From JAYKJB01 sp035284745 [NCBI: Candidatus Sericytochromatia bacterium] (GTDB lineage Bacteria; Cyanobacteriota; Sericytochromatia; S15B-MN24): a DNA stretch of 64,000 bases. The DNA lies in contig JAYKIL010000024.1 of assembly GCA_035284745.1 (NCBI GenBank), forward strand, positions 73,324 through 137,323, given 5' to 3'. Made by a program: the position numbers and the translations under genes. The notes under the pieces are model-generated. The model was not told the origin of the DNA, did not search any database, and was given only the letters and a program-made list of their open reading frames with translations. Below, piece by piece: positions 1 through 64,000 of this stretch; the stretch's first letter is position 1; each line of letters starts with the position of its first letter.

Positions 1-1
1 G

Positions 2-271
2 CGCGTTCCATATCAGGCGGGCATGACCATGTTTTTGTTCGGGCGAGAGGCCGCGCACGCCCTCAAGGCGGCTGAATGGTTCAATCGCGCGGCTCGTTTG
101 CCAGGCTCCCCGGAGGAAGCGCGGTATATGGAAGCGCGAATGTATCAAGAAGGGGACCGTAAAAAGTTGGCGGTGGCTGCGTGGTTAAACATCTACCGTT
201 ACGACCCGCGGCCAACGGCCCGAGCGGTCGCTCGGAAGACGCTGATTGAGTGGGGAGTTTCGTTGCCTTAA
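2..271 (+). CDS. C-terminal part of an unidentified helical (TPR-like) protein, 5' truncated by the window edge
   Basis: The reading frame is open to the first base of the window, so only the last ~89 residues are visible and the real start lies outside. The segment is helical and alanine/arginine-rich, with a pattern like tetratricopeptide repeats (AAEWFNRAARL, then EARYMEARMYQEG, then AAWLNIYRYDP). That would suggest a protein-interaction or scaffold role, but no catalytic motif is present and no function is assigned. It is co-directional with the pilin gene that follows after a 259-base gap. It ends in TAA at 269-271, and a short GAAA-tetraloop hairpin follows 11 bases later. Confidence 0.5.
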   Translation, partial: RVPYQAGMTMFLFGREAAHALKAAEWFNRAARLPGSPEEARYMEARMYQEGDRKKLAVAAWLNIYRYDPRPTARAVARKTLIEWGVSLP

Positions 272-282
272 ATGGGAATTGA

Positions 283-471
283 TGGGCCGAAAGGCTCAGT
301 TGATTTGGGAGAGCCAGTCGCTGCTGCCGGCGACGTCTGACTTGACAAGCAGACGCGGAGTTTTAAACAATGAGGGCGCCTGATCGTCGGGAAGGCTAAT
401 TGCTCGGTTAGGGTTTGCCTTTGCGCCGGTATAAGCAACTTGTTCAGTCCCCAGCGAAATGGGGTGCTGAA
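283..471 (+). promoter_or_regulatory. Structured leader upstream of the pilin gene
   Basis: The 259-base gap before the pilin start is rich in inverted repeats. They are: a 6-bp stem closed by a GAAA tetraloop (283-298); GTCGC/GCGAC (317-321 with 330-334); CGTCTG/CAGACG (334-339 with 350-355); and TTCAG+CCCCA pairing with TGGGG+CTGAA around a GCGAAA loop (443-471). GGCTC at 293-297 can pair alternatively with GAGCC at 310-314, which would compete with the first hairpin. None is followed by a U-tract, so none is a simple terminator. I compared it with the c-di-GMP-I consensus and it does not match. It may be a structured 5' UTR; its function is unknown. Confidence 0.35.
342..369 (+). promoter_or_regulatory. 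Candidate sigma70-type promoter for the pilin gene
   Basis: A perfect -35 hexamer TTGACA (342-347) is followed after 16 bases by TAAACA (364-369), a weak -10. If real, transcription would start near 376 and give a ~155-nt 5' UTR carrying the strong hairpin at 443-471. The weak -10 keeps confidence low. Confidence 0.3.
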
Positions 472-530
472 AACTCACTCGCGACGCTGTGCAATTCTGC
501 GCGCAGCCAGACAGGAGACTGCTGAATTTT

Positions 531-1127
531 ATGTTGAAACAAAGAAAGAATTGGGGCCGCCAGGGCTTTACGCTCGTCGAAGTTGCGTTGGCTGTGGCCG
601 TCGGCTTGATCGTGATTGGTGGCGCGGTACTGGGCTACAACTCGGTGAAAGAAAATGCCAACAATTCGAATGCGCGCCAACGGGTGCTGTCTGCGTTGAC
701 CATTGTGGAGGAGTATTCCAGCGCAAATGGTGGGCGCTACCCGGCGTCTACCGTGACCAACGGAACCTTTCAGCAATTGTGGGCATCGAAGCGTCCGGAT
801 GACAAGAACCTGAACCCTTGGGGCGGTGCGACCGGTGATTCGGACGATGGTGCGATTGAGTTGGCGGCGGCTGACTTTGGTGGCGCGTCTGAGGCGGCTG
901 TCGCCAGTGAAACGACGACAACGACAGCCTTGTTGGCGTCACCTTTGGATGAGACGACCGCAGCCAACGCGGGCAACCTGGTCTACGTATCGGCAACCAA
1001 TGCCTCGACTCCGTGGGCGGCTGTTCGTAAGTCGTCGACTGTCACCACGTTGGCGGCCAAGAACTTTGTCATCGGTATTTGCGGTAAAGATGGCACGCCT
1101 TATTGGGATGCTGCGTCTTCGCGCTAA
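531..1127 (+). CDS. Type IV pilin (prepilin-type N-terminal methylation motif)
   Basis: A 198-residue type IV prepilin. Residues 1-12 form a short basic leader (MLKQRKNWGRQG); the prepilin peptidase site is G|FTLVE with the conserved Glu at mature position 5, followed by a ~20-residue hydrophobic helix. The mature domain is Ala/Thr/Gly-rich with few charges, as in major pilins or PilA-like subunits. I prefer ATG 531 over an upstream in-frame ATG at 489 because it gives a canonical short leader and has AGGAG at 513-517. A strong terminator follows immediately, so the gene is probably its own transcript, as expected for an abundant subunit. It could instead be an abundant minor pilin; size and the isolated transcription unit favour the major one. 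Confidence 0.85.
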   Translation: MLKQRKNWGRQGFTLVEVALAVAVGLIVIGGAVLGYNSVKENANNSNARQRVLSALTIVEEYSSANGGRYPASTVTNGTFQQLWASKRPDDKNLNPWGGATGDSDDGAIELAAADFGGASEAAVASETTTTTALLASPLDETTAANAGNLVYVSATNASTPWAAVRKSSTVTTLAAKNFVIGICGKDGTPYWDAASSR

Positions 1128-1151
1128 TTCCGTCTAGACACACCAAGTACG

Positions 1152-1182
1152 AACGCGGGGGTTGGCCCCCGCGTTTTTTTTT
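1152..1182 (+). terminator. Rho-independent terminator after the pilin gene
   Basis: A perfect 10-bp inverted repeat (AACGCGGGGG / CCCCCGCGTT) closes a TTGG loop and runs into nine consecutive T (1174-1182). It starts 24 bases after the pilin stop codon and separates the pilin transcript from pilQ. Confidence 0.95.
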
Positions 1183-1272
1183 CCCGACTCGTGATCGCCT
1201 TGTTACTGCTGTCACGGCACTGAGGGGGTTGGCCATGCTTCAATCGGGAGCTTGTGTCTTGAGGTAAATATA

Positions 1273-2865
1273 GTGTCATCACGCGCGTTTGCGAAACGAG
1301 GCGGCCGTGGTCGCCTTTGGGCTTTGCCTTTGGCGGCCGCCATTGTGGGGGTGACTTCCGTGACCTCGCTCGCTCTGCCGATGGCCCCCCCGCCTCATCA
1401 ACAGTTGAGGGTTCCGGGTGGAGAGACCCGTGTCACCTTGCGTTTAAGGCATTTGGATCTTCCTTCTGCCCTGCGCCTGATCGCCGCACGACAGCATCTG
1501 AGCTTTGCTATTTCGCCCGACGTCCGTGGGCAAGTGGATTCCGATTTTTTCGACGAACGCCTGGATCGCGTTTTGGAAATTCTTGTTACCACGAACAACA
1601 TTCATATGCGCCGAGTCGGAGACACCTTCGTGTTTTCTTCATCCCCGGCCGCAGGTTTGGCGGGCGTGCGTGTCGTACCGTTGAATTATGCCTCCGCGAC
1701 CGAACTATCGAAGATCTTGATAGGGGCTTTGCGCGCTTCCGGTCTGGGGCGCGCGGGGGCAGGGGCAGGCGTCGGCGGCGTCGCGACCCGTCTGGAGGAT
1801 TTGGTGACCCCTGATCCCCGCTCAAACTCGCTTGTGATTAGTGGTAACGCTTATGTGCAGGAGCAGGTTGAAAAATTGGTTGCGCGACTTGACCGACCGC
1901 ACGAGCACCAGCTGTTTCGTTTGAATTATATCCAAGCGGAGGAGGCTGCAAAGTTGCTGACTGAGAGTTTGTTCGCCGGGGCCCAGAATACCGGGGTCAA
2001 ATTCTTGCCCGTGGCCCGAGAGAACGCATTGATGGTGGTGGCATCTGGCGAGGATCTCCGTTTGGTGAAACAGGTGCTCGACAACATTGATCGACGGATG
2101 CGCCAGGTTCTGATCGAGGTGAAACTGGTGGAATTAGCAGGCACCGCCAATCAGTTGCTGGGTGTGACCTTCGATTCCTCATCCGGCACGGTGGCCGGCG
2201 CGTGGTCGCCGACGACGGGCCTGGATGTCTCGTACAACCCCCTGCAGGAGACTCTGACACAATTACGCGTCAAAATTAACGCGTTGATGCGTGATAACAA
2301 AGCCCGCCTGCTGGCCTCGCCCTCGATTGTGGCGATGGACTCGAAAGAATCCAAAATCGAAATCACGGATGACATCATTGAACGCGTCTTGATTGAGACC
2401 ACGGTGAATGCCAACAATATCTTTACGCGGCAAAATGTGACCCTAGGAACTGCCGGGGTGACGCTTGCGATTCAGCCAAAAATTAACCCCGACGGTTTCA
2501 TCACAATGAAGGTCGACCCTACCATTTCATTTATCCGAGAGACGGTCCGGGGGGCGACCAACGCAGAGATTCTCGCGACGTTAAAGAGCCAACGGAAGTT
2601 ACTGACCCCTGAGGTTCGTGTGCGTGATGGTGAGACCCTGTTGATTGGTGGCTTGAACCAGGAACGGACGACGGAAACGGCGGACAAAATTCCATTCCTG
2701 GGAGACTTGCCCTTGATTGGGGCTGCATTCAGGCGAACAGATGTGCAGCGGACCGTGACCGAACTGGTGGTGATGATCACGCCCAAGTTAGTGCCCGACT
2801 CGCCGGTGGCTAAAGCGCCTGCCGGGGGGCCTGTTTCAGGTGTTAAGGGGCCGTCGTTGCAGTAG
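1273..2865 (+). CDS. pilQ: Type IV pilus secretin PilQ (GspD family)
   Basis: Outer-membrane secretin channel for pilus passage, 530 residues. A hydrophobic signal sequence occupies about residues 16-36. It is followed by a secretin/TonB short N-terminal (STN) domain (~53-123), two secretin N-domains (~131-205 and ~213-275, each ending in the LVxxLDxxxxR-type helix) and the C-terminal secretin domain (~278-508) with the family signature VRDGETLLIGGL and PFLGDLPLIG near the end. AMIN domains found in longer PilQ proteins are absent, so this is a compact version. GTG 1273 is chosen because GAGG (1261-1264) lies 8 bases upstream; an in-frame TTG at 1252 has no such site. The last 23 bases overlap the convergent lipoprotein gene. 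Confidence 0.93.
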   Translation: MSSRAFAKRGGRGRLWALPLAAAIVGVTSVTSLALPMAPPPHQQLRVPGGETRVTLRLRHLDLPSALRLIAARQHLSFAISPDVRGQVDSDFFDERLDRVLEILVTTNNIHMRRVGDTFVFSSSPAAGLAGVRVVPLNYASATELSKILIGALRASGLGRAGAGAGVGGVATRLEDLVTPDPRSNSLVISGNAYVQEQVEKLVARLDRPHEHQLFRLNYIQAEEAAKLLTESLFAGAQNTGVKFLPVARENALMVVASGEDLRLVKQVLDNIDRRMRQVLIEVKLVELAGTANQLLGVTFDSSSGTVAGAWSPTTGLDVSYNPLQETLTQLRVKINALMRDNKARLLASPSIVAMDSKESKIEITDDIIERVLIETTVNANNIFTRQNVTLGTAGVTLAIQPKINPDGFITMKVDPTISFIRETVRGATNAEILATLKSQRKLLTPEVRVRDGETLLIGGLNQERTTETADKIPFLGDLPLIGAAFRRTDVQRTVTELVVMITPKLVPDSPVAKAPAGGPVSGVKGPSLQ

Positions 2866-3757
2866 CTGTGGCCCCAGGAGTGGGCGATACGCTGGCTGAG
2901 ACACTGGGCACGGCCGAAGGCATGGGAGTGCTGGTCCCTTGGGCGCTCACGCCTCCCGGGGGTGCCGTGTTCGGCAGTGGCGATTGATTGGCGATGGCCT
3001 CCGCCAGAAGTATATTGCCTGTCGTGAAGAATACGGGCAACGGATGAGTCACTCGGAAATCACGGTCTTGTTCTGAGAGCAGTGGATCGAGGTCTCGCGC
3101 TAAAATTTGGATGGTCATCGTGCCCCGTATGCCCTTGGTGACACCTTTTGCCTGTTGAATTTCTCTGATGACCTGGCCAGGATAGGTGACCGGAATTCGT
3201 GGAAGTTGGTAAGTGTTCGCCCTCAGCGTCGTATTGAGGGCGATTTTTTGCTCTTCGGGGAAAGAAAAACCTGGCACCTCCCATTTGATCAACATTTCCC
3301 GTAGAAAGAAGGCGGGCGATGTTCCTGTTGCCCCCAGCGGTGAACCCGCGGCCGCAGCAGGGACAGGCGCGGCGTTCCCCCCTGTCGGTGTGAGCACTGT
3401 GGGGTTCGTGATGGCGATGGTTAGAACAGGCTCTGCGAAAAGATAAAGTTGAGCGTCGGGGATGGGAAGGGCATTGTCAGTTCCTGTTGGGCGGGTCCCC
3501 GGGATAGTCCGCATGAAGAACCCTGCGCTGTTGTATCGAGCGATGGTGTCCTGGAAGGCTTTGATATCTGACTGGTTTGCTGGAACCCCATCCCATTCCG
3601 TGCGAATAAAGATGGCTTGCTCTTGTACGTAAAATTTCGGGAGATCGCGGGTCGACACGTTGGAAAGCCACGAGCGACACCCGGCCGAGAAACACAAGGA
3701 CAAAAGGAGTGTTGTGGGCAGAATTTGGCGAAGAAAGACGGCGGGCGTGACGAACAT
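2843..3757 (-). CDS. Predicted lipoprotein of unknown function, convergent with pilQ
   Basis: A 304-residue protein with a lipoprotein signal peptide: basic start, hydrophobic core LPTTLLLSLCF and lipobox SAG|C. No family was recognised. The body (~40-250) is a mixed globular region; the tail (~255-304) is rich in Pro, Ser, Thr and Ala, typical of a flexible surface linker. ATG 3757 is preferred over upstream in-frame starts because it puts the signal peptide at the N-terminus and has GGAAGG 10 bases before it. It is the only minus-strand gene inside the pilus block, and its coding end overlaps the last 23 bases of pilQ. The position invites a secretin-helper (pilotin-like) idea, but no pilotin TPR motif is visible. 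Confidence 0.7.
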   Translation of the reverse strand: MFVTPAVFLRQILPTTLLLSLCFSAGCRSWLSNVSTRDLPKFYVQEQAIFIRTEWDGVPANQSDIKAFQDTIARYNSAGFFMRTIPGTRPTGTDNALPIPDAQLYLFAEPVLTIAITNPTVLTPTGGNAAPVPAAAAGSPLGATGTSPAFFLREMLIKWEVPGFSFPEEQKIALNTTLRANTYQLPRIPVTYPGQVIREIQQAKGVTKGIRGTMTIQILARDLDPLLSEQDRDFRVTHPLPVFFTTGNILLAEAIANQSPLPNTAPPGGVSAQGTSTPMPSAVPSVSASVSPTPGATATATTAP

Positions 3758-3870
3758 CGTGAATGAACCTTCCATGCAGTTGTGACCCTCGCCATATACC
3801 CTCGCGCCCGTTTGAACCCACTGTAAAGGGGGTACGTTGCCATCCCAGCGACCCCTCACAGGGCTTAACG

Positions 3871-5424
3871 ATGCCGGTTTTTGAAGCGGTTTTTAAGGAT
3901 GCAAACAATCGCTTCTCTAAGGAGCGCCTGACCGCTGCCAATGTGCGGGAAGCGCGAACCTTGCTGCGGGATCGGGGCCAGTTGCCCCTGTCCCTGACGG
4001 CGGTCAGCGTCAGTACCCTATGGGTTGAACGCTTGCGAGGTGCCATTGCGAAGGCAGGTCCCTCGGCTGAAGAACGGCAACGTCAGTCGGCGTTGAAAGC
4101 CAAACGGAAAGCTGAATCTGAGGCTTTCAGAGCCAAGGTCGGTGCGCTTCAGTATTTCGCCTATGAGGCGATTAATGACGACACCCGCGAGGAGGTCGTG
4201 GGCTTAATCCGAGCCCACAGTGTCAAGGAGGCCCGCCAAATGCTGCGTGAGCAGCGTCTGTTGCCCAAGTCCATTCAACGAGATTACTTCGGACAATTTA
4301 AGGACAACAAAGATGGGGGCCCCCAGGCGAAGAAGCAGGACGATTTCAAAACGACCGATTTTGAGCGTTTGGTGCAGCGGGTGTTTCCGCCTTCCGTCTC
4401 ACAAAAGGATTTGACGCTGATGGCTCAGCAGTTGGCTGCCATCACACAGGCGGGTCTTCCGATCGTCCAAGCACTCCATTTGTTGCGAGATACCGTTCAG
4501 AACAAGCATCTCCAGGTCATTATCACTGAAATGACCGAGCAAATTTCCCAAGGGGTTTCGTTTGGAGAGTGCATTAAGAATTACCGAGACGTCTTTCCCC
4601 CTCTCTTCATCGAGTTGGTTGATATGGGCGAGACGACCGGTAACCTCGATGAGAATATGGGGCGCTTGGCCGATTACATGGCAAAACAACTTGAATTACA
4701 GCAGAAGGTCAAAGGCGCGATGACCTATCCCCTGATCGTGTTGGGCATTCTGACGCTGATTGTGGTGGGTTTGATGATCTTTATTGTTCCGACTTTCATG
4801 AAGCTGTTCAAAGAATTTAAGGTGCAGCTGCCGCTAGCCACAGAAATGTTGTTGTGGATGAGTTGGTTCGTCACCCATCGCTGGTACACCGTTTTCGTGC
4901 TGCCTGTGGTGTGGTGGTTGGGACGATTGGTTGTCCGAACGGCCGTGTTTCGTTTTGTGTGGGACAAATTAGAGTTTAAGATTCCCATTTTTGGGCCATT
5001 AAACTACAAGGTGACTTTGACTCACATGTTGAATAATATGGCGATTTCTTTACGTTCTGGGTTGACGGTCATTCGCGCCTTGGATTCACTGGAGGAAAAC
5101 GTTCGCAATCATTTGTTGAAAGACAAGGTGGCTGAGATTACCGAAAATGTGAAGATGGGTGCCCGTCTGGGAACGGTCGTTTTGGCCGCAGATATCTTTC
5201 CGCCCTTGGTGAATCGGCTCATCGCCGTGGGCGATGAAACGGGTGGGATGGATGATATGCTCTTTCGTGCATCGACGTACATGGACAATGAGGTGGAGCA
5301 AGCGGTGAAGACCCTGACTTCGGCCATCGAGCCGATGATGACCTTGTTGTTGGGGGGCACGGTCATGTTTATTGTCGGGGCGCTGTATTTTCCCTTGATG
5401 GGTATTATGGGGGGAGCGAAATGA
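3871..5424 (+). CDS. pilC: Type IV pilus inner-membrane platform protein PilC (GspF family)
   Basis: Inner-membrane platform that couples the pilus ATPase to pilin polymerisation, 517 residues. The two GspF domains are clear: the first begins near LTLMAQQLAAITQAGLPI and contains GETTGNLDENM, the second contains LRSGLTVIRALDSL and GDETGGMDDML. Membrane helices are YPLIVLGILTLIVVGLMIFIV, a central one, and a C-terminal one ending in PLMGIMGG. Unusually, the N-terminal motif of the family appears twice (about residues 1-41 and 94-136), separated by a charged linker. ATG 3871 has AGGG 7 bases upstream and gives the usual start of the first motif. Its stop overlaps the next start (ATGA), implying coupling. 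Confidence 0.93.
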   Translation: MPVFEAVFKDANNRFSKERLTAANVREARTLLRDRGQLPLSLTAVSVSTLWVERLRGAIAKAGPSAEERQRQSALKAKRKAESEAFRAKVGALQYFAYEAINDDTREEVVGLIRAHSVKEARQMLREQRLLPKSIQRDYFGQFKDNKDGGPQAKKQDDFKTTDFERLVQRVFPPSVSQKDLTLMAQQLAAITQAGLPIVQALHLLRDTVQNKHLQVIITEMTEQISQGVSFGECIKNYRDVFPPLFIELVDMGETTGNLDENMGRLADYMAKQLELQQKVKGAMTYPLIVLGILTLIVVGLMIFIVPTFMKLFKEFKVQLPLATEMLLWMSWFVTHRWYTVFVLPVVWWLGRLVVRTAVFRFVWDKLEFKIPIFGPLNYKVTLTHMLNNMAISLRSGLTVIRALDSLEENVRNHLLKDKVAEITENVKMGARLGTVVLAADIFPPLVNRLIAVGDETGGMDDMLFRASTYMDNEVEQAVKTLTSAIEPMMTLLLGGTVMFIVGALYFPLMGIMGGAK

Positions 5425-5975
5425 TGGGCTCCGAAAGAAGCGGTGGGGGCCTCCGTCCAGGCATTTCCTTGGTGGAGGTCGTTCTCGCGGTGACTATCGG
5501 CCTGACCTTAATTGGGGGCAGCGTCTACGCGTACCAGCAAACACGAAGCGCTTCCCGTGTAAAAGAAGCACAGATGGTGGTCGGCGTCGTTCAGACCAAC
5601 ATAGGCATGGACAAATTTCGACTGGGAGCTCCACCCCCACTGGCTGCGACCCCTTCGCCGTACCCCTCGAGCTTTGGGGTCGGGCTGAATGTTGATTCGC
5701 AAGGACGCCCCTATCATCCCCAAGGAACGGGGTCAGCTTTGCCGGCGGATCCCATCAGCGGTCTGGACACGGTGTTGCCCTTCGATTCCACCGCGACGCC
5801 GGTGCCATTGGTCTCCAACGCGCCCACGCCGCAGTGGGATAATCCTGTGTTTTTGACCGCAGGGCCGTCGCCCGGTTATGGCCACGGCGGTTGGTTGTAT
5901 GATGCGTCTACGGGCGCATTTCGCTTGAATTACTCGAATCAGCAATATCCGGCCGAGCGGCCCGGTGCGTGGTAA
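5421..5975 (+). CDS. Pseudopilin / minor type IV pilin (1)
   Basis: A 184-residue prepilin-like protein. The leader (MMGSERSGGGLRPG) is cut before ISLVEVVLAV, keeping Gly at -1 and Glu at +5, followed by a hydrophobic helix. The remaining ~135 residues are short, Pro/Gly/Ser-rich and low in predicted helix, as in small tip pseudopilins. It overlaps pilC by 4 bases and the next gene by 11, so the minor-pilin genes are translated as a tight unit. The specific homologue (FimT, PilE, PilV type) cannot be told. Confidence 0.8.
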   Translation: MMGSERSGGGLRPGISLVEVVLAVTIGLTLIGGSVYAYQQTRSASRVKEAQMVVGVVQTNIGMDKFRLGAPPPLAATPSPYPSSFGVGLNVDSQGRPYHPQGTGSALPADPISGLDTVLPFDSTATPVPLVSNAPTPQWDNPVFLTAGPSPGYGHGGWLYDASTGAFRLNYSNQQYPAERPGAW

Positions 5976-6513
5976 GGGTCGCGTGTTGCATATTGCTGTG
6001 TCCGGGCTCAGGGGGATTGTGAAGCGGCGGCGTACAGGCAGTGTCCTTTTGATCAGCTTGCTGTTGGCTGTGGGCCTTGCCACCATCATCGCGGGCCTGC
6101 ATCTGATGCTGAAAGCGCAAATGGACCAAGCCATTCAGGTGCAAAAAATATCATTGGCTCGTTTGCAGGTCAATTACCTGGCTGAGATGGGCGTCAACCA
6201 TGTCATGTTCGAAGCCAATCGCGCGGCCAACGTGTCACTGGCCAATCCTTTTACACCCCTGGGTGCTGGTGTCGGCAGCGCCATTGCGCTTGACTTTACC
6301 CCCCGCGTGGCGATGACGCGGGATCGGGCCGGGGCCCTCGCGCGATGCGTGGTCACGCGGACGGACTCCGCAAATTTTCGCGTGGATGCGACCTTGACGG
6401 TCCCCGACGTGGGGACATTCACCCGTTCGGTGACTTTCGGCGCTGCGTATGACGCCGGGGGTGCCGGCCAACCTGCGGCCTGGGAATTGGCGCAATATGG
6501 AGTGCTTCCGTGA
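5965..6513 (+). CDS. PilX-like minor pilus assembly protein
   Basis: A 182-residue protein with a basic N-terminus (KRRRTGS) and one long hydrophobic helix (VLLISLLLAVGLATIIAGLHLML), followed by a globular domain that starts with a helix QLNYLAE-like stretch (LQVNYLAEMGVNHV). This organisation matches the PilX N-terminal family, minor components encoded with PilV/PilW-type pseudopilins. It lacks a classic G|FTLxE cleavage site. The start is uncertain: GTG 5965 overlaps the previous gene, and GTG 5983 (AAGGG 4 bases upstream) is an alternative. It is followed by another pseudopilin with a 4-base overlap. Confidence 0.65.
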   Translation: MRGKGRVLHIAVSGLRGIVKRRRTGSVLLISLLLAVGLATIIAGLHLMLKAQMDQAIQVQKISLARLQVNYLAEMGVNHVMFEANRAANVSLANPFTPLGAGVGSAIALDFTPRVAMTRDRAGALARCVVTRTDSANFRVDATLTVPDVGTFTRSVTFGAAYDAGGAGQPAAWELAQYGVLP

Positions 6514-6944
6514 AGACGCGTGAGGGCCGCCGTGCAGGTTTTACGCTCATCGAGGTGGCCTTTGCGGTCATCGTATTGGTGATGATGCTGTTGGCGGCGT
6601 CGGTTTATTTTCGTAATTTGTTTGTTCAATTGGACCCGAGGGGCCCTTCGGGCGGTTTGAGACGCTTTTTTGTGGCGGAGCAACTTCTGCGCGCTCAGGC
6701 GGAAGGCTTGCGCGTTTTGCCATCCATCCCTGCGGATGCTGGGGCGTGTCGACTGGTTGCCCCGCCCACGGGGACGGGTTATGCACTCTCGATCGTCCAG
6801 TCGAGGGTTGAGCCGACGGAGGTCAATGCCGAGTTATATTACATGGATATTTCTGTCGCGCATGAGGGCCAGGTCGTTTCGCAACTCTCTGTGTCGACTT
6901 TGCGCAGAAAACCGGAGGCCATCGATGAGAAGATTGGGCTCTAG
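6510..6944 (+). CDS. Pseudopilin / minor type IV pilin (2)
   Basis: A 144-residue prepilin-like protein with a textbook leader MKTREGRRAG cut before FTLIEVAFAV (Gly -1, Glu +5) and a ~22-residue hydrophobic helix. The C-terminal domain is small, with charged and Val-rich segments. Start GTG 6510 overlaps the previous stop by 4 bases (GTGA). Its last 20 bases overlap the following, much larger pseudopilin gene. Likely a member of the tip-priming complex, though the exact subclass is unclear. Confidence 0.8.
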   Translation: MKTREGRRAGFTLIEVAFAVIVLVMMLLAASVYFRNLFVQLDPRGPSGGLRRFFVAEQLLRAQAEGLRVLPSIPADAGACRLVAPPTGTGYALSIVQSRVEPTEVNAELYYMDISVAHEGQVVSQLSVSTLRRKPEAIDEKIGL

Positions 6945-8775
6945 CGGTTCTCGCCCCGCTTTCACGCTGTTGGAGGTGGCACTTGCGGGGGTTGCGGGCA
7001 GCATTCTATTTGCATCGGGTGTGTATTCCTTCTCAGAAGGACAACGTGCTGTGCAGGTGCTCTATCACGAGTTGATGGTGCAAAACGTGGCCCGTGACCT
7101 GCAGCAGTCCCTTGAAGGAGCGCTTCCGGCGAACTTGGCCGGAGTCGCCTCGGGCACGATGAGTCTAGAGTTGTCCGCACCCGATGCAACCCGTGCAGAC
7201 TGGGGGGTGAGCGATGTGAGATTGCGCTGGAGAGATGGCGAGGACCCGGCCTCCACCACCGGTGGGATGCTCAGCATTTCCGTGGATGCCGGGAGCACCT
7301 TTTTGCCTGCCGTGGGAATAGGAACGCGCGGCATGCTGGACCAAGCGGTCTTCGGCTACCGGCAATATGAAACGGCTTTGGAGGCACTGCCCCCCGAAAC
7401 TGGTTTTACTGCTTACATTGACCCTCGTGTGAGAGAGTCCATGCTGCGCGTTTTGGCGCGACTGACGCGGGACGGCAGTGTTCCCTTGTATCTTCAAGGG
7501 GTCTGGGCGCCAAGGGTGCTTTCCTGGTCACAGTTGGACGGTTTGCTTCCGCCTGCCGGGCCGGGGGATTCGGATGCCGACGGGGTCAGTGATGCCGACG
7601 ATCGATATCCGTGGGATCCGGAACGTCACACCAATGGCGTCGGGGAGTTTTTGCCCATTGTCTTCAATGAGGCCAGCGTGGATTCAACGGCTGTGGGTGC
7701 TTCTCTGAACGTGTTTGAGGGCGGTGGCAGCGGGAACTTTGGCTGGGTGACGTGGGATGGAACAGCGAATGCGACGGCGTTGGCCGGGATGTTAAGCAAC
7801 CCGGCAGGCTATACGTATGTCAACCCGAATGATCCGAGCGACAACAGTTTAGAGTTGGGTGATTGGGTGACAGGGAACACCGGTATTTCCAATGCGTCCA
7901 GTGTGCGGACCGCATTGGATGGTCATCTTGGCGCTGAAGGTATCGTACTGGTGTGGGGTGATTACACGGGCAGCGGGGGCGGTGCGGCCTACCGAACTGT
8001 GGGATATTCACGGGTGATTCTGACGGGTTATGACCTGTCAGCAAAGAATATCACGGCCACCTTTTTGGGGCGGTGTGACCGCGATGGAAATCTGCTTCCG
8101 GGCGTGAGTAATGGCGAGGTGCCTGGAACAGTGGCCGCTCCGAGTCCCGAGGTGGTGACCGATGTGCCCGCACCCCCCTCGCCCACCCCGACGCCCAGTG
8201 TCTCATCGACTCCAACGCCAGAGGCGTCTGCAACCCCCTCGAGTGAGCCATCGGCAGAGCCCACCCCGAGCCCGTCCCCCACGCCCACCCCGACCCCGTC
8301 TCCCACCCCGCCTCCCTCTGATGAGGTGTATGGTGTGATGATCAAAGACGCGGTGTTTGCGGGTTGCACGGCAGGGTACGAAACCAGCAATATGAGCTCG
8401 GGGGACGCTACTTGGCGGTATTGCGCGTGGAACGGCGCGACCGCCGTGACAGATTGGGCGCCGCGCTTTACCTTCCCTGGTAATTCTGGCACCTATCAAC
8501 ATCCCAGTGATGTGGCCGACACTCACTTGGATGTTGGTGATCCCATTACGGTGTACGATAATTGTGACAATCACGCCGATTTGATCGCGCCGCTGTCCGA
8601 TGTACAGAATGAGGCCCGTGTGATTGTGGTTCCCTTGTACAGTGGTGTCTCATCAGGTGAAGCCACCATTTCTGGTTTTGCCAAAGTACAGTTGCTTTCC
8701 TACTCCCTCAATGGGAAAGACAAAATGAAGTTTCGCTTCGTAGGCACGTGCCGCTCAGACGGTTCGACCCTCTAA
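6925..8775 (+). CDS. Large minor pilin with TSP3-type calcium repeat and duplicated adhesin-like domain
   Basis: A 616-residue protein that begins like a pseudopilin (RPA|FTLLEVALAG, with Ala instead of Gly at -1, Glu at +5) and then carries domains much larger than a normal pilin. Around residues 207-225 lies an Asp-rich stretch DSDADGVSDADD typical of thrombospondin type 3 calcium-binding repeats. It is followed by a ~150-residue domain, a ~60-residue Pro/Ser/Thr linker, and a second copy of the domain. The copies share LxxGDxxT, a central beta segment, and endings FLGRCDRDG and FVGTCRSDG. I infer a tip-located pilin-fused adhesin. ATG 6925 is firm: GGAGG sits 6 bases upstream, and the frame upstream of it is out of phase with the real preceding gene. 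Confidence 0.75.
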   Translation: MRRLGSSGSRPAFTLLEVALAGVAGSILFASGVYSFSEGQRAVQVLYHELMVQNVARDLQQSLEGALPANLAGVASGTMSLELSAPDATRADWGVSDVRLRWRDGEDPASTTGGMLSISVDAGSTFLPAVGIGTRGMLDQAVFGYRQYETALEALPPETGFTAYIDPRVRESMLRVLARLTRDGSVPLYLQGVWAPRVLSWSQLDGLLPPAGPGDSDADGVSDADDRYPWDPERHTNGVGEFLPIVFNEASVDSTAVGASLNVFEGGGSGNFGWVTWDGTANATALAGMLSNPAGYTYVNPNDPSDNSLELGDWVTGNTGISNASSVRTALDGHLGAEGIVLVWGDYTGSGGGAAYRTVGYSRVILTGYDLSAKNITATFLGRCDRDGNLLPGVSNGEVPGTVAAPSPEVVTDVPAPPSPTPTPSVSSTPTPEASATPSSEPSAEPTPSPSPTPTPTPSPTPPPSDEVYGVMIKDAVFAGCTAGYETSNMSSGDATWRYCAWNGATAVTDWAPRFTFPGNSGTYQHPSDVADTHLDVGDPITVYDNCDNHADLIAPLSDVQNEARVIVVPLYSGVSSGEATISGFAKVQLLSYSLNGKDKMKFRFVGTCRSDGSTL

Positions 8776-8875
8776 GGGGGGGAGGCCGGTGCACATTTCA
8801 CCGCACGGTTTTTTTGGGCGCGATATGATGAAACGGGGGTCGCGCGGGGGCACGACCCTGGAGGAACCGTAGTTC

Positions 8876-10426
8876 GTGAAAACGAAGGCACATATCGGCC
8901 TTTATGTGAGCCCGCAAGCCATAGAGGTTGCGCAGTGCGAGTCTGCTGACGGCACCGAGGTGCGTGTCACGCGCTATCATCGCATGGCATTGCCGGAACC
9001 CTTGGTGAACGAAGAGGGGGAGGTGCTGGACTCAAAGGCGTTGGGTGAAGCGTTGGCTTGGCTCTGGCGCGAGCACGAGTTGCCTTGCCGGCAGGTGGTG
9101 GTGGGCTTGTATGGCCGTTCCGCGATTGCGCGCCTGGTGACGTTGCCCAGCATTCCAGCGAATCAATTAAAGCAAGTGGTTCTTTCTGAAGCGGAGCAGT
9201 ATGCCATTTTTCGTGAGGAAGAACCCTTGGTCGATTTCACCACCGTGGAGTCAGACACCGAGTCAACGACCGTTTTTTACGTGGCCGCTTCACAGCGTTT
9301 GATTGAAGGGTATGGACAGGCTCTCAAAGAGGCACGTTTAAACGCCGTGGCTTTTGACCTCGCGCATTTTGCCGCTTTGCGCCATATGTGCCAGGGAGGC
9401 AGCCCTCAAGATGGCGCGTGGGATGGTGTCGTGGTGATGCCTTCTCGGCTCGTGATTACGCGCTGGCAAGGGCCGATGTTGCAAGTATGGCGGGAGGTTG
9501 CGCTCCAACTGTTTGAAATGGAAGCGAAAGAGCAGCTTTATCAAGTGATAGAGGCTGAAGTGAGTCGAACCTTGGCGGGCCAAGCGAACACCCAGCGGAT
9601 GGCGTGGGTGGCGGGTCCGAGTCTGGCCGAATCGATTCGTCTGAGTCGTTTCTTTAAATCGCAGACCGACTTTGATTTTACCGCGGCGGGTCTGTCGGAG
9701 TGGCCGGCGCGTGTGAGGCCCGAGGCTCTTGAATTTATCAGTCCAGCGTGTCTCGGGCTTGCGTTGTGGGGGTTTGAGGCCGGTATCCCCAGTTTGAATC
9801 CCGGAAAAGACAGCACCCTTGGAGGGCAGTTCTGGGAGCGCCTGCAGGTTGCGGCGGCAGGCTTTAAGTTTGATAAGTCGGTGGCGGCCGCGGTGTTCGG
9901 TGTGCTGGTAGGAGCAGCCCTTGGGACAGGAGTCCCTTGGCTGTGGGCGCAAAATATACAGAACGATAGCGAGGTGCTCAAGCGCGAAAATGCTTCACTC
10001 GAGAGCATCAATGGCTCGCTGAGCGCGCAGGTCGGTGCACTTACGCGGGAGGCGGACGCGAATCAAGCGATCTTGTCGTTGATCGGTCCCCAGGCTGCGC
10101 CCAACTTGTCTGTTGACTTGCTGGCTCAAGCCGCTGACATCATCCCTGCTGAGGCTTATCTCAGTCGGGTGGCAGCACAGAACCCCGTGCAAATCCTTTT
10201 GGAGGGGGGCAGCATTTCTCAAGCCGCAGGCTTTGCATTGGCGCGTCAGATTGGTCGCTTTAAAGAGGTGTCTCGCGTCCAAGTTCTCGACGTTCTGCGC
10301 TCGGACTCAGGAGGCTATCGTTTTCGTATCCAGACGGATCTTCATCCCTTCGAGTCGGTCCCCAGTCACTCCATTCCGCGGGTTTCGTCCGCGCTTCCAT
10401 TTCACAAGAAGGAACAAGGGTCGTGA
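8876..10426 (+). CDS. PilM-PilN fusion, type IV pilus alignment complex
   Basis: A 516-residue polypeptide joining two normally separate proteins. Residues 1-300 have the actin-like PilM fold layout: HIGLYVSPQAIEV as the first strand-turn, then GLYGRSAIARLVTLP and FYVAASQRLIEGYGQALKEA. At 304-312 IPSLNPGKD resembles the INLLP cytoplasmic motif that PilM binds in PilN. It is followed by a membrane helix (~334-357), a coiled coil (~360-400) and a periplasmic PilN-like domain (~410-490). So PilM and its PilN ligand are covalently linked. GTG 8876 has GGAGGA 10 bases upstream. The gene overlaps the PilO-PilP fusion by 4 bases. Confidence 0.8.
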   Translation: MKTKAHIGLYVSPQAIEVAQCESADGTEVRVTRYHRMALPEPLVNEEGEVLDSKALGEALAWLWREHELPCRQVVVGLYGRSAIARLVTLPSIPANQLKQVVLSEAEQYAIFREEEPLVDFTTVESDTESTTVFYVAASQRLIEGYGQALKEARLNAVAFDLAHFAALRHMCQGGSPQDGAWDGVVVMPSRLVITRWQGPMLQVWREVALQLFEMEAKEQLYQVIEAEVSRTLAGQANTQRMAWVAGPSLAESIRLSRFFKSQTDFDFTAAGLSEWPARVRPEALEFISPACLGLALWGFEAGIPSLNPGKDSTLGGQFWERLQVAAAGFKFDKSVAAAVFGVLVGAALGTGVPWLWAQNIQNDSEVLKRENASLESINGSLSAQVGALTREADANQAILSLIGPQAAPNLSVDLLAQAADIIPAEAYLSRVAAQNPVQILLEGGSISQAAGFALARQIGRFKEVSRVQVLDVLRSDSGGYRFRIQTDLHPFESVPSHSIPRVSSALPFHKKEQGS

Positions 10427-11997
10427 AGCGCTCGACAATAATCTTGGCGGTTTTAGGTTCTGTTTTGCTGAGCGGCGGTGCCACCACATGGTTGGTCTTG
10501 CAACCGGCCCAAGAAGCCCACCGGAAATTTGAAGAAACTCACCACAGCAAAGTGAAGCAAAAAAAGAGTTTGGAGATTCAGGTTCAAGAGCTTCAGGCGC
10601 GCTTAAAGCAGCAGGCCATTGATACACTCACCTACTTCGATCTTCGGAAAACGGGTGATAAACGCCGCGAGATTGAACGAAAAACGGTTGAAACCCTCGC
10701 AACTTTGACAGAGATTTTCAACGACCGGCATATGGTCGTGCAGACCGTGCTGCCTAAGGCGGAGGTCACGGGTTTCAAAAAGCCCATTCCGACCCCCTCT
10801 CCAGTATCAGACCCTGTGGCCTCGGTGGCGGTTTCGTCTTCGCCGCCTTCCACTGTCGTCACGCCCCCTCCAGCTTCCCTGCTCCATAAGTCGTTTCAGG
10901 TGGTTGTTCGGGGCGAGTATGAAGACATTGTTGAGGCCTTGCAAGAAATTGAAGCACTTCCCAAAGCCATCAGTATTAATCAATATGAGGTGGCCTGGGT
11001 GCGGCAACCGGGTGAGGCAGCAGATAAAGAGGATGCGACGCTGTCTGCGTCTGCGTTGGAACTCCGCTTTGAATTCTCGATCACTTTTTTGTTGGATGCG
11101 CCGTCCTCAGCATCGGTATCGTCACGGGTTCCGCAAACCGGGGATTCCTGGTTTGACGTGTTATGCGGGTTATTAGTCCTTCCTGCGGAAGCCGCCGAAC
11201 TCGACGCCCCTTCGGTGTCATCACCGCCGGTTCCGATTACAGAACCCTCTTCGTCGCCTTCGCTGGAGAGAGGGTCTGTGTTACCCGTGGCGGAGGCCAC
11301 CCCGGCGACCGCCGCCAAAGACGTTTCATCTTCGCCCGCGGCCCCTCTGTCACCGGCGACGGAAGAGGTGCCCTCCGCCCGCCCCTCGCCCTCCCCCATT
11401 GTCGAATGGGGCCATGCAGCCCCGACGGCGACCCCGCGGTCGGTTCGGCGGGTTCGTTCTCGGGTACGTCCTCGGGTGCGTCGTTCACCCCCTGTGCGTT
11501 CGCGCATGCGTTCGGTCTCCTTCGGACAGCCGCATCAAGCCCGCCGGGGAGTTCCTTCGGCCCCGGCTGCTACGCCAACTCCTGTCAGCCCCAATTCCGC
11601 CGCCTCACAGACCCAGGTGATTGAACAAGAACCCAGTTTGAGACGTGCTTTCGGCGGGGCCTATCACTTTCCGATTTCGCGCGATGTGGTGTCAGGCCGG
11701 CGCAATCCTTTCGTGCCGTTGATGTTTGCGGCGTCTCGGAAAGAGTCCATTTCCCCGGACGCGCAGGTGCCGTCGCCTCCTCAATTACCCGGTGCGGCCT
11801 CGAGCGATGCCTATGTGCTGGGGGGCGTTTTGCTGGGAGGAGGGGCGCCGATGGCTGTTATTCAAGTGGGTGAGGACACTCTGACAGTGGGTATACAGGG
11901 CGTATTGCCCGGCGGCGCTCGCGTCGTGGCGATTTCTTCTGATTATGTGGTGTTGGATGTTTCTGGGCGACGAATTACCCTGAAACTTCCTCGATAA
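10423..11997 (+). CDS. PilO-PilP fusion, type IV pilus alignment complex
   Basis: A 524-residue inner-membrane protein. A membrane anchor at ~5-26 and a coiled coil (~30-70) are followed by a PilO-like ferredoxin-fold segment (~155-225: FQVVVRGEYEDIVEALQEIE, then LELRFEFSITFLL). A long low-complexity Pro/Ser/Thr/Arg region spans ~228-400. The C-terminus (~405-524) resembles the PilP homology region: RRNPFVPL, then VLGGVLLGGGAPMAVIQVG and VVLDVSGRRITLKL. PilP normally is a separate lipoprotein that contacts PilQ, so here the tether to PilO replaces the lipid anchor. It follows the PilM-PilN fusion with a GTGA overlap. The PilO and PilP assignments rest on pattern and position. Confidence 0.72.
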   Translation: MKRSTIILAVLGSVLLSGGATTWLVLQPAQEAHRKFEETHHSKVKQKKSLEIQVQELQARLKQQAIDTLTYFDLRKTGDKRREIERKTVETLATLTEIFNDRHMVVQTVLPKAEVTGFKKPIPTPSPVSDPVASVAVSSSPPSTVVTPPPASLLHKSFQVVVRGEYEDIVEALQEIEALPKAISINQYEVAWVRQPGEAADKEDATLSASALELRFEFSITFLLDAPSSASVSSRVPQTGDSWFDVLCGLLVLPAEAAELDAPSVSSPPVPITEPSSSPSLERGSVLPVAEATPATAAKDVSSSPAAPLSPATEEVPSARPSPSPIVEWGHAAPTATPRSVRRVRSRVRPRVRRSPPVRSRMRSVSFGQPHQARRGVPSAPAATPTPVSPNSAASQTQVIEQEPSLRRAFGGAYHFPISRDVVSGRRNPFVPLMFAASRKESISPDAQVPSPPQLPGAASSDAYVLGGVLLGGGAPMAVIQVGEDTLTVGIQGVLPGGARVVAISSDYVVLDVSGRRITLKLPR

Positions 11998-12055
11998 GGG
12001 CCGCGAATTTGTCGAGGAACTCCCGCTTGAATATGCTGATTCGCGGAGGCGCTTG

Positions 12056-13801
12056 ATGGCCTCTCAGACGGATATTCTGCCCAGTGATAAGATTGGCGAC
12101 TGGTTGGTCAGCCTGGGGATGGTGACGCGCCGCCAACTGGCTGCGGCGCTTGAACTGTCCGAGGCCAAGGCTTGCGACCTTCAGCAGGCGCTTCTGGACC
12201 AGCGCTTCGTGACGGCTGAGGAGTTGAACGGGGCCTCTCGTTTGCAGCGCTTGTTATCGAGTGTGGGGGCTTTGGCCGAGTTTCCCGTTGAAGAAGATGT
12301 TTTGCCACTCATTCCCGAGCCCGTTGCTCGTCAGAAGGCGGTTTTGCCGCTCATGAAAGTGGGAGAACGCTTGGCCGTCGTATATGGACGGGAAGCGAGC
12401 GGCACCGTCCGAGACCACGATGTGAAATTGCTGGACCAAGTGTCTCATTTGACGGGTTTGTTGGTCGTGGGGGTGGGCCTGAGCCGAGAGTTGGTGTTGG
12501 ATGCCATTGACCCTATCTACGGCAGAAACTCCGCCAAGGGGCTTATGGATGCCGCTTTAAAGCTGAGTGGCACCTTGGGCGAGAGCCGGGTGAAAGAGGC
12601 CTCTGCCATTGACCGCCCGAGTGAAGACGGGGATGCTCCCATTGTAGAGCTCGTGAATCAAATTTTGGGCAAGGCCATCGACTCAGGGGCCTCAGACCTT
12701 CACCTCGAGCCTTTTGAGCAGAAACTCGAGGCGCGTTTGCGGATTGACGGCGTGTTGCACACCGTGATGGTTTTTCCGAAGCAAGTGGAGTCTGCTGTCA
12801 TCAGCCGGGTGAAGATTCTCTGTGATATGAATATCGCTGAGCGCCGCCGACCTCAGGATGGTCGTTTTTCAGTCCGGCATCAGGGCCAGAAGATCGATTT
12901 TCGCGTGGCGGTCATTGCCTGTCACTGGGGTGAAAAGGTGGTGATGCGATTATTGCGGCCCAAGACCATCTCATTGGGGCTTGAGGCTTTGGGGTTCTCA
13001 ACGGACGATCTGACCCGCTTGACGCCGTACATCAATGCGCCCAATGGCATTATGCTCGTCACGGGTCCAACGGGCTCGGGAAAAACATCGACATTGTATG
13101 CCTCGCTTGCGGCCATGGATAAACACTCCGATTCTATTGTGACCATTGAAGACCCGGTCGAATTTCCCGTGGAAGGGATCACGCAAATACAGGCCAACGC
13201 GAAAATTGGATTGACGTTTGCGGCCGCACTGCGAACCATCCTGCGATTGGACCCCGATACCATCATGTTGGGTGAGATTCGGGACAAAGAGACGGGTGAG
13301 ATAGCGATTGAAGCAGCGCTCACGGGTCATATGGTGTTGTCCACCTTGCATACCAATTCGACGGTGGAAACCGTCGGGCGCCTGATTGATATGGGGATAC
13401 CCCCCTACATGGTGTCTGCCACATTGCTGTGCGTGGTGGCGCAACGATTGGTGAGGAAAATATGCCGCGGATGTTACCAAGAATACCCCGCTGATCGCGA
13501 AGAAAAGGCATTTCTCGGTAAGTTGCCCGGGGAGGCCATCACGCTTGCGCGGGGCGCCGGTTGTGAAATATGCAATGGGACTGGTTTTAAGGGACAGCTA
13601 GGTGTCTTTGAAATTCTCGAGGTCACGCGGCGGATCAAAGAACTGATTAATCAGCAGGCTTCATCCATCGCGATGCTGGATGCCGCGTGTGAGGGAGGTA
13701 TGTTGACCCTCTTGGATGATGGTAAACGGAAGGTGCTTGCGCGCCAGACCAGCGTGGATGAGATTGTGCGCGTTCTGGGCAGTGGCCTGAAGGACGAGTG
13801 A
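12056..13801 (+). CDS. pilB: Type IV pilus extension ATPase PilB (GspE family)
   Basis: Hexameric ATPase driving pilus extension, 581 residues. Motifs: Walker A GPTGSGKTSTLY (~336), Asp box TIEDPVEF, Walker B TIMLGEIRD (~403-410), His box TGHMVLSTLHTN, and a zinc-binding tetracysteine (CRGC near 470, CEIC about 38 residues on). The N-terminus (~12-68) contains two 24-residue MshEN-type half-motifs separated by five residues. The first is good (KIG, LV, G, MV, L, L); the second is degenerate and lacks both conserved Gly. ATG 12056 has GGAGG 6 bases upstream; TTG 12053 is too close to it. It ends 13 bases from the convergent flhG. No retraction ATPase PilT is in the window. Confidence 0.95.
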   Translation: MASQTDILPSDKIGDWLVSLGMVTRRQLAAALELSEAKACDLQQALLDQRFVTAEELNGASRLQRLLSSVGALAEFPVEEDVLPLIPEPVARQKAVLPLMKVGERLAVVYGREASGTVRDHDVKLLDQVSHLTGLLVVGVGLSRELVLDAIDPIYGRNSAKGLMDAALKLSGTLGESRVKEASAIDRPSEDGDAPIVELVNQILGKAIDSGASDLHLEPFEQKLEARLRIDGVLHTVMVFPKQVESAVISRVKILCDMNIAERRRPQDGRFSVRHQGQKIDFRVAVIACHWGEKVVMRLLRPKTISLGLEALGFSTDDLTRLTPYINAPNGIMLVTGPTGSGKTSTLYASLAAMDKHSDSIVTIEDPVEFPVEGITQIQANAKIGLTFAAALRTILRLDPDTIMLGEIRDKETGEIAIEAALTGHMVLSTLHTNSTVETVGRLIDMGIPPYMVSATLLCVVAQRLVRKICRGCYQEYPADREEKAFLGKLPGEAITLARGAGCEICNGTGFKGQLGVFEILEVTRRIKELINQQASSIAMLDAACEGGMLTLLDDGKRKVLARQTSVDEIVRVLGSGLKDE

Positions 13802-13814
13802 ACCCGGAAGGGGC

Positions 13815-14807
13815 TCAATGTGAGCCAAACACGCGGGCTGCTACCCGCGCGAAAAAGCCGGTCGCCGCTTCACGAGGTGTTTCGCTTTCAATGGGATCAA
13901 TCAACAGGCTCGCCAGCATGTTGATGCGGCGTGTTGAGGGGCCGTAGGGGAACGCGCGAAAAAACGGCTGTTGCTGCAGCACCGAGCGACTGACTTGCGG
14001 ATCTTTTTCGATATGGGTCAGGAAGGAAACATCAATTTCCAAAAACCGATCGACGATCATGATCAGTTTCTGTGCCACGGCCCGCGCTTCTTGCTCTGAC
14101 TCGGCCATGTTAATGATGAGACGGACCTGCGCCAATGGGTTGTGCTGATCGATCGACTTAATCAAGCCATAGGCATCGGTAATCGCGGTTGGCTCGGGGG
14201 TTGTCACCACCAAAACCTCGTGGGCTGCCAAAACAAAGTTCAAGACCCCGCGGCTGATGCCCGCACCCGTGTCTACCAGTATAAAGTCTGCACGGTCCTC
14301 TAAAATGGCCATTTGTCGTATGAAACCATTCAGTTTGTCTTGGTCCAGGTCGGCCAATTCGTGGATGCCGGAGCCCCCGGGCACAATCTGAAGATGGTCA
14401 CTGATGGGCAGTAGAACGTCATCAAGAGACTTGCGCCCCGCAATGACATCTCCCAAGTGAGCCTTGGGTGAGACGCCCAGGATGACATCGACGTTGGCCA
14501 TGCCAAGGTCAGCATCGAACAAAACGGTTCGCTTTTCGCGCTTCGCCAAGGCGAGCGCGAGGTTGACAGTGATGTTGGTTTTTCCCACGCCGCCTTTTCC
14601 GCTGGTGACCACGATGACGCGGGCGGGGGATGTTAACGGCAAAGCAGGGACCGTACTCATCGCAACAGAGGCAATCGTTGGCGTCCCTGTGACTTCCTCG
14701 GTCTCGGCACCCCAACGGATGGACTCTGCCGCATTGTCGACGGCCGCCCCCGCAGCCTTGGGAATATGCCGCATGAGCTCTCGCAGGCGCTTTGCTTGGT
14801 CACTCAT
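13815..14807 (-). CDS. flhG: Flagellar number/placement ATPase FlhG (MinD-like)
   Basis: A 330-residue ParA/MinD-type ATPase that in other bacteria limits flagellar number and acts with FlhF. The deviant Walker A SGKGGVGKTN (~69-78), LFDADLGMANVD (Walker A') and VDTGAGI (Walker B region) are all visible, as is the NMAESEQEA segment common in FlhG/YlxH. The N-terminal ~60 residues begin with a helix DQAKRLRELM, the DQAxxLR-type motif that stimulates the FlhF GTPase. It lies 5 bases downstream of flhF on the same strand and is the last gene of the flagellar run. Confidence 0.92.
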   Translation of the reverse strand: MSDQAKRLRELMRHIPKAAGAAVDNAAESIRWGAETEEVTGTPTIASVAMSTVPALPLTSPARVIVVTSGKGGVGKTNITVNLALALAKREKRTVLFDADLGMANVDVILGVSPKAHLGDVIAGRKSLDDVLLPISDHLQIVPGGSGIHELADLDQDKLNGFIRQMAILEDRADFILVDTGAGISRGVLNFVLAAHEVLVVTTPEPTAITDAYGLIKSIDQHNPLAQVRLIINMAESEQEARAVAQKLIMIVDRFLEIDVSFLTHIEKDPQVSRSVLQQQPFFRAFPYGPSTRRINMLASLLIDPIESETPREAATGFFARVAARVFGSH

Positions 14808-14812
14808 CTCTG

Positions 14813-16288
14813 TTAACTCTTCAACTGAGTGACGAGCATCCGTGCGAGCGTCTCTCCCTCCGCGACGGAGATATCATCGGGCACACTTTGCCCTGTCGTG
14901 ATGTAGGAGACGGGCAAACCGGTTTCGTGGGCGATCGAAATGGCACCCCCTATGATGTCTGTTTCATCTGTTTTTGAGAATATCAAGCGATCCACCCCCG
15001 TGGATGCGAAATGTTTGACAATCTGCTTGAGGTCAGCGAGGCGTGTTGTCGCAGACAAGACCAGATGTGCCTCGACCTGAGGCTCTACGTCTAAAAAGCT
15101 TCGGAGTTCATTGATATGCAGTCGGTTGTAGGGGCTGCGTCCCGCGGTATCGATAAGAATGAGGCCTTTGTCCTGATGTTGTTTCAAGGCCTCTTTTAGG
15201 CTTTGCGGGGTCAACACCACATCCACTGGCAAACCGATGATGTCTCCATAGGTTTTCAATTGTTCGATGGCCGCGACCCGGTAGGTGTCGATGGTGAACA
15301 GGGCCATTTCAGCCTGTCGTGACAGTGCAAAATTAGCGGCCAATTTGGCAATGGTTGTTGTTTTCCCGACGCCCGTGGGGCCCACCAAAGAGACGATCTT
15401 GCGCTCGCCGGGCATCGGGGCGATCGGACCACTTACTTTGAGTAATCCGGCAATCGGGGTTTCAAGAGCATCGCACAGGTCCTCATACACTTTGAGATGA
15501 GGTTGCTCTTTTTGCAGGTATACGACGAGGCCTCTGGCAATGGATGGGTCAACATCCAACGACAAAAGGCGGTCGTAAACTTTTTGCATCAACGTCGGGA
15601 ACTGCGCGACGCTGCGAGGTGCGATCTCAAGCTTGCCAGCCAATGTTGTCATCATCGCCTTGAGGTCTGTCACGGTCGCTTTCAAGTCGGATACCTCATC
15701 CACCAGGCGTTCAGTTTCAGGCATCATCGTCACAACAGGCACCGGAGTGGGGTCCGGTTCTTGGGTTACGACGGGTGGGGCCGCAGGGGGTTCGATGCGC
15801 TGAGCGACACTTTGTACGATCGGTTCAGGGTCAATTTCTGCGACGGCCACGGCGGGTTGAGGCCGCACGGGAGCGGCTTCCAGTTCCGGTGCGGGGCGCG
15901 TGTTTGGGGCCTCGCGGGGGGGAGGAGGCGGGTCCCAACGCTCTGATGCTGGCGCCTCTTCTCGATCCTTGGCACGTTTTCCGAAAGGGCCCAATTCCAG
16001 CGCATCCGAGTCTTTGGGAGAGCCCCAATTGATTGATTTTTCCGGTTCATTGGACCGATCGAACGCGGCGGTCAGGGGGTTCGCATTTCTCCCATTGGAA
16101 GTCGACTTTTCTTTGGCGTCACCGGGGTCGGCGGCGAGCACCTCGACCACGTCTTGGGTAAAAAATCCCATGAAGCCGCCTTTTTTCATCTTGCGACTGT
16201 GGAGAATGACTGCGTTGGGGCCCAAGTCCACTTTGATTTTCAAAATGGCTTCTTGAATGGTTGGCGCCGTATATTGCCGAATCTTCAA
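14813..16288 (-). CDS. flhF: SRP-type GTPase FlhF
   Basis: A 491-residue SRP-family GTPase that sets the site of flagellar assembly. The N-terminus MKIRQYTAPTIQEAILKIK is the FlhF basic (B) domain. A ~130-residue Pro/Glu-rich linker follows, then the N and G domains: P-loop GPTGVGKTTTIAKLA, DTYRVAAIEQLKTYG, LIDTAGRSPYN and a guanine-specificity FSKTDET. The order and spacing match FlhF rather than Ffh or FtsY. It pairs with flhG. A 224-base gap separates it from csrA upstream, so it may have its own promoter, though I could not identify a convincing one. Confidence 0.94.
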   Translation of the reverse strand: MKIRQYTAPTIQEAILKIKVDLGPNAVILHSRKMKKGGFMGFFTQDVVEVLAADPGDAKEKSTSNGRNANPLTAAFDRSNEPEKSINWGSPKDSDALELGPFGKRAKDREEAPASERWDPPPPPREAPNTRPAPELEAAPVRPQPAVAVAEIDPEPIVQSVAQRIEPPAAPPVVTQEPDPTPVPVVTMMPETERLVDEVSDLKATVTDLKAMMTTLAGKLEIAPRSVAQFPTLMQKVYDRLLSLDVDPSIARGLVVYLQKEQPHLKVYEDLCDALETPIAGLLKVSGPIAPMPGERKIVSLVGPTGVGKTTTIAKLAANFALSRQAEMALFTIDTYRVAAIEQLKTYGDIIGLPVDVVLTPQSLKEALKQHQDKGLILIDTAGRSPYNRLHINELRSFLDVEPQVEAHLVLSATTRLADLKQIVKHFASTGVDRLIFSKTDETDIIGGAISIAHETGLPVSYITTGQSVPDDISVAEGETLARMLVTQLKS

Positions 16289-16472
16289 ATTCTTCCTCCC
16301 CGAGGCGTATCAGCCGGGGCTTTGGGGGGTGAGGAGGGCGGCGAAAGCAAATTGACCGAAAATCAACCTGCAAGGCCCATTTGCGCTATTCTGGTAAACA
16401 TAAGTATACTCCTGCCGTACGACAGGGGGTGTGCGGATATCACACCTGATACAAAAGTTAATAATATTTACA

Positions 16473-16521
16473 GTTCAAAAGGACCGTGTGGGCTTCGCTT
16501 TGAACGGAGCCGTCACGGCTC
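16473..16521 (-). promoter_or_regulatory. Two hairpins at the 3' end of csrA, one with the stop codon in its loop
   Basis: In the csrA transcript the sequence GAGCCG-TGA-CGGCTC (16521 to 16507) is a perfect 6-bp stem whose three-base loop is exactly the csrA stop codon. Right after it, GTTCAAA and TTTGAAC (16505-16499 and 16479-16473) form a second 7-bp stem with a ~19-base loop. No clear U-tract follows, so this is at best a weak terminator. It could stabilise the mRNA 3' end or influence termination of translation. Confidence 0.4.
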
Positions 16522-16761
16522 TTTGCGATTATGTAGCACATTCTTCAAGAGCGAAGAGGCCGCATCCACCGTCGCCGGGTTCTGGGTGGCACGGAGATTC
16601 TCGGCCTTAATGGCCTGATAAATCTCTTGCCTGTACACCTTGACGTCGTTCGGTGCCACGATACCAATTTTGGCGGTGTCGCCCTTGGTTTCAAGCAGGA
16701 TGACCTCAATGTCATCACCGATCATGACGCTTTGATTGATTTTTCTACTCAAGACGAGCAC
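16513..16761 (-). CDS. csrA: Carbon storage regulator / translational repressor CsrA
   Basis: An 82-residue RNA-binding repressor, somewhat longer than the usual 61-75. The N-terminal strand MLVLSRKINQSVMIGDDIEV and the downstream KIGIVAPNDVKVYRQEIYQAI segment, which forms the GGA-binding surface, are both typical. GTG 16761 gives the canonical MLVLSR start and has GGTGA 5 bases before it; an in-frame GTG at 16770 would add three residues with no supporting site. It lies directly after fliW, as in Bacillus, where FliW sequesters CsrA to couple flagellin translation to assembly. The last ~20 residues are a poorly conserved tail. Confidence 0.93.
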   Translation of the reverse strand: MLVLSRKINQSVMIGDDIEVILLETKGDTAKIGIVAPNDVKVYRQEIYQAIKAENLRATQNPATVDAASSLLKNVLHNRKEP

Positions 16762-16809
16762 AGTTTTCACCCAGTCGGCGGCCAGACACTGATATCGTCT
16801 TTTATTTTA

Positions 16810-17265
16810 CTACACTGCCACGGGAGTTTCGCAGACCATCCGGTCAGGGAGCAACCGTTGGCGCGCGGAATAGGAGCTGTCCGCCAGCACCAACTGCTTT
16901 CCGAGGCGTTTTTCTTCATTGATGACCAAGGGGCCAAGCAGGTTAATTGTCATTTCTTGAGGATCATCGGGAATCACGACCACCGAGGCCACAACGGGTA
17001 AGTCGTCTCCGTTGAGTTGCAGAATGCCCCGATCATCGCTCGACAGGTGCGGCGCGTAATCGGGAAAGAACATCCCCGGCTCCACAATCAGCAGAGCAAT
17101 GTCTGGATCGTCTACGCATTGCAGCCAGCGCATCGGGGCTGTTTGATCACTGTCAATAATGATGTATCGCGAAAAACGCTCCAGACCTAATAACCCGAGC
17201 GGAAAATGCAAAATGGTGCTCGGATCGATCTCAAAGGTTCCAAAGCGGGTGGTGGCTAGTTTCAT
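16810..17265 (-). CDS. fliW: Flagellar assembly factor FliW (CsrA antagonist)
   Basis: A 151-residue FliW. Conserved segments: TTRFGTFEIDPSTILHFPLGL, then LQCVDDPDIALLIVEP and INLLGPLVIN. In other bacteria FliW binds either flagellin or CsrA and so senses unassembled flagellin. I place the start at ATG 17265 because AGGAG lies 8 bases upstream and it gives the usual short N-terminus. The adjacent ATG 17268 or the ATG at 17298, which overlaps the flgL stop as ATGA, are possible alternatives. It sits between flgL and csrA. Confidence 0.93.
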   Translation of the reverse strand: MKLATTRFGTFEIDPSTILHFPLGLLGLERFSRYIIIDSDQTAPMRWLQCVDDPDIALLIVEPGMFFPDYAPHLSSDDRGILQLNGDDLPVVASVVVIPDDPQEMTINLLGPLVINEEKRLGKQLVLADSSYSARQRLLPDRMVCETPVAV

Positions 17266-17294
17266 CATCACGACTCCTGTCTCCTTGATGGCCT

Positions 17295-18230
17295 TCATCG
17301 CAGATAATCCACCAGTGAGGTTGGCAGTGTGCGACCGCTCACCGCGAGGGCCGTACGGAATGCCACGTCATATTGCGTAAACTTGAGTGAGGCGGTGGGG
17401 ATATCCGCGGCTTGAATGTCCTCAAGGCGGCCCTCCAACGTCATCTTTTGGTCTATTAAGCGCGTGGAACGTTCCTGAAGAGACTGCAAGCTGCTGGCGA
17501 CAGAGCCTCGGACGGCCACCAAGTTCTTGATGTTGTCGTTTAGATTTTTCAGCGCCAATTGGGGGACAGACAGCAAAGAGCCGCTGGATGGATCGCGAGA
17601 ATCGCTGTTGCCCGCCTCGAGATAGGCCGCAAAGTTATCAATGACAGCAAAGATGTCTTCCCGTGGCTCCGCCATCGTGTCACCGAATACCTCCACGCCG
17701 TTGACGCTGGCCTTGACGGTTTCTCCCCGCGCAATCTCCAGGGTGAGGGTTCCCGCGCCTTGCGTGCCGAGCGTGAGGTCTTCCGCCGGATAGGGGGGTT
17801 CACCCGAGGTTTTGGCGCCATTGAATAGGTAGCGCCCCTGCCCATCTTGCGCGTTGGCCACTTGGCGGGCGGCCTCTCGCAACGAGCGCATTTCCAGCAC
17901 GAGTTGCTGTCTCGTCTCTTGCGTCAATGCGCCGCTGGCAGCTTGAGTGAAGCGGTCTTGAAGCCGTAACAGAATATCTTGCTGGTTGCTGAGCGCCGCA
18001 TCCGTATCCCGAAGGAAGGTTTCGGCAGAATTCACGTTGTCTAGGTACGTGGCGTTTTCCGAAACCTGACGCACCAGCAACTGAATTTGAGCCGCTGTCG
18101 CCGGGTCGTCGGAAGTGCGGTGAATCCGCTTGCCCGTGGAAATATCTCGCTGCACGTCTGCCAGCGCTTGGCGGTTCTTGTTGATGTCCCGCAGCGTTCG
18201 CTCAAAAATCATATTGTTGCTGATTCGCAT
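17295..18230 (-). CDS. flgL: Flagellar hook-filament junction protein FlgL (HAP3)
   Basis: A 311-residue member of the flagellin superfamily that joins hook and filament with FlgK. The N-terminus MRISNNMIFERTLRDINKN, the GKRIHRTSDDPATA segment and the C-terminal coiled-coil helices (LIDQKMTLEGRLEDIQAADI) match FlgL. Length is normal. It follows flgK after 20 bases. No flagellin gene (fliC) is present in the window, so the filament subunit is encoded elsewhere. Confidence 0.93.
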   Translation of the reverse strand: MRISNNMIFERTLRDINKNRQALADVQRDISTGKRIHRTSDDPATAAQIQLLVRQVSENATYLDNVNSAETFLRDTDAALSNQQDILLRLQDRFTQAASGALTQETRQQLVLEMRSLREAARQVANAQDGQGRYLFNGAKTSGEPPYPAEDLTLGTQGAGTLTLEIARGETVKASVNGVEVFGDTMAEPREDIFAVIDNFAAYLEAGNSDSRDPSSGSLLSVPQLALKNLNDNIKNLVAVRGSVASSLQSLQERSTRLIDQKMTLEGRLEDIQAADIPTASLKFTQYDVAFRTALAVSGRTLPTSLVDYLR

Positions 18231-18250
18231 AAACGTGAGGCCTCCCGCAA

Positions 18251-19741
18251 TTACCGCTTGATGCTGAGCAGAATGTCCAACATTTCATCGATGGTTGAAA
18301 TCATTCGCGCCGATGCCGCGTATGCTTTTTGGTATCGGATCACATTGGCCATTTCTTCATCCGTCGACACCGACGAAACCATGTCCCGGCGTTCTTTGAC
18401 TGCGGCCAGCAGCGTTTCTTGGGTTTTGGCTGCTCGGGTTGCAGATTGTGTGGAGAAGGACACGCTGAGAACTGCTGCTTGCCAGTGCTCTTCAAATGTT
18501 TTGTTGGGAATCGGGGCTCCCAGCACTTTGGCAAAACGCCTGCCGGCAATCAGCCGGGCCTGCTCGTTGTCGCTTTGGCCGCTGGACGGTGCGCTGGGTT
18601 CTTGCGAAGCGGTTGCGATCGACAAATAGCCATAGCGGAACTCACCCGCGATTTGGTCGAATGAGTCCAGCAGCGCGGGGTTGAGGGTGATGTTGGAGGC
18701 CGCACTCTCCCCCGGAAAACTCTCAAAAGCGCTGACCCTAACAAAGAATGGTGTTCCGGAGGAACCATCCAGGCCGAAGCCAGATTCGTGCAAAGTGTTG
18801 GTGTCCCGCAGAAGGGTGTCTGCCAGCTCGTCCAACTCGCGCAAGAGGCCTTTGGCCTGTCCGGCCGCTGTGGGGGCCTGGCCTGAGAGCGTCACATTTC
18901 GGAGGTCTAACAGCGCTTTTAAGGCTCCCCCCTGAATGTCTGCTTTTTCACCGTTGTTTTCGAACGTGATGCGTGCGATATCGGTGGTCGATTCTACCAG
19001 GGTCGGTGAGAGCGGATAACTATTTCGGTCTGCCACGATAGGCTGTCCGCCCACATACAGGTTGACGGCACCGCTAGAGGCCACAGGCACCACTTGCACT
19101 TTGATCATTCGGGACAACTGTTCGATGATGAGGTCGCGTTGATCCTGCAAATCATTGGGGTTTTGCCCCTGCACCAGGGTGGCGATAATTTGCCGGTTAA
19201 GCTCCCCAATCTGTTCCGTTTTTGTGTTGATGTCCGCCACCATCTCATTGGCCCGCGCGTCCAACTCGGAGCGGTAGGTTTCAATATCCCGGCTCAAACG
19301 GTTGAACGTCTGCGCCAAATTGACCGCCGCCTCGCGAAGGGCCAAGCGGAACCCTGTATTTTCCGGGTTTGTGCTGACCTTGTTCCAACTCTCATAATAG
19401 ACAGCAAATCGGCTAGACAAAGAGCCCTCGCCGGGTTCGCCCAACAGTTCTTCGATTTGGCCCAGTGAGGCGGCGCGCGTTTCCATTTCTCCCAGCGTGG
19501 CGGCCTCCTGGCGCAACTGTCTGTCGAGCAGTTCGTCTCTCACTCGCATCACGCCGTCCAGTTTGATGCCAGTGCCAAGATTTCCGACCGCCGCGACCCC
19601 TAAAGGCACACTCGTGGACGTCGCTGTCCGCTGACGGGAAAACCCTTCAGATTCCGCGTTGGCGATGTTGTGGCTGGCTACATCAACGGCTCGTTGAGCG
19701 GCGAGCAGGCCAGATACGGAGGCGTATAGCCCGATATTCAT
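18251..19741 (-). CDS. flgK: Flagellar hook-associated protein FlgK (HAP1)
   Basis: A 496-residue hook-filament junction protein. The N-terminal rod/hook signature GLLAAQRAVDVASHNIANAESEGFSRQR and C-terminal helix NVIRYQKAYAASARMISTIDEMLDILL are both intact. The NDLQDQRDLIIEQLS segment is characteristic of FlgK. It is exported by the flagellar type III apparatus, with FlgN (encoded just upstream) as its expected chaperone. The spacing to flgN is 16 bases. Confidence 0.94.
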   Translation of the reverse strand: MNIGLYASVSGLLAAQRAVDVASHNIANAESEGFSRQRTATSTSVPLGVAAVGNLGTGIKLDGVMRVRDELLDRQLRQEAATLGEMETRAASLGQIEELLGEPGEGSLSSRFAVYYESWNKVSTNPENTGFRLALREAAVNLAQTFNRLSRDIETYRSELDARANEMVADINTKTEQIGELNRQIIATLVQGQNPNDLQDQRDLIIEQLSRMIKVQVVPVASSGAVNLYVGGQPIVADRNSYPLSPTLVESTTDIARITFENNGEKADIQGGALKALLDLRNVTLSGQAPTAAGQAKGLLRELDELADTLLRDTNTLHESGFGLDGSSGTPFFVRVSAFESFPGESAASNITLNPALLDSFDQIAGEFRYGYLSIATASQEPSAPSSGQSDNEQARLIAGRRFAKVLGAPIPNKTFEEHWQAAVLSVSFSTQSATRAAKTQETLLAAVKERRDMVSSVSTDEEMANVIRYQKAYAASARMISTIDEMLDILLSIKR

Positions 19742-19757
19742 GAATGACCTCCCGTTC

Positions 19758-20255
19758 TTAGGCGGTTCGATTCACCATCCAGGTTTGGGCCTGGTGCCGG
19801 TGGCCTTCGTCTGCGTAGCTTGAAGGGGCTTGCGCACTGGACAGTTCCGCGAATGCGTCCAAGGTGGCGTCGACCACCACTTTGGCGCGCAAAATGAGGC
19901 CCTGAGCAATGGCGTTGCGGTCTTTGATCGCGTCGGCGAGACTTTGCATCTCTGCCATCTTTTTTTCCAGCTTTGAACGGGTCATCGCGGGGGCCGCTGC
20001 CACTATCCTGCCGAAGCTGGCATCTGGTTCCAAGGCCAGCTCCTTTTTCAGGAGGGCTTCCAAAACGTTTCGCTCAGCCTCAAGCTGTCGCATCGTTTTC
20101 ACGTGGGCCTCTTCGCGCGAATTCAGCGCTTCAAGGTCCTGAGGATTGGGACGGTTGAGCAGCTCGACTTTGCGCGGAAGCCAGTTCTTTAGGGCTGTAA
20201 GCCCCGCAACTTGCTGCCCCAGCACAAAATCGAGCCGGTCGTAACTTGCACTCAC
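19758..20255 (-). CDS. flgN: Flagellar export chaperone FlgN
   Basis: A 165-residue, almost entirely helical, charged protein. It has the FlgN pattern: an N-terminal helix followed by a long helix with LNSREEAHVKTMRQLEAER, then SKLEKKMAEMQSLADAIKDRN. FlgN keeps FlgK and FlgL export-competent. Sequence conservation in this family is weak, so the position between flgM and flgK carries much of the assignment. GTG start; 9 bases after flgM. Confidence 0.85.
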   Translation of the reverse strand: MSASYDRLDFVLGQQVAGLTALKNWLPRKVELLNRPNPQDLEALNSREEAHVKTMRQLEAERNVLEALLKKELALEPDASFGRIVAAAPAMTRSKLEKKMAEMQSLADAIKDRNAIAQGLILRAKVVVDATLDAFAELSSAQAPSSYADEGHRHQAQTWMVNRTA

Positions 20256-20264
20256 TGGAATTTC

Positions 20265-20564
20265 CTAGATGAGTTGATCTGCAGCGCGCTTGAGCATACT
20301 CTCGGCAATTTCCCGACCCGAAACCTGATAGGTTCCCGATTGGATCTGCGCTTTGAGGGCCGCCACGCGATCAGCTCGAACATCCGGAAGTCCGGCGAGC
20401 GCCTGCAACGCCTTGCCAATTTCTTGCCCTTGGGAGGACACAGAAACGGCATCCGATGCAGGTGTACTGGTTGGACTCGGGCCAGCAGAACCCTTGACCG
20501 CCTTCGGGCCTTTAACGCCTTGGGCTCCTAGAATCTGCTGAACCTGCTCATTGGAGATACGCAC
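20265..20564 (-). CDS. flgM: Anti-sigma-28 factor FlgM
   Basis: A 99-residue inhibitor of the flagellar sigma factor. The N-terminus MRISNEQVQQIL and the C-terminal helices (VRADRVAALKAQIQSGTYQVSGREIAESML) match the FlgM sigma-binding region. The start is set by an exceptional ribosome-binding site: GAGGTGATC, nine bases complementary to the 16S 3' end, lies just before GTG 20564. An in-frame GTG at 20573 overlaps that site and is therefore rejected. FlgM is secreted once the hook is complete, so it may be translated strongly here. Confidence 0.9.
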   Translation of the reverse strand: MRISNEQVQQILGAQGVKGPKAVKGSAGPSPTSTPASDAVSVSSQGQEIGKALQALAGLPDVRADRVAALKAQIQSGTYQVSGREIAESMLKRAADQLI

Positions 20565-20596
20565 GCTGATCACCTCTTTCCCGCGTGTGAGTTTCG

Positions 20597-20620
20597 TTAC
20601 TTCGCTGGATACGAAGTCAC
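20597..20620 (-). CDS. Possible seven-codon leader ORF before flgM
   Basis: In the 82-base gap before flgM, a strong GGAGGAGG site precedes GTG 20620, which opens a seven-codon frame (M-T-S-Y-P-A-K, stop TAA). Within it ACTTCG and CGAAGT can pair as a 6-bp hairpin. It could be a chance event or a translational leader; there is no way to tell from sequence alone. Confidence 0.2.
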   Translation of the reverse strand: MTSYPAK

Positions 20621-20655
20621 GAGACCTCCTCCATCAGAATCATCGACACAGCAAT

Positions 20656-21087
20656 TTAGGAACTTGAGTCCCATTTTCGTTTTTCTTCTCGATTGAGGGG
20701 ACCCCGTACCGGATGGATCCGCTTATCGCTAGGATTCATCAGCGATCGGACAGAGTCTGTGACGCTTTCACTGAACGTTTGGGCGCAGGTTGGGCACATC
20801 GTCCCTCGGGTGATGCGCACGTCGCAGCGGCGGCAGCGGGGCTGATCATCGGCGTGTAAATTTTCAAGTAACGTCAAGCGACCCTCCCGTATTAGCCGGG
20901 AGATGATTCTTTCCTCGACCTCGGTGGCTTCTGCGACCTCGCGCAAGGTAGCCCCTGGGTGGTCACTTAACCAGTTTGCGACCTTGGTATAGGCGGCGTC
21001 CTCTGCCGTTTGACACGCGGCGCAGATCTTGTTTTCCGGGGACTTGCGAAAGATATGGTGACAACGGGGGCAGTTCGCAAAACTCAT
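20656..21087 (-). CDS. YvyF-like zinc-ribbon/HTH flagellar operon protein
   Basis: A 143-residue protein of the small family found next to flgM in Firmicutes-type flagellar operons (YvyF/TIGR03826). The N-terminal half has two Cys pairs (CPRC at ~6-9, CAAC at ~22-25), then a helix-turn-helix-like segment ATLREVAEATEVEERIISRLIREGRL. Another two pairs follow (CRRC at ~85-88, CPTC at ~98-101). A regulatory role is assumed for the family, but its function is not established. The start MSFANCPRCHHIF is typical. It lies between the rod-binding protein gene and flgM. Confidence 0.8.
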   Translation of the reverse strand: MSFANCPRCHHIFRKSPENKICAACQTAEDAAYTKVANWLSDHPGATLREVAEATEVEERIISRLIREGRLTLLENLHADDQPRCRRCDVRITRGTMCPTCAQTFSESVTDSVRSLMNPSDKRIHPVRGPLNREEKRKWDSSS

Positions 21088-21125
21088 ACGCGCTTCTCAC
21101 AGGGGTTCCCTGTATCTGAACGCAT

Positions 21126-21443
21126 TTAGGTCCGAAGTGCAAGTTGTTGGTATATCGCGTCGGCCAATCCCAGACCTCCGTGTTGAGACAGCGATTTCGC
21201 TCTTTCCTCACTGAGCATTTCTTTCCAGGTCTTGTTCGCGGCACCCCCGCCGAGAAGATCCGTCCCTTGTGACGCTTGCATTTGTTTAAAAACCAGACCC
21301 AGCATCACCCCTTCAAATTCTTTCGCTGTCTTCCACAGTTTTTTCTGCTCGGGCGTCTTGGGCGGATCCATTTTTTTAACCGAGCGTAACGTGACAGGCC
21401 GGCCCACCCCTTGGGACAACTCGTTAAGTCTAGATTCGAGCAC
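21126..21443 (-). CDS. flgJ: Flagellar rod-binding protein (FlgJ N-terminal domain only)
   Basis: A 105-residue protein corresponding only to the rod-cap domain of FlgJ: KLWKTAKEFEGVMLGLVFKQMQ, then TWKEMLSEERAKSLSQHGGLGLADAIYQQL. The peptidoglycan hydrolase half of proteobacterial FlgJ is missing. A separate lytic transglycosylase gene four genes upstream (23189-23794) probably supplies that activity. GTG start with GAGG 5 bases upstream. It lies 40 bases after flgG. Confidence 0.85.
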   Translation of the reverse strand: MLESRLNELSQGVGRPVTLRSVKKMDPPKTPEQKKLWKTAKEFEGVMLGLVFKQMQASQGTDLLGGGAANKTWKEMLSEERAKSLSQHGGLGLADAIYQQLALRT

Positions 21444-21483
21444 ACGTGCCTCAATTCATTGCTAAAGTTCAATGACCCGACGT

Positions 21484-22266
21484 TTAGCGGCGCAGGTTAT
21501 TCGCCATGCCAAGCATCTCGTCGGACGTTTGCACCGACTTCGAATTGGCTTCGTAGGCGCGTTGGGCGATGATAAGATTGATCATCTCTTCCACGACCTT
21601 TACATTCGACATTTCAATATAGCCTTGGGCGATGGTGCCCAGTCCCTCAACGTTCGGATTGGCAATCACGGGATCGCCCGATGCCGGGGTTGGCATATAC
21701 AGGTTTCGACCGATGGCTGTCAGGCCCGCTGGGTTGATAAAACGGGCCAGGGAAATTTGGCCGACGGTTGTTATGTTGTTACCAATTTGAACCGTGATGA
21801 TGCCTTCCGACGTCACGGAAGGGTTGGTGGCCCCTTGGGGCACCGTGATTTGCGGAACCAGCATCAAACCTTCGCTGGTCACGATCTGACCGTTGCCATC
21901 TATTTTGAACGAGCCGTCCCGGGTAAATGCCATCTGGCCATCGGGACGTTGAATCTGAAAGAACCCCTCTCCTTCGATGACCCAATCGAAGGGGTTTTCG
22001 GTCTGTTGGAAATCACCCTGAGAGAAAATTCTTGCGGTCGCCGAGTTGTGGACGCCCATCCCTACCTGCGTTCCGACGGGCATTTGTGTCCCCGATTGCA
22101 TCGGGGTTCCCGCTTGGCGCGCCGTCCGGTACATCAAGTCTTTGAATTCGGCCCGGACTTTCTTGAATCCCAGGGTGTTGGCGTTGGCGAGGTTGTTAGA
22201 GGTCACGTCGATGTTGGTTTGCTGGGCTCGCATGCCAGTCGCAGCGGTCCAAAGGGCTCCCATCAT
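21484..22266 (-). CDS. flgG: Flagellar distal rod protein FlgG
   Basis: A 260-residue distal rod protein. The N-terminal rod motif (ALWTAATGMRAQQTNIDVTSNNLANANT) and C-terminal motif (NVKVVEEMINLIIAQRAYEANSKSVQTSDEML) are intact, with the hook-basal body core VIEGEGFFQIQRPDG. The N-terminal sequence, including the TxATGMxAQQ segment, marks it as FlgG rather than FlgF. ATG 22266 has AAGGA 10 bases before it. A 142-base gap separates it from flgF and contains a candidate sigma-28 promoter. Confidence 0.93.
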   Translation of the reverse strand: MMGALWTAATGMRAQQTNIDVTSNNLANANTLGFKKVRAEFKDLMYRTARQAGTPMQSGTQMPVGTQVGMGVHNSATARIFSQGDFQQTENPFDWVIEGEGFFQIQRPDGQMAFTRDGSFKIDGNGQIVTSEGLMLVPQITVPQGATNPSVTSEGIITVQIGNNITTVGQISLARFINPAGLTAIGRNLYMPTPASGDPVIANPNVEGLGTIAQGYIEMSNVKVVEEMINLIIAQRAYEANSKSVQTSDEMLGMANNLRR

Positions 22267-22368
22267 GGGCGTTCAGGTCCTTTCGCTGGGCGCCGCGTCA
22301 ATCTGTCAGCGGCGTGGCGGCCTCGGTCCTTATGGGCACCGTCCGGCCGGAAGGGGTTCTCATCTCAT

Positions 22369-22396
22369 CTGTCGGTTCTTTGGTCTTCAGACTTTA
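22369..22396 (-). promoter_or_regulatory. Candidate sigma-28 (FliA/SigD-type) promoter before flgG
   Basis: On the minus strand TAAAG (from 22396) is followed by ACCGACAG (22376-22369), with 16 bases between TAAA and the -10 element. The consensus is TAAA-N15-GCCGATAA, so the -35 is perfect and the -10 matches at CCGA and one further base. It lies in the flgF-flgG gap and points into flgG, which suits a class of flagellar promoter. Confidence 0.35.
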
Positions 22397-22408
22397 GACC
22401 CAGGCCGT

Positions 22409-23185
22409 TTATGCCCGCGCCACTTCATTGACCGCCTTGCCCAAGGTCTCGTCCGCGGCCTGCAGGGCTTTCTGGTTGGCTTCATAGTGGCGAAGGGCTG
22501 CGATCATCTCGACCATCTCCTGCACAGAGTTAACATTGGCCCCTTCGAGCATTCCTTGATGGACTTGCGCGGTGCTGGGGAAGGGGGCAGTCGCTCCTCG
22601 AAACTTGAAGGCGGTGTCTCCGACTTTTTCCAAGTCAGCATCCGGGTTTTCAAAGCGAACAATGGCCAGTTTTTCAATCGGGGTGTTGTTCACAAAAATC
22701 GTGCCGTCTTGTGACACCACGAACTGCCCGGCCGATGGCACTTGAATCGGGCCCCCTTGACCCTGAACGAGTCGCCCGCGCTTATCAATGAGAAACCCTT
22801 CACCGTTCCGGGCGAAGTCGCCGGCGCGTGTGTAAAGATTCTCTCCATTCGCATCCACCAGGGTAAAAAAACCGTCTCCTTCAATAGCGAAGTCGAGCGG
22901 GTTGCTTGTTTCCTGCATCATTCCTGCATCGAAGCGTTTTGATAGGGTATTGACCAGAACCCCCGTGCTCAGTTCTCCGATGGGGACGCGCCGCGTCGGG
23001 GCGAGGGGATCACCTGACACAGGATCGTTGGTTCGCCGAATCGCCACCTTTTCACGGGCTTCCAAGATCGCCAGGTCGCGCTTGAATCCGCTGGTGTTCA
23101 TATTGGCAAGGTTGTTGGCAATGGCATCTTGCCTAATTTGTTCTGCCTGCATTCCGGCAGATGCTGTATAGAGGCCCCGAATCAT
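22409..23185 (-). CDS. flgF: Flagellar basal-body rod protein FlgF (FlgG-like)
   Basis: A 258-residue paralogue of FlgG that forms part of the rod. N-terminal MIRGLYTASAGMQAEQIRQDAIANNLANMNTSGFKRD, central FAIEGDGFFTLVD and C-terminal NVNSVQEMVEMIAALRHYEANQKALQAADETLGKAVNEVA are diagnostic. Organisms with this gene order may label the pair FlhO/FlhP. It follows the transglycosylase gene by 3 bases. Confidence 0.9.
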   Translation of the reverse strand: MIRGLYTASAGMQAEQIRQDAIANNLANMNTSGFKRDLAILEAREKVAIRRTNDPVSGDPLAPTRRVPIGELSTGVLVNTLSKRFDAGMMQETSNPLDFAIEGDGFFTLVDANGENLYTRAGDFARNGEGFLIDKRGRLVQGQGGPIQVPSAGQFVVSQDGTIFVNNTPIEKLAIVRFENPDADLEKVGDTAFKFRGATAPFPSTAQVHQGMLEGANVNSVQEMVEMIAALRHYEANQKALQAADETLGKAVNEVARA

Positions 23186-23188
23186 ACG

Positions 23189-23794
23189 TTACTCCTCGCT
23201 GAATTGGTTGTAGAGTTTCATCACGCGATTCACGTAGTTTTGCGTTTCTCTGTAGGGCGGTACGCCCCCGAAATGCGATACGGTTCCCGGGCCCGCGTTG
23301 TAAGCCGCCAAACCCTTCTCCAAACCGAATCTCTGGGTCAGTGTCGCGAGATATTTTGTTCCACCCTCGATATTCTCTTTGGGGTCGTAGGCATTGCCCA
23401 CCCCCAAGGAGCGGGCCGTCGCGGGCATCAATTGCATCAATCCCATCGCGCCCGCAGGGCTCGTTGCCTGGGGATTGCCACCTGATTCCGTGGAGACGAC
23501 AGCCCGCACCAAGGCCGGATCCACGCCGTGGCGCGCTGCGGCCTGCTGTATCACCTCTCGATAGGCGCCGCTGCCACCCGTCTTGGCCGACGAGGGCCCT
23601 AAACTGGCCGAACGAATGGGCTCGCTGGGGTGGTCTGGGGTTGAGGCATGCCCCAATTTCATCCGCGCGGCGTTCAAATTTTCTTGAAAGGCTGCGGGCG
23701 TTTTGGCCTTTATCCCGATCCGATTTTCAATGGAGGCAATGCGGCTTTGGATGCGGTCGATAGATGCCAGTGCTGCGCTGATACCAGGTTTCAC
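23189..23794 (-). CDS. Lytic transglycosylase (SLT domain) linked to flagellar rod assembly
   Basis: A 201-residue protein with a C-terminal Slt70-type catalytic domain: ALVRAVVSTESGGNPQATSPAGAMGLMQLMP (catalytic Glu in STESGG), then AYNAGPGTV and NYVNRVM. The N-terminal ~90 residues are a helical arm. GTG 23794 is chosen because GGGAGGATT lies 7 bases upstream; upstream in-frame starts lack a site. With this start there is no signal peptide, so export through the flagellar apparatus or another route is implied. It probably opens the cell wall for the rod, replacing the missing FlgJ hydrolase half. Confidence 0.82.
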   Translation of the reverse strand: MKPGISAALASIDRIQSRIASIENRIGIKAKTPAAFQENLNAARMKLGHASTPDHPSEPIRSASLGPSSAKTGGSGAYREVIQQAAARHGVDPALVRAVVSTESGGNPQATSPAGAMGLMQLMPATARSLGVGNAYDPKENIEGGTKYLATLTQRFGLEKGLAAYNAGPGTVSHFGGVPPYRETQNYVNRVMKLYNQFSEE

Positions 23795-23934
23795 ACTCAA
23801 TCCTCCCGGCTGGGTTGACTCTTCCAGCATGCCCACGATGCTGGGGCCCCGCCGTGATCCCCATCAGACATAATCCCCTTTTAGGTATCGATGCCCGTGG
23901 CACAAAGCTTGAGCGTATCGGTTTTTAACGAGTG

Positions 23935-25503
23935 CTACGCGCGCGGAGCCTTCTTATCGCCAATCAGGCGATTCAAAACTTCTCTTCTGCGGCTCATTGA
24001 GTTTTCTGAAGCGTTCGATTTCAGGGTGCTGCCCGAGTCCGCAAGGGTGCCCGACGCGGGCGCTGGCGTAATCTCAGGCAATGGCTGCGATGCTGATTCC
24101 CGCACGCTGGTGGCCTGTTCTGTCGGGGGCGCAGCCATGGGGCCTCCCCCGCCGCGCATTTGTGACATCTGCAGCATTAACTCGCGCATCTGAGATTTCA
24201 ATTCGTCCATTTCGTTACTCTGGGCGCGTGTTTCCGACAGTCTGTCGCGGAATTGATTCCGGTCACGACGCATTTCATCGATTTGTCGCCGCAATTCGAT
24301 CAACTCCGCCGCAGCTTCTTCGAGGTCCAAATTCGCCTTGACCTTTGCTTCTCGCAGATTACTGATTTGAAGCGTCGCCTCTCTGTGTTCATCCGTCAGG
24401 CGTTTGATCTCGAGTTCAAATTCGGTTTTCTCGCGTGCGCTCAGACCGCTGGGCTCATCTACAAGCTGTTGTATGCGCGCCTGAAGCGCCTGTTTTTCGA
24501 CGGCCGCCTGTTCCATTTGGGCTTTGTAAGCCAGCACGCGATCCTCGAGTTCCGCCAACACCCGTGCCTGGGGACCTCCGCCGGCCAATTGTCCCTGGAG
24601 TGCCTCTACCTCGCCCTGTAGCTTGGTCACCTGGTGGCGCAGTTCTTGCTTGTCTTGCTGAAATTGTTCGAGTTCTTCTTCTGCTTTGTTGGCCCGTTCC
24701 TCTGCGATCGCCAGTTCGGCTTGCGTGGTGGCGTATGCATCGGACACTTGATTGCGTTCTTTCGAGACGGATTCCACTTTCTCGCGCAATTCGTCGAGTT
24801 CATCAATCACGGGGGCCAAACGAGACGAAACCCCATCACGCTCCACTTCAGCCTGGCGGCGGGCTTGCAATGCCGTCTCCAGTTGACCTTTTACTTCCGC
24901 CAGATCCTGTTTCAAAGAATCGATTTCAGTCTGCTTGCGCGCAACGTCACCTTTCACGCCTTCTGCCGACAGCAGTTGGCCGAGAAGTTCCTGCACCCGA
25001 TCATTCAGTTGCTGGTTTTCAAAGCCTAGTTTTTCGACCTCTGCCAGTGCCTTGGCGTGATCTTCTGGACTGGCCGAGCCCGCGTGGCCTTCCCGGAGTT
25101 CTGAAATTTCGTGCCGCAGCGAAGACACAAGCGCTTCTTGCACGGAAAGCTTGCTCTGTAATTGCAGTTTTTCTGCCCGTAAGTTGGCGAGGGCATCCTG
25201 GGTGTCCAACAATTGCTGCTGGGCCACGTTGAGATCGGCTTCCAGTTGGGTCAAAAGGTTGGTGTCAGTGCTTGGGCCCGCGTTGCGAAGTTCGCTCATC
25301 GAGCGCTCTATTTCAGCAATGGTCGCCTTTTGCTCTTCAATTTTGGCTTTATAAAGCCTGTTCTCATTCTTGAGATTGTTATATTTGCCTTCAATCGACT
25401 TGAGCACCTGTTTCAATTGCTCAGCGGTGATAGGGTTTTGCTCGTCTTCGCCTGTTTTGGGGCCGAGCAGTTTGCCCAGTTGGGATTGCAACTGCTCAAA
25501 CAC
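23935..25503 (-). CDS. Long coiled-coil protein, candidate cytoskeletal partner
   Basis: A 522-residue protein. Residues 1-50 form a head with a signature shared with its upstream neighbour (LLGPK, then ITAEQLKQVLKSIEGKYNNLKNEN). About residues 45-435 are almost continuous heptad coiled coil rich in Glu, Gln, Leu and Lys. The tail has a Met/Gly/Pro stretch (MSQMRGGGGPMAAPP), a Ser/Thr-rich linker and a basic end (MSRRREVLNRLIGDKK). No membrane segment or signal is present, so it is probably cytosolic. It overlaps the small paralogue by 8 bases and is third in the operon led by the actin-like gene. A general SMC-like or Spc-like identification is not supported because there is no ATPase head. 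Confidence 0.8.
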   Translation of the reverse strand: MFEQLQSQLGKLLGPKTGEDEQNPITAEQLKQVLKSIEGKYNNLKNENRLYKAKIEEQKATIAEIERSMSELRNAGPSTDTNLLTQLEADLNVAQQQLLDTQDALANLRAEKLQLQSKLSVQEALVSSLRHEISELREGHAGSASPEDHAKALAEVEKLGFENQQLNDRVQELLGQLLSAEGVKGDVARKQTEIDSLKQDLAEVKGQLETALQARRQAEVERDGVSSRLAPVIDELDELREKVESVSKERNQVSDAYATTQAELAIAEERANKAEEELEQFQQDKQELRHQVTKLQGEVEALQGQLAGGGPQARVLAELEDRVLAYKAQMEQAAVEKQALQARIQQLVDEPSGLSAREKTEFELEIKRLTDEHREATLQISNLREAKVKANLDLEEAAAELIELRRQIDEMRRDRNQFRDRLSETRAQSNEMDELKSQMRELMLQMSQMRGGGGPMAAPPTEQATSVRESASQPLPEITPAPASGTLADSGSTLKSNASENSMSRRREVLNRLIGDKKAPRA

Positions 25504-25798
25504 AGGTTTCGTCCTCCGGTTCTTCCGACAGTGTGGGGGCGGGGACCTGCTCCAAAGCGAGCTCTAGTCGTTCAAGCTCTCCTTGTTGCCGGTTGATGGT
25601 ATCAAGCAGTTGCACTTTTTCAAGACGATGCTCTTCCAGTCGATCGACCAGTCTTGCGTTTTCATCTTTGAGTGCAGCGTACTTCTCCTCGATGGATTTC
25701 AACACGATGCCCAGTTGGTTCGCTGTGATCGCGCCCATAGGATCTTCATCCTTTGGGCCGAACAGCTTGGCTGCTAGGGCCTTCAGGAAATCCGCCAC
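25496..25798 (-). CDS. Short coiled-coil protein sharing the head motif of the long one
   Basis: A 100-residue protein whose first half (MADFLKALAAKLFGPK, then ITANQLGIVLKSIEEKYAALKDEN) is clearly paralogous to the head of the downstream 522-residue protein. It continues as a coiled coil with LERLELALEQV and ends in an acidic tail. It starts 3 bases after the actin-like stop (GTG start, GGGGGAT upstream) and overlaps the next gene by 8 bases, so all three are probably co-translated. It may be a capping or length-control version of the long protein, or may compete for the same binding site. Confidence 0.8.
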   Translation of the reverse strand: MADFLKALAAKLFGPKDEDPMGAITANQLGIVLKSIEEKYAALKDENARLVDRLEEHRLEKVQLLDTINRQQGELERLELALEQVPAPTLSEEPEDETCV

Positions 25799-25801
25799 GG
25801 A

Positions 25802-27058
25802 TTATCCCCCTTCGCGGAGCGGGGTTGCGATCGCGTATTCGAAGAAGCCCTTCACGTTGTAATAGCGAGGATCCTGAGCCAATTGAAGGTCACGGAAATA
25901 CGGATACTTCGTGAGCAGAGGGTAGAGAATGCGACCAAAACCACCCACCAACAACATGCGGTGGATTCTTAGATCGCGCCAGCTTTGCCGCACGGTCAGC
26001 GCGATTTGCTGTGCCATAATTTCTTTCAAGCTTTCGACCAGATGCTCCGGAACCGTGAGTGTATCACCCTGGTTATCCTTGTAGACACCTGTTACGAGGC
26101 TTTCTTGGACCGCAATGGGGTTGATGCGTGGCACCATCTGCTCACTGAGAAATGAGGCCACTTCTTCATACAAACGGTGACCTGCCACGGCCGTTGTGTG
26201 GCCAGAGTACTTGGTTAATTCATTCGGGAGACGCACCACCACCCAGTCTGTTGTCAGGTGGCCAGGATCGATGACACCGATCGTTTCTTCCGGATTGTAA
26301 TCGAGTTGACCCGCCAAAATGGCAGCATACACCGAACCCACCGGCTGCGGAATCGTATCGATTTGAATAATTTCGATGGTGACGTTCTCCCCGCAGAAAG
26401 TGAATTCGTGGCGCCCGAGCCACTCGCGCAAGGACGAATCGATGTATTCGGGGCGACGGCCCAGGTAAACGGGCAGGCCCAGACAAATTTTATAGCGAGG
26501 AATACTGGTCTGCCCGGTACGGCGCGCCAGCAAAGCCAATGATGCCAGAACCAACGCCTTGTTCAGCTCTCCTTGAAAAATATTTTCGTCGTTGACCGGG
26601 AACAAGAAGGGCTGCTCCATCGCGTAACGGCCGATGCTGTATTCGTGACCGTCAATCTTGACCCACAAATTCTGTTCCAAGTTCTCGTCCAGCAGTTGGG
26701 CACTGCCGCGCCGAATGGTTGCGACCGGTCCACCCACCAGTGTGGGGAATATAAACAGATGCTCTCCGTCGTAAATGCGGGTTTCTGAGCGTCCCAGGTC
26801 GAGGCCGACGTTGATGACCTCCGTGCGACTGCCCCGTGAAGCTCCATACGCTGAATCCAACCCCACCGTCCGACTGACGACCGGACGCGGCGTTTCGGCA
26901 CGCACCGGTTCTTCAGGCAACGAAGCTGCCACAGGCGGTGGCGGAGGCGCCTGAACAGGCGCGGGCACATCTCGCTTCACCAAAAACACCCGGCCGGCCA
27001 TTCGAGCAGGTAGAACGTAAGTGAGGCGAACCATTTGTGGGGCGTTTTCGGTGGTCAT
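25802..27058 (-). CDS. Actin-like ATPase of the ParM/Alp type
   Basis: A 418-residue actin-superfamily protein. The phosphate-1 loop VGLDLGRSETRIYD is at ~84-97, phosphate-2 GVIDPGHLTTDWVVV at ~261-275 and the adenosine loop LLVGGFGRIL at ~369-378. NVKGFFEYA near the end matches the NVxGF/NVxGY segment of ParM/StbA proteins. The ~80-residue N-terminal extension, with a Pro-rich core (~30-60), is unusual and likely disordered. ATG 27058 has GAGG 4 bases upstream; upstream in-frame starts lie in the leader. It is first in a three-gene operon with two coiled-coil proteins and has its own near-consensus promoter. It is not MreB, FtsA or PilM by motif spacing. Plasmid partition is unlikely, as no parR or parC-like repeats are visible. 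Confidence 0.85.
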   Translation of the reverse strand: MTTENAPQMVRLTYVLPARMAGRVFLVKRDVPAPVQAPPPPPVAASLPEEPVRAETPRPVVSRTVGLDSAYGASRGSRTEVINVGLDLGRSETRIYDGEHLFIFPTLVGGPVATIRRGSAQLLDENLEQNLWVKIDGHEYSIGRYAMEQPFLFPVNDENIFQGELNKALVLASLALLARRTGQTSIPRYKICLGLPVYLGRRPEYIDSSLREWLGRHEFTFCGENVTIEIIQIDTIPQPVGSVYAAILAGQLDYNPEETIGVIDPGHLTTDWVVVRLPNELTKYSGHTTAVAGHRLYEEVASFLSEQMVPRINPIAVQESLVTGVYKDNQGDTLTVPEHLVESLKEIMAQQIALTVRQSWRDLRIHRMLLVGGFGRILYPLLTKYPYFRDLQLAQDPRYYNVKGFFEYAIATPLREGG

Positions 27059-27123
27059 GAATCCTCGTCCCGAGCAAGGAGGGCTGGCACACCCCATCAG
27101 TGGGTGCCCAATAACAGCCTCAA

Positions 27124-27152
27124 ACTATAGTATGCAGACGAAAGCGTGTCAA
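27124..27152 (-). promoter_or_regulatory. Near-consensus sigma70 promoter of the actin-like operon
   Basis: On the minus strand TTGACA (27152-27147), a 17-base spacer and TATAGT (27129-27124) give 11 of 12 consensus bases at the ideal spacing. Transcription would start near 27117 and give a ~60-nt leader containing a GGCAC/GTGCC-based hairpin (27087-27109). This is the strongest-looking promoter in the window and implies constitutive, high expression. Confidence 0.8.
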
Positions 27153-27166
27153 ACGGCGCTCCATCC

Positions 27167-29971
27167 TTATTGGTCACTCCGTTGGTCCATAAACGACAAA
27201 GCGCCGCCGTTTGGCGCGACCCTCGGATTGCCGCGATAGGGCATCAGGCGGTCGGCGGACTCGTCGGGCGTGAAAGGCATTTGGGTTTTGAGAATCAGGT
27301 TGACCGACGCGGGGAAAATGGGGGGCGCCAGGGTGAGCAAACGTTGGTCAAAGATGAAGTCTTTGTCATACGACGTGTTGCCACTTCCCAAAATTCCGCG
27401 TTTTTTCACCGTGATGGAGCCAAACACCAGCAATCGACCCCGCGGGTTGGCGTTGGGGTTGGTGGTGGGGGTAATACTCAATCTTCCGTACTCGTAGTGC
27501 CCTGGAAACCCCCGCCCCAGGCCTGCTGGGCTGTTCCAGTGCAAGTTCGTCGGCATCGGCCTTTGACCAGGCGTGTTGGCATCCGTTTCGTTCCACGTGG
27601 CATTGGTGGGCACAGGAAGTCCTTGGGCGTTGTTTAAAACCCAGTAGTTTTCGAAGTTGCCTTGGAGTTGCATCAAACCCTCGGTGGTAAAAGAACCGAC
27701 GTAACGGCGGGGGCGTTGGAAATATATCGGGTCGAGGGAGTCGCTGGGGTTGACGGCCCACGGCCGCCACGCCGGATCGCCCAGGGCGCTGATGGAACCC
27801 AAAATGGCCACGCCAATTCCTCCACGCGTGGGGTTGCTTGGCGCGCGCAACCCTACGACCACTTGTTGGTCTGAAACCAGGCCCAGAAGATCACTGCTGT
27901 TGGTCAGACGCAAGTTGCGCAAGTTGTCGCGATTTAACCGGGATTGGGGATTGTAGGGGGGGGTGTTGGGATTGGCAGCGCTCGTGTAGACAGATTGCAC
28001 GAGCAAATGATTCTGAATAAAGATGCTCCCCCGGGCCATAATCGTTAATTTTCCCGCCGGGCGGGGGGTTCCGGTTCCGGCGTTAGGCATCTCCGTCGAG
28101 ATGACCTCGCCGCTGTGCCCGTTCAGGCGACGTTGACCAACCGTCTCATAGGGATTGCCTAAATTGAGGATGTGGCCCGTGGTGGCGATTCGCCGGGCAG
28201 CGTTCGTAAAGGCCGGGTCATCGCGGCAGGGATCCACAAAAATCACCCCGTTAAAGGCCGGGGCGTTGCCTCCCCGGGGCACGAAAGTGGCCCTCACTTT
28301 TTGGGTGTTATGGACGCTCCAACTCGCAGGATTGGGGTTCGTGGCTGCGCCTCCGTTGGCCAGGGTAATTAAACTTGCCAGCGTGCTGTTCCCCGTCAGG
28401 ATGTTGCCGTAAAGGGTTTGCCCTTGAGGCCATGCCCACAAACGCATTCCTCCGGTGTCTCGATCCGCAACGACCAGGTAGCAGCGGCGCTGAAAATTGG
28501 TGGCGGAGGTTACTAATCCGGTGGTCGTGCCCTCAGCGGCAGGATCGGTTGCAGTCCCACTGGTGGTGATCGAGGCGACCTGAAACAGGTAGCCGGTTCG
28601 GGGCCCGTCGACCGTGATTCGCAAGTGCTCGACGTTACCTCGGACATAAATCCCTCCTGCGACGGGACTGTTGTCATAACTTTGATCATGGTTGGTCTGG
28701 TCCCCCCAGAATTTTCTGGTGGGAATATAGAGGCCATCACTGAGCCTGCGCCAGCGATTTCGGCGATCAGCGTCCTGCATGACCAGGGCGGTCATGCCGG
28801 TCGCAGCCCCCACGCTGTCGCGCACCGAGCGTGGCAGCTGAATCGGACGGTCCAGCGGTTCCGGCCCGCGGATGCCCGGGCCATAGCGTTGACCGGATGG
28901 GGCGCCGTTCTCCGAAGAGGTAAATATTTGGCTGCTGTAGGTGCCGACACCGGTTTGACTGTTGAGCCATACCCGGCCGTTGGCATTGACCATCGAAAAC
29001 GCGGTGTTGCCGGGTTGGGGGTCAAAGTTGGGAAAGTTTGGGTCTCCTTGAAGAATTTCTGTCATCGTTACCCTTGCGCGAAAAACCGGTGCTTTCACCC
29101 CACCCACCTCTTGAAAGCCTGGGTTGCCGGGGACAGCGGTATCGGCGATCGCCAGGTCCATCGATGAGCGCACATCGCGCAGGCGAAAGGGTTGGCCTTG
29201 TACTGAACGCGTGATTCCAGGGTTTGCGATGTCTCCTGGCGTTCCCGGAAGCAGAAAAGGGGGTTGGTCCACGTACCCCCGGTTGATGTGCACCGGCCCA
29301 CTGATGACTTCCCCTGGAACCCAGTTGCGAATCAGGTCGATGTCGGTCAGGGCGGCGTAGCGTGAGGTGGGTTCCTTGCCCAGCGTGGCGAGAATGACGC
29401 GTTCCACTTTGATCGAGCGACGCTCCGATGCGTCGACGTCGTTGTTATTTCCCGTATTCGCGCCAAAGCGTACCTGACGCACACGGCCGGCCACTCCCAC
29501 AAGGTACTGCCGGGGCATATTCTCTGAGATTCTAAACTGCTGAATCCGCGCTTTGAAGCTGGTGACAAAGCGAGGGCGTCCACCAGCGCCGGATTCTTTT
29601 TGCACCCCGACCACCATCTCGTGGATTCGGTTGCCGAGGATTTTGCCCGGAGCGGCATCTTGGAGGTTCACCACATCCGCGTCCGGTTGCATCACCCTGA
29701 CAGGGTCAAAGGTCTGACCATCGTCGAGTTCCTCCCATTCTTGGGGCAGTTTGTTGAGGCGATCGATACTTTGGTCGGCCCAACCGAGGACCATTTCAAG
29801 GCCCGTGCGGGCGGCGTCTTCCGCTGCGGCCCGCAAGCGGTCGTTTCGGCTGATGGAGCCAGCGCTGGATACGTAGGCCATTGAGCCAATCATCAGGGTC
29901 AAAAAGACAGTGGTGATGCCCAGCGAGGTGGCGAGGATTGAGCCGCGACGGCCCTGATGATTGACGCGCAC
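27167..29971 (-). CDS. Large PilX/DUF4900-like pilus-associated protein
   Basis: A 934-residue protein. The N-terminus is PilX-like: basic HQGRRGS, then one hydrophobic helix (ILATSLGITTVFLTLMIGSMAYV) and the helix DRLRAAAEDAARTGLEMVL. The rest is a very large, Asn/Gly/Pro-rich extracytoplasmic region with bead-like beta segments (GEVISGPVHINRGY, GGIYVRGNVEHL, KLTIMARGSIFIQNHL, GVAILGSISALG, LLVFGSITVKKRG), resembling DUF4900/polymer-forming repeats seen in surface pilus proteins. GTG start with GGAGG 7 bases upstream. It is the last gene of a three-gene pilin-type operon and is ten times the size of a typical pilin, so a tip or surface-coat role is likely. Confidence 0.7.
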   Translation of the reverse strand: MRVNHQGRRGSILATSLGITTVFLTLMIGSMAYVSSAGSISRNDRLRAAAEDAARTGLEMVLGWADQSIDRLNKLPQEWEELDDGQTFDPVRVMQPDADVVNLQDAAPGKILGNRIHEMVVGVQKESGAGGRPRFVTSFKARIQQFRISENMPRQYLVGVAGRVRQVRFGANTGNNNDVDASERRSIKVERVILATLGKEPTSRYAALTDIDLIRNWVPGEVISGPVHINRGYVDQPPFLLPGTPGDIANPGITRSVQGQPFRLRDVRSSMDLAIADTAVPGNPGFQEVGGVKAPVFRARVTMTEILQGDPNFPNFDPQPGNTAFSMVNANGRVWLNSQTGVGTYSSQIFTSSENGAPSGQRYGPGIRGPEPLDRPIQLPRSVRDSVGAATGMTALVMQDADRRNRWRRLSDGLYIPTRKFWGDQTNHDQSYDNSPVAGGIYVRGNVEHLRITVDGPRTGYLFQVASITTSGTATDPAAEGTTTGLVTSATNFQRRCYLVVADRDTGGMRLWAWPQGQTLYGNILTGNSTLASLITLANGGAATNPNPASWSVHNTQKVRATFVPRGGNAPAFNGVIFVDPCRDDPAFTNAARRIATTGHILNLGNPYETVGQRRLNGHSGEVISTEMPNAGTGTPRPAGKLTIMARGSIFIQNHLLVQSVYTSAANPNTPPYNPQSRLNRDNLRNLRLTNSSDLLGLVSDQQVVVGLRAPSNPTRGGIGVAILGSISALGDPAWRPWAVNPSDSLDPIYFQRPRRYVGSFTTEGLMQLQGNFENYWVLNNAQGLPVPTNATWNETDANTPGQRPMPTNLHWNSPAGLGRGFPGHYEYGRLSITPTTNPNANPRGRLLVFGSITVKKRGILGSGNTSYDKDFIFDQRLLTLAPPIFPASVNLILKTQMPFTPDESADRLMPYRGNPRVAPNGGALSFMDQRSDQ

Positions 29972-29993
29972 TGAGAAGCCTCCTTGCTCAGGC

Positions 29994-31544
29994 TCACCGT
30001 CGTTCGAAACGGAACGACATATCCTGGAAACGATTGAGTGACTCCAACTCTACTTCGACCGATTCCGTCGCGAACGCGAAGGGCGTTTGCCGCGAGTAAC
30101 GGAATCGAGTGGCAACGCTGATGAGCGCACGGCGAGGGGGACCCACCGTGAGCGGATTGTCTGGGTGCCAGAAACGAGGGCTGTAGGTTTGTGGGCCGCC
30201 GGTTGCATTGACATAAGGACGGGGGGCGTTTTCCCCGCGGGCAATCAACCCAATATCACCAGTATTCACGTCCCTGACCCAATCGTTACCCAAACGCACA
30301 CTTGTGCCGTGAATGGAATCGGGGTCGATGTAAGAGGCCAGCACCTGATCACGGATGGGGCGGCCGTTGCCGATGTAGCCTGTTCCGTCCCACTCGCCGC
30401 GATCGCCAAGGGCGTCATTCGTGGGGGGGTCGTTGCCTACATTGTCCCAGTTACAATGCATGCGGTTGGTTCCGCGCACGCGAGCGCCTGACGGGTTTCC
30501 CCATGGCCCTGCTGAAGTGGCACTGAATAGGTTGTAGGTGGTGTCCAGGTTGGGCATCGGGACCGGGTCGTAATTGCATTGGTTGGGCTCGACATCAAAA
30601 GGTGGAGGAAGCACGCCTGTATCATCGGCTCTGCGGCCGGTATTCAAACGTCGCACGGGGGCCCCGTTCTGCGCTGTCGCGTTGCGGATCACTTTGACAT
30701 CCGGAATGGTCAACAGGCGCAACTCGAAGGGCACGGGCGCGCGGGTTGCGCTTCCCTGCATTTGATCGCGTTGGGCAAAATTTCCCCGGATGATGGGCAG
30801 CAACCCGTCGTCTCCGGTTGCGTAGGCGTTGGAGGGCAAGCGCATGGGAGCAAGGTATGCCACGTAAAATGTCCACGACACGGGCAGTCCCGCGTCCATC
30901 CGTTCGACACCGGGCCCGCCGCCCGCTGCCTGAAGGCGGCCGGCACTGAATTGCGCCTCGGCGCAGTAAAGCAAGGGTGACGGGAAATAATGCTCGAAGC
31001 GGTTGGCGGTGGGTGCGCCGGCCGATAACAGGCGGGCGGTGCGCAGGTAAAATTGATCGGTTTGAATGGTGTCAGCGGTCCCTGCTGTGGTGGCCAGATT
31101 CAAGCCGTGCCCGCGAAATTCACGCCTTAACTGATTGGTCCACCCGGTGAAGGGAGTAATATAAGTGGAGTTTCCGGGGTTGGTCCAGCGGTGGTTGACG
31201 CTGTTGCCGCCGGCGCTATCGCGCAAGACGCCAGGGAGATTGGCGTCCCGTTGAACATTCGACAGCGCCACGGTCTCCGGTGTCGCCATTTGTCCCAATG
31301 GTCTCGGGTCGAAGAAAATAATGTGAGCCCGTCGAACCACCTTGGCTAGTTTTTGGACTGCGCTGTTGGCCTCCTGCCGCGTCGTTATCCGTGCTTTTGC
31401 CAAATCGCCAACCTTCTTCGCCTCACTGAAACCTTGCATGGCCAGACCCATCACCAAACCGACCAAGGCCGTGGCCGTGAGGACTTCGAAAAGGCTGAAG
31501 CCATTGCGGGTGCAGAAGCTGAAGGGACGTGCTGTGGGGGTCAT
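29994..31544 (-). CDS. PilW-like large minor pilin
   Basis: A 516-residue protein with a prepilin-type start: leader MTPTARPFSFCTRNG cut before FSLFEVLTATALVGLVMG (Gly -1, Glu +5), then a long amphipathic helix (KARITTRQEANSAVQKLAKVVRRAH). That helix is characteristic of PilW-type pseudopilins. The C-terminal region is large, Asn/Pro/Arg-rich and low in helix. It overlaps the PilV-like gene by one base (TAATG), a coupled arrangement, and precedes the PilX/DUF4900-like gene by 22 bases. Confidence 0.78.
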   Translation of the reverse strand: MTPTARPFSFCTRNGFSLFEVLTATALVGLVMGLAMQGFSEAKKVGDLAKARITTRQEANSAVQKLAKVVRRAHIIFFDPRPLGQMATPETVALSNVQRDANLPGVLRDSAGGNSVNHRWTNPGNSTYITPFTGWTNQLRREFRGHGLNLATTAGTADTIQTDQFYLRTARLLSAGAPTANRFEHYFPSPLLYCAEAQFSAGRLQAAGGGPGVERMDAGLPVSWTFYVAYLAPMRLPSNAYATGDDGLLPIIRGNFAQRDQMQGSATRAPVPFELRLLTIPDVKVIRNATAQNGAPVRRLNTGRRADDTGVLPPPFDVEPNQCNYDPVPMPNLDTTYNLFSATSAGPWGNPSGARVRGTNRMHCNWDNVGNDPPTNDALGDRGEWDGTGYIGNGRPIRDQVLASYIDPDSIHGTSVRLGNDWVRDVNTGDIGLIARGENAPRPYVNATGGPQTYSPRFWHPDNPLTVGPPRRALISVATRFRYSRQTPFAFATESVEVELESLNRFQDMSFRFERR

Positions 31545-32647
31545 TAGAAGTTGCGTCTCAATCCAAAATAGCCGGTCAATGTCGCGAGTGGTTTCGTGGG
31601 GTCATACCCCAGGCCCCTCCGTCGTCCGTTGCCGGTTTGGCTCTGGCGAAGTCCCGCGGTATTTTGGATCACCAGCACGCTGGGCTCACGGGCAAATACG
31701 CGGACCGTCACGGTGACGACCCACAACGGCACATCCATCACCATCGTTCCATCTCCTGCCGCGCCATTCACCTCTCGCCTCAAGCTCGCCAAGCCAGGGG
31801 CTCCTGCTCCTCCCGCCCCATAGGTGGCCAGCGGCGGCTCGGGGTAATTGCGATCGGCGACGAAACCGCCGGCTACGTTGCCAAAGGGCTGCCCCAAGGG
31901 GCTGTTCGTTTGAACCCAGACTTCTCGGACAAACTTAATGGTTCGCGGCAGTTCACCCGCGCCTTCCGAGCCATCGGTGAGACCCGTCAGGCCGCGAAAG
32001 CGTTCGTTAGCCATGGGGGCGGGAATGAAGGCCACTTGAGGCGCGGCGGGTTCACCGCCGGGGGGAGAGTTCACGAAGATGGGCCGGGGTTCGACCAGTC
32101 GAGCCCCCGCAGTGTTGTTGAACCAGTCGGGGTAAACCCCGGCCACCGTGGCCGTCTGTGTACCCGTTCCTGGAATGCTTTTTGGCATGGGCGGGATGGC
32201 ATTGATCGGCAAGTCGGCCGCGGGGGCGCCAGCACTTGTTTGCGCGAATTTTCGGTCCAAGGCGTTGGTCGGGTTGGCGTTATTCAGCACACTGCGAGCG
32301 GTCGGCTCTGTCGTCCCGTAGAGCCACTCGCGAACGAGCAAGACGGGGCGGTCGTTCCATACGTTGTGAAATCCCTGCCACCAGTCGATGCTGTTGTAAT
32401 CTCGGTGCGTTCTGGGATTTTCAGGCGCGGGATAATAGGTTCCGCCGACGGCAATATACGGATTGGGGCACGAACGGAAATACGCCAACCGCTCAGAGGC
32501 CAAATTGGCCGCTTGCAGGGTTAAATCACTGTTTTTCGAGGTGCGCAAAACCGCAAAGGCGCCGCTCATCACGCCCACCAGTGCTACCACCAAAACGGAG
32601 GAAGCCACCACGACCTCAAGAACCGTGAAGCCTTTTTTTGCCGCCAA
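31544..32647 (-). CDS. PilV-like large minor pilin
   Basis: A 367-residue protein with a very short prepilin leader MAAKKG cut before FTVLEVVVASSVLVVALVG (Glu +5), then the helix LTLQAANLASERLAYFRSC. The LASxxLAYFR segment recalls PilV. It starts at TTG 32647, with GGGGG about 6 bases upstream; no ATG or GTG is better placed. It is first in the operon and has a candidate promoter ~30-50 bases upstream. Confidence 0.75.
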   Translation of the reverse strand: MAAKKGFTVLEVVVASSVLVVALVGVMSGAFAVLRTSKNSDLTLQAANLASERLAYFRSCPNPYIAVGGTYYPAPENPRTHRDYNSIDWWQGFHNVWNDRPVLLVREWLYGTTEPTARSVLNNANPTNALDRKFAQTSAGAPAADLPINAIPPMPKSIPGTGTQTATVAGVYPDWFNNTAGARLVEPRPIFVNSPPGGEPAAPQVAFIPAPMANERFRGLTGLTDGSEGAGELPRTIKFVREVWVQTNSPLGQPFGNVAGGFVADRNYPEPPLATYGAGGAGAPGLASLRREVNGAAGDGTMVMDVPLWVVTVTVRVFAREPSVLVIQNTAGLRQSQTGNGRRRGLGYDPTKPLATLTGYFGLRRNF

Positions 32648-32676
32648 AATTTCCCCCTGACCATCCGGTCACTGGT

Positions 32677-32703
32677 CTTATAATTCCCGCAGGGCTGTGT
32701 CAA
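32677..32703 (-). promoter_or_regulatory. Candidate sigma70 promoter of the PilV/PilW/PilX-like operon
   Basis: Minus strand TTGACA (32703-32698) and TATAAG (32682-32677) with a 15-base spacer. Both hexamers are good but the spacer is two bases short of optimal. Transcription would start near 32670 and give a ~23-nt leader. Confidence 0.45.
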
Positions 32704-32730
32704 TAAACCATCCTGGGGTCACCCGGCTTG

Positions 32731-33765
32731 TTAGCGTGGGGTGCCCGCCCCACTGTCGGTGAATTGGTCGAGAAAATAGGGCAGTTGATTGGGGTCCAGA
32801 AGAAGTTCACCGCGCCCGTCGGAGCATTGAATGGTGAAGCCGGTCCCCCGAGAATTCGGGCTGTAGATCACGGTGTTGGCGGCACGGTTGTAGCGACTGG
32901 CAATCTTGATACGCCGGGCCCCCTTTACTTTCATTGTTTCCAGGGTCGCTCTGATTTCGTCAGGCGTCTGAGGAAGCTTTTGGGTTGTTTTATAGTGCGT
33001 GACGACGGCCCTGTGAACCAGCAACATTTGCTCGCGTAATCGGGCTGCTTGCACATCCGGAGACCTGGCGTGCATCAGAGCGCCACTCACCATGACCAAC
33101 AAACCAACGGCCACGACAGATGCCATAAAAACCAGGCGCGTTTTGGAACGGCCCGCGTTTTGGGCGCGTATTCTTTCCTCTATGGCGCTCTGGCCCCGCG
33201 AGCGCCGTTTGGGGGCGGATGAGGCCGCTCCTTCTTTTTCCCGAAGGGCTTTCGCCTTCGCGCGCCCGCTTTTCCCGCCCCCAGAATCGATGGGTGCAGT
33301 CTGTTTGGCCTTTTTGAGGGGTTTGCCAGAGCGACTTGCCTCAGCGGCCGCCTTTTCTGTCAGGGGCCTGGTTTTCGGTTTTGCCTGACACGACTGGCAC
33401 ACATCAGTAAAACCAAGGCATTTGCGGCAGAATTCCCGCCGACAGGTCTTGCAGTGTCCGACCGCGACCAGGTCTGAGTGTGAAATACAGCGGGGCAGCG
33501 CCCGGCACGCCGCGCAGTAACCCTCTTCATCAAGGGACGTTTGCTCGTCCTCTGCGGCCCGACAATAGTTGCACCGCCGAACTTGGGCGACGGGTGTTTC
33601 GTAAGTGCGATTGACCGCGCTGCTGCCGCGTCGATGCTCGCGTTCTTCCGCGCACGTTTTACAGACGCCTTCGGTTCCTTGGTCCAAGCACGACTGGCAT
33701 ACACCAAAGTCACAGCTTGGACAAACACCTACTGCTGGCGAATCATCATAGATGCAAGACGCCAT
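32731..33765 (-). CDS. Membrane protein with B-box-like zinc fingers and a pseudopilin-like C-terminal domain
   Basis: A 344-residue protein of unusual architecture. The N-terminal ~130 residues hold closely spaced Cys/His pairs in three clusters (C-x11-CPSC-x4-CQSC-x8-CKTC; CNYC with CAAC; then CISH-x8-CKTC-x4-CRKC-x5-CQSC), resembling B-box zinc-binding domains. A Lys/Arg/Ala-rich linker is followed by one membrane helix (~214-233, FMASVVAVGLLVMVSGALM). After it, LREQMLLVHRAVVTHYKTTQKLP and FTIQCSDGRGELLL resemble the body of a type II/IV pseudopilin without a prepilin leader. It ends 83 bases before the PilV-like gene on the same strand, suggesting a role with that pilus system. Function unknown. 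Confidence 0.7.
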   Translation of the reverse strand: MASCIYDDSPAVGVCPSCDFGVCQSCLDQGTEGVCKTCAEEREHRRGSSAVNRTYETPVAQVRRCNYCRAAEDEQTSLDEEGYCAACRALPRCISHSDLVAVGHCKTCRREFCRKCLGFTDVCQSCQAKPKTRPLTEKAAAEASRSGKPLKKAKQTAPIDSGGGKSGRAKAKALREKEGAASSAPKRRSRGQSAIEERIRAQNAGRSKTRLVFMASVVAVGLLVMVSGALMHARSPDVQAARLREQMLLVHRAVVTHYKTTQKLPQTPDEIRATLETMKVKGARRIKIASRYNRAANTVIYSPNSRGTGFTIQCSDGRGELLLDPNQLPYFLDQFTDSGAGTPR

Positions 33766-33936
33766 CGTGTCGTCTGAGCCTCGTTATCCCCACCCTCTGC
33801 TTACCCGTTGAAGATACACGAGTAACCGGTCCCCTTGCTTTTCGCAACGTTCGGTCATTGCTTTCGTGTTTCGGGAGCGATTATGATGGTAAAAAGAGAG
33901 GGTCAATCCGCTGTCAATGACGAGAGGGAGGGAGCC

Positions 33937-34239
33937 ATGTCTGATTCGTTTTCGGCATCGAACTCTTCTTCCGGCCCTGCGCTCTTTAAAGTGGCGAGCA
34001 CGTCGAATCCGGCTTCCGTGGCTGGAGCCATTGCAGGCACCATCCGGGAACGGGGGCGCTGTGAGATGCAGGCCATTGGCGCGGGGGCGATCAACCAAGC
34101 CGTCAAGGCCATCGCCATCGCCCGCGGGTATGTTGCCCCGAGTGGCATTGATCTGGTTTTTGTTCCGGCCTTTCTCGACATCGAGGTGGCCGGAGAGGAG
34201 CGGACGGCGCTCAAATTTGTCATAGAGCCTCGTCGCTAG
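33937..34239 (+). CDS. spoVS: Stage V sporulation protein S (SpoVS) homologue
   Basis: A 100-residue member of the SpoVS family. The Alba-like core is very recognisable: LFKVASTSNPASVAGAIAGTIRE, AIGAGAINQAVKAIAIARGYVAPSGIDL, then ALKFVIEPRR. The first ~17 residues are Ser-rich. ATG 33937 has GAGGGAGGGAG upstream and removes a longer, unlikely extension. In Bacillus it affects spore coat and septum genes, but homologues are frequent in non-sporulating thermophiles and environmental phyla, so no sporulation is implied. It is divergent from the B-box protein and precedes rplU; the 171-base divergent gap has no clear promoter. Confidence 0.93.
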   Translation: MSDSFSASNSSSGPALFKVASTSNPASVAGAIAGTIRERGRCEMQAIGAGAINQAVKAIAIARGYVAPSGIDLVFVPAFLDIEVAGEERTALKFVIEPRR

Positions 34240-34263
34240 CCCCGGGGGTCTGGTGGACGGACG

Positions 34264-34293
34264 TTGACCAGGCGTGTCGCGGCATGGTAAATT
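34264..34293 (+). promoter_or_regulatory. Candidate promoter of rplU-rpmA
   Basis: TTGACC (34264-34269), an 18-base spacer and TAAATT (34288-34293). The -10 matches at most four of six. Transcription would leave a ~115-nt leader before rplU, where an L21-type autoregulatory structure could lie, but I cannot identify one by eye. Confidence 0.35.
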
Positions 34294-34415
34294 TTTAACC
34301 TGTATTTACCTTTATCACCGCTCGTTCCAGGGGCTGCAAGTGCACTTTACGTGCCTCCCGGTGCGGCGTGACTCGCGGCTTTCCAGTGAGAGCCAGTTCA
34401 GAGGAGTAGTTCACC

Positions 34416-34796
34416 ATGTACGCGATCATCGCGACGGGGGGCAAGCAGTACAAAGTCGAGGAAGGACGTTTCGTCGACGTGGAGTTGCTGCCCCAAGACA
34501 AAGACGAACAAGTGGTATTCGAAAAGGTTCTGTTGGTCGCGAATGGCGACAAGGTTTCGATCGGAACCCCGGTGGTTGCTGGCGCCTCCGTCAAGGGCAA
34601 AGTGGTTTTGACGGGTAAAAAGTGGTGTAAGCGCTTTCGGCATACCTTGTCGGACGAAGAATTGGCACAGAAGGGTCGTCCCGGTCTTGCGCCCAAGGTC
34701 ATCATCTACAAGCAACGCCCCAAGAAGCACTATCGCCGTAAGCGTGGACATCGCCAGCCGTTTACCCGCGTGTTGATCGAGTCGATCGGCAGCTAG
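34416..34796 (+). CDS. rplU: 50S ribosomal protein L21
   Basis: A 126-residue L21, longer than the usual ~103 by an insertion. The N-terminus MYAIIATGGKQYKVEEGRFVDVE and C-terminal VIIYKQRPKKHYRRKRGHRQPFTRVLIESI are canonical. The extra ~20 residues after VVLTGKK (WCKRFRHTLSDEELAQKGRP) are not typical and would need structural placement. It is followed by rpmA, 41 bases downstream, with no ysxB/Prp gene between. Confidence 0.95.
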   Translation: MYAIIATGGKQYKVEEGRFVDVELLPQDKDEQVVFEKVLLVANGDKVSIGTPVVAGASVKGKVVLTGKKWCKRFRHTLSDEELAQKGRPGLAPKVIIYKQRPKKHYRRKRGHRQPFTRVLIESIGS

Positions 34797-34837
34797 TTTT
34801 CCTGAGATTCGAGACCTAAAGGAAAGAAGGTTTTGTC

Positions 34838-35107
34838 ATGGCACATAAGAAGGGCGTAGGCTCAACGCGCAATGGCCGCGACTCTAATCCCCAGTATTTG
34901 GGCGTCAAGAAGTACGGCGGCGAAGTGGTGATTCCGGGAAACATTATCATTCGGCAACGGGGAACCAAGATTCATCCAGGCGACAACGTCGGGATGGGCA
35001 AAGATCACACCTTGTTTGCTCTGATTGAAGGAACGGTTCAGTTCGTTCATCGGGGCGCGAAGGGCAAGAAAGTGAACGTGGTGCCCTTGGCGGTGGCGCA
35101 GGCTTAA
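34838..35107 (+). CDS. rpmA: 50S ribosomal protein L27
   Basis: An 89-residue L27 beginning [17 protein letters not shown], with [30 protein letters not shown]. There is no N-terminal extension ending in FFA and no Prp protease gene nearby, unlike true Firmicutes. The AAAGGAAAG site (34818-34826) precedes the start. It ends 92 bases before obgE. Confidence 0.97.
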
Positions 35108-35129
35108 ACTCCCGCTCACTCCTTGTTGC

Positions 35130-35171
35130 TTTGGGCCCGAAGCTGCCGCTGTTGGATGCTTCGGGCCCAAA
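35130..35171 (+). promoter_or_regulatory. Perfect 14-bp inverted repeat between rpmA and obgE
   Basis: TTTGGGCCCGAAGC (35130-35143) pairs exactly with GCTTCGGGCCCAAA (35158-35171) around a 14-base loop. No U-tract follows on the plus strand (AAAACTTG), so it is not a standard terminator for rpmA; read on the minus strand the stem is also not followed by a strong U-run. It may be an attenuator, an RNase processing stem or an mRNA stabiliser. Confidence 0.6.
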
Positions 35172-35199
35172 AACTTGAATAACGACGTTTAAGGGACCT

Positions 35200-36471
35200 A
35201 TGTTCATAGATCGAGCAAGCATTTCGGTTCGAAGCGGAAAGGGCGGGGATGGCGTTGTCATGTGGCGCCGTGAAAAATACGTGCCGGCGGGGGGCCCTGC
35301 AGGGGGTGACGGCGGGCGCGGAGGCTCTGTTTGGCTGGTGGCGACCGATGATCTGAATACCTTGCTCGACTTTCGCTACCAGCACAAGTTTGTGGCGGCG
35401 GATGGTGAGCGGGGGCGCCCTAAGAATCAACACGGTAAAGCGGCTGAGGATGTCGAAGTTCGTGTCCCCGTTGGGACCGTGATTTACGACTCGCCATCGG
35501 AAGAATTGCTGGCTGATCTCCATCAGGCCGGGATGCGTTATTTGGCTGCGCAAGGGGGGCGTGGGGGGCGTGGGAATTCGCACTTTGCGACCCCGACACG
35601 CAAAGCGCCAGATTTTGCAGAACCGGGCACGCCGGGTGAGCACCGGGAATTAAAACTAGAACTTAAACTTCTTGCGGACGTCGGTTTGGTCGGGCTTCCC
35701 AATGCGGGGAAGAGCAGCTTGATTACGGCCGTTTCCGCCGCCCGTCCCAAGGTGGCCGACTATCCGTTTACCACCTTAGAACCCCATCTCGGGGTGGTGC
35801 GTTTTGGGCCGGGTGAGACGCTGGTATTGGCGGATATTCCGGGCCTGGTGGAGGGCGCATCAGCCGGTACGGGGCTTGGTCACGAATTTTTGCGGCATGT
35901 TGAGCGCTGCCGACTTCTGGTGCACGTGTTGGACCTCTCGGGAGGGTTGGAAGAACGTGATGTGCTGAATGATTATGACGTCATTGAGACAGAGTTGCGG
36001 CGCTACAGTCCAGAATTGGCGGACAGGCCGCGGGTCGTCGCGTTGAATAAGGTCGATTTGCCGGGAGCTTTGGCTGCGGCACCGGCCCTGAAGGCAGACA
36101 TTGAAAAGCGGGGCATTCCTTGTTTCGTGATTTCAGCCGCTGCTCACGAGGGCTTGGACGATTTGCTAAGGCATTTGCGCCAACGCGTTGCGGAATTGCC
36201 CCCGCCCGTTGTGTTTCGGCCTGTTCCGGCCGAGCGTCCCTTGGTGGCGGAGGAAGAGGCCCGCATTGAAAAGGGTCCTGATGGCTGGACTGTGACGCAC
36301 TCGCGGTTAGAACGACAGGTGGCCCACTTGAATTTGGAATCGGCAGGCGCCGTGGTGAAGTTTCATCAATTGCTCGACCAGCACCGCATTGTAGAACGGC
36401 TTCGTGAGATGGGGGTTCAAGATGGAGACACGGTCACCATCGGAGATTTTGCCTTCGACTTCATCGACTGA
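35200..36471 (+). CDS. obgE: GTPase ObgE/CgtA (Obg)
   Basis: A 423-residue ribosome-assembly and stress GTPase. The Gly-rich Obg fold (MFIDRASISVRSGKGGDGVV, then AGGDGGRGGS) is followed by the G domain: G1 GLPNAGKSS, G3 DIPGLVEGA, G4 NKVD, G5 ISAAAHEG. The C-terminal OCT domain (WTVTHSRLERQVAHLN, VGDGD-like VQDGDTVTIGDFAFDF) is present. Length is normal. It continues into proB with a 50-base coding overlap. Confidence 0.97.
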   Translation: MFIDRASISVRSGKGGDGVVMWRREKYVPAGGPAGGDGGRGGSVWLVATDDLNTLLDFRYQHKFVAADGERGRPKNQHGKAAEDVEVRVPVGTVIYDSPSEELLADLHQAGMRYLAAQGGRGGRGNSHFATPTRKAPDFAEPGTPGEHRELKLELKLLADVGLVGLPNAGKSSLITAVSAARPKVADYPFTTLEPHLGVVRFGPGETLVLADIPGLVEGASAGTGLGHEFLRHVERCRLLVHVLDLSGGLEERDVLNDYDVIETELRRYSPELADRPRVVALNKVDLPGALAAAPALKADIEKRGIPCFVISAAAHEGLDDLLRHLRQRVAELPPPVVFRPVPAERPLVAEEEARIEKGPDGWTVTHSRLERQVAHLNLESAGAVVKFHQLLDQHRIVERLREMGVQDGDTVTIGDFAFDFID

Positions 36472-37567
36472 GCTGACGCGGCCTGTCGTCATAAAAATTG
36501 GGACGGCGAGCCTGATGGGAGAAGCCGGCCTTGACCCGGTGGCCATGGCTCGTTTTGCCGGCGTCATTCGCGACCTGATGTCCTTGGGGCGTCGGGTCGT
36601 GGTGGTGACATCAGGCGCCGTGGGCGCGGGACGATGGCGACTGGGCTTGAATCCGAGGAGTATCCCGGAGAAACAGGCTGCCGCAGCCGTTGGTCAGGGC
36701 ATCTTGATGCATCGTTACGACCAGGCTTTGTCTGCGCACGGTTTGACGGTGGCTCAATTACTTCTCACGCGGGCCGATTTTGGCGATCGCCCTCGTTACC
36801 TCAACTTTATTAACATGCTGGCGACCTTGTTATCACAACCAGGAATCGTTCCCATTGTGAATGAGAATGATTCAGTGGCGGTAGAGGAACTTCGCTTTGG
36901 TGATAACGATACCTTGTCTGCAATGGTGGCCAGTGCCGTGGATGCACATTCGCTTTTTATTCTTTCGGATGTGGACGGATTGTATGATGCTGACCCGGCC
37001 AAAAGTCAAACGGCAAAAAAGCTGGCGAGAATCTCTGCCATCACGCCAGACATTGAGGCCTTGGCAGGCGGCTCGGCTTCTGTCTGGGGAACAGGGGGAA
37101 TGGCGACGAAAATATCGGCCGCCAAAATGGCGACTTCTTGTGGCATTCCGGTCGTTCTTCTGCACGCACGAGAACCGCAGGCCATCGTGCAATGCTTATC
37201 GGGGGGGCAGGCGGGAACTCTGTTCGTGCCGGTCAATACCCGTCTTGAGGGGCGAAAGCGTTGGTTGGCTTGGGGCGGGGTGACGACGGGACGATTGGTG
37301 GTTGACCGGGGGGCTGCGCGTGCGGTGAGCAAAGAAGGGCGAAGTCTGCTGCCCGCCGGAGTCCTCTCGGTGCACGGTGATTTTGTTCCGGGCGACCTGG
37401 TGGCCCTTTGCACCCCGGATGACAGTGAATTTGCGCGGGGGTTGGTGAATTACTCTTCGGCTGACCTTTCGCGAATTTGTGGTCGGCGCAGCACTGAAAT
37501 ATCCGCGATTTTGGGTTACAAGCCCTACGATGAGGCGGTTCATCGCAGTAATTTGGTGATGCGCTGA
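36422..37567 (+). CDS. proB: Glutamate 5-kinase with PUA domain
   Basis: A 381-residue enzyme that phosphorylates glutamate as the first step of proline synthesis. The amino-acid kinase domain shows VVIKIGTASL, VTSGAVGAGRWRLG, VNENDSVAVEELRFGDNDTLSAMVA and ILSDVDGLYDADP; a C-terminal PUA domain covers roughly residues 275-370. ATG 36422, with GGGGG 6 bases before it, lies within obgE, so the two genes overlap by 50 bases out of frame. No proA gene is next to it. Overlap of obg with proB is familiar in several phyla. Confidence 0.95.
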   Translation: METRSPSEILPSTSSTELTRPVVIKIGTASLMGEAGLDPVAMARFAGVIRDLMSLGRRVVVVTSGAVGAGRWRLGLNPRSIPEKQAAAAVGQGILMHRYDQALSAHGLTVAQLLLTRADFGDRPRYLNFINMLATLLSQPGIVPIVNENDSVAVEELRFGDNDTLSAMVASAVDAHSLFILSDVDGLYDADPAKSQTAKKLARISAITPDIEALAGGSASVWGTGGMATKISAAKMATSCGIPVVLLHAREPQAIVQCLSGGQAGTLFVPVNTRLEGRKRWLAWGGVTTGRLVVDRGAARAVSKEGRSLLPAGVLSVHGDFVPGDLVALCTPDDSEFARGLVNYSSADLSRICGRRSTEISAILGYKPYDEAVHRSNLVMR

Positions 37568-37601
37568 TGAACAAAACCCGAAGTCTGAGGAGTGACAGGA
37601 C

Positions 37602-38234
37602 GTGAGGCGTATTGCGCTGTACGGGGGGACTTTCGACCCCTTTCATTTGGGTCATTTGGCGGTGGCTCGCGCGGTTCGCGATTCGGGATGTGTGGACGAG
37701 GTCAGAATCGTGCCGGTTGGGACACCGCCTCACCGGCAGAGCACTATCGCAAGCGCGGATGAGCGTTGGTGTATGGCCGTTCTGGCCACCTTAGATGAGC
37801 CTGGGTTGAAGGTTGAACGCTGGGAGACCGAGTTGGCGCGCCAGGGGCCGACCTATGCGGTCGACACATTGTTCTCCGCGCGTGAGGCACTGGGGGGCGG
37901 GGCGACATTGTCTTGGGTGATTGGGATGGACGCGCTTGCCACCCTGGGCAGTTGGCACCGCATTGACGACATTCTTCAATTGGCGAATTTTCTCGTCTTG
38001 CCCCGTCACGGCGGGGATGAATCTACGATGCGTCAGCTTCTACACAGCACGATGCCGACCCACCCGGTTGAGCGTTTCTCTTTTGTTCCGATGCCCCCGG
38101 TGGAAATTTCCTCCAGTGCGGTGCGGAGGGTTCTTGAACAGGGGGGCGATCCTCGTCCGATGCTGCCCCCCATGGTGGCCACTTTTCTCCTTCGTTATGA
38201 TCCCTATCGGGCGTTGAGGACATTGGTTTCGTGA
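37602..38234 (+). CDS. nadD: Nicotinate-nucleotide adenylyltransferase NadD
   Basis: A 210-residue enzyme converting nicotinate mononucleotide to deamido-NAD. The N-terminal nucleotidyltransferase motif IALYGGTFDPFHLGHLAVA and the C-terminal SSSAVR motif (ISSSAVRRVLEQG) are intact. The start is GTG 37602, with GAGGAG about 11 bases upstream. It overlaps the helicase gene by 4 bases (GTGA). Confidence 0.96.
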   Translation: MRRIALYGGTFDPFHLGHLAVARAVRDSGCVDEVRIVPVGTPPHRQSTIASADERWCMAVLATLDEPGLKVERWETELARQGPTYAVDTLFSAREALGGGATLSWVIGMDALATLGSWHRIDDILQLANFLVLPRHGGDESTMRQLLHSTMPTHPVERFSFVPMPPVEISSSAVRRVLEQGGDPRPMLPPMVATFLLRYDPYRALRTLVS

Positions 38235-39412
38235 ACCAAGATGTGCTTTGGCAGCGAATTGCTGCGAATGAACAAAAGGTCGCTGAGGCCGAGGCTTTGG
38301 TACGCCCCGGGCACCTTTATCAGTTAACAGAGGCGCAGACAAAGGCCATCGCTGATCTTGACCAGGCATTTCGCGACGGAGCGGTTGCCGCGTTGTTGCA
38401 CGCGCCAACAGGCGCTGGAAAGACGGCGGTTGAGTTTCATTTGCTGGTGAGAGAAAGCCTCCGTCAACGCGCGGCAGTCATTATTCTCACCCCGACGCGT
38501 GACCTGTTGCGTCAGCATCTCCATTACATCCGCAGCCGCCTCGAGGGGACTCCGTTACGGGTTGACGCACTGCACGGCGGGGTGGCCCCTGCTGCGCGAG
38601 AAGATATTGTGGGACGTTTCGACCGGGGGTTGCTCTCTGTTTTGGTCGCGAGTGGCCTGATGTTACAGGAAGAATCCTACCGACAACGTCTGCGCAAGGC
38701 GGCGTTTCTTGTGGTGGACGACGTTCACGCTTTTGATGCCCAGACTCATCTGCGCTGGTTAACTGGGGTGCAGACTCCGACGCTTTTTGCGACGGCAACC
38801 CCGGCACCTTTGGATAATTTTTTGCGGGAAAAAGGCGTGGGGGAGCGGATCGTTGCATTGCCCGCGAAGCCGTTTCAAACCCCAACGACCCGTCAGTATG
38901 TCTTTCAAGGGCGGTATGGCGATGACCCGACACACCAGGTTTTGTTGGCGGAATCTAGACTGAGAGATCATTTGCAGCGTCAGGGCCGCATTTATATTGT
39001 GTCTCGAACGCGTGAACAGGTTCCACGCATCGCACGATTTTTGGAACGCCGCCTGGGCGTGACCGTGCTGCAACTCCACGGCGACCTGCTCGACACGGCA
39101 GAACAGGCCAAGCGGCTGAATCGTTATAAAAATTTTCGCCCAGAAACAACCCGCGTCGCCGTAATGACGGCTTTTCGCGAGACCATGCCCGCGATTTTGG
39201 TGACGACCAATTTGATTGGGGCTGGCACGGACGTTCCTGAGGCTGATCTCATCATTATCACCGATGCCGATGGTTTCGGAGAGGCAGAGGTCGAACAACT
39301 GATAGGCCGCGTGGGACGCCGTGAAAAACCGTCCGAGGCCTGTCTCATCAGAGGTACGATGGGGCGTCCGTCGCTCAAAGGTCACCGCCATCGGCGAAAA
39401 GGACGCCATTGA
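38231..39412 (+). CDS. Superfamily 2 helicase with DDVH box
   Basis: A 393-residue helicase-like ATPase of no recognised family. Motif I HAPTGAGKTAV (57-67), Ia LTPTRDLLRQ, II VVDDVHAF (161-168, DDVH instead of DEAD/DEAH), III FATATPAP, and in the second RecA domain VLQLHGDLL, ILVTTNLIGAGTDVPEADL and QLIGRVGRRE (motif VI). So both core domains are present without recognisable accessory domains. The C-terminus is short and basic. It is inserted between nadD and yqeK, which are normally adjacent, and is translationally coupled to nadD. A DNA or RNA substrate cannot be inferred. Confidence 0.75.
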   Translation: MNQDVLWQRIAANEQKVAEAEALVRPGHLYQLTEAQTKAIADLDQAFRDGAVAALLHAPTGAGKTAVEFHLLVRESLRQRAAVIILTPTRDLLRQHLHYIRSRLEGTPLRVDALHGGVAPAAREDIVGRFDRGLLSVLVASGLMLQEESYRQRLRKAAFLVVDDVHAFDAQTHLRWLTGVQTPTLFATATPAPLDNFLREKGVGERIVALPAKPFQTPTTRQYVFQGRYGDDPTHQVLLAESRLRDHLQRQGRIYIVSRTREQVPRIARFLERRLGVTVLQLHGDLLDTAEQAKRLNRYKNFRPETTRVAVMTAFRETMPAILVTTNLIGAGTDVPEADLIIITDADGFGEAEVEQLIGRVGRREKPSEACLIRGTMGRPSLKGHRHRRKGRH

Positions 39413-39452
39413 GGCACTGGTTGCTCAGAACTTCGCAGGGTACACTGACAGA

Positions 39453-40145
39453 GTGAGTGCTCGCGAGCGTATTTCCTTTGATCATCACGTGCCTTCGGAA
39501 GCGACCGTGCTACTGAAAAATTTACGGCCGAGCATTTTGGATTGGTTGGAGAGCCACCTCACCGCTGGGCGCCGGGCTCATTCTGTTCGCGTGGGGCAAA
39601 TGGCCCGGGAACTGGGGGAACGTTTCGGTGTGGACCCTGACCGCTGTGAAATAGCGGGCCTGCTGCACGACGTGGCGCGTGAATGGTCGCCGGAACGTCT
39701 TGCGACCCACGCACAGATGCTTGGGTTGGAGTGGGGGTATTTGGAGCAGATGGCGCCGATGCCTTGTTTGCACGGTCCCGTGGGTGCGGCCCTGGCGGGT
39801 GATTGTTTTGATCTGCGCGGTGAGCCTGACGTGCTCTCCGCCATTGCGCGCCATACGGTCGGTGCGGAAGCCATGACCCCCCTTGAGCAGATCGTTTTTC
39901 TGGCGGATGCGATGGAGCCAGGGCGAGGGGAAGCCCCCTACTTGCGAGAGTTACGGGCGGCCGCTGAGAAGAGCCTGGCTTATGCGTGTCGACGGGCTTA
40001 TGATCATACTTTTGAATATCTATTGAAAACCGAGCAACCAATTCATCCTGATGCTGTCAAGGGCCGGAATTGGTTGCTGTATCAGGAGCGCTCACAGCGC
40101 ACATCCTCCGATGGAACGTCCCAAAATGAATGTGGAGAAACGTGA
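39453..40145 (+). CDS. yqeK: HD-domain phosphohydrolase YqeK (Ap4A hydrolase family)
   Basis: A 230-residue HD-superfamily protein whose relatives cleave diadenosine tetraphosphate symmetrically. The metal ligands are visible: His in GRRAHSVRVGQMA (~43), HD in AGLLHDVAREW (72-73), and later His in CLHGPVGAALAG, ARHT, then Asp in FLADAMEPGRG. The start is uncertain: GTG 39453 lies in the gap after the helicase, while GTG 39507, with GGAAG 5 bases upstream, would trim 18 residues. The C-terminal ~50 residues extend beyond the domain. Coding overlaps rsfS. Confidence 0.9.
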   Translation: MSARERISFDHHVPSEATVLLKNLRPSILDWLESHLTAGRRAHSVRVGQMARELGERFGVDPDRCEIAGLLHDVAREWSPERLATHAQMLGLEWGYLEQMAPMPCLHGPVGAALAGDCFDLRGEPDVLSAIARHTVGAEAMTPLEQIVFLADAMEPGRGEAPYLRELRAAAEKSLAYACRRAYDHTFEYLLKTEQPIHPDAVKGRNWLLYQERSQRTSSDGTSQNECGET

Positions 40146-40515
40146 TTTGCCGGATCAACTCGACTCTTTGACCCTGATCGAAATGGCTGCTAACAAGGCG
40201 GATGACAAAAAGGCAGATGACATCAAGTTATTTGACTTGAATGGCATTTCTTTGATTGCCGACAGGGTTTTGTTGTGCAGTGGACAGACCACCGTTAAAG
40301 TGCGGGCCGTCGCTCAGCACGTGGAAGAAGAACTCACCAAAGCCGGGTACACCCTCTATGGCAGCGAAGGCTGGAGTGATTCAGTATGGGTTCTTCTGGA
40401 CTTTGGAACGGTGATTGTTCACGTTCTTCGCACCCAAGAGCGTGAGTTCTACAATCTTGAAAGACTTTGGAGTCAGGCTCCGAGTGTGTCGTGGGAACCC
40501 GCCACCAACGCCTAG
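40126..40515 (+). CDS. rsfS: Ribosome silencing factor RsfS (Iojap family)
   Basis: A 129-residue protein that blocks 50S-30S joining in starvation by binding L14. The core KADDIKLFDLNGISLIADRVLLCSG, then KVRAVAQHVEEEL and WSDSVWVLLDFGTVIVHVLRTQEREFYNLERLW, is diagnostic. Position after yqeK is the conserved one (nadD-yqeK-rsfS). ATG 40126 has GGAA ~9 bases upstream; ATG 40111 lacks a site. The start lies within yqeK. Confidence 0.95.
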   Translation: MNVEKRDLPDQLDSLTLIEMAANKADDKKADDIKLFDLNGISLIADRVLLCSGQTTVKVRAVAQHVEEELTKAGYTLYGSEGWSDSVWVLLDFGTVIVHVLRTQEREFYNLERLWSQAPSVSWEPATNA

Positions 40516-40563
40516 GTCTTTGTCGGGCCCCGGGTTTTGATTGTTTTCAAGGAGTTATTGCAC

Positions 40564-42102
40564 GTGTCCAGTTCAATGGGGAACTTTGAGGAAAGTTTGT
40601 ATCGTCTCGTGGTCGAGACCGCCACGAATTTGCCCGAGGATGTCCGTGCTGCCATACGAGCGGCCCGACAAAGGGAAGATGCCTCGACACGCTCTGCCCT
40701 GGCGTTGGGCACCATTGCCGAAAACATTGATTACGCGGCCAAGGATGTTCTTCCGATTTGTCAGGACACCGGGATGCCCACGTTTTTTGTAAACACCCCG
40801 GTTGGAGTGAATCAGATGACCCTACGGGCGGCCATTCGTTCGGCCGTGGCCCGTGCGACGAAAGATGGCAAATTGCGCCCAAATTCCGTGGATTCTCTGA
40901 CGGGTGCGAACAGTGGAGACAACCTAGGCCCGGGAACGCCGGTCATTCACTTTGAGCAATGGGAGCGAGAAAACATCGAGGTGAAACTGATTCTGAAGGG
41001 AGGGGGGTGTGAAAACAAAAACATCCAGTACTCCTTGCCAGCGGATTTGCCGGGTGTGGGTAAAGCGGGACGAGACTTAGATGGCGTTCGCAAATGCATT
41101 TTGCACGCGGTGCATCAAGCGCAGGGGCAAGGGTGTTCCGCCGGCTTCATTGGCGTGGCCGTGGGGGGCGATCGGACATCGGGCTACGAGTGGGCCAAGC
41201 ATCAATTGTTGCGCCCCGTGGATGACATCAACCCTGACGCGCGCCTGGCGGCGTTGGAAGCCTATGTGATGGAAAAAGCCAATACCTTGGGGGTCGGCAC
41301 GATGGGCTTTGGGGGAGAAGTGACCCTCTTGGGCTGCAAAGTGGGGGTTTTGAACCGTTTGCCGGCCAGTTTCTTTGTGTCGGTCGCCTACAACTGTTGG
41401 GCCTATCGGCGCTTGGGGGTGGACATTCATCCCACGAGCGGGGAAATCCTTCGTTGGCATCATCGCGTGCCGGCAACGGATGCGCCTGCGATGCAAACCG
41501 AGGAAGCGCCCCAGTCCACGGGCCGTCAAATCACCTTGGAGGCCCCGATCTCCGAGGCGCAGATACGAGACTTGCGGGTTGGTGATGTTGTGACCATCAA
41601 TGGCACAATGCACACGGGCCGCGATGCGATCCATAAATACCTGATGGATCACACCCCTCCTGTGTCACTCGAAGGGGGCGTTCTTTATCACTGTGGCCCT
41701 GTGGCCGTGAAAGATGCGAGCGGAAAGTGGAGCATCTTGGCAGCCGGACCCACGACCAGCGTGCGGGAAGAGCCTTATCAGGCTGAAGTCATTCGTAAAT
41801 TTGGTTTGCGGGTTGTGGTTGGTAAGGGGGGCATGGGTGCGAAGACCCTTCAGGGACTTGAAACCCACGGTGCGGTTTATTTGAATGCCATTGGCGGGGC
41901 CGCCCAGTTTTACGCGCGGTGTGTCGAAAAGGTTGAAGGGGTGGACCTTTTGGAATTCGGTATTCCCGAGGCGATGTGGCATTTGAGCGTGAAGGGTTTT
42001 CAGGCCATTGTCACCATGGACAGTCACGGCAACAGCCTGCATGCGCAGGTGGAGCAGACCTCAGAACAGAAACTCGCTGCGCTGGCGTCGGCTGTTTTCT
42101 AA
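40564..42102 (+). CDS. fumA: Class I (iron-sulfur) fumarate hydratase
   Basis: A 512-residue single-chain fumarase with the alpha and beta domains of the two-subunit class fused. Motifs: ICQDTGMPTFFVN (Cys ~66), KGGGCENKN (Cys ~149), GQGCSAGFIGVAVGGDRTSG (Cys ~191), then in the C-terminal domain LRVGDVVTINGTMHTGRDAIHKYL, GGVLYHCGP, GPTTSVREEPYQ and GKGGMGAKTL. Cys residues are the likely 4Fe-4S ligands. GTG 40564 is set by AAGGAG 9 bases upstream. A tartrate dehydratase role is possible but less likely beside the succinate dehydrogenase operon. It ends 7 bases from the convergent MshEN-like gene. Confidence 0.92.
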   Translation: MSSSMGNFEESLYRLVVETATNLPEDVRAAIRAARQREDASTRSALALGTIAENIDYAAKDVLPICQDTGMPTFFVNTPVGVNQMTLRAAIRSAVARATKDGKLRPNSVDSLTGANSGDNLGPGTPVIHFEQWERENIEVKLILKGGGCENKNIQYSLPADLPGVGKAGRDLDGVRKCILHAVHQAQGQGCSAGFIGVAVGGDRTSGYEWAKHQLLRPVDDINPDARLAALEAYVMEKANTLGVGTMGFGGEVTLLGCKVGVLNRLPASFFVSVAYNCWAYRRLGVDIHPTSGEILRWHHRVPATDAPAMQTEEAPQSTGRQITLEAPISEAQIRDLRVGDVVTINGTMHTGRDAIHKYLMDHTPPVSLEGGVLYHCGPVAVKDASGKWSILAAGPTTSVREEPYQAEVIRKFGLRVVVGKGGMGAKTLQGLETHGAVYLNAIGGAAQFYARCVEKVEGVDLLEFGIPEAMWHLSVKGFQAIVTMDSHGNSLHAQVEQTSEQKLAALASAVF

Positions 42103-42109
42103 GGCTGCT

Positions 42110-42496
42110 TCATCCTTCCTCGTGTTGCAATGCCAGGCGACGTTGTTCTTCGAGGACTTGTTGAACCTGCTCAAACGAGCCCAAACCCATTTTAATGATC
42201 AGGTGCCCCAGTAACAGGCCGGTTTTTTCGTGCTCTTCCATGGCGGCATCGAGTTGTTCCGGGGTGATGGTGCCCTTGCGAATGAGAAGCTGCCCCAGTC
42301 GTAAGTCTCGGTATTGTTCTTCAAGCAGATCCTCGAGCTGTTGAAAGGTGAGATGTCCGAGGCTGAATAGCAACTCACCGATGCGGAGAAAAGGTTTTTT
42401 CCGCTGAACATCGAGAGCCTCCTGAAGTTGGTCCTCGGTGATGATGCTGCGGGATAACAACATCGCGCCGAGTCGTTCGTGGCTGGTTTTGCGCAT
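42110..42496 (-). CDS. Stand-alone tandem MshEN-like protein, candidate c-di-GMP receptor
   Basis: A 128-residue soluble protein made almost entirely of four repeats of the 24-residue MshEN half-motif (RLG-x2-LL-x2-G-LL-x4-L-x3-L-x2-Q). They begin at residues 8 (RLGAMLL), 38 (RIGELLF), 66 (RLGQLLI) and 95 (LLGHLII), separated by 6, 4 and 5 residues. Two half-motifs form one c-di-GMP site in MshE, so this protein could bind two ligands. The first repeat has Ser for the second Gly and the fourth has Leu for Arg. It carries no ATPase domain, although the usual host of MshEN is PilB/GspE, so it may be a free regulator. It is minus-strand, convergent with the fumarase gene and divergent from the sdh operon. 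Confidence 0.8.
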   Translation of the reverse strand: MRKTSHERLGAMLLSRSIITEDQLQEALDVQRKKPFLRIGELLFSLGHLTFQQLEDLLEEQYRDLRLGQLLIRKGTITPEQLDAAMEEHEKTGLLLGHLIIKMGLGSFEQVQQVLEEQRRLALQHEEG

Positions 42497-42655
42497 GGCG
42501 GTCTCCTTGAGAACTCTTCAGGGATCTTACCCCATGACGACAGGGGCGTGCGATATTCGTTTTGGGTTGGTCCTTGGGGGTGAATCAGGGCCTTTGCCGG
42601 TGGCCTTGCACTTCCTTTCAAGCCCCAAGAACCCGCGCCCCTTCTTATGTTCAGC

Positions 42656-42684
42656 TTGACGCCTGCTTCTATGCACCCTACAAT
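42656..42684 (+). promoter_or_regulatory. Promoter of the succinate dehydrogenase/fumarate reductase operon
   Basis: TTGACG (42656-42661), a 17-base spacer and TACAAT (42679-42684), matching ten of twelve consensus bases. Transcription would begin near 42691 and leave a ~60-nt leader before the cytochrome b start at 42751. Confidence 0.7.
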
Positions 42685-42750
42685 TCATTCGCACAGACCT
42701 TGCAGGCTTGGGAGTGTCCACGGCACCCTCCCTGAAGACGGAGTAGCGGT

Positions 42751-43599
42751 ATGAATCGTGTAGCACCCTCGATACCTCGATTCGGCGAGACGGATCGCCG
42801 AGATGCGTGGTGGCTGTATCCCTTGATGGTGGCCTCGGGTCTGGGATTTTTTGTCATTTATGCCACCTATGCGGGCTTTTCGAACGCCCATTTTGCCTGG
42901 GGGCCCTATCTGTCCCCATTCTATTCGCCGCTGTTGCCTGTTCCGGCTTGGTTGCCTGGATGGGTAACGCCTGCGATGCTCATTCTCGTTTGGCCGGCCG
43001 GTTTCCGAGCGACCTGTTACTACTACCGGAAGGCATACTACCGGTCGTTTTTCTTCCACCCTCCGGCGTGTGCGGTGGGTGAAGGTCGTCCTCACGGTAA
43101 CTACACGGGTGAAAGGGCGTTTCCTCTCGTACTGCAGAACCTGCACCGGTTCTTTCTGTATGTGGCGATTCTGTTCATCTTTTTGCTGGGCTACGATGCT
43201 TGGCTGGGGTTCAATTTTCCTGTGAACCCAGATGGCTCCGTGGCGCTGAATTATCATCAACTGAGCCACGCCGAAGCGGCAGCGGCCGGGATTAAGACAA
43301 AATTCGGATTTGGGATCGGCAGCTTCATTATGGTTTTGAACGTCGTGTTGCTTTCTGGCTACACGTTCGGCTGCCACTCCTTGCGCCACCTGGTGGGCGG
43401 CAAGCACGATTGCTTCAGTTGTCACGTGGCCGGCGGACCGAATCCGCCTGTGAGTTTCAAGGCTTGGAAGGCGGTTACCTTCTTGAACCAGCGGCACGAG
43501 ATGTTCGCGTGGCTGAGCCTGTTTTCGGTGCTGCTGACGGACTTCTACATCCGAATGGTGTCGATGGGATTTTGGCCGGAACGCTACGTCTTGTTCTAA
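42751..43599 (+). CDS. sdhC: Succinate dehydrogenase/fumarate reductase membrane cytochrome b subunit
   Basis: A 282-residue membrane protein with about five helices, resembling the single-subunit diheme-type anchors in actinobacterial and other soil-type complex II enzymes (Rv0249c-like). Visible helices start at WWLYPLMVASGLGFFVIYATY, LPGWVTPAMLILVWPAG, NLHRFFLYVAILFIFLLGY, FGIGSFIMVLNVVLLSGYTFG and WLSLFSVLLTDFYIRM. The segment CHSLRHLVGGKHDCFSCHV after helix 4 and a His near helix 3 (NLHRFF) are candidates for heme binding. It leads the three-gene operon, followed by the flavoprotein 45 bases later. Confidence 0.85.
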   Translation: MNRVAPSIPRFGETDRRDAWWLYPLMVASGLGFFVIYATYAGFSNAHFAWGPYLSPFYSPLLPVPAWLPGWVTPAMLILVWPAGFRATCYYYRKAYYRSFFFHPPACAVGEGRPHGNYTGERAFPLVLQNLHRFFLYVAILFIFLLGYDAWLGFNFPVNPDGSVALNYHQLSHAEAAAAGIKTKFGFGIGSFIMVLNVVLLSGYTFGCHSLRHLVGGKHDCFSCHVAGGPNPPVSFKAWKAVTFLNQRHEMFAWLSLFSVLLTDFYIRMVSMGFWPERYVLF

Positions 43600-43644
43600 C
43601 CCCATTGGCTGAGCCATTTCAAGTTTGAGCGAAGGTTGAATTTT

Positions 43645-45480
43645 ATGCCTACTAATTACGATGTTCACGAGTATGATGTGCTCGTTATTGGGGCCGGTGG
43701 GGCTGGAATGCGTGCCGCCATCGAGTCCGCCCAAAAAGGGATGCACACGGCCCTGGTGTGCAAGTCGTTGCTTGGAAAAGCCCATACGGTGATGGCCGAG
43801 GGAGGGATGGCGGCGGCACTGGGCAATGTCGAGAAAAAAGACAATTGGAAGGTCCATTTCGTCGACACGATGTTTGGCGGTAAGTTTTTAAATCAGTGGC
43901 GAATGGCCCAATTGCACGCGCAGGAGTCTCCCGACCGCGCCCGTGAGTTGGAGAGTTGGGGTGCGGTTTTTGACCGCACGGACGACGGCCAAATACTGCA
44001 GCGCAACTTCGGGGGGCACGCGTACCCGCGCTTGGCCCACGTGGGGGACCGAACGGGTTTGGAACTGATCCGAACCTTGCAAGAACGTGTCGTGGCCTCG
44101 GGGCGCCATCCTCACACGGCGGAGAAGGAAATCAAGGTGCACATGGAGTGCACGATTTATCGACTCTTGAAGACGGATGGCCGTGTTTCGGGGGCGGTCG
44201 GCTACTGGCGCGAGACGGGCAAACCGATTGTATTTCGCGCGAAGTCCGTCGTCTTGGCGACCGGTGGCTTGGGTAAATGCTATCGGGTGACCTCGAATTC
44301 CTGGGAGGGCACTGGCGATGGCCACGCGTTGGCTTACATGGCAGGTGCTGAATTGATTGATATGGAATTCATTCAGTTCCATCCGACGGGCATGGTGTGG
44401 CCCCCCTCCGTGCGCGGCATTCTGGTAACGGAGGGCGTGCGCGGTGAAGGGGGTGTTCTGAAGAATAACAAAGACGAACGCTTCATGTTTGGCTACATTC
44501 CAGAACTGTACAAAAACCAGACCGCGGATACCCCAGAAGAGGGTGAGAAGTACATTAAGAAAGTGCCGGGTGCCCGGCGTCCGCCAGAGCTTCTTACGCG
44601 GGACGTGGTGGCTCGCGCCATTGTTCGCGAGGTGAAGGAAGGGCGGGGTTCGCCGCACGGAGGGGCTTTCTTGGATATTGCGTCGCGGCTGCCCGCGGAT
44701 CAAATCAAAAAGAAGCTTCCCTCGATGTACCACCAGTTTATGGCGTTGGGTAATTTGGACATTACCCAAGAGCCCATGGAGGTCGGCCCGACGTGTCACT
44801 ACGCGATGGGGGGTGTGCGGGTCAATCCAGAGACCCAGCAATCCAGTGTTCCAGGCTTGTTTGCAGCCGGAGAGGTGGCCGGAGGACTGCACGGCTCGAA
44901 TCGGTTGGGTGGCAATTCTTTGTCTGACCTGGTCGTGTTTGGCAGACGGGCGGGTCTGTACGCTGCGGAATTTGCCCAGAAAAACGGCACGTTGCCGCCG
45001 CTGGACACCAACCAGCTCGAAAGCTGTCTGCAAGAGATGTATGCCCCCTTTGAAAAACCCAAGGGCGAGAATGCCTTTATTGTCACCTCGGCCTTGCAGG
45101 ACACGATGGAAGCCAATGTGGGCATTGCGCGGCAAGAAGAAGAACTGAAGCAAGCCTTGGCAGATATTGCGGGATTGAAAGACCGGGCGGCTGTTCTGGG
45201 GGTGGCCGGAGATTCGCGCTTCAACCCGGGTTGGCATCAAACCATATCACTGGACTTTTTGTTAGTGTGCAGTGAAGCCATCGCGAAGAGCGCATTGGAA
45301 CGGCGGGAAAGCCGCGGTGGTCATATGCGGGTGGATCACTTGGAAACCCTGGACGAGTACGGAACATTCAACCACGTGGTATGGCGGGGGGAGGACGGAC
45401 AAATGCAACTTCGTCGTGAGCCCCTCACCGCGATGCCGGCTGAATTGGCTGCTCTGATTGAGGAGAAGAAAAATGGCTAA
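43645..45480 (+). CDS. sdhA: Succinate dehydrogenase/fumarate reductase flavoprotein subunit
   Basis: A 611-residue catalytic subunit. FAD-binding VIGAGGAGMRAA (14-25), the covalent FAD histidine in KAHTVMAEGG (His ~47), FHPTGMVWPPSVRGILVTEGVRGEGG, then HYAMGGVRVN and GLFAAGEVAGGLHGSNRLGGNSL. The reaction direction (succinate oxidation or fumarate reduction) cannot be read from sequence. ATG 43645 is preferred over the TTG 43636 start as it has AAGG-TTGA upstream. It overlaps sdhB by 8 bases. Confidence 0.95.
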   Translation: MPTNYDVHEYDVLVIGAGGAGMRAAIESAQKGMHTALVCKSLLGKAHTVMAEGGMAAALGNVEKKDNWKVHFVDTMFGGKFLNQWRMAQLHAQESPDRARELESWGAVFDRTDDGQILQRNFGGHAYPRLAHVGDRTGLELIRTLQERVVASGRHPHTAEKEIKVHMECTIYRLLKTDGRVSGAVGYWRETGKPIVFRAKSVVLATGGLGKCYRVTSNSWEGTGDGHALAYMAGAELIDMEFIQFHPTGMVWPPSVRGILVTEGVRGEGGVLKNNKDERFMFGYIPELYKNQTADTPEEGEKYIKKVPGARRPPELLTRDVVARAIVREVKEGRGSPHGGAFLDIASRLPADQIKKKLPSMYHQFMALGNLDITQEPMEVGPTCHYAMGGVRVNPETQQSSVPGLFAAGEVAGGLHGSNRLGGNSLSDLVVFGRRAGLYAAEFAQKNGTLPPLDTNQLESCLQEMYAPFEKPKGENAFIVTSALQDTMEANVGIARQEEELKQALADIAGLKDRAAVLGVAGDSRFNPGWHQTISLDFLLVCSEAIAKSALERRESRGGHMRVDHLETLDEYGTFNHVVWRGEDGQMQLRREPLTAMPAELAALIEEKKNG

Positions 45481-46252
45481 CCACTCCGCAGGTAAGACCG
45501 TCAGCGTCGCGGGCCGCAAGCACGTCTTCAACGTCTGGCGTGGTGACCAAGCCCAGGGTGAATTGGTCGATTATGAAATTGAACTCTCCGAGGGAATGGT
45601 GGTGCTGGATGCGGTCCATCAGATTCAGGCGCAAATCGCACCCGATTTGGCCTGTCGCTGGAATTGTAAGGCCGGTAAATGCGGCTCTTGCAGTGCTGAG
45701 GTGAACGGGAGACCGCGTTTGATGTGCATGACGCGGATGGACCAGGTGATTGATGAAGGGCCCACGACGATTCGCCCGATGAAGGCGTTTCCATTGATCA
45801 AAGACCTTGCCACCGATGTCAGCTTTAACTATCGCACCGCGAAAAAAATTCCAGCGCTCGATCCGAAGCCCAAGGACGATCGTGGTGAATGGACGATGTA
45901 CCAGTATGAAATCGACCGAGTTCAGGAATTTCGGAAGTGCATCGAATGCTATCTGTGCCAAAACACCTGCCACGTTTTGCGGGACCATCAGGAGACGAAC
46001 TTCGCGGGTCCGCGGTTTATCATGCGTGCGGCGCAACTTGAAATGCATCCGATGGACCAGGCTGATCGCATCGAAACGGTCAAGGAAGAACTGGGCATCG
46101 GCTACTGCAACATCAACAAGTGCTGCACCGATGTCTGTCCCGAGGGAATTAACATCACGGACAACGCGATCATTCCGTTGAAAGAACGGGTGGCAGACCG
46201 CTACTATGACCCCGTGAAGGGGCTGTGGGCCAAACTGACGGGAAACAAATAA
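45473..46252 (+). CDS. sdhB: Succinate dehydrogenase/fumarate reductase iron-sulfur subunit
   Basis: A 259-residue subunit that passes electrons between FAD and the membrane. Cys 61, 65, 70, 73 and 85 frame the 2Fe-2S domain (CRWNCKAGKCGSC). Cys 156, 159, 162, 166 (CIECYLCQNTC) and 212, 217/218, 222 (CNINKCCTDVC) bind the 4Fe-4S and 3Fe-4S clusters. ATG 45473 has GAGGAG upstream and overlaps the sdhA stop. It is the last gene of the operon, followed by a large hairpin. Confidence 0.95.
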   Translation: MANHSAGKTVSVAGRKHVFNVWRGDQAQGELVDYEIELSEGMVVLDAVHQIQAQIAPDLACRWNCKAGKCGSCSAEVNGRPRLMCMTRMDQVIDEGPTTIRPMKAFPLIKDLATDVSFNYRTAKKIPALDPKPKDDRGEWTMYQYEIDRVQEFRKCIECYLCQNTCHVLRDHQETNFAGPRFIMRAAQLEMHPMDQADRIETVKEELGIGYCNINKCCTDVCPEGINITDNAIIPLKERVADRYYDPVKGLWAKLTGNK

Positions 46253-46270
46253 CGCAACATTTTCGTTGGG

Positions 46271-46304
46271 CAGGGGACGTGTGAGAACTCTCACAGGTCC
46301 CCTG
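46271..46304 (+). terminator. Long hairpin after sdhB, probable terminator
   Basis: CAGGGGAC and GTCCCCTG (46271-46278, 46297-46304) enclose a second stem TGTGAG/CTCACA around a AACT loop, with a single mismatch between. The following sequence TGACTTTGGTTT is only partly U-rich, so termination may be incomplete. Confidence 0.6.
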
Positions 46305-46314
46305 TGACTTTGGT

Positions 46315-46342
46315 TTGGCAAAAAACGTATGGGTCTTGTTAT
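46315..46342 (+). promoter_or_regulatory. Weak candidate promoter of the FecR-NHL pair
   Basis: TTGGCA (46315-46320), a 16-base spacer and TGTTAT (46337-46342). Each element differs from consensus by one or two bases. It lies between the sdhB hairpin and the FecR start, where a promoter would be expected. Confidence 0.3.
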
Positions 46343-46410
46343 CCTGAAGAGGGGCTTCGTAGGAACCGAGAAATTTTCGGGCTGCGAGACCTTTGACCGG
46401 GAGCCATCCC

Positions 46411-47340
46411 ATGCATTTGACTGATTCCACGATGAAACGTTTTATGGGCACGTGTGCGGCGCTGATGACATTGAGCGGCGTGTGTAGCAACTTGGGCCTG
46501 AACGCTGGTGTGGCACAGGCGGCGGATGGTGCCTTCAATGCGAAGTTGACCAAGGTGCTTCGCCAAGTGGAATGGCAACGCGCGACCACCTCAGTATGGC
46601 AGCCGGCCATACTCAACAATTTACTGCTCCCTGGTGACGCCTTGCGCACAGGGGCGGGCTCTCACGCTGAAATGTTGTACGGCGATGGTTCCGTGACCCG
46701 GATGGGCAGTTTGACCTCCCTGGTTTTGACGGGCGATCGCCGTCGCGAGGTTCGGTTGTCGGCCGGCAAGCTGTGGTTGCAGATTCAAAAGGGGGGGGCG
46801 GGCATGCGAATTCTGACCCCCGGAGCGGTGGCGACGGTAACCGGTACCGAATTATTGGTCGAATTTGATGCTGCGCGCCGGGCGACGGAGGTCACCGTTT
46901 TTGAGGGCAGTGTGAACGTGAACGGTGATGTGGGCGAGTTGGTACGCGTGATGGCAGGAACAACAACACGGGTTCCTCTTCAGTCGCCGGCCGCGGTGCC
47001 CGTTCCGCTCGCACCGAGCAAATTGCAGGAACGCTCAAACCTTTTCAAACCCCTCTCGCTTCAAGACGCGCCGGGTGAGTCTGGTGATGCAAACCCGACG
47101 CAGATGGACTCGAGTCGTGACTCCGCACCCGATAGCGCATTGACACGCCCCGGGCGCCAAGATGGCCAAGAGATGGGGGAAACCTCCGCTCCACCGCCGC
47201 AGGCGCAACCGGTCGAGGCCTCGGGCAATGCGGTTGAAAATCCTAAGCCCGATCTTAAAGGGCAAACGGACAAGTTACTGGACCCGCGGATTCTTAACGG
47301 CTCGCCGACCACCGGAACTGTTCGGGTGATCATCGAATGA
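46411..47340 (+). CDS. Secreted FecR-domain protein
   Basis: A 309-residue exported protein. The signal peptide runs to about residue 37 (MKRFMGTCAALMTLSG, cut after GVAQA). The FecR domain follows (LPGDALRTGAGSHAEMLYGDGSVTRMGSLTSL, then VRLSAGKLWLQIQKGGAGMRILTPGAVATVTGTELLVEF and VFEGSVNVNG). The C-terminal ~110 residues are Pro/Ser/Asp-rich, probably disordered. No anti-sigma cytoplasmic part or sigma gene is nearby, so this is a periplasmic/surface FecR domain and not a FecR signalling protein. ATG 46411 has GGGAG 7 bases upstream. It overlaps the NHL lipoprotein start by 4 bases. Confidence 0.8.
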   Translation: MHLTDSTMKRFMGTCAALMTLSGVCSNLGLNAGVAQAADGAFNAKLTKVLRQVEWQRATTSVWQPAILNNLLLPGDALRTGAGSHAEMLYGDGSVTRMGSLTSLVLTGDRRREVRLSAGKLWLQIQKGGAGMRILTPGAVATVTGTELLVEFDAARRATEVTVFEGSVNVNGDVGELVRVMAGTTTRVPLQSPAAVPVPLAPSKLQERSNLFKPLSLQDAPGESGDANPTQMDSSRDSAPDSALTRPGRQDGQEMGETSAPPPQAQPVEASGNAVENPKPDLKGQTDKLLDPRILNGSPTTGTVRVIIE

Positions 47341-48992
47341 AGACCCCACGCTACGCTCCCGTTATTTTGGCCCTGACCTTCCTGGCACCTTTCTTGCCAG
47401 GTTGTGCGGAGGGGCTCTGGAATCCGACCAAGGGGCGGGTGGCTTTGACGGTAAAATGGCCGCAAAAGTCGGTTGCCTTTCGGATTTTGGCCATTCCTGA
47501 GTCCACCGTGCGGATTGACGTCACGATTCGTGGAGAGGGCATTTCTGAAGATGCTCCTCTAAAAACCAGTTTAACGCCGGACAGCGACGATAATTCGACG
47601 CAATTTATCGACGTTCCCATCGGACCTAAGTTTATTCAAGCCGTGGGTTATGATGCCCAAGAAGCCCTGACGTCGGAAGGGGCGACGGCGATTGCTGTTT
47701 TGCCGAATACGATGGTGGAGGCCCGCTTGGTGATGCAGCCGCTGACGGCGCCGACCCCTGACCCTGAGGCGTCAAATCCGAGCGAGACGCCTGAGCCTGA
47801 ACTTCCACAGCCTGTCGTATCACCCGGTGTCCATCGCATTATTGACACGTATGCAGGCGATGGTCGGGAGGGCGCGCAGGATTCTTACGATCCTTTGGCC
47901 GCCCGTTTTCGGTATCCCCGAAGTCTACTCTACGATGCAGAGGGGCAATTTATTTACGTGTCGGACGCGTGGTATCGCTTGATACGAAAAATTGACCTCA
48001 AAACGGGAGGCGTGACGACCTTCGGCGGTCGGGCAGCCACACCCACAGGGGCTCCGGCAGGGGTCCCTCCGGCACTGGCGGGGGCCGTTTCAGGGGTGCC
48101 GAGTGGGTTGGCCCTTGGGCCGGATGGTTCGTTGTATTTTTGCGACCGAGAAAATCATATGGTCCGTCGCATTACGGCAACTGGCTTGGTGGAGACCGTG
48201 GCCGGGACCGGTCGAATGGGAAATTCGGACGGACCGCTTAACTTTGCGCAATTTGCTTATCCGGCCGATCTCGCGGTCACGCGGGAAGGCGTGGTCTATG
48301 TGGCGGACGCTTACAATAACCGGATTCGCCGGATAGAGAATGGTTCAGTGACGACGATTGCTGGTGAGGGAACGTCTCTCACCGCCGAATTGATGGGCCT
48401 TCGCCTTCCCGCACCGACCCTCAACTTGCCTGTGTCGATCGTACTTTCTGCCGATGGCGGCGCGCTTTTTGTCGGAGAAGGCAAGGGCCATCGCGTATCA
48501 CGTGTTGATGTGCGCACGGGCGAGATCGTCGCGTTTGCGGGCAATGGGGTGATTGGAACCGAGGGGGAGGACGGCCCGGCGACTTCAGCGAATGTCGCGT
48601 TGCCGTTGGCCTTGGCCTTCGATTCACAGGGACAGCTGTTGATTGCGGATGGATGGGCTTTGACCACGGGGGTTGAGACTTTGCTGGGTTCTTCAAGCAG
48701 AGTGTTGCGGGTTGATTCCGAGGGTGGAATTGCCAGACTCGCAGGCGTCAACTCGAAGTCGGCGTACGGTTACTCAGGCGATACCGAAGACGCCCGGCAG
48801 GCGGCTTTGAATAACCCGTCTGGCTTGGCTGTTGATGCAAGTGGTCGAATATTTATCGCAGACAGCTACAACAACAGAATTCGCGTTTTGCGGGCGGTGG
48901 TGAAACCCGAGAACACTGAGGTTGAAGTAGAGGAAACTGACACAGTAGCCACAGATTCGCTGGCCTCTCCGACCGCATTTCGTGCGCGGTAA
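47337..48992 (+). CDS. NHL-repeat lipoprotein
   Basis: A 551-residue lipoprotein with signal MKTPRYAPVILALTFLAPFLPG cut before Cys23. The N-terminal region (~30-140) is a beta-rich domain; a Pro/Glu-rich linker follows, then at least five NHL-type propeller blades (~160-520) with repeats such as VYVADAYNNRIRRI, LYFCDRENHMVRRI and IFIADSYNNRIRVL. NHL propellers bind ligands or proteins; the ligand is unknown. The C-terminal 25 residues are acidic. It is coupled to the FecR-domain gene and so probably acts with it at the cell envelope. Confidence 0.82.
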   Translation: MKTPRYAPVILALTFLAPFLPGCAEGLWNPTKGRVALTVKWPQKSVAFRILAIPESTVRIDVTIRGEGISEDAPLKTSLTPDSDDNSTQFIDVPIGPKFIQAVGYDAQEALTSEGATAIAVLPNTMVEARLVMQPLTAPTPDPEASNPSETPEPELPQPVVSPGVHRIIDTYAGDGREGAQDSYDPLAARFRYPRSLLYDAEGQFIYVSDAWYRLIRKIDLKTGGVTTFGGRAATPTGAPAGVPPALAGAVSGVPSGLALGPDGSLYFCDRENHMVRRITATGLVETVAGTGRMGNSDGPLNFAQFAYPADLAVTREGVVYVADAYNNRIRRIENGSVTTIAGEGTSLTAELMGLRLPAPTLNLPVSIVLSADGGALFVGEGKGHRVSRVDVRTGEIVAFAGNGVIGTEGEDGPATSANVALPLALAFDSQGQLLIADGWALTTGVETLLGSSSRVLRVDSEGGIARLAGVNSKSAYGYSGDTEDARQAALNNPSGLAVDASGRIFIADSYNNRIRVLRAVVKPENTEVEVEETDTVATDSLASPTAFRAR

Positions 48993-49022
48993 GCGAGGGG
49001 CAAAAAGTGAATCCGCGCGATT

Positions 49023-49052
49023 TTGACCCACTCAGTGAGTCCGTGGTATAAA
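49023..49052 (+). promoter_or_regulatory. Promoter of secG
   Basis: TTGACC (49023-49028), an 18-base spacer and TATAAA (49047-49052). The -10 is good. Transcription would begin near 49060 and a CTCGT/ACGAG hairpin would lie in the short leader (49076-49088). Confidence 0.55.
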
Positions 49053-49100
49053 TCGTCATTTGCGAGCGCTATATTCTCGTGAGACGAGGGTGGGTTCTTC

Positions 49101-49337
49101 ATGGTGAATCTTCAATTCGGACTGCAGATTGTGCAGACCATCCTGTCGTTGCTTCTGATTGTGGCTGTGATTTTGCACTCTGCAAAAGGTGAAGGCATCG
49201 GAGCTATCGGCGGCCAAGCTAAGATTTTTGGCAGTCAAAAAGGGGTAGAGGCTGGCCTCAATCGCTTCGCGACCGTCATTGCCGTTTTATGGGGCGTTGT
49301 TTCGCTCCTCATCGCTTACATTTCCTACCACAAGTAA
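49101..49337 (+). CDS. secG: Protein translocase subunit SecG
   Basis: A 78-residue two-helix membrane protein of the SecYEG channel. It has the SecG pattern: helix VQTILSLLLIVAVILHSAKGEG, a Gly-rich loop IGAIGGQAKIFGSQKG, then helix RFATVIAVLWGVVSLLIAYIS. The loop resembles the GxGxxFGG stretch of other SecG. Length is normal. It lies alone between the NHL lipoprotein and the peptide transporter, 85 bases before the latter. Confidence 0.9.
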   Translation: MVNLQFGLQIVQTILSLLLIVAVILHSAKGEGIGAIGGQAKIFGSQKGVEAGLNRFATVIAVLWGVVSLLIAYISYHK

Positions 49338-49422
49338 GTGGGCGTGGAGTTGCGCGGGTTACTTTTGTTGGGGCCGACCTCTGTCGCGGAGGGCGGCTCT
49401 CTTGCTTTCTAGGAGGTTTTTA

Positions 49423-51312
49423 ATGCCTGCGAACCGTCTTCGTGGCTTTATCGGGCCCTTTTGTTCCTTGGTGATTGCCGCCGCTGCTTGGGGCTGTGCC
49501 GAGGACGTTGAAGACACGAACAAGACGAGTGCGCCGGGCGGTGCGACCGCTGCGCCGGTGGCAGCGGTCACGGAGGCCCCTGACGCGGGCCCAGCTCCGA
49601 ATGCTCCGGTGCTGCGGGCGACCCTGAAGGACCCGTTGGTTGGAACATCGCCCACGGGTACATACGGGGGCGCGATCGTTGCCGGCGCGTATGAGGATCC
49701 CAAAACCTTTAACCCGACGTTGGTGGGCGATTCGGTCTCCGGTCGGTTTGTGACGTATCTGTTTGAGGCCCTGGCCGACGAGAATCCGGTGACCTACGAG
49801 TTGGAGCCCATTCTCGCCAAGAGTTGGACCGTGAGCCCCGATGGTACGGAATACACATTTAAGTTGCGCGAGGGCGTTCAATGGCACGATGGCAAGCCTT
49901 TGACTGCCAAAGACGTCGTCTTCACGTATATGGAAGTCTTGCGCCACGAGGACATCCCGTGGGACACCCGCGACGTCATTAAGATCGACGGAAAATTGCC
50001 GGATGTCACCGCGCCTGACGCGTTCACGGTGGTTTTCAAACTTCCCAAACCCTTCGCGCCGTTTATGCGCACGGCACCCAACGTTCCGATTCTGCCTGAG
50101 CATGTGTTCGGCCCGTGGGTGCGAACCAAGGGGCCGAACGGAAAGCCTGTCGCCAATTCAAAATGGGGGGTGAACTCGGATCCGCGCACGATTATCGGGA
50201 GCGGGGCATGGATGGTCGAGCGTTACCAGCCGGGTCAGCGCATCATTTTTAAGCGTAATCCAAATTATTTCCGAACCAACCGCCACAAGCAGCCGCTTCC
50301 TTATCTGGACCGCCTTGAGGTGCCCTTTCTGAAGAATTTGGAGACGGCAATCTTGAAATTTAAGGCGGGAGAGACGGATGCGCAGTGGTTGCCCGGAAAA
50401 GATTTCACGTACATGAAGCCCCTTGAAAGTCAGGGTAATTTTACGATTGTGAATGGCGGCCCAGATTTCCGCACGAGCTACCTCACCTTCAATTTAAATC
50501 CGGGTCAGTCCAAAGACGGCAAGCCCTATGTCGATCCGGTGAAGGCCAAGTGGTTTGCAGATACGCGTTTCCGTCAGGCGATTTCCTATGCCATCGATCG
50601 AGAGGCCATCATCAAGAATGTGTTTCGCGGAATGGGGGCTCAGCAAAATTCGCCGGTGTTCCAGAAGAGCCCGTATTATGACCCCACGGTGCCGACCTAT
50701 GCACTGAACCTCGCGAAGGCCGAGTCTCTCTTGCGCGAGGCAGGCTTTGTGAAGGAGCAGGAGGTTCTGAAGGATGCGGGAGGGCATCCCGTATCCTTCA
50801 CGGTATTGCACACGGTCGGTTCGAAAGATTTGGAACTCGAGACCAACATGATTGTCCAAGACCTGAAAAAGCTTGGCATCAGCGTAAGAACCCAACAGGT
50901 GACGTTCAACGTGCAGATTGCCAGAACGCACGAGACCAAAGATTGGGAAGCATTTATTGGGGCTTGGGGAGCAGGTATCGAACCCCACGGCGTCGCCCAT
51001 CTGTGGACCAGTCACGGCCAAGCGCACATTTTCAACCTAAACCCAGCGGCAAAGCCTCATCCGACCCCTGTCTATACCTGGGAAAAGCGCATTGACGAGC
51101 TTTTTGAGTTAGGGGCGGCGACCATTGATGAGACGAAGCGCAAAGCGATTTACGCGGAATTTCAACAATTGGTTATGAAAGAGCAGCCGATGGTGTTTTT
51201 ACCGGTGTTTAATTACACGGTGGCCGTGCGCAATACCCTTGGGAATACGCGTCCCAATCCATATAACCCGTTAGGAATCAGCTGGAATGCTTGGGAAATT
51301 TACCGGAAATAA
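49423..51312 (+). CDS. oppA: Oligopeptide/dipeptide ABC transporter substrate-binding lipoprotein
   Basis: A 629-residue SBP of family 5. The signal ends in a lipobox AAAWG|C (Cys ~24), then an Ala/Pro-rich linker and the large binding domain: PKTFNPTLVGDSVSGRFVTYLFE, PILAKSWTVSPDGTEYTFKLREGVQWHDGKPLTAKDVVFT and DTRFRQAISYAIDREAII. AGGAGG lies 6 bases before ATG 49423, which is therefore certain. Peptide-type solutes are inferred from the family; the exact ligand is unknown. It precedes two permease genes. Confidence 0.92.
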   Translation: MPANRLRGFIGPFCSLVIAAAAWGCAEDVEDTNKTSAPGGATAAPVAAVTEAPDAGPAPNAPVLRATLKDPLVGTSPTGTYGGAIVAGAYEDPKTFNPTLVGDSVSGRFVTYLFEALADENPVTYELEPILAKSWTVSPDGTEYTFKLREGVQWHDGKPLTAKDVVFTYMEVLRHEDIPWDTRDVIKIDGKLPDVTAPDAFTVVFKLPKPFAPFMRTAPNVPILPEHVFGPWVRTKGPNGKPVANSKWGVNSDPRTIIGSGAWMVERYQPGQRIIFKRNPNYFRTNRHKQPLPYLDRLEVPFLKNLETAILKFKAGETDAQWLPGKDFTYMKPLESQGNFTIVNGGPDFRTSYLTFNLNPGQSKDGKPYVDPVKAKWFADTRFRQAISYAIDREAIIKNVFRGMGAQQNSPVFQKSPYYDPTVPTYALNLAKAESLLREAGFVKEQEVLKDAGGHPVSFTVLHTVGSKDLELETNMIVQDLKKLGISVRTQQVTFNVQIARTHETKDWEAFIGAWGAGIEPHGVAHLWTSHGQAHIFNLNPAAKPHPTPVYTWEKRIDELFELGAATIDETKRKAIYAEFQQLVMKEQPMVFLPVFNYTVAVRNTLGNTRPNPYNPLGISWNAWEIYRK

Positions 51313-51412
51313 GTTGTGGGTTTGTGATGCCACACTCATCCAGGAGAAGCAGGGCGCTTGACCAGCGCCGCCGCGTGTGGAGGTCTACTGAAGGCCTCTT
51401 GTGGGGAGCAAT

Positions 51413-52381
51413 ATGTTTCGCTATTTGCTTAAGCGCTTGATACAAATGGTGCCCTTGCTGATCTTGATTTCGATGATCACCTTTGGCATCAGCAAACTGG
51501 CTCCGGGGGACCACCTGTCCGCCCGCATGGCGGATCCGTCGATGACGCGGGAACGCATTGAGGCGGAACGGAAGCGACTGGGTTTGGATCAGCCGGTCCC
51601 TGTTCAGTACGTCAAGTGGGCCGGGGCGTTTGCTATGGGAGATATGGGAGAGTCCTATCGCTATCGGACGCCTGTGAGCAGTTTAATCTCGCAACGCTTG
51701 GGTGCGACTTTGCTTCTGGGGTTGTCAGCATTATTACTGGCGTGGCTGGTGGCGATTCCGCTGGGCATTTATGCCGCGGTGAATAAATATAGTTTACCTG
51801 ATAAATTATTTTCGACTTTCACTTTCACCGCGCTGGGTATCCCGGAATTCTTCCTTGCTTTATTGCTGCTGTTCGTCGCGGCCAAGACGGGCTGGTTGCC
51901 TGTCGGGGGCATGACCAGCGCCAGTTTTGCTGAAATGACCTGGTTAGGGAAGGCACAAGACTTATTGGCCCATCTGGTTTTGCCGACGATCGCGGTGACC
52001 ATCGGCTCGATTGCTATCTTGCAACGACGGATGCGTGGGAATTTGTTGGACGTTTTGGCTGAAGATTACGTCCGCATGGCGCGAGCCAAGGGGCTGTCCG
52101 AGGGGACGGTCGTATATAAACATGCCGTGCGCAATGCTCTAAATCCGATGATTACTATTCTGGGGTATGACATTGCGGGCTTGTTGAGTGGCTTTGCCCT
52201 GGTCGAGATTATGGTCGGTTGGCCGGGCCTCGGCCAAATGATGTTGGAGGCGTTGCAGTCTTTTGACATGCCGCTGGCGATGGCCGGCATGATGATTGGG
52301 GCTGTGATGTTGTTGCTCGGAAATCTCTTGGCGGATGTATTGCTCGCCGCTGTTGATCCGCGCATCAAGCTGGAGGCATAA
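51413..52381 (+). CDS. oppB: Peptide ABC transporter permease (OppB/DppB type)
   Basis: A 322-residue inner-membrane permease with six helices. The start MFRYLLKRLIQMVPLLILISMITF and the EAA loop YVRMARAKGLSEGTVVYKHAVRNALNPMITI are diagnostic. Helix 2 onward matches OppB. ATG 51413 has GGGGAG 5 bases upstream. It pairs with the second permease 2 bases downstream. Confidence 0.94.
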   Translation: MFRYLLKRLIQMVPLLILISMITFGISKLAPGDHLSARMADPSMTRERIEAERKRLGLDQPVPVQYVKWAGAFAMGDMGESYRYRTPVSSLISQRLGATLLLGLSALLLAWLVAIPLGIYAAVNKYSLPDKLFSTFTFTALGIPEFFLALLLLFVAAKTGWLPVGGMTSASFAEMTWLGKAQDLLAHLVLPTIAVTIGSIAILQRRMRGNLLDVLAEDYVRMARAKGLSEGTVVYKHAVRNALNPMITILGYDIAGLLSGFALVEIMVGWPGLGQMMLEALQSFDMPLAMAGMMIGAVMLLLGNLLADVLLAAVDPRIKLEA

Positions 52382-52383
52382 GA

Positions 52384-53514
52384 GTGAGCGAAGCAAGCAT
52401 CCAGGAGAAGACAACACCAGCACCGGCACGTTTCGCGGATGATTTGCCGCCCCCTGTGTCGACGCGTCAGCGGATCTTGCGTCGTTTTTTGCGTCACAGG
52501 ATGGCGGTGGCGGGCCTCTCAGTGTTGGTTTTGCTTTATGTCTTGATGATTTTTGGGCCGTTCATTGCGCCATATGCCGAAGCCACGGAGGATCGGGCGC
52601 GCTCGTTTATGCCTCCCACACGGGTCTACCTTGATTCTTCAGGTCTGTACGTTCGAAATGCCGAGATTACGGTGGATGCGAGCACTGGCGCAGAGATATT
52701 GCAGGTCGACCGCACGGTTCGCTATCCGCTCCGACTCTTTGTGAGGGGAGATGCCTATCAACTCTTCGGTCTCATTCCTTCAACCACTCACCTGTTTGGT
52801 GTGGATCGGCCCGCTGGAATTTATTTGTTTGGCACTGACCAAGCGGGGCGGGATATTTTCTCGCGGACCCTGTACGGTGCCCGGATCAGTCTGACGGTTG
52901 GAGTGATGGCTATTTTTATAGTCATTCCGATAGGTTTGTTTGTGGGAGGGGTCGCCGGGTATTTCGGCGGCTGGCTTGATAACATTTTGATGCGCTTTGT
53001 AGAGGCGTTGATGGCTTTTCCCTCGTTTTACTTGTTGTTGTTCCTGTTTGGTGTCACGTATAAGTGGGACATCACCCCCACCCAGCGTTACATCATGATC
53101 GTATTGATTATGTCCCTCATTGGTTGGACCAGTCTTGCCCGTGTCATCAGGGGACAGGTATTGGCGCTGCGGTCACAAGAGTATGTCGAGGCCTCCTTAG
53201 CGGCGGGGGCGCGCTCGTTGTGGGTGATTACGCGACACATCCTGCCGCAGACGGCCACGTGGGTCACGATCTCCGCGTCGTTGATGGTCCCGAGTTTCAT
53301 TCTGGGCGAGTCTGCGCTCTCTATGTTGGGCTTGGGAGTTCAGCAGCCTGACGCGAGCTGGGGAAATTTGCTTGAAGATGCCCGCAGCATTTCGAGCCTC
53401 ACGCTTCACCCTTGGTTGATGATACCGGCGTTGTTCATTGTGATTACGGTGGTTGCCTTTAATTTCTTTGGAGACGGCATTCGCGACGCCTATGACGCGA
53501 AGTCTCGCGTGTAG
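52384..53514 (+). CDS. oppC: Peptide ABC transporter permease (OppC type) with enlarged periplasmic loop
   Basis: A 376-residue permease. It has an N-terminal cytoplasmic tail (~35 residues), helix 1 (AGLSVLVLLYVLMIFGPFIAP), then a loop of about 100 residues before FGTDQAGRDIFSRTLYGARISL, where most OppC have about 30. The EAA loop SQEYVEASLAAGARSLWVITRHILPQ is normal. The insert recalls YejE-like transporters. GTG 52384 follows oppB closely. The ATPase genes oppD and oppF are not in the window. Confidence 0.92.
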   Translation: MSEASIQEKTTPAPARFADDLPPPVSTRQRILRRFLRHRMAVAGLSVLVLLYVLMIFGPFIAPYAEATEDRARSFMPPTRVYLDSSGLYVRNAEITVDASTGAEILQVDRTVRYPLRLFVRGDAYQLFGLIPSTTHLFGVDRPAGIYLFGTDQAGRDIFSRTLYGARISLTVGVMAIFIVIPIGLFVGGVAGYFGGWLDNILMRFVEALMAFPSFYLLLFLFGVTYKWDITPTQRYIMIVLIMSLIGWTSLARVIRGQVLALRSQEYVEASLAAGARSLWVITRHILPQTATWVTISASLMVPSFILGESALSMLGLGVQQPDASWGNLLEDARSISSLTLHPWLMIPALFIVITVVAFNFFGDGIRDAYDAKSRV

Positions 53515-53520
53515 TGAACG

Positions 53521-53551
53521 AAAAAATGGGGGGGATGGCGATGCCCCCCCC
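53521..53551 (-). terminator. Bidirectional-looking terminator between oppC and thrS
   Basis: A run of seven G (53528-53534) pairs with seven to eight C (53544-53551) across a short loop. On the minus strand the stem is followed by a run of six T (complement of 53521-53526), so it ends thrS transcription. On the plus strand the following sequence is C/T-rich and gives weaker termination of oppC. Confidence 0.85.
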
Positions 53552-53589
53552 TCTTCCGTTTACTCCCGAATGAGGCTTTGCCTCCGCGC

Positions 53590-55620
53590 TTATTGCGATG
53601 CTGCCTCAAGGGGCACGAGATACGACTGTTGAGTGCGGTCCTGGCACTCTTTTTGCATGAGTGACAAGACCTCATCAAGGGGAAGAACGCGGTTGCGCCC
53701 ACCTTTCCGAGTGCGCACCGCCACCGCTCGCGCCTCTACCTCTTGCTTGCCGATGACCAGCATGTAGGGCACCTTTTGTACCTGGGCTTCACGAATTCTG
53801 TAATTGAGCGATTCGTTACGATTATCAAGCTCAACCCTCAGATTTGCGGCGCGAAGCACGTCTGCGACCTCGGCGGCATAATCTTGACTGTCGTCACTGA
53901 TGGGTACCACCACGGCTTGCACGGGGGCGAGCCACAGCGGAAATGCGCCTGCGCAGTGTTCGAGATACACTGCGAAAAATCTCTCAAGCGAGCCGAGGAT
54001 GGCTCTGTGCAGCATAATGGGGCGGTGTGGTTGGCCGTCTTCCCCAATGTAGCTCAGGTCGAAGCGTTCAGGCAGATTGGGATCGAATTGTATGGTGCCC
54101 AGTTGCCAGGAACGACCAATCGCATCGTGGATGTGAAATTCGATTTTGGGTCCGTAAAATGCGCCTTCACCGGACAACACCTCAAAAGGAAGCCCCGCCC
54201 TGCGCAGGCCTTCTGCCAATGCTTCCTCTGCGCGATCCCATTGGGCATCCTCTCCGATGCGTTTTTCTGGGCGGGTCGCCAGTTTGATGTCAACCTTGCT
54301 GAAATTAAGCACGGTATACACTTCATACAAGAAACCAATGAATTTTTCGATTTCATCCGCGACCTGCGCCTCTGTGCAAAAAATGTGTGCGTCGTCCTGG
54401 GCAAATGAGCGAACCCGCGCCAGTCCGTGAACGACTCCTCCGCGTTCGTAGCGGTGTAGGCGCGCAAAGTCTGCAATCCGATAGGGCAGTTCTCGATAGC
54501 TGCGACGGCGAGCACCAAATATCACGCAGTGGCTGGGGCAATTCATCGGTTTGAGGACAAACGAGTCTTTCTGAAGACCTTCTTGAATTTTTCCGTGCTC
54601 ACAGGGCTCGAGTTCATCCTCTGTCCAGACCCGGTAAATATTTTCATTGTAATTCCCCAGATGACCGCTGGTTCTGAATAAGTCGGGCTCGTAGGCCAAG
54701 GGGGTGATGACCTCATCGTATCCGTGGCGATCGTAGAGTTCTCGAATGAATTGGACCAATGTGTTGTATACAAAGGCCCCTTTGGGAAGGAAAAACGGCA
54801 TGGCAGGGGCCACTTCGTGGAACATAAAAAGCTCAAGCTCTTTTCCCAGTTTGCGGTGATCCCGCTTGGCTGCCTCCTCGAGACGGGTCATATGGGCTTT
54901 CAGGTCTGCTTCGCTCCAATAAGCCGTCCCATAAATACGCTGGAGCATTTTGTTTTTTTCGTCACCACGCCAGTAGGCGCCTGCAGCGCTCAGCAGTTTG
55001 AAGTGGCGAATGAGCCCTGTATGGGGGACGTGTGGCCCCCGGCACAAGTCACTCCAGCTTCCCTGACCGTACAGGGTGATGGCCGCCTCTGGGTCTTTGT
55101 TGCGAATGTCTTCCAAAATCTCGGCTTTGTACGGTTCACCGATGTCTCGAAATTTTTTTACAGTCGCCGGAACGTCTGCCGCGGGTATCTCCTCGCGTAT
55201 GACCTCCAGTTTCGCATCTGCCAAACGTTTCATCTCTGCCTCGATGGAAAGCAGGTCGTCCGGGGTAAAACCCCGCTCGTAATCGAAATCATAGAAAAAG
55301 CCCTCGGCCGTGACAGGTCCGATGGTGACTTGGGCACTCGGATAGAGTTTTTGCACCGCCATGGCCATCAAATGGGCGGTACTGTGTCGCAGCAGTTCAA
55401 GGGCATCCGGATCATCGCTGGTCACAATCTGGGCGCAATCACCCTCGTGCAAAGGGCGAGACAAGTCAACCAAGACACCATTGAGGCGCCCGGCCACTGC
55501 TTTTTTGGCCAATCCTTTGCTGATATTTTCCGCCAGTCCTGCCAACGTCGTTCCCACGGGCAGTTCACGTGTCGAATGGTCTGGCAAGGTGACGTGAATG
55601 ATTGCAGTATCAACGGACAT
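53590..55620 (-). CDS. thrS: Threonyl-tRNA synthetase
   Basis: A 676-residue class II synthetase. The TGS domain (1-70), editing domain (HSTAHLMAMAVQ, then RGPHVPHTG) and catalytic core are present (motif 2 LHRYERGGVVHGLARVRSF, motif 3 GRSWQLGTIQFD and LHRAILGSLERF). The C-terminal anticodon-binding domain begins near APVQAVVVPISDD. Length and all key histidines and cysteines (DLCRGPH, MNCPSH) are normal. No T-box-sized leader is present: only 54 bases separate it from the upstream lipoprotein. AAGAGG precedes the start. It ends at the shared terminator. Confidence 0.97.
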   Translation of the reverse strand: MSVDTAIIHVTLPDHSTRELPVGTTLAGLAENISKGLAKKAVAGRLNGVLVDLSRPLHEGDCAQIVTSDDPDALELLRHSTAHLMAMAVQKLYPSAQVTIGPVTAEGFFYDFDYERGFTPDDLLSIEAEMKRLADAKLEVIREEIPAADVPATVKKFRDIGEPYKAEILEDIRNKDPEAAITLYGQGSWSDLCRGPHVPHTGLIRHFKLLSAAGAYWRGDEKNKMLQRIYGTAYWSEADLKAHMTRLEEAAKRDHRKLGKELELFMFHEVAPAMPFFLPKGAFVYNTLVQFIRELYDRHGYDEVITPLAYEPDLFRTSGHLGNYNENIYRVWTEDELEPCEHGKIQEGLQKDSFVLKPMNCPSHCVIFGARRRSYRELPYRIADFARLHRYERGGVVHGLARVRSFAQDDAHIFCTEAQVADEIEKFIGFLYEVYTVLNFSKVDIKLATRPEKRIGEDAQWDRAEEALAEGLRRAGLPFEVLSGEGAFYGPKIEFHIHDAIGRSWQLGTIQFDPNLPERFDLSYIGEDGQPHRPIMLHRAILGSLERFFAVYLEHCAGAFPLWLAPVQAVVVPISDDSQDYAAEVADVLRAANLRVELDNRNESLNYRIREAQVQKVPYMLVIGKQEVEARAVAVRTRKGGRNRVLPLDEVLSLMQKECQDRTQQSYLVPLEAASQ

Positions 55621-55674
55621 AGAAACCTCTTCTTTACCGGCGTACCGAGTAGCCTGGGCTTCTATTCTAGCGCA

Positions 55675-57432
55675 CTATGGTACGGGATAGGTGATTGCGA
55701 TGCGGGGCTGGTTTTCGCGTGAGTCAGCCGCTTCGGCTGGAATGCTATTCCCGCTGGCGTCAGTAATTCCAGACACGCGAATAGCAATCGCTGTGGCTTT
55801 TTCGCGATCAAAAAGGTCTTTGTTAGGCACAAATATCCTAATGGCTGAGAGCGCGGCAAATTCTATTTTTACAGTGTTTTCAGGGTCGACCAAACGAAAC
55901 TCTTTGCCCAGTTGGCTCTCTCCCGCGGAGCCAAAATTTGTGGTGTTCACCCCCACTTCCAAGGGTTGAGTTCCCGAGGCCACCGTCCCTTTCAACAGGG
56001 TTGTGGTGCCCAGATAATCGAGACTGGAACCGACCGCAAAGGAGTAATTTTTCAGTTCTTTGATCGCCTTGATTTGGCTTGGGGTTCGATCGCCTAATGC
56101 GGGGATGAGCGGTTTACTGAATCTCAGTTCGAAGGTCGTACCCGCCTTTTGACTGGCCACCGCAGGATTGTCGACATCTCGAACGGTAACGCCCACGGAG
56201 CGGAGGACGGGGCTGTCTTTATCTTCCGCCAAAGTAAACGCGGAGGCACTGACGTGGGTTGAACTCCAACGGGTATTTGTGTCCTCTTTCTTGAAGTACT
56301 CCACCAAGCCCCGGGGTGGAAGAAACGCATTCTGGATAAACTGGCCAGCCGGGGCCATCGTTCCAAGTTTTCCGGTTGCATCCGTCCCTAGAAGGTTGTC
56401 GTCGGCATCCTTTATCGGATGCTCTGGGTCGGAGGCCAGCGCCAGTTGATACCGAGCAACCGGAGTTCCGTTGAGCAAGGGAGCTGGAAATGTCACGGTA
56501 ATTTTCCGTTGTGATTCGTCGGGTGTATAGGCGGCAATTGCCTCATATTGCGACTGGGGCAAGAGTTTTTTGCCCTCGTCCGTTGAGAGCCATTCAAAAA
56601 ATTTTACTGAATATGGAAAGTCTGAAAGGGTTGCACTCGCCGGCTGCAAGGCCGCGCCGGGGAGGTCCGGCGCCAAATCAGGAGGCCGCGTTCCATCGCC
56701 GCTAGACACCTCATTTCCCGGCAGTAAGCGCAAGGCAGCCGCCAAGTTTTGCAGCGATTGGGCTGGCATCGGTTCACTGAGTTCTAGGGAAACATTGATG
56801 CCCACACCGGGAATCCCGGAGGCGCCAAAATCAGGGGTTACCTCAGTAATCTCGGGAAAGCTAGAGAGGCCGTACATCTGGGTTTCATCGTCTGGTGCCC
56901 CAAAGTTCAGCACATAGTCGAAGCCGGGCAGCAATCCTACTTTTTGTCTGCGCGGTCCTTGGTTATAACGGTAAGCCGTCACATCGACAATTCCCACGAC
57001 TTCGCCCAATGCATCAAATTGATAGCCCCCGGATACGAGATTGGACTCTTGAGTTTTCTCCTGCCCATCTATTTCCTTGCTCACCGTGATACGCACATCT
57101 TGATCAAACGGGGTCCCATCCAAGGACCAAACTGCCCCACGCAGCGTGGTTTTGCCGTCAGGGTTTCTTGTCCCCGTGAGTTGGCGGAAGCCTGGGTTAC
57201 TCTGGGCAGAAGGGACAGGCGTCGGCCGAGGAGATGGTGACGGTCCTTGTGTTTCCGGTGTACTGGTGGCCGCAGGTGAGGTGGGCACCGGGGGCTTTGG
57301 GGTTGGAGGCCTGCGGGCGGATCCGCTGTTGAAGGTCGGAACCGGTGCGTTGGTCGTCGCACGGTTGGCCGGACAGGCCCAAAGTGCGCTCAATGCGACG
57401 AAGAAAGCCAGAGGTTTGAGGTGATCGTTCAT
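55675..57432 (-). CDS. Large predicted lipoprotein of unknown function
   Basis: A 585-residue protein with a signal (NDHLKPLAFFVALSALWA) cut before Cys20, a Pro/Ser/Thr-rich tether (~25-80) and a large beta-rich body. Segments such as GKTTLRGAVWSLDGTPFDQDVRITVSK recall carboxypeptidase-regulatory-like/bacterial Ig folds; later FELRFSKPLIPALGD and LSEPMPAQSLQNL recall Ig-like (big-type) modules. It has no catalytic motif that I recognise. ATG 57432 is chosen because it places the signal at the N-terminus. It lies between rsgA (74-base gap) and thrS on the same strand, so it may be co-transcribed with the translation genes. Confidence 0.65.
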   Translation of the reverse strand: MNDHLKPLAFFVALSALWACPANRATTNAPVPTFNSGSARRPPTPKPPVPTSPAATSTPETQGPSPSPRPTPVPSAQSNPGFRQLTGTRNPDGKTTLRGAVWSLDGTPFDQDVRITVSKEIDGQEKTQESNLVSGGYQFDALGEVVGIVDVTAYRYNQGPRRQKVGLLPGFDYVLNFGAPDDETQMYGLSSFPEITEVTPDFGASGIPGVGINVSLELSEPMPAQSLQNLAAALRLLPGNEVSSGDGTRPPDLAPDLPGAALQPASATLSDFPYSVKFFEWLSTDEGKKLLPQSQYEAIAAYTPDESQRKITVTFPAPLLNGTPVARYQLALASDPEHPIKDADDNLLGTDATGKLGTMAPAGQFIQNAFLPPRGLVEYFKKEDTNTRWSSTHVSASAFTLAEDKDSPVLRSVGVTVRDVDNPAVASQKAGTTFELRFSKPLIPALGDRTPSQIKAIKELKNYSFAVGSSLDYLGTTTLLKGTVASGTQPLEVGVNTTNFGSAGESQLGKEFRLVDPENTVKIEFAALSAIRIFVPNKDLFDREKATAIAIRVSGITDASGNSIPAEAADSRENQPRIAITYPVP

Positions 57433-57506
57433 CGAAAACCGTGTGTCCTGCACAATAAGTGAACGGCTCTTTTTAAATACCCCAATTCGGAGCACTTTGT
57501 CTCAAC

Positions 57507-58676
57507 TTAGTCTGATGGTGGGCTGGTGTGTTCCTCCGCCTCGTCGTCTATTTCTGAGCGCCAGAAGCTTTCGAGCCCCTGCTTATGGGTTTTACGGTCT
57601 CGATTACGGGCATTGGCATCTATTTTAGCCAGCCGCTGGTCTTGCCCCGCGCCTCGGCTTCGTCGCTTCGAACTCGTCTCGGCCTTAGCCCGTCTTTCCG
57701 AGGCTTCTTTTTGTAATCCAAGGCACTCAGTCAACATGCGCAAGTAGCTTTCATATCGGCTGTTCGCGAGCGTTTCGTGTCCGCGCACGGCGCATTGTGG
57801 CTCGTGTTGGTGCAGACAGCTTGGAAGTCGGCAGCCTGGAATGAGGGGGGCCATTTCTTGGAAACCCCAACCCAATTCCACGGGATGCAATCCCTCCAAG
57901 GAGAGGTAGCTGAAACCGGGAGTATCTGCAACCAGTGCGTCCGCAGTTCCCTCGATGGGATAAAGGGCGGCGTGCCTCGTGGTGTGCTTGCCACGTTGAA
58001 GTTTTTGAGAAACGTCGCCCTCTCTGAGGTTGAGGCCTGGATGTAAGGCATTCACCAGGGAACTTTTTCCCACGCCAGAGGGCCCTGCCAGTACGGACAG
58101 CTTGGAAGACAGAAGGGGCAGTAAATCCGTCACGCCGTCGGGATTTGCCTCGGTCGGAATGACCGTGTAGCCGATGCGTCGATAGGTCTCGCAGAGGTTC
58201 GAAAGGTCATGCGCTGAGACCAGGTCCCGTTTGTTCAGTATGATGACAGGGGACATGCCGGATTGATGGGCGACGACCAAAAACTTGTCCAATAGAAAGT
58301 GCGAAAAAGGAGGGTTGTCGGCTGATACCACGACCAATAATTGGTCGACATTGGCGATCGCCGGGCGGTCAAGGACTTGGGCTCGTGGATGAATGTCGGA
58401 AATGAAACCTTTCCGAATTCCTCGCGATATGGCCTCGGGGAGGGCCAACGAGCCCGACCGCGGAGGTGGCAGGGGTGAATCCGGGGTGATGGGTTCCAGA
58501 ACAATGGAGACGCGATCGCCAACCAGAGCCGTGTCGCCAGACTTCTTTAATTTCCCCCGCATATGGCAGGCGAATTCGTCTGGGCCCGACTTCACATAGA
58601 AAAAATTGGCCTGATGGCTGACAATAATTCCCTCGATACACTCCAGCGTCGGTTGAATTATTTCCCCGGGGTTCAT
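57507..58676 (-). CDS. rsgA: Ribosome small-subunit biogenesis GTPase RsgA
   Basis: A 389-residue circularly permuted GTPase, with the motifs in order G4 ILNKRD, G1 GPSGVGKSS, G3 DTPGFSY. An OB-fold precedes the G domain and a zinc cluster follows (CRLPSCLHQHEPQC). The C-terminal ~75-residue tail is basic, then acidic (KRRSRGAGQDQRL, then DDEAEEH), longer than usual. ATG 58676, with AGG 6 bases upstream, is chosen over the TTG 58682. It follows rlmN after 22 bases. Confidence 0.95.
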   Translation of the reverse strand: MNPGEIIQPTLECIEGIIVSHQANFFYVKSGPDEFACHMRGKLKKSGDTALVGDRVSIVLEPITPDSPLPPPRSGSLALPEAISRGIRKGFISDIHPRAQVLDRPAIANVDQLLVVVSADNPPFSHFLLDKFLVVAHQSGMSPVIILNKRDLVSAHDLSNLCETYRRIGYTVIPTEANPDGVTDLLPLLSSKLSVLAGPSGVGKSSLVNALHPGLNLREGDVSQKLQRGKHTTRHAALYPIEGTADALVADTPGFSYLSLEGLHPVELGWGFQEMAPLIPGCRLPSCLHQHEPQCAVRGHETLANSRYESYLRMLTECLGLQKEASERRAKAETSSKRRSRGAGQDQRLAKIDANARNRDRKTHKQGLESFWRSEIDDEAEEHTSPPSD

Positions 58677-58698
58677 TGGCAACCTGCTTCGCTTGGGT

Positions 58699-59721
58699 TC
58701 ATTGGTAGGCGAGTTGTCGCTTCAGTTGCCCGCAGGCTGCTTCTATTTCCAGCCCCCGTTCGGCCCGAATAAACGTGGGGAATCCAGCTTTCTGAAGTTT
58801 GTCAGCAAAACGTCGCATATGGCTCTGGGGCGTTGCTGCATAGTCGGCCCCGGTAGGATGGTATGGAATGAGATTAATATGCACGTGCAGTCCCTGCGCC
58901 CATTCCAATAACTCCTGCGCGTGGGACAGGGTGTCGTTGACGCCATGCAACATAATGTATTCGAGGGTCACCCGCCGGCCTGTGGTGCGTTCGTAGTCCC
59001 TCACTGCTGAACGCAGATCCTCAAGCTTGAATTTGGTATTGACCGGAACGAGTTGATCTCTCAGGGCGTCATTGGGTGCGTGAAGCGAAAGCGCCAACGT
59101 CAGCTGTAAGTTACGCTCCGCCAAACTCTTCATTTGCGGCACGATGCCAACGGTAGAAATGGTCAATTGACGCATCGCGATGCCGACGGCTTGATTCAGC
59201 AAACTGACGCTGGCGAGGACCTGGTCAAGGTTAAGCAGGGGTTCACCCATGCCCATGTAAACAATGTTCGAGATACGCCGTCCCAAGGCTGACTGCATCG
59301 CGAGGACTTGGTCAACAATCTCTCCTGCCGTCAGATTACGCTCGAACCCGAGTTGACCCGTGGCGCAGAATGAACATTTCATCGCGCAGCCTACTTGGGA
59401 GCTGATACAAGCTGTGACGCGATCGGGGTAGGGAATCCAGACGCTCTCTATTTCGCGACCGTCGTGCGCCCGAAATAGAAATTTTGTGGTTCCGTCTGGC
59501 GCTTCTCTCGCGGTGACTTGCGTCAAGGCCGAAACCTGGTACCCCTGCTCTTCAAGGATTTGCCGAAACGCCTTCGGCAGGTCGGTCATATCGTTGAGTT
59601 GACGGGCACCTTTTTGATAAAGCCATTTGAAAATTTGATCCCCACGATAGGCCGCTTCGCCCAATTCAGTGGCAAGTTCTCGCAATTCAATTTGGGTTTT
59701 TCCGATAAGAATGGCAGTCAC
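58699..59721 (-). CDS. rlmN: Dual-specificity rRNA/tRNA methyltransferase RlmN
   Basis: A 340-residue radical-SAM enzyme that methylates A2503 of 23S rRNA. The CxxxCxxC motif is CAMKCSFC (Cys 112, 116, 119). The accessory methyl-bearing cysteine is near the C-terminus (EIEAACGQLK), with GMGEPLLNLDQV, STVGIVPQM and HAPND also canonical. GTG 59721 has GGAG ~8 bases upstream. It is preceded by a gap containing a G-quadruplex-capable tract. Confidence 0.96.
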   Translation of the reverse strand: MTAILIGKTQIELRELATELGEAAYRGDQIFKWLYQKGARQLNDMTDLPKAFRQILEEQGYQVSALTQVTAREAPDGTTKFLFRAHDGREIESVWIPYPDRVTACISSQVGCAMKCSFCATGQLGFERNLTAGEIVDQVLAMQSALGRRISNIVYMGMGEPLLNLDQVLASVSLLNQAVGIAMRQLTISTVGIVPQMKSLAERNLQLTLALSLHAPNDALRDQLVPVNTKFKLEDLRSAVRDYERTTGRRVTLEYIMLHGVNDTLSHAQELLEWAQGLHVHINLIPYHPTGADYAATPQSHMRRFADKLQKAGFPTFIRAERGLEIEAACGQLKRQLAYQ

Positions 59722-59745
59722 GAGGAGGCTCCGCTTCTTGGAGGT

Positions 59746-59764
59746 GGGGGTGGGGGCGGGAGGG
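59746..59764 (+). repeat. Potential G-quadruplex tract between rsmB and rlmN
   Basis: Four G-runs on the plus strand with single-base loops (G5-T-G5-C-G3-A-G3) in 19 bases. Neighbouring genes are transcribed from the minus strand, so the quadruplex would form in the template strand and the RNA would be a C-tract. It lies in the 60-base gap 16 bases before rlmN ends its start region. Confidence 0.6.
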
Positions 59765-59781
59765 CGGATGCGAAAGAGGTT

Positions 59782-61161
59782 TCAGGAAATTGATGATTCC
59801 ATCATACCCCGACGCAACTTGGCGATGAAGAATCCATCGACGTCGTGACGGTCTGGTCTTAATTGAATTCCACCGATCTCACGTTCAAAATCTTGGTGCC
59901 AAGGGCCGGGCAGGTGTTCTGTAAAATCCACCGGATGGATGTCGGGGTTTCGCGCCAGAAATTCCTTTACGACAGCTTGATTCTCAGTGGTTGTCATCGT
60001 ACACGTACTATATACCAAGATGCCTCCTGGTTTGAGGTATTTGATGGCCTCATCGAGCATGCGCCCTTGCAGGTGTGCTAAATCAACCAGGTTTTCGCTG
60101 TTCTGGTTCCATCGGAGGTCGGGCTTGCGGGGCAGTACTCCCAATCCCGAACAGGGCGCGTCGAGAAGTATGCGGTCGGCCAGTGGTAAACCTGTGAGGT
60201 CGACGGCGTCACGGGGCTGCACGACGATATTGTGATGTCCCATTCGGCGGCAATTTTCTTCGAGCCGCTTGAGACGGGCTTCCGAACGGTCAATGGCCCA
60301 GACTTCCGCTTGATTATTTACAAGTTCGACGATGTGGGACGTTTTCCCCCCGGGGGCCGCACCAATGTCAAAGATACGCTCGTGAGGGCGCGGATCCAAG
60401 ACTCGGGAAACCAACATGGCCGCTTCGTCTTGCACATAGAAAAACCCATCGCTGTAGCCCTCAATGGCTGCCGGTTCAACGCTTTGCTCGAGACGAATGC
60501 CCTCTGGAACGATGGCACTGGGTATGGCTCCGATATTCTTTTCGCGGAGGCTTTCGAGCAGTTGCCCACGTGTTGTTTTGCTCACGTTAGCGCGAAGGGA
60601 AATCCGGGGCGCTCCAATGCTCCAAGCACCCAGTGCGCTCGCATCCAGACCAAATCGCTCCCACCACTGGGTTGCAATCCACGCCGGAAGGGAGTAGGCC
60701 ACCCGCAAATGTTCGACAGGCTCCTTGTCAGCATTTGGGAGGTGGATGGTTTCTCGTCGGCGTAATAAATTTCGTAAAACAGCGTTTGTAAGACTTGCCA
60801 CGCCCTTGTGCCCCAAGCGGTGCGCGAGTTTGACGGCTTCATTCACGGCGGCGGACTCGGGGATTCGGCTGAGGAACCACAACTGATAAACCGCCAGCCG
60901 CAGGTTATTGCGGATGGCAGGTGTGAGTGACTCTACAGGCTGCTTGAGAACGTGTGCCAGGTACCAGTCCAGTGTTGCTTTGCGACGGGTGACTCCGGCC
61001 AGCAGTTCTACCGCCAACGCGCGATCCTTGGCATTCAAATCGCTGAGGCCGCCCCGTGCCAAGTTGGCCCACGCGCCGCCGGCTTCTACCTGAATGAGTT
61101 TAGCCACCGCCCAACTTCGAGCATCCCGCGCGTTTTCGAGAAGATTTTGCGACGACCTCAT
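59782..61161 (-). CDS. rsmB: 16S rRNA m5C967 methyltransferase RsmB
   Basis: A 459-residue enzyme with an N-terminal NusB-like domain (AKDRALAVELLAGVTRRKATLD) and a SAM-dependent methyltransferase domain: DIGAAPGGKTSHIVEL, AIDRSEARL, LLDAPCSGLGVLPRKPDLRW (the Pro-Cys motif) and VYSTCTMTTTENQAVV with the second conserved Cys. Length is normal. It overlaps fmt by 4 bases (ATGA). Confidence 0.96.
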   Translation of the reverse strand: MRSSQNLLENARDARSWAVAKLIQVEAGGAWANLARGGLSDLNAKDRALAVELLAGVTRRKATLDWYLAHVLKQPVESLTPAIRNNLRLAVYQLWFLSRIPESAAVNEAVKLAHRLGHKGVASLTNAVLRNLLRRRETIHLPNADKEPVEHLRVAYSLPAWIATQWWERFGLDASALGAWSIGAPRISLRANVSKTTRGQLLESLREKNIGAIPSAIVPEGIRLEQSVEPAAIEGYSDGFFYVQDEAAMLVSRVLDPRPHERIFDIGAAPGGKTSHIVELVNNQAEVWAIDRSEARLKRLEENCRRMGHHNIVVQPRDAVDLTGLPLADRILLDAPCSGLGVLPRKPDLRWNQNSENLVDLAHLQGRMLDEAIKYLKPGGILVYSTCTMTTTENQAVVKEFLARNPDIHPVDFTEHLPGPWHQDFEREIGGIQLRPDRHDVDGFFIAKLRRGMMESSIS

Positions 61162-62129
61162 GGTTCCTCGCAGACGGGCGAAGTTTCACAGGTGAAACGG
61201 TCACCCGCTTTGAGTTCACGCCAGCCGCGTGCCACATCGGCAGTCGTTTGGAATGCTTTCCCAGGAAGTTGGATATCTTTTATCAGAAGAACCCTATCAC
61301 CCGTTGCCACGGCCCACCCATCCTTGGTGAGGTTTAAAATGGTGCCCGGTGTTTCATCGCAGGGTGTATCCATCGCTTGTGCCGTGCGCAGTTTGACGGG
61401 GGTTCCCCGAAGGTGGGTGTGGGCACCGGGGCGAATACAGACACCCCGAATCAGATGTTCAATCGTCAACGCCGATTCGCGCCACGGTATTTGACCATTT
61501 CCCTTATTTAAAAGGGGGGCAAGCGTGGCTTGCGTATCGTCTTGTTTTTCCGCGACAAGCTTGCCAGCCAACCATTGAGGGATCGTTGAAACTGCAAGCT
61601 GCGCACTGAGGGCGGAAAGTTTATCAGCCAATGTCTTGGCGTTGTCGGTGGGGGCGATGGCACAGGATGTTTTTGCAATCATCCCCCCCGTGTCGAGTCC
61701 TGCATCCATCTGCATCAGGGTGACACCTGTTTCGGATTCGCCACGAATCAAGGCCCATTCAATCGGAGCAGCACCACGATATTTTGGGAGTAACGAGGCA
61801 TGAAGGTTCAGGCATCCGTGAAGAGGGAGGTCCAGGATGGACGTGGGCAACAGTTTGCCATACGCGATGACGATGCCAAGATCGGGCTTCAGAGCTTCCA
61901 TTTCGCGCAAAAAATCGTCGTTGTTTCGTAATTTTTCTGGTTGCCAAATGGGGATACCCAGCTCCACAGCTTTTTGTTTGACGGGCGGAACGGCGAGTTT
62001 CTGACCCCGGCCTGCAGGCTTATCCGGCTGACAGACGACCCCGACGATTTGGTATCCTTGGTGATGTAAGGCTTCCAGTGTAGGCACCGCAAAGTGTGGA
62101 GTGCCCATAAAAAGGATTCGTGAAGACAT
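61158..62129 (-). CDS. fmt: Methionyl-tRNA formyltransferase
   Basis: A 323-residue enzyme that formylates initiator Met-tRNA. The N-terminal GMGTPHFAVPTLEAL-like opening (LFMGTPHFAVPTLEAL), the catalytic core HASLLPKYRGAAPIEWALIRGESETGVTLMQMDAGLDTGG and the C-terminal anticodon-binding domain (VRLKLRTA-like VKLRTAQAM) are visible. It lies between udk and rsmB, 42 bases after the former. No priA gene is in this cluster. Confidence 0.96.
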   Translation of the reverse strand: MSSRILFMGTPHFAVPTLEALHHQGYQIVGVVCQPDKPAGRGQKLAVPPVKQKAVELGIPIWQPEKLRNNDDFLREMEALKPDLGIVIAYGKLLPTSILDLPLHGCLNLHASLLPKYRGAAPIEWALIRGESETGVTLMQMDAGLDTGGMIAKTSCAIAPTDNAKTLADKLSALSAQLAVSTIPQWLAGKLVAEKQDDTQATLAPLLNKGNGQIPWRESALTIEHLIRGVCIRPGAHTHLRGTPVKLRTAQAMDTPCDETPGTILNLTKDGWAVATGDRVLLIKDIQLPGKAFQTTADVARGWRELKAGDRFTCETSPVCEEP

Positions 62130-62171
62130 GGCGCGGGGAATCCTCCAGCGTCGGCGGGCGGAGTACTTCGC

Positions 62172-62816
62172 CTAGTGAGGCTTGAGCGGGGCAGTTTGGC
62201 GCTTCAGAATGGAGTCGACTTTCGCGGTCAGCACATCGATCGCCATCTGGTTCATACCGCCTTCCGGCAGAACGATATTGGCGTGTTTTTTACTTGGCGC
62301 CACAAATTCGTTGTGCATCGGCCTTACGCTCTCGAGATATTGTTCAATGACAGAGTCGAGTGTCCGCCCCCGTTCAGAGACGTCTCGTTGAATTCGACGC
62401 AAAACCCGCAAGTCGGCGTCTGTATCAACGAATATCCGGAGATCCATCAGAGCTCGCAGGGAGGGGTCGGCAAAAATTAGGATCCCTTCGACGAGGATCA
62501 CAGGGCGTGGATCGATGGTGAACGTTTCACCGGTGCGACGATGCGTTTTGAAATCGTACAGCGGGCATTGAACGGGTCGGCGTTCAATCAGGCTGACGAG
62601 ATGCTCTTTGAACAGTTCGTTATCCAACGAGCTGGGATGATCAAAGTTGACGTGGCTGCGTTGCTCAAACGTCAGGTGTGCCAGGTCGTGGTAGTAGTGG
62701 TCGTGAAGCAAATGTGCGATATGAACCGGCGTCGCGCGCTCGAGAATTTTACGCGCAACGGTTGTTTTCCCAGAACCTGAGCCCCCCGCGACGCCGATGA
62801 CAAAGGGTTTACGCAC
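62172..62816 (-). CDS. udk: Uridine kinase
   Basis: A 214-residue enzyme of pyrimidine salvage (uridine or cytidine to UMP/CMP). P-loop GVAGGSGSGKTTVARK, then LLHDHYYHDLAHL, NFDHPSSLDNELF, PLYDFKTHRRT and VILVEGILIF are canonical Udk segments. GTG 62816 overlaps the end of def by 8 bases. Its position between def and fmt is unusual, since those two are normally adjacent. Confidence 0.95.
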   Translation of the reverse strand: MRKPFVIGVAGGSGSGKTTVARKILERATPVHIAHLLHDHYYHDLAHLTFEQRSHVNFDHPSSLDNELFKEHLVSLIERRPVQCPLYDFKTHRRTGETFTIDPRPVILVEGILIFADPSLRALMDLRIFVDTDADLRVLRRIQRDVSERGRTLDSVIEQYLESVRPMHNEFVAPSKKHANIVLPEGGMNQMAIDVLTAKVDSILKRQTAPLKPH

Positions 62817-63339
62817 GAACGGCTGTGTCCTCTGATGACGCCGCTTTCTCGCTGAGGCGTTGTTTCATTGCAGCCAATTCCGCGTTGACAGCCATCTGGT
62901 CTTCAACGAGGTCGACGAAGATTTTGCCGTCTAGGTGATCCAGTTCGTGCTGCAATGCGCGTGCAAGCAATCCGGTTGCCTCAATCTGCACCCCACGGTC
63001 CTTCTCGTCTCGTCCCTTAAAGAGAACCCTTTCGAAACGCTTGACGGGTAGATACACCCCTGGAACGCTGAGGCAGCCCTCGTTGTCTTCGATTTCTTTC
63101 CATCCTTTAGCCAACACAGGGTTCACCAAAGCAAAAGGCTCGCCGTCACCGACGTCAATGACAAAAAGCCGCTTGCTGACTCCCACTTGCGGGGCTGCGA
63201 GACCTACGCCCTCGGCCGCGTACATCGTTTCGAACATATCGGATATCAGTTTCTTGATATCAGCGTTCACTTTGCGTACAGGTTCCGCCACCTGCCGGAG
63301 TACCGGATCACCAATTGTTCGAATGTCAAGAATTGCCAT
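62809..63339 (-). CDS. def: Peptide deformylase
   Basis: A 176-residue metalloenzyme removing the formyl group from new proteins. All three motifs are intact: GVGLAAPQVG, EGCLSVPG and HELDHLDG, which supply the metal ligands Cys, His, His and catalytic Glu. The C-terminal ~30 residues are an extra helix. It is the first gene of the minus-strand operon; the 527-base space before it belongs to the rRNA leader. Confidence 0.96.
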   Translation of the reverse strand: MAILDIRTIGDPVLRQVAEPVRKVNADIKKLISDMFETMYAAEGVGLAAPQVGVSKRLFVIDVGDGEPFALVNPVLAKGWKEIEDNEGCLSVPGVYLPVKRFERVLFKGRDEKDRGVQIEATGLLARALQHELDHLDGKIFVDLVEDQMAVNAELAAMKQRLSEKAASSEDTAVRA

Positions 63340-63501
63340 TTCGAGTGAAGTCCATCAGAGCCTTGGGAAGCCAGAATACCGAAATCAACCCAACGCTTTC
63401 GGGGGGAGGGCTGCAGCGGTCGACAAGGCGCTTGGTGCGCTTCTTACCCGACGACCACACTCAAAATAGTAGCACGAAAGGCCCTGGGTTTTCCCGGGTT
63501 C

Positions 63502-63526
63502 GATCAGAAGTTACGTGTTTCTGATC
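63502..63526 (+). promoter_or_regulatory. Hairpin just upstream of the candidate rRNA promoter
   Basis: GATCAGAA (63502-63509) and TTCTGATC (63519-63526) are a perfect 8-bp inverted repeat with a 9-base loop. It lies 9 bases before the -35 element. It could be an operator-like palindrome or a terminator remnant; no U-run follows. Confidence 0.4.
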
Positions 63527-63534
63527 TGGAACAC

Positions 63535-63563
63535 TTGCGCCCTCCGAAGGGATGGTGTATGTT
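63535..63563 (+). promoter_or_regulatory. Candidate rRNA operon promoter
   Basis: TTGCGC (63535-63540), a 17-base spacer and TATGTT (63558-63563). Transcription would begin near 63570, ~297 bases before mature 16S. Both hexamers are only fair matches, but spacing and position suit an rrn P1/P2 promoter. Confidence 0.35.
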
Positions 63564-63784
63564 GTTAGAACGCTGAGCGCGACAAGGAATGTCGCAGCCT
63601 GCTTGTCGGATTTCGAAAAACCGGAATTGATAAGAGTGGCTGACACGGTGGCTTCGCTAGGGTTCAGGTAACCTGGGCGGCTTCCAAATTTTGTCGGTGG
63701 CGTGATACGCAAAGAGTTCTTTGGGTATCGCGGGAATTCCGCACTCCAGAACCTTGACAACTGAATAGCCAAGCGAACGCACCA

Positions 63785-63796
63785 AGCTCTTGTCAA
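63785..63796 (+). promoter_or_regulatory. boxA-like antitermination element in the rRNA leader
   Basis: AGCTCTTGTCAA resembles the NusB/NusE-binding boxA (TGCTCTTTAACA). It lies about 70 bases before the mature 16S 5' end, as in many rrn leaders. TTGTCAA within it is also the inverse of TTGACAA at 63754. Confidence 0.45.
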
Positions 63797-63866
63797 AAGA
63801 AGAAAAATGAGAGCAAAAAACGAGCCGGGCAGCTGAGAAGTTGCTTAGGACTCTACTGAGAAGTAA

Positions 63867-64000
63867 TTCTTGGAGAGTTTGATCCTGGCTCAGGACGAAC
63901 GCTGGCGGCGTGCTTAACACATGCAAGTCGAACGAAGCAGCAATGCTTAGTGGCGGACGGGTGAGTAACGCGTAGGTAACCTGCCTCATAGTGGGGGATA
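63867..64000 (+). rRNA. rrs: 16S ribosomal RNA, 5' end (truncated by window edge)
   Basis: The universal 27F site AGAGTTTGATCCTGGCTCAG (63874-63893) marks the gene. The 5' end is placed 7 bases earlier by comparison with E. coli numbering. The sequence continues with the conserved GACGAACGCTGGCGGCGTGC, then AACACATGCAAGTCGAACG and GTGGCGGACGGGTGAGTAACGCG. V1 is short. About 134 of ~1500 bases are present, not enough to place the organism by eye. Confidence 0.97.

What the first reader, a model, noticed from the sequence alone, without database searches (positions are those of the whole stretch)
25496..27152. Candidate actin-like cytoskeletal module next to the flagellar operon
A ParM/Alp-type actin-like ATPase with a Pro-rich N-terminal extension, a 100-residue and a 522-residue coiled-coil protein form a coupled operon (gaps of 3 and -8 bases) with a near-consensus promoter. 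The genes sit directly upstream of, and in the same direction as, the flagellar genes, and next to two pilus gene blocks. No ParR or centromere-like repeats are seen, so plasmid segregation is unlikely. A filament with dedicated coiled-coil partners that organises motility machinery would be a plausible and possibly undescribed role. Motifs and layout are seen; the role is inferred.
Basis: partly seen in the sequence, partly recalled or inferred. Interest (0 to 1): 0.8.

Follow-up and report, generated by a model that had tools for sequence, protein, structure and literature searches.

The report
ParM-like actin heading a flagellar operon
Some flagellated, cyanobacteria-related bacteria carry an actin-like filament gene, paired with a coiled-coil partner, mostly at the head of their flagellar gene cluster, which suggests that a plasmid-partition type actin was taken over to help build or place flagella.

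Summary
On the minus strand a ParM-type actin-like gene (ALP, 25802-27058), a 100-aa and a 522-aa coiled-coil gene (CC) form a tight operon behind a TTGACA-17-TATAGT promoter, followed by a lytic transglycosylase (SLT) and flgF-flgG ... flhF-flhG. The best profile and structure-sequence matches are ParM-type proteins (ParM, CorM, FcmB, PRTRC_D), not MreB, FtsA, PilM or MamK. In a class of 18 genomes, 9 have the ALP, and only these 9 have a CC with its signature N-terminus, directly downstream. With the window, flagellar genes follow in 8 of 10 (one across a contig break), while upstream neighbours differ between subclades. The small coiled-coil gene and the Pro-rich ALP extension occur in 3 of 10. 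Against a strict flagellar role: two genomes have the pair away from flagellar genes, and six ALP-less genomes have flagellin-domain matches. It is neither ParMR (no ParR family match, no parC-like repeats) nor FcmBC (37 bits against a 300-bit cut-off; CC profile unlike FcmC); all 9 genomes also have MreB. Best reading, inferred: a chromosomal ParM-type filament, joined to membrane or basal body by the CC, that helps place flagella or open peptidoglycan for them.

The parts
27124..27152 (-). sigma-70-like promoter TTGACA-17-TATAGT
   Evidence: same hexamers in L001 and L017, not in the other 7 loci
25802..27058 (-). ALP: ParM-type actin-like ATPase, 418 aa
   Evidence: nucleotide-site segments DLGRSE, DPGHLTTD, GGFG, kept with some substitutions in the orthologues, most in G003 and G005
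26831..27058 (-). N-terminal extension of the ALP: short conserved segment plus Pro-rich linker, about residues 1-76; only in the window, G001 and G002
25496..25798 (-). small coiled-coil protein, 100 aa, apparent duplicate of the CC N-terminus
   Evidence: predicted helix 2-13, linker, helix 26-83, mean pLDDT 79.9
23935..25503 (-). CC: 522-aa coiled-coil partner
25324..25503 (-). signature N-terminus of the CC: short hydrophobic helix, then ITxxQLxxVLKSIExKYNxLxxEN
23938..23997 (-). conserved short C-terminal tail of the CC after a Pro-rich linker (RREVLNRLIGDKK here; DPARKLDWLLGV-like in other lineages)
23189..23836 (-). SLT: lytic transglycosylase; best NCBIfam match BB0259 flagellar assembly lytic transglycosylase (E=6.8e-25, 87.9 bits against a cut-off of 234)
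22409..23185 (-). FlgF
21484..22266 (-). FlgG
21126..21443 (-). FlgJ, N-terminal (rod-cap) part only, 105 aa
   Evidence: matches model positions up to about 110; all below cut-off
20656..21087 (-). YvyF-like flagellar-region protein
   Evidence: 91 bits against a cut-off of 124
20265..20573 (-). FlgM
19758..20255 (-). FlgN
18251..19741 (-). FlgK
17295..18230 (-). FlgL
16810..17298 (-). FliW
16513..16770 (-). CsrA
14813..16288 (-). FlhF (SRP54-type GTPase domain; the name FlhF is by domain and position)
13815..14807 (-). FlhG-like MinD/ParA-type ATPase (the name FlhG is by position and recalled features)

Best explanation
A chromosomal ParM-type actin-like filament system serving flagellum biogenesis. 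Shown: an ALP with conserved nucleotide-site motifs, followed in all 10 loci by a dedicated coiled-coil protein in close succession, and in 8 of 10 heading a run of flagellar genes (lytic transglycosylase, rod, hook-associated, FlhF/FlhG). Inferred: the ALP polymerises on ATP; the CC binds it through its conserved C-terminal tail (as, by recall, the tail of ParR binds ParM) and reaches the membrane or basal body through its N-terminal helix; the filament then helps place flagella, or focuses the lytic transglycosylase so that the rod can cross the peptidoglycan. In one subclade the CC N-terminus was duplicated as a stand-alone small protein and the ALP has a flexible N-terminal arm.
For: ALP type. 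Pairing: a CC with the signature N-terminus in the 9 ALP-bearing genomes and none of the 9 others of the class; ALP and next gene 0 to 6 bases apart or overlapping. Flagellar linkage in 8 of 10 loci, G009 by two contigs that each hold a part of the CC; the window's upstream genes are not found in the 5 other loci with usable upstream sequence (G009 was not given to that call). SLT next to the CC in 8 of 10 loci; its best model is the Borrelia flagellar LT, which is needed for the hook to pass the peptidoglycan and interacts with a single-domain FlgJ (PMC8517470, abstract); FlgJ here is also short. ALP identity co-varies with FlgG and FlgF identity (Mantel r 0.72 and 0.84, permutation p 0.0014 and 0.0008; 8 and 7 taxa, G001 and G003 not included). 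All 9 ALP-bearing genomes have strong Flagellin_N matches and a strong MreB match. In 4 ALP-less genomes (G011-G014) flgF-flgG have no match to ALP, CC or SLT beside them; in G015 the contig begins 424 bases before flgF.
Against: G001 has ALP, small CC and CC with no SLT or flagellar match in the 619 bases left on the contig, and SLT-FlgF and other flagellar genes on another contig; G003 has ALP-CC-SLT but then genes without flagellar matches. Six of 9 ALP-less genomes have Flagellin_N matches (one, G017, is weak and may be FlgL), so the system is dispensable for flagella and does not separate flagellated from other genomes (9 of 9 against 6 of 9). The 9 genomes may be one clade, so presence or absence may be one event. 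In Salmonella the MreB/MreC cytoskeleton was reported dispensable for flagellar assembly, though not for expression (PMC3266929, abstract). No polymerisation, binding or localisation data; the ALP model failed (mean pLDDT 35). The amphipathic reading of the CC N-terminus is weak: shuffles of its own residues reach the moment in 1 to 32% of cases. The catalytic-loop residue is Gln in 6 and Arg in 4 of 10 ALPs, where CorM and FcmB have Glu, so ATP turnover may be slow or lost in some. G007 has no SLT at the locus.
Confidence: 0.5

Rival explanations
1. A cell-shape actin, like FcmBC/CorMR of filamentous cyanobacteria: ParM-derived filaments at the membrane that set cell width, with the flagellar position a matter of co-regulation only.
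For: Characterised chromosomal relatives in the same phylum are FcmB/CorM. FcmB needs FcmC for membrane localisation (PMC12645912: abstract, first part of Results and Discussion read). FcmC also ends in a conserved short tail after a variable, Pro-containing stretch. G001 and G003 have the pair away from flagellar genes.
Against: ALP scores 37 bits against the FcmB cut-off of 300 and the CC has no NCBIfam FcmC match; CC and FcmC profiles do not match (probability 5.7%). The six FcmBC-type loci viewed have no match to the window's flagellar structural genes, the ALP-CC pair has them in 8 of 10. MreB is present in all 9 genomes, though FcmB also coexists with MreB (PMC12645912).
Confidence: 0.22
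2. Type II (ParM) partition of a replicon or chromosome region, with the CC as an unusual ParR.
For: Best sequence matches are plasmid and phage partition actins.
Against: No ParR family match next to the gene and no parC-like repeats in 23700-27700; the CC is a long coiled coil; 45 plasmid records match, all below 60% identity, the 15 listed at 23-30%; no relative confirmed among viral contigs; the locus lies about 7 kb from genes I read as rplU, rpmA and obgE, and the ALP co-diverges with flagellar genes.
Confidence: 0.06
3. A scaffold for the neighbouring pilin-like/secretion genes rather than for flagella.
For: Pilin-like block directly upstream and on the same strand in the window and G001, with a fragment in G002; G001 kept this link and lacks the flagellar one.
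Against: The 5 other loci with usable upstream sequence show no match to the window's upstream ORFs.
Confidence: 0.08
4. Passenger: the pair does an unrelated housekeeping job and shares the operon only for expression timing.
For: Own sigma-70-like promoter in one subclade; exceptions G001 and G003; flagellated genomes of the class without it.
Against: Linkage is kept across ALP identities down to 40% while the upstream side changes.
Confidence: 0.14

Closest known systems
Plasmid/phage ParM (pCBH ParM 6ixw/6izr, NCBIfam PRK13917, phrog_691) and chromosomal Dh-cParM1 (8x1i)
   Same: Actin-like ATPase of the ALP_N/ParM type over nearly the full core
   Different: No ParR match or parC-like repeats; partner is a long coiled-coil protein; flagella-linked; below the NCBIfam ParM cut-off (49.8 against 417 bits)
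FcmB-FcmC of filamentous cyanobacteria (PMC12645912) and CorM (PDB 9rmi)
   Same: Same phylum, chromosomal, ParM-like, two-gene unit; by eye a partner with a helical middle and a conserved short tail
   Different: 24% identity in the profile alignment; partner not alike by hhalign; no flagellar structural genes in the 6 loci viewed. That CorM and FcmB are much the same family is recalled, not tested
PRTRC system protein D (TIGR03739)
   Same: ParM-like domain, E=3e-12
   Different: 46.1 against a 214.8-bit cut-off; the rest of the PRTRC gene set was not looked for
BeeR of Verrucomicrobiota (PMC11929497)
   Same: Actin homologue with a disordered N-terminal extension (first of two parts of the text read)
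   Different: MamK-related there; here ParM-type, and the extension is in 3 of 10 loci only

Membership tests
ParM superfamily of bacterial actin-like proteins | Full-length profile match with actin nucleotide-site motifs | tested here: met
   ALP_N over its cut-off, 9 of 10 members match; profile hits pCBH ParM E=2e-16; segments
ParM superfamily of bacterial actin-like proteins | ATP-dependent polymerisation | not testable with these tools
   needs purified protein; structure model uninformative
ParMRC plasmid partition | Downstream ParR-type DNA-binding adaptor | tested here: not met
   downstream genes are coiled-coil proteins with no ParR family match in Pfam or NCBIfam
ParMRC plasmid partition | parC-like direct repeats next to the genes | tested here: not met
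   (repeats without gaps, 23700-27700; tandem arrays 23000-28000)
FcmB/FcmC | NCBIfam FcmB and FcmC equivalog models over cut-off | tested here: not met
   FcmB 37.2 against 300 bits, no FcmC match; of 3 FcmBC-type loci tested all 3 FcmB and 2 of 3 FcmC pass, the third FcmC at 82.9 against 90
MreB, FtsA, PilM, MamK | Best profile or structure-sequence match to that family | tested here: not met
   ALP_N, a sub-threshold archaeal MreB-like_C, ParMs and CorM; MreB is a separate gene in the 9 genomes and PilM a separate gene in the window
Flagellar-operon component | Conserved position with flagellar genes across divergent genomes | tested here: met
   8 of 10 loci, one across a contig break; exceptions G001, G003
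Flagellar-operon component | Present in all flagellated genomes of the class | tested here: not met
   6 of 9 ALP-less genomes have Flagellin_N matches
Flagellar-operon component | Needed for flagellar assembly, number or position | not testable with these tools
   no genetics available

The most novel reading that the evidence does not exclude
A partition-type actin that was captured from a plasmid or phage and turned into an organelle-placing machine: a polymerising ParM-type filament, tethered by a purpose-built coiled-coil adaptor instead of ParR, that places or shares out flagellar basal bodies and directs the peptidoglycan opening for them, as MamK does for magnetosomes.
Probability: 0.3. 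Interest if true: 0.85.

Novelty: new variant of a known kind. Interest (0 to 1): 0.6.

Why it matters
Bacterial actins are known for plasmid partition, division, magnetosomes and cell shape (PMC12645912, abstract). A ParM-type actin kept with flagellar genes across divergent genomes would be a further case, after FcmB, of a partition actin taken over for cell organisation, and the first ParM-type actin in a flagellar operon that I found. Eight literature searches, over open-licence PMC papers and seen as capped listings, showed none; an indirect link of MreB/MreC to flagellar gene expression is in print (PMC3266929, abstract). It gives a concrete two-gene target for testing whether actin filaments help place flagella or open the wall for them.

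Tried and rejected
Considered and rejected: MreB replacement (all 9 ALP-bearing genomes have MreB); plasmid-borne locus; likeness of CC to FcmC by profile; the small coiled-coil protein as a disguised ParR (it shares the CC N-terminus); pilin linkage as the general rule.

Led nowhere: the viral scan matched 43 stretches, none confirmed. The AlphaFold model of the ALP from two sequences was poor, so no fold search was run. Conserved promoters outside one subclade: none by consensus matching. Literature searches for CorM/CorR listed no paper on that protein. The CC profile against solved structures gave coiled-coil proteins of many kinds. Reach: one scan of genome contigs, which finds close relatives only, gave one genome; 386 genomes of the phylum were drawn from a larger group; other phyla were not searched at depth, so restriction to this class is not shown. 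The control genomes apply to the family searches only. Flagellar loci of ALP-less G016-G018 were not viewed; that of G010 is cut just before flgG.

Corrected on the way: alignment A1 held one wrong-frame and one over-long row and was replaced by A2. G009 was left out, the CC part, since its CC is split between contigs; G001 and G003 were left out of the co-divergence test, and G004 of its FlgF part.
Full report
What is there. The three genes read as described, on the minus strand: ALP 25802-27058 (418 aa), a 100-aa gene 25496-25798 and a 522-aa gene 23935-25503, with gaps of +3 and -8, behind a TTGACA-17-TATAGT promoter. Downstream follow a lytic transglycosylase (98 bases on) and FlgF, FlgG, a short FlgJ, a YvyF-like protein, FlgM, FlgN, FlgK, FlgL, FliW, CsrA, an SRP54-type GTPase read as FlhF and a MinD/ParA-type protein read as FlhG.

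What the ATPase is. Pfam gives ALP_N over its cut-off and a sub-threshold archaeal MreB-like C-terminal match. phmmer finds two pCBH ParM sequences, CorM and Dh-cParM1, plus two chance ribosomal rows near E=1. A profile of ten orthologues finds only these four at E<=0.01. NCBIfam scores ParM 49.8, PRTRC_D 46.1 and FcmB 37.2 bits, all far below the cut-offs of 417, 214.8 and 300; PHROGs gives a partition protein at 5e-31. The nucleotide-site segments are kept across the ten, with substitutions mainly in G003 and G005, and the catalytic-loop residue is Gln in 6 and Arg in 4 (that this position is catalytic is recalled from ParM). It is therefore ParM-type, apart from the named families tested.

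Who has it. One scan of genome contigs returned one relative, the MAG 'Cyanobacteria bacterium RYN_339' (75%), which NCBI places in unclassified Cyanobacteriota. Nine of 18 have the ALP, E at most 1.4e-70. In 386 genomes of the phylum, drawn from a larger group, the profile finds the same 9 strongly and 8 others weakly, best E=5e-11. Six weak single-sequence hits among 59 genomes were viewed with flanks. Three of their ALP proteins were tested and pass the FcmB model; of three downstream proteins two pass the FcmC model and one falls just short. None of the six loci matched the window's flagellar structural genes at E<=1e-4; one had a weak match to the MinD-like protein.

The partner. The 9 ALP-bearing genomes, and none of the other 9, have a coiled-coil protein with the signature N-terminus; the four matches in other genomes start at profile position 43 or later and are generic coiled coil. 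The layout is constant: short N-terminal helix, ITxxQLxxVLKSIExKYNxLxxEN, coiled coil of very different length (251 to 668 aa in all), Pro-rich linker, short conserved tail (the split CC of G009 shows the same start and tail). The 100-aa protein repeats the N-terminal part and is found in the window, G001 and G002, the same three with the N-terminal arm on the ALP. FcmC also ends in a conserved tail, DPVIxRLSSLLDDF; this is an analogy only, since the profiles do not match. The model of the 100-aa protein shows helix 2-13 and helix 26-83.

The neighbourhood. Of 10 loci (window plus 9), ALP and CC are neighbours in 10, with the small gene between them in 3. Flagellar genes follow in 8: window, G002, G004, G005, G006, G007, G008 and G009, where the CC is cut by a contig end and its tail lies at the start of another contig before SLT-FlgF-FlgG. 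SLT lies next to the CC in 8 of 10; G007 has none at that place. G001 has no SLT or flagellar match in the 619 bases that its contig holds after the CC, and its SLT-FlgF and FlgK to FlhG-like genes are on another contig. G003 has ALP-CC-SLT and then genes without flagellar matches. One search compared 9 of the 10 loci. Upstream they fall into three largely separate sets (window/G001 with a fragment in G002; G004/G007; G005/G006/G008) with a few shared ORFs between the last two; G003 had too little upstream sequence. Downstream, the loci with sequence share many ORFs except G003, which shares two or fewer with any other, and G001, which shares none in its 619 bases. ALP divergence follows FlgG and FlgF divergence.

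Controls. FHIPEP is found in 17 of 18 and Flagellin_N in 15 of 18 genomes of the class: 9 of 9 with ALP and 6 of 9 without (the Flagellin_N domain also picks up FlgL). So the ALP is not required for flagella. In ALP-less G011-G014 the flgF-flgG genes have other genes upstream, and in G015 the contig begins just before flgF. SLT-like proteins occur in all 18 genomes; 8 of 9 ALP-bearing genomes have a match at E<=7.4e-37, while ALP-bearing G007 reaches only 2.5e-18 and the best ALP-less genome, G010, 4.4e-29. MreB is present in all 9 ALP-bearing genomes, so this is not a stand-in for MreB.

How it may work. The steady pairing and the flagellar position suggest that the ALP filament and its CC adaptor serve flagellum biogenesis. 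The SLT is closest to BB0259, which in Borrelia is a peptidoglycan-lytic enzyme needed for the hook to pass the wall and interacts with a single-domain FlgJ (PMC8517470, abstract); FlgJ here is also short (105 aa). I therefore favour a filament that positions the basal body or the wall-opening enzyme. None of polymerisation, membrane binding or ALP-CC binding is shown. A caution from elsewhere: in Salmonella the MreB/MreC cytoskeleton was reported dispensable for assembling flagella, though needed for their expression (PMC3266929, abstract).

Literature. FcmBC: abstract, first of two parts of the Results, and the Discussion read; a word search of its text found no mention of Sericytochromatia or flagella. 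Chromosomal ParMs: abstract and passages; no 'flagell' in the text. BeeR: first of two parts. BB0259 and Salmonella MreC: abstracts and outlines. Eight searches showed no flagella-linked ParM-type actin; the library holds open-licence PMC papers only and most listings were capped (for example 20 of 49, 12 of 201).

Noticed in passing
class of L001, 18 genomes: Many genomes carry two full-length FHIPEP proteins of clearly different score (about 900 and 800 bits), suggesting FlhA plus a second export gate such as a type III secretion SctV or a second flagellar system.
   Followed up: no
window 63867-64000 (+): The 5' end of a 16S rRNA gene, cut by the window edge.
   Followed up: no
ALP residue 238 (window numbering), alignment A2: The catalytic-loop residue is Gln in 6 and Arg in 4 of 10 orthologues, where CorM and FcmB have Glu; ATP hydrolysis may differ between lineages.
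   Followed up: partly
window 27167-32647 (-): Three large proteins (934, 516, 367 aa), prepilin-like by eye, without NCBIfam match (the two tested also without Pfam match), shared with L001 at 30-36% identity.
   Followed up: partly
window 33835-34239 (+): A SpoVS-domain protein next to genes read as rplU-rpmA-obgE, also present in L001.
   Followed up: no
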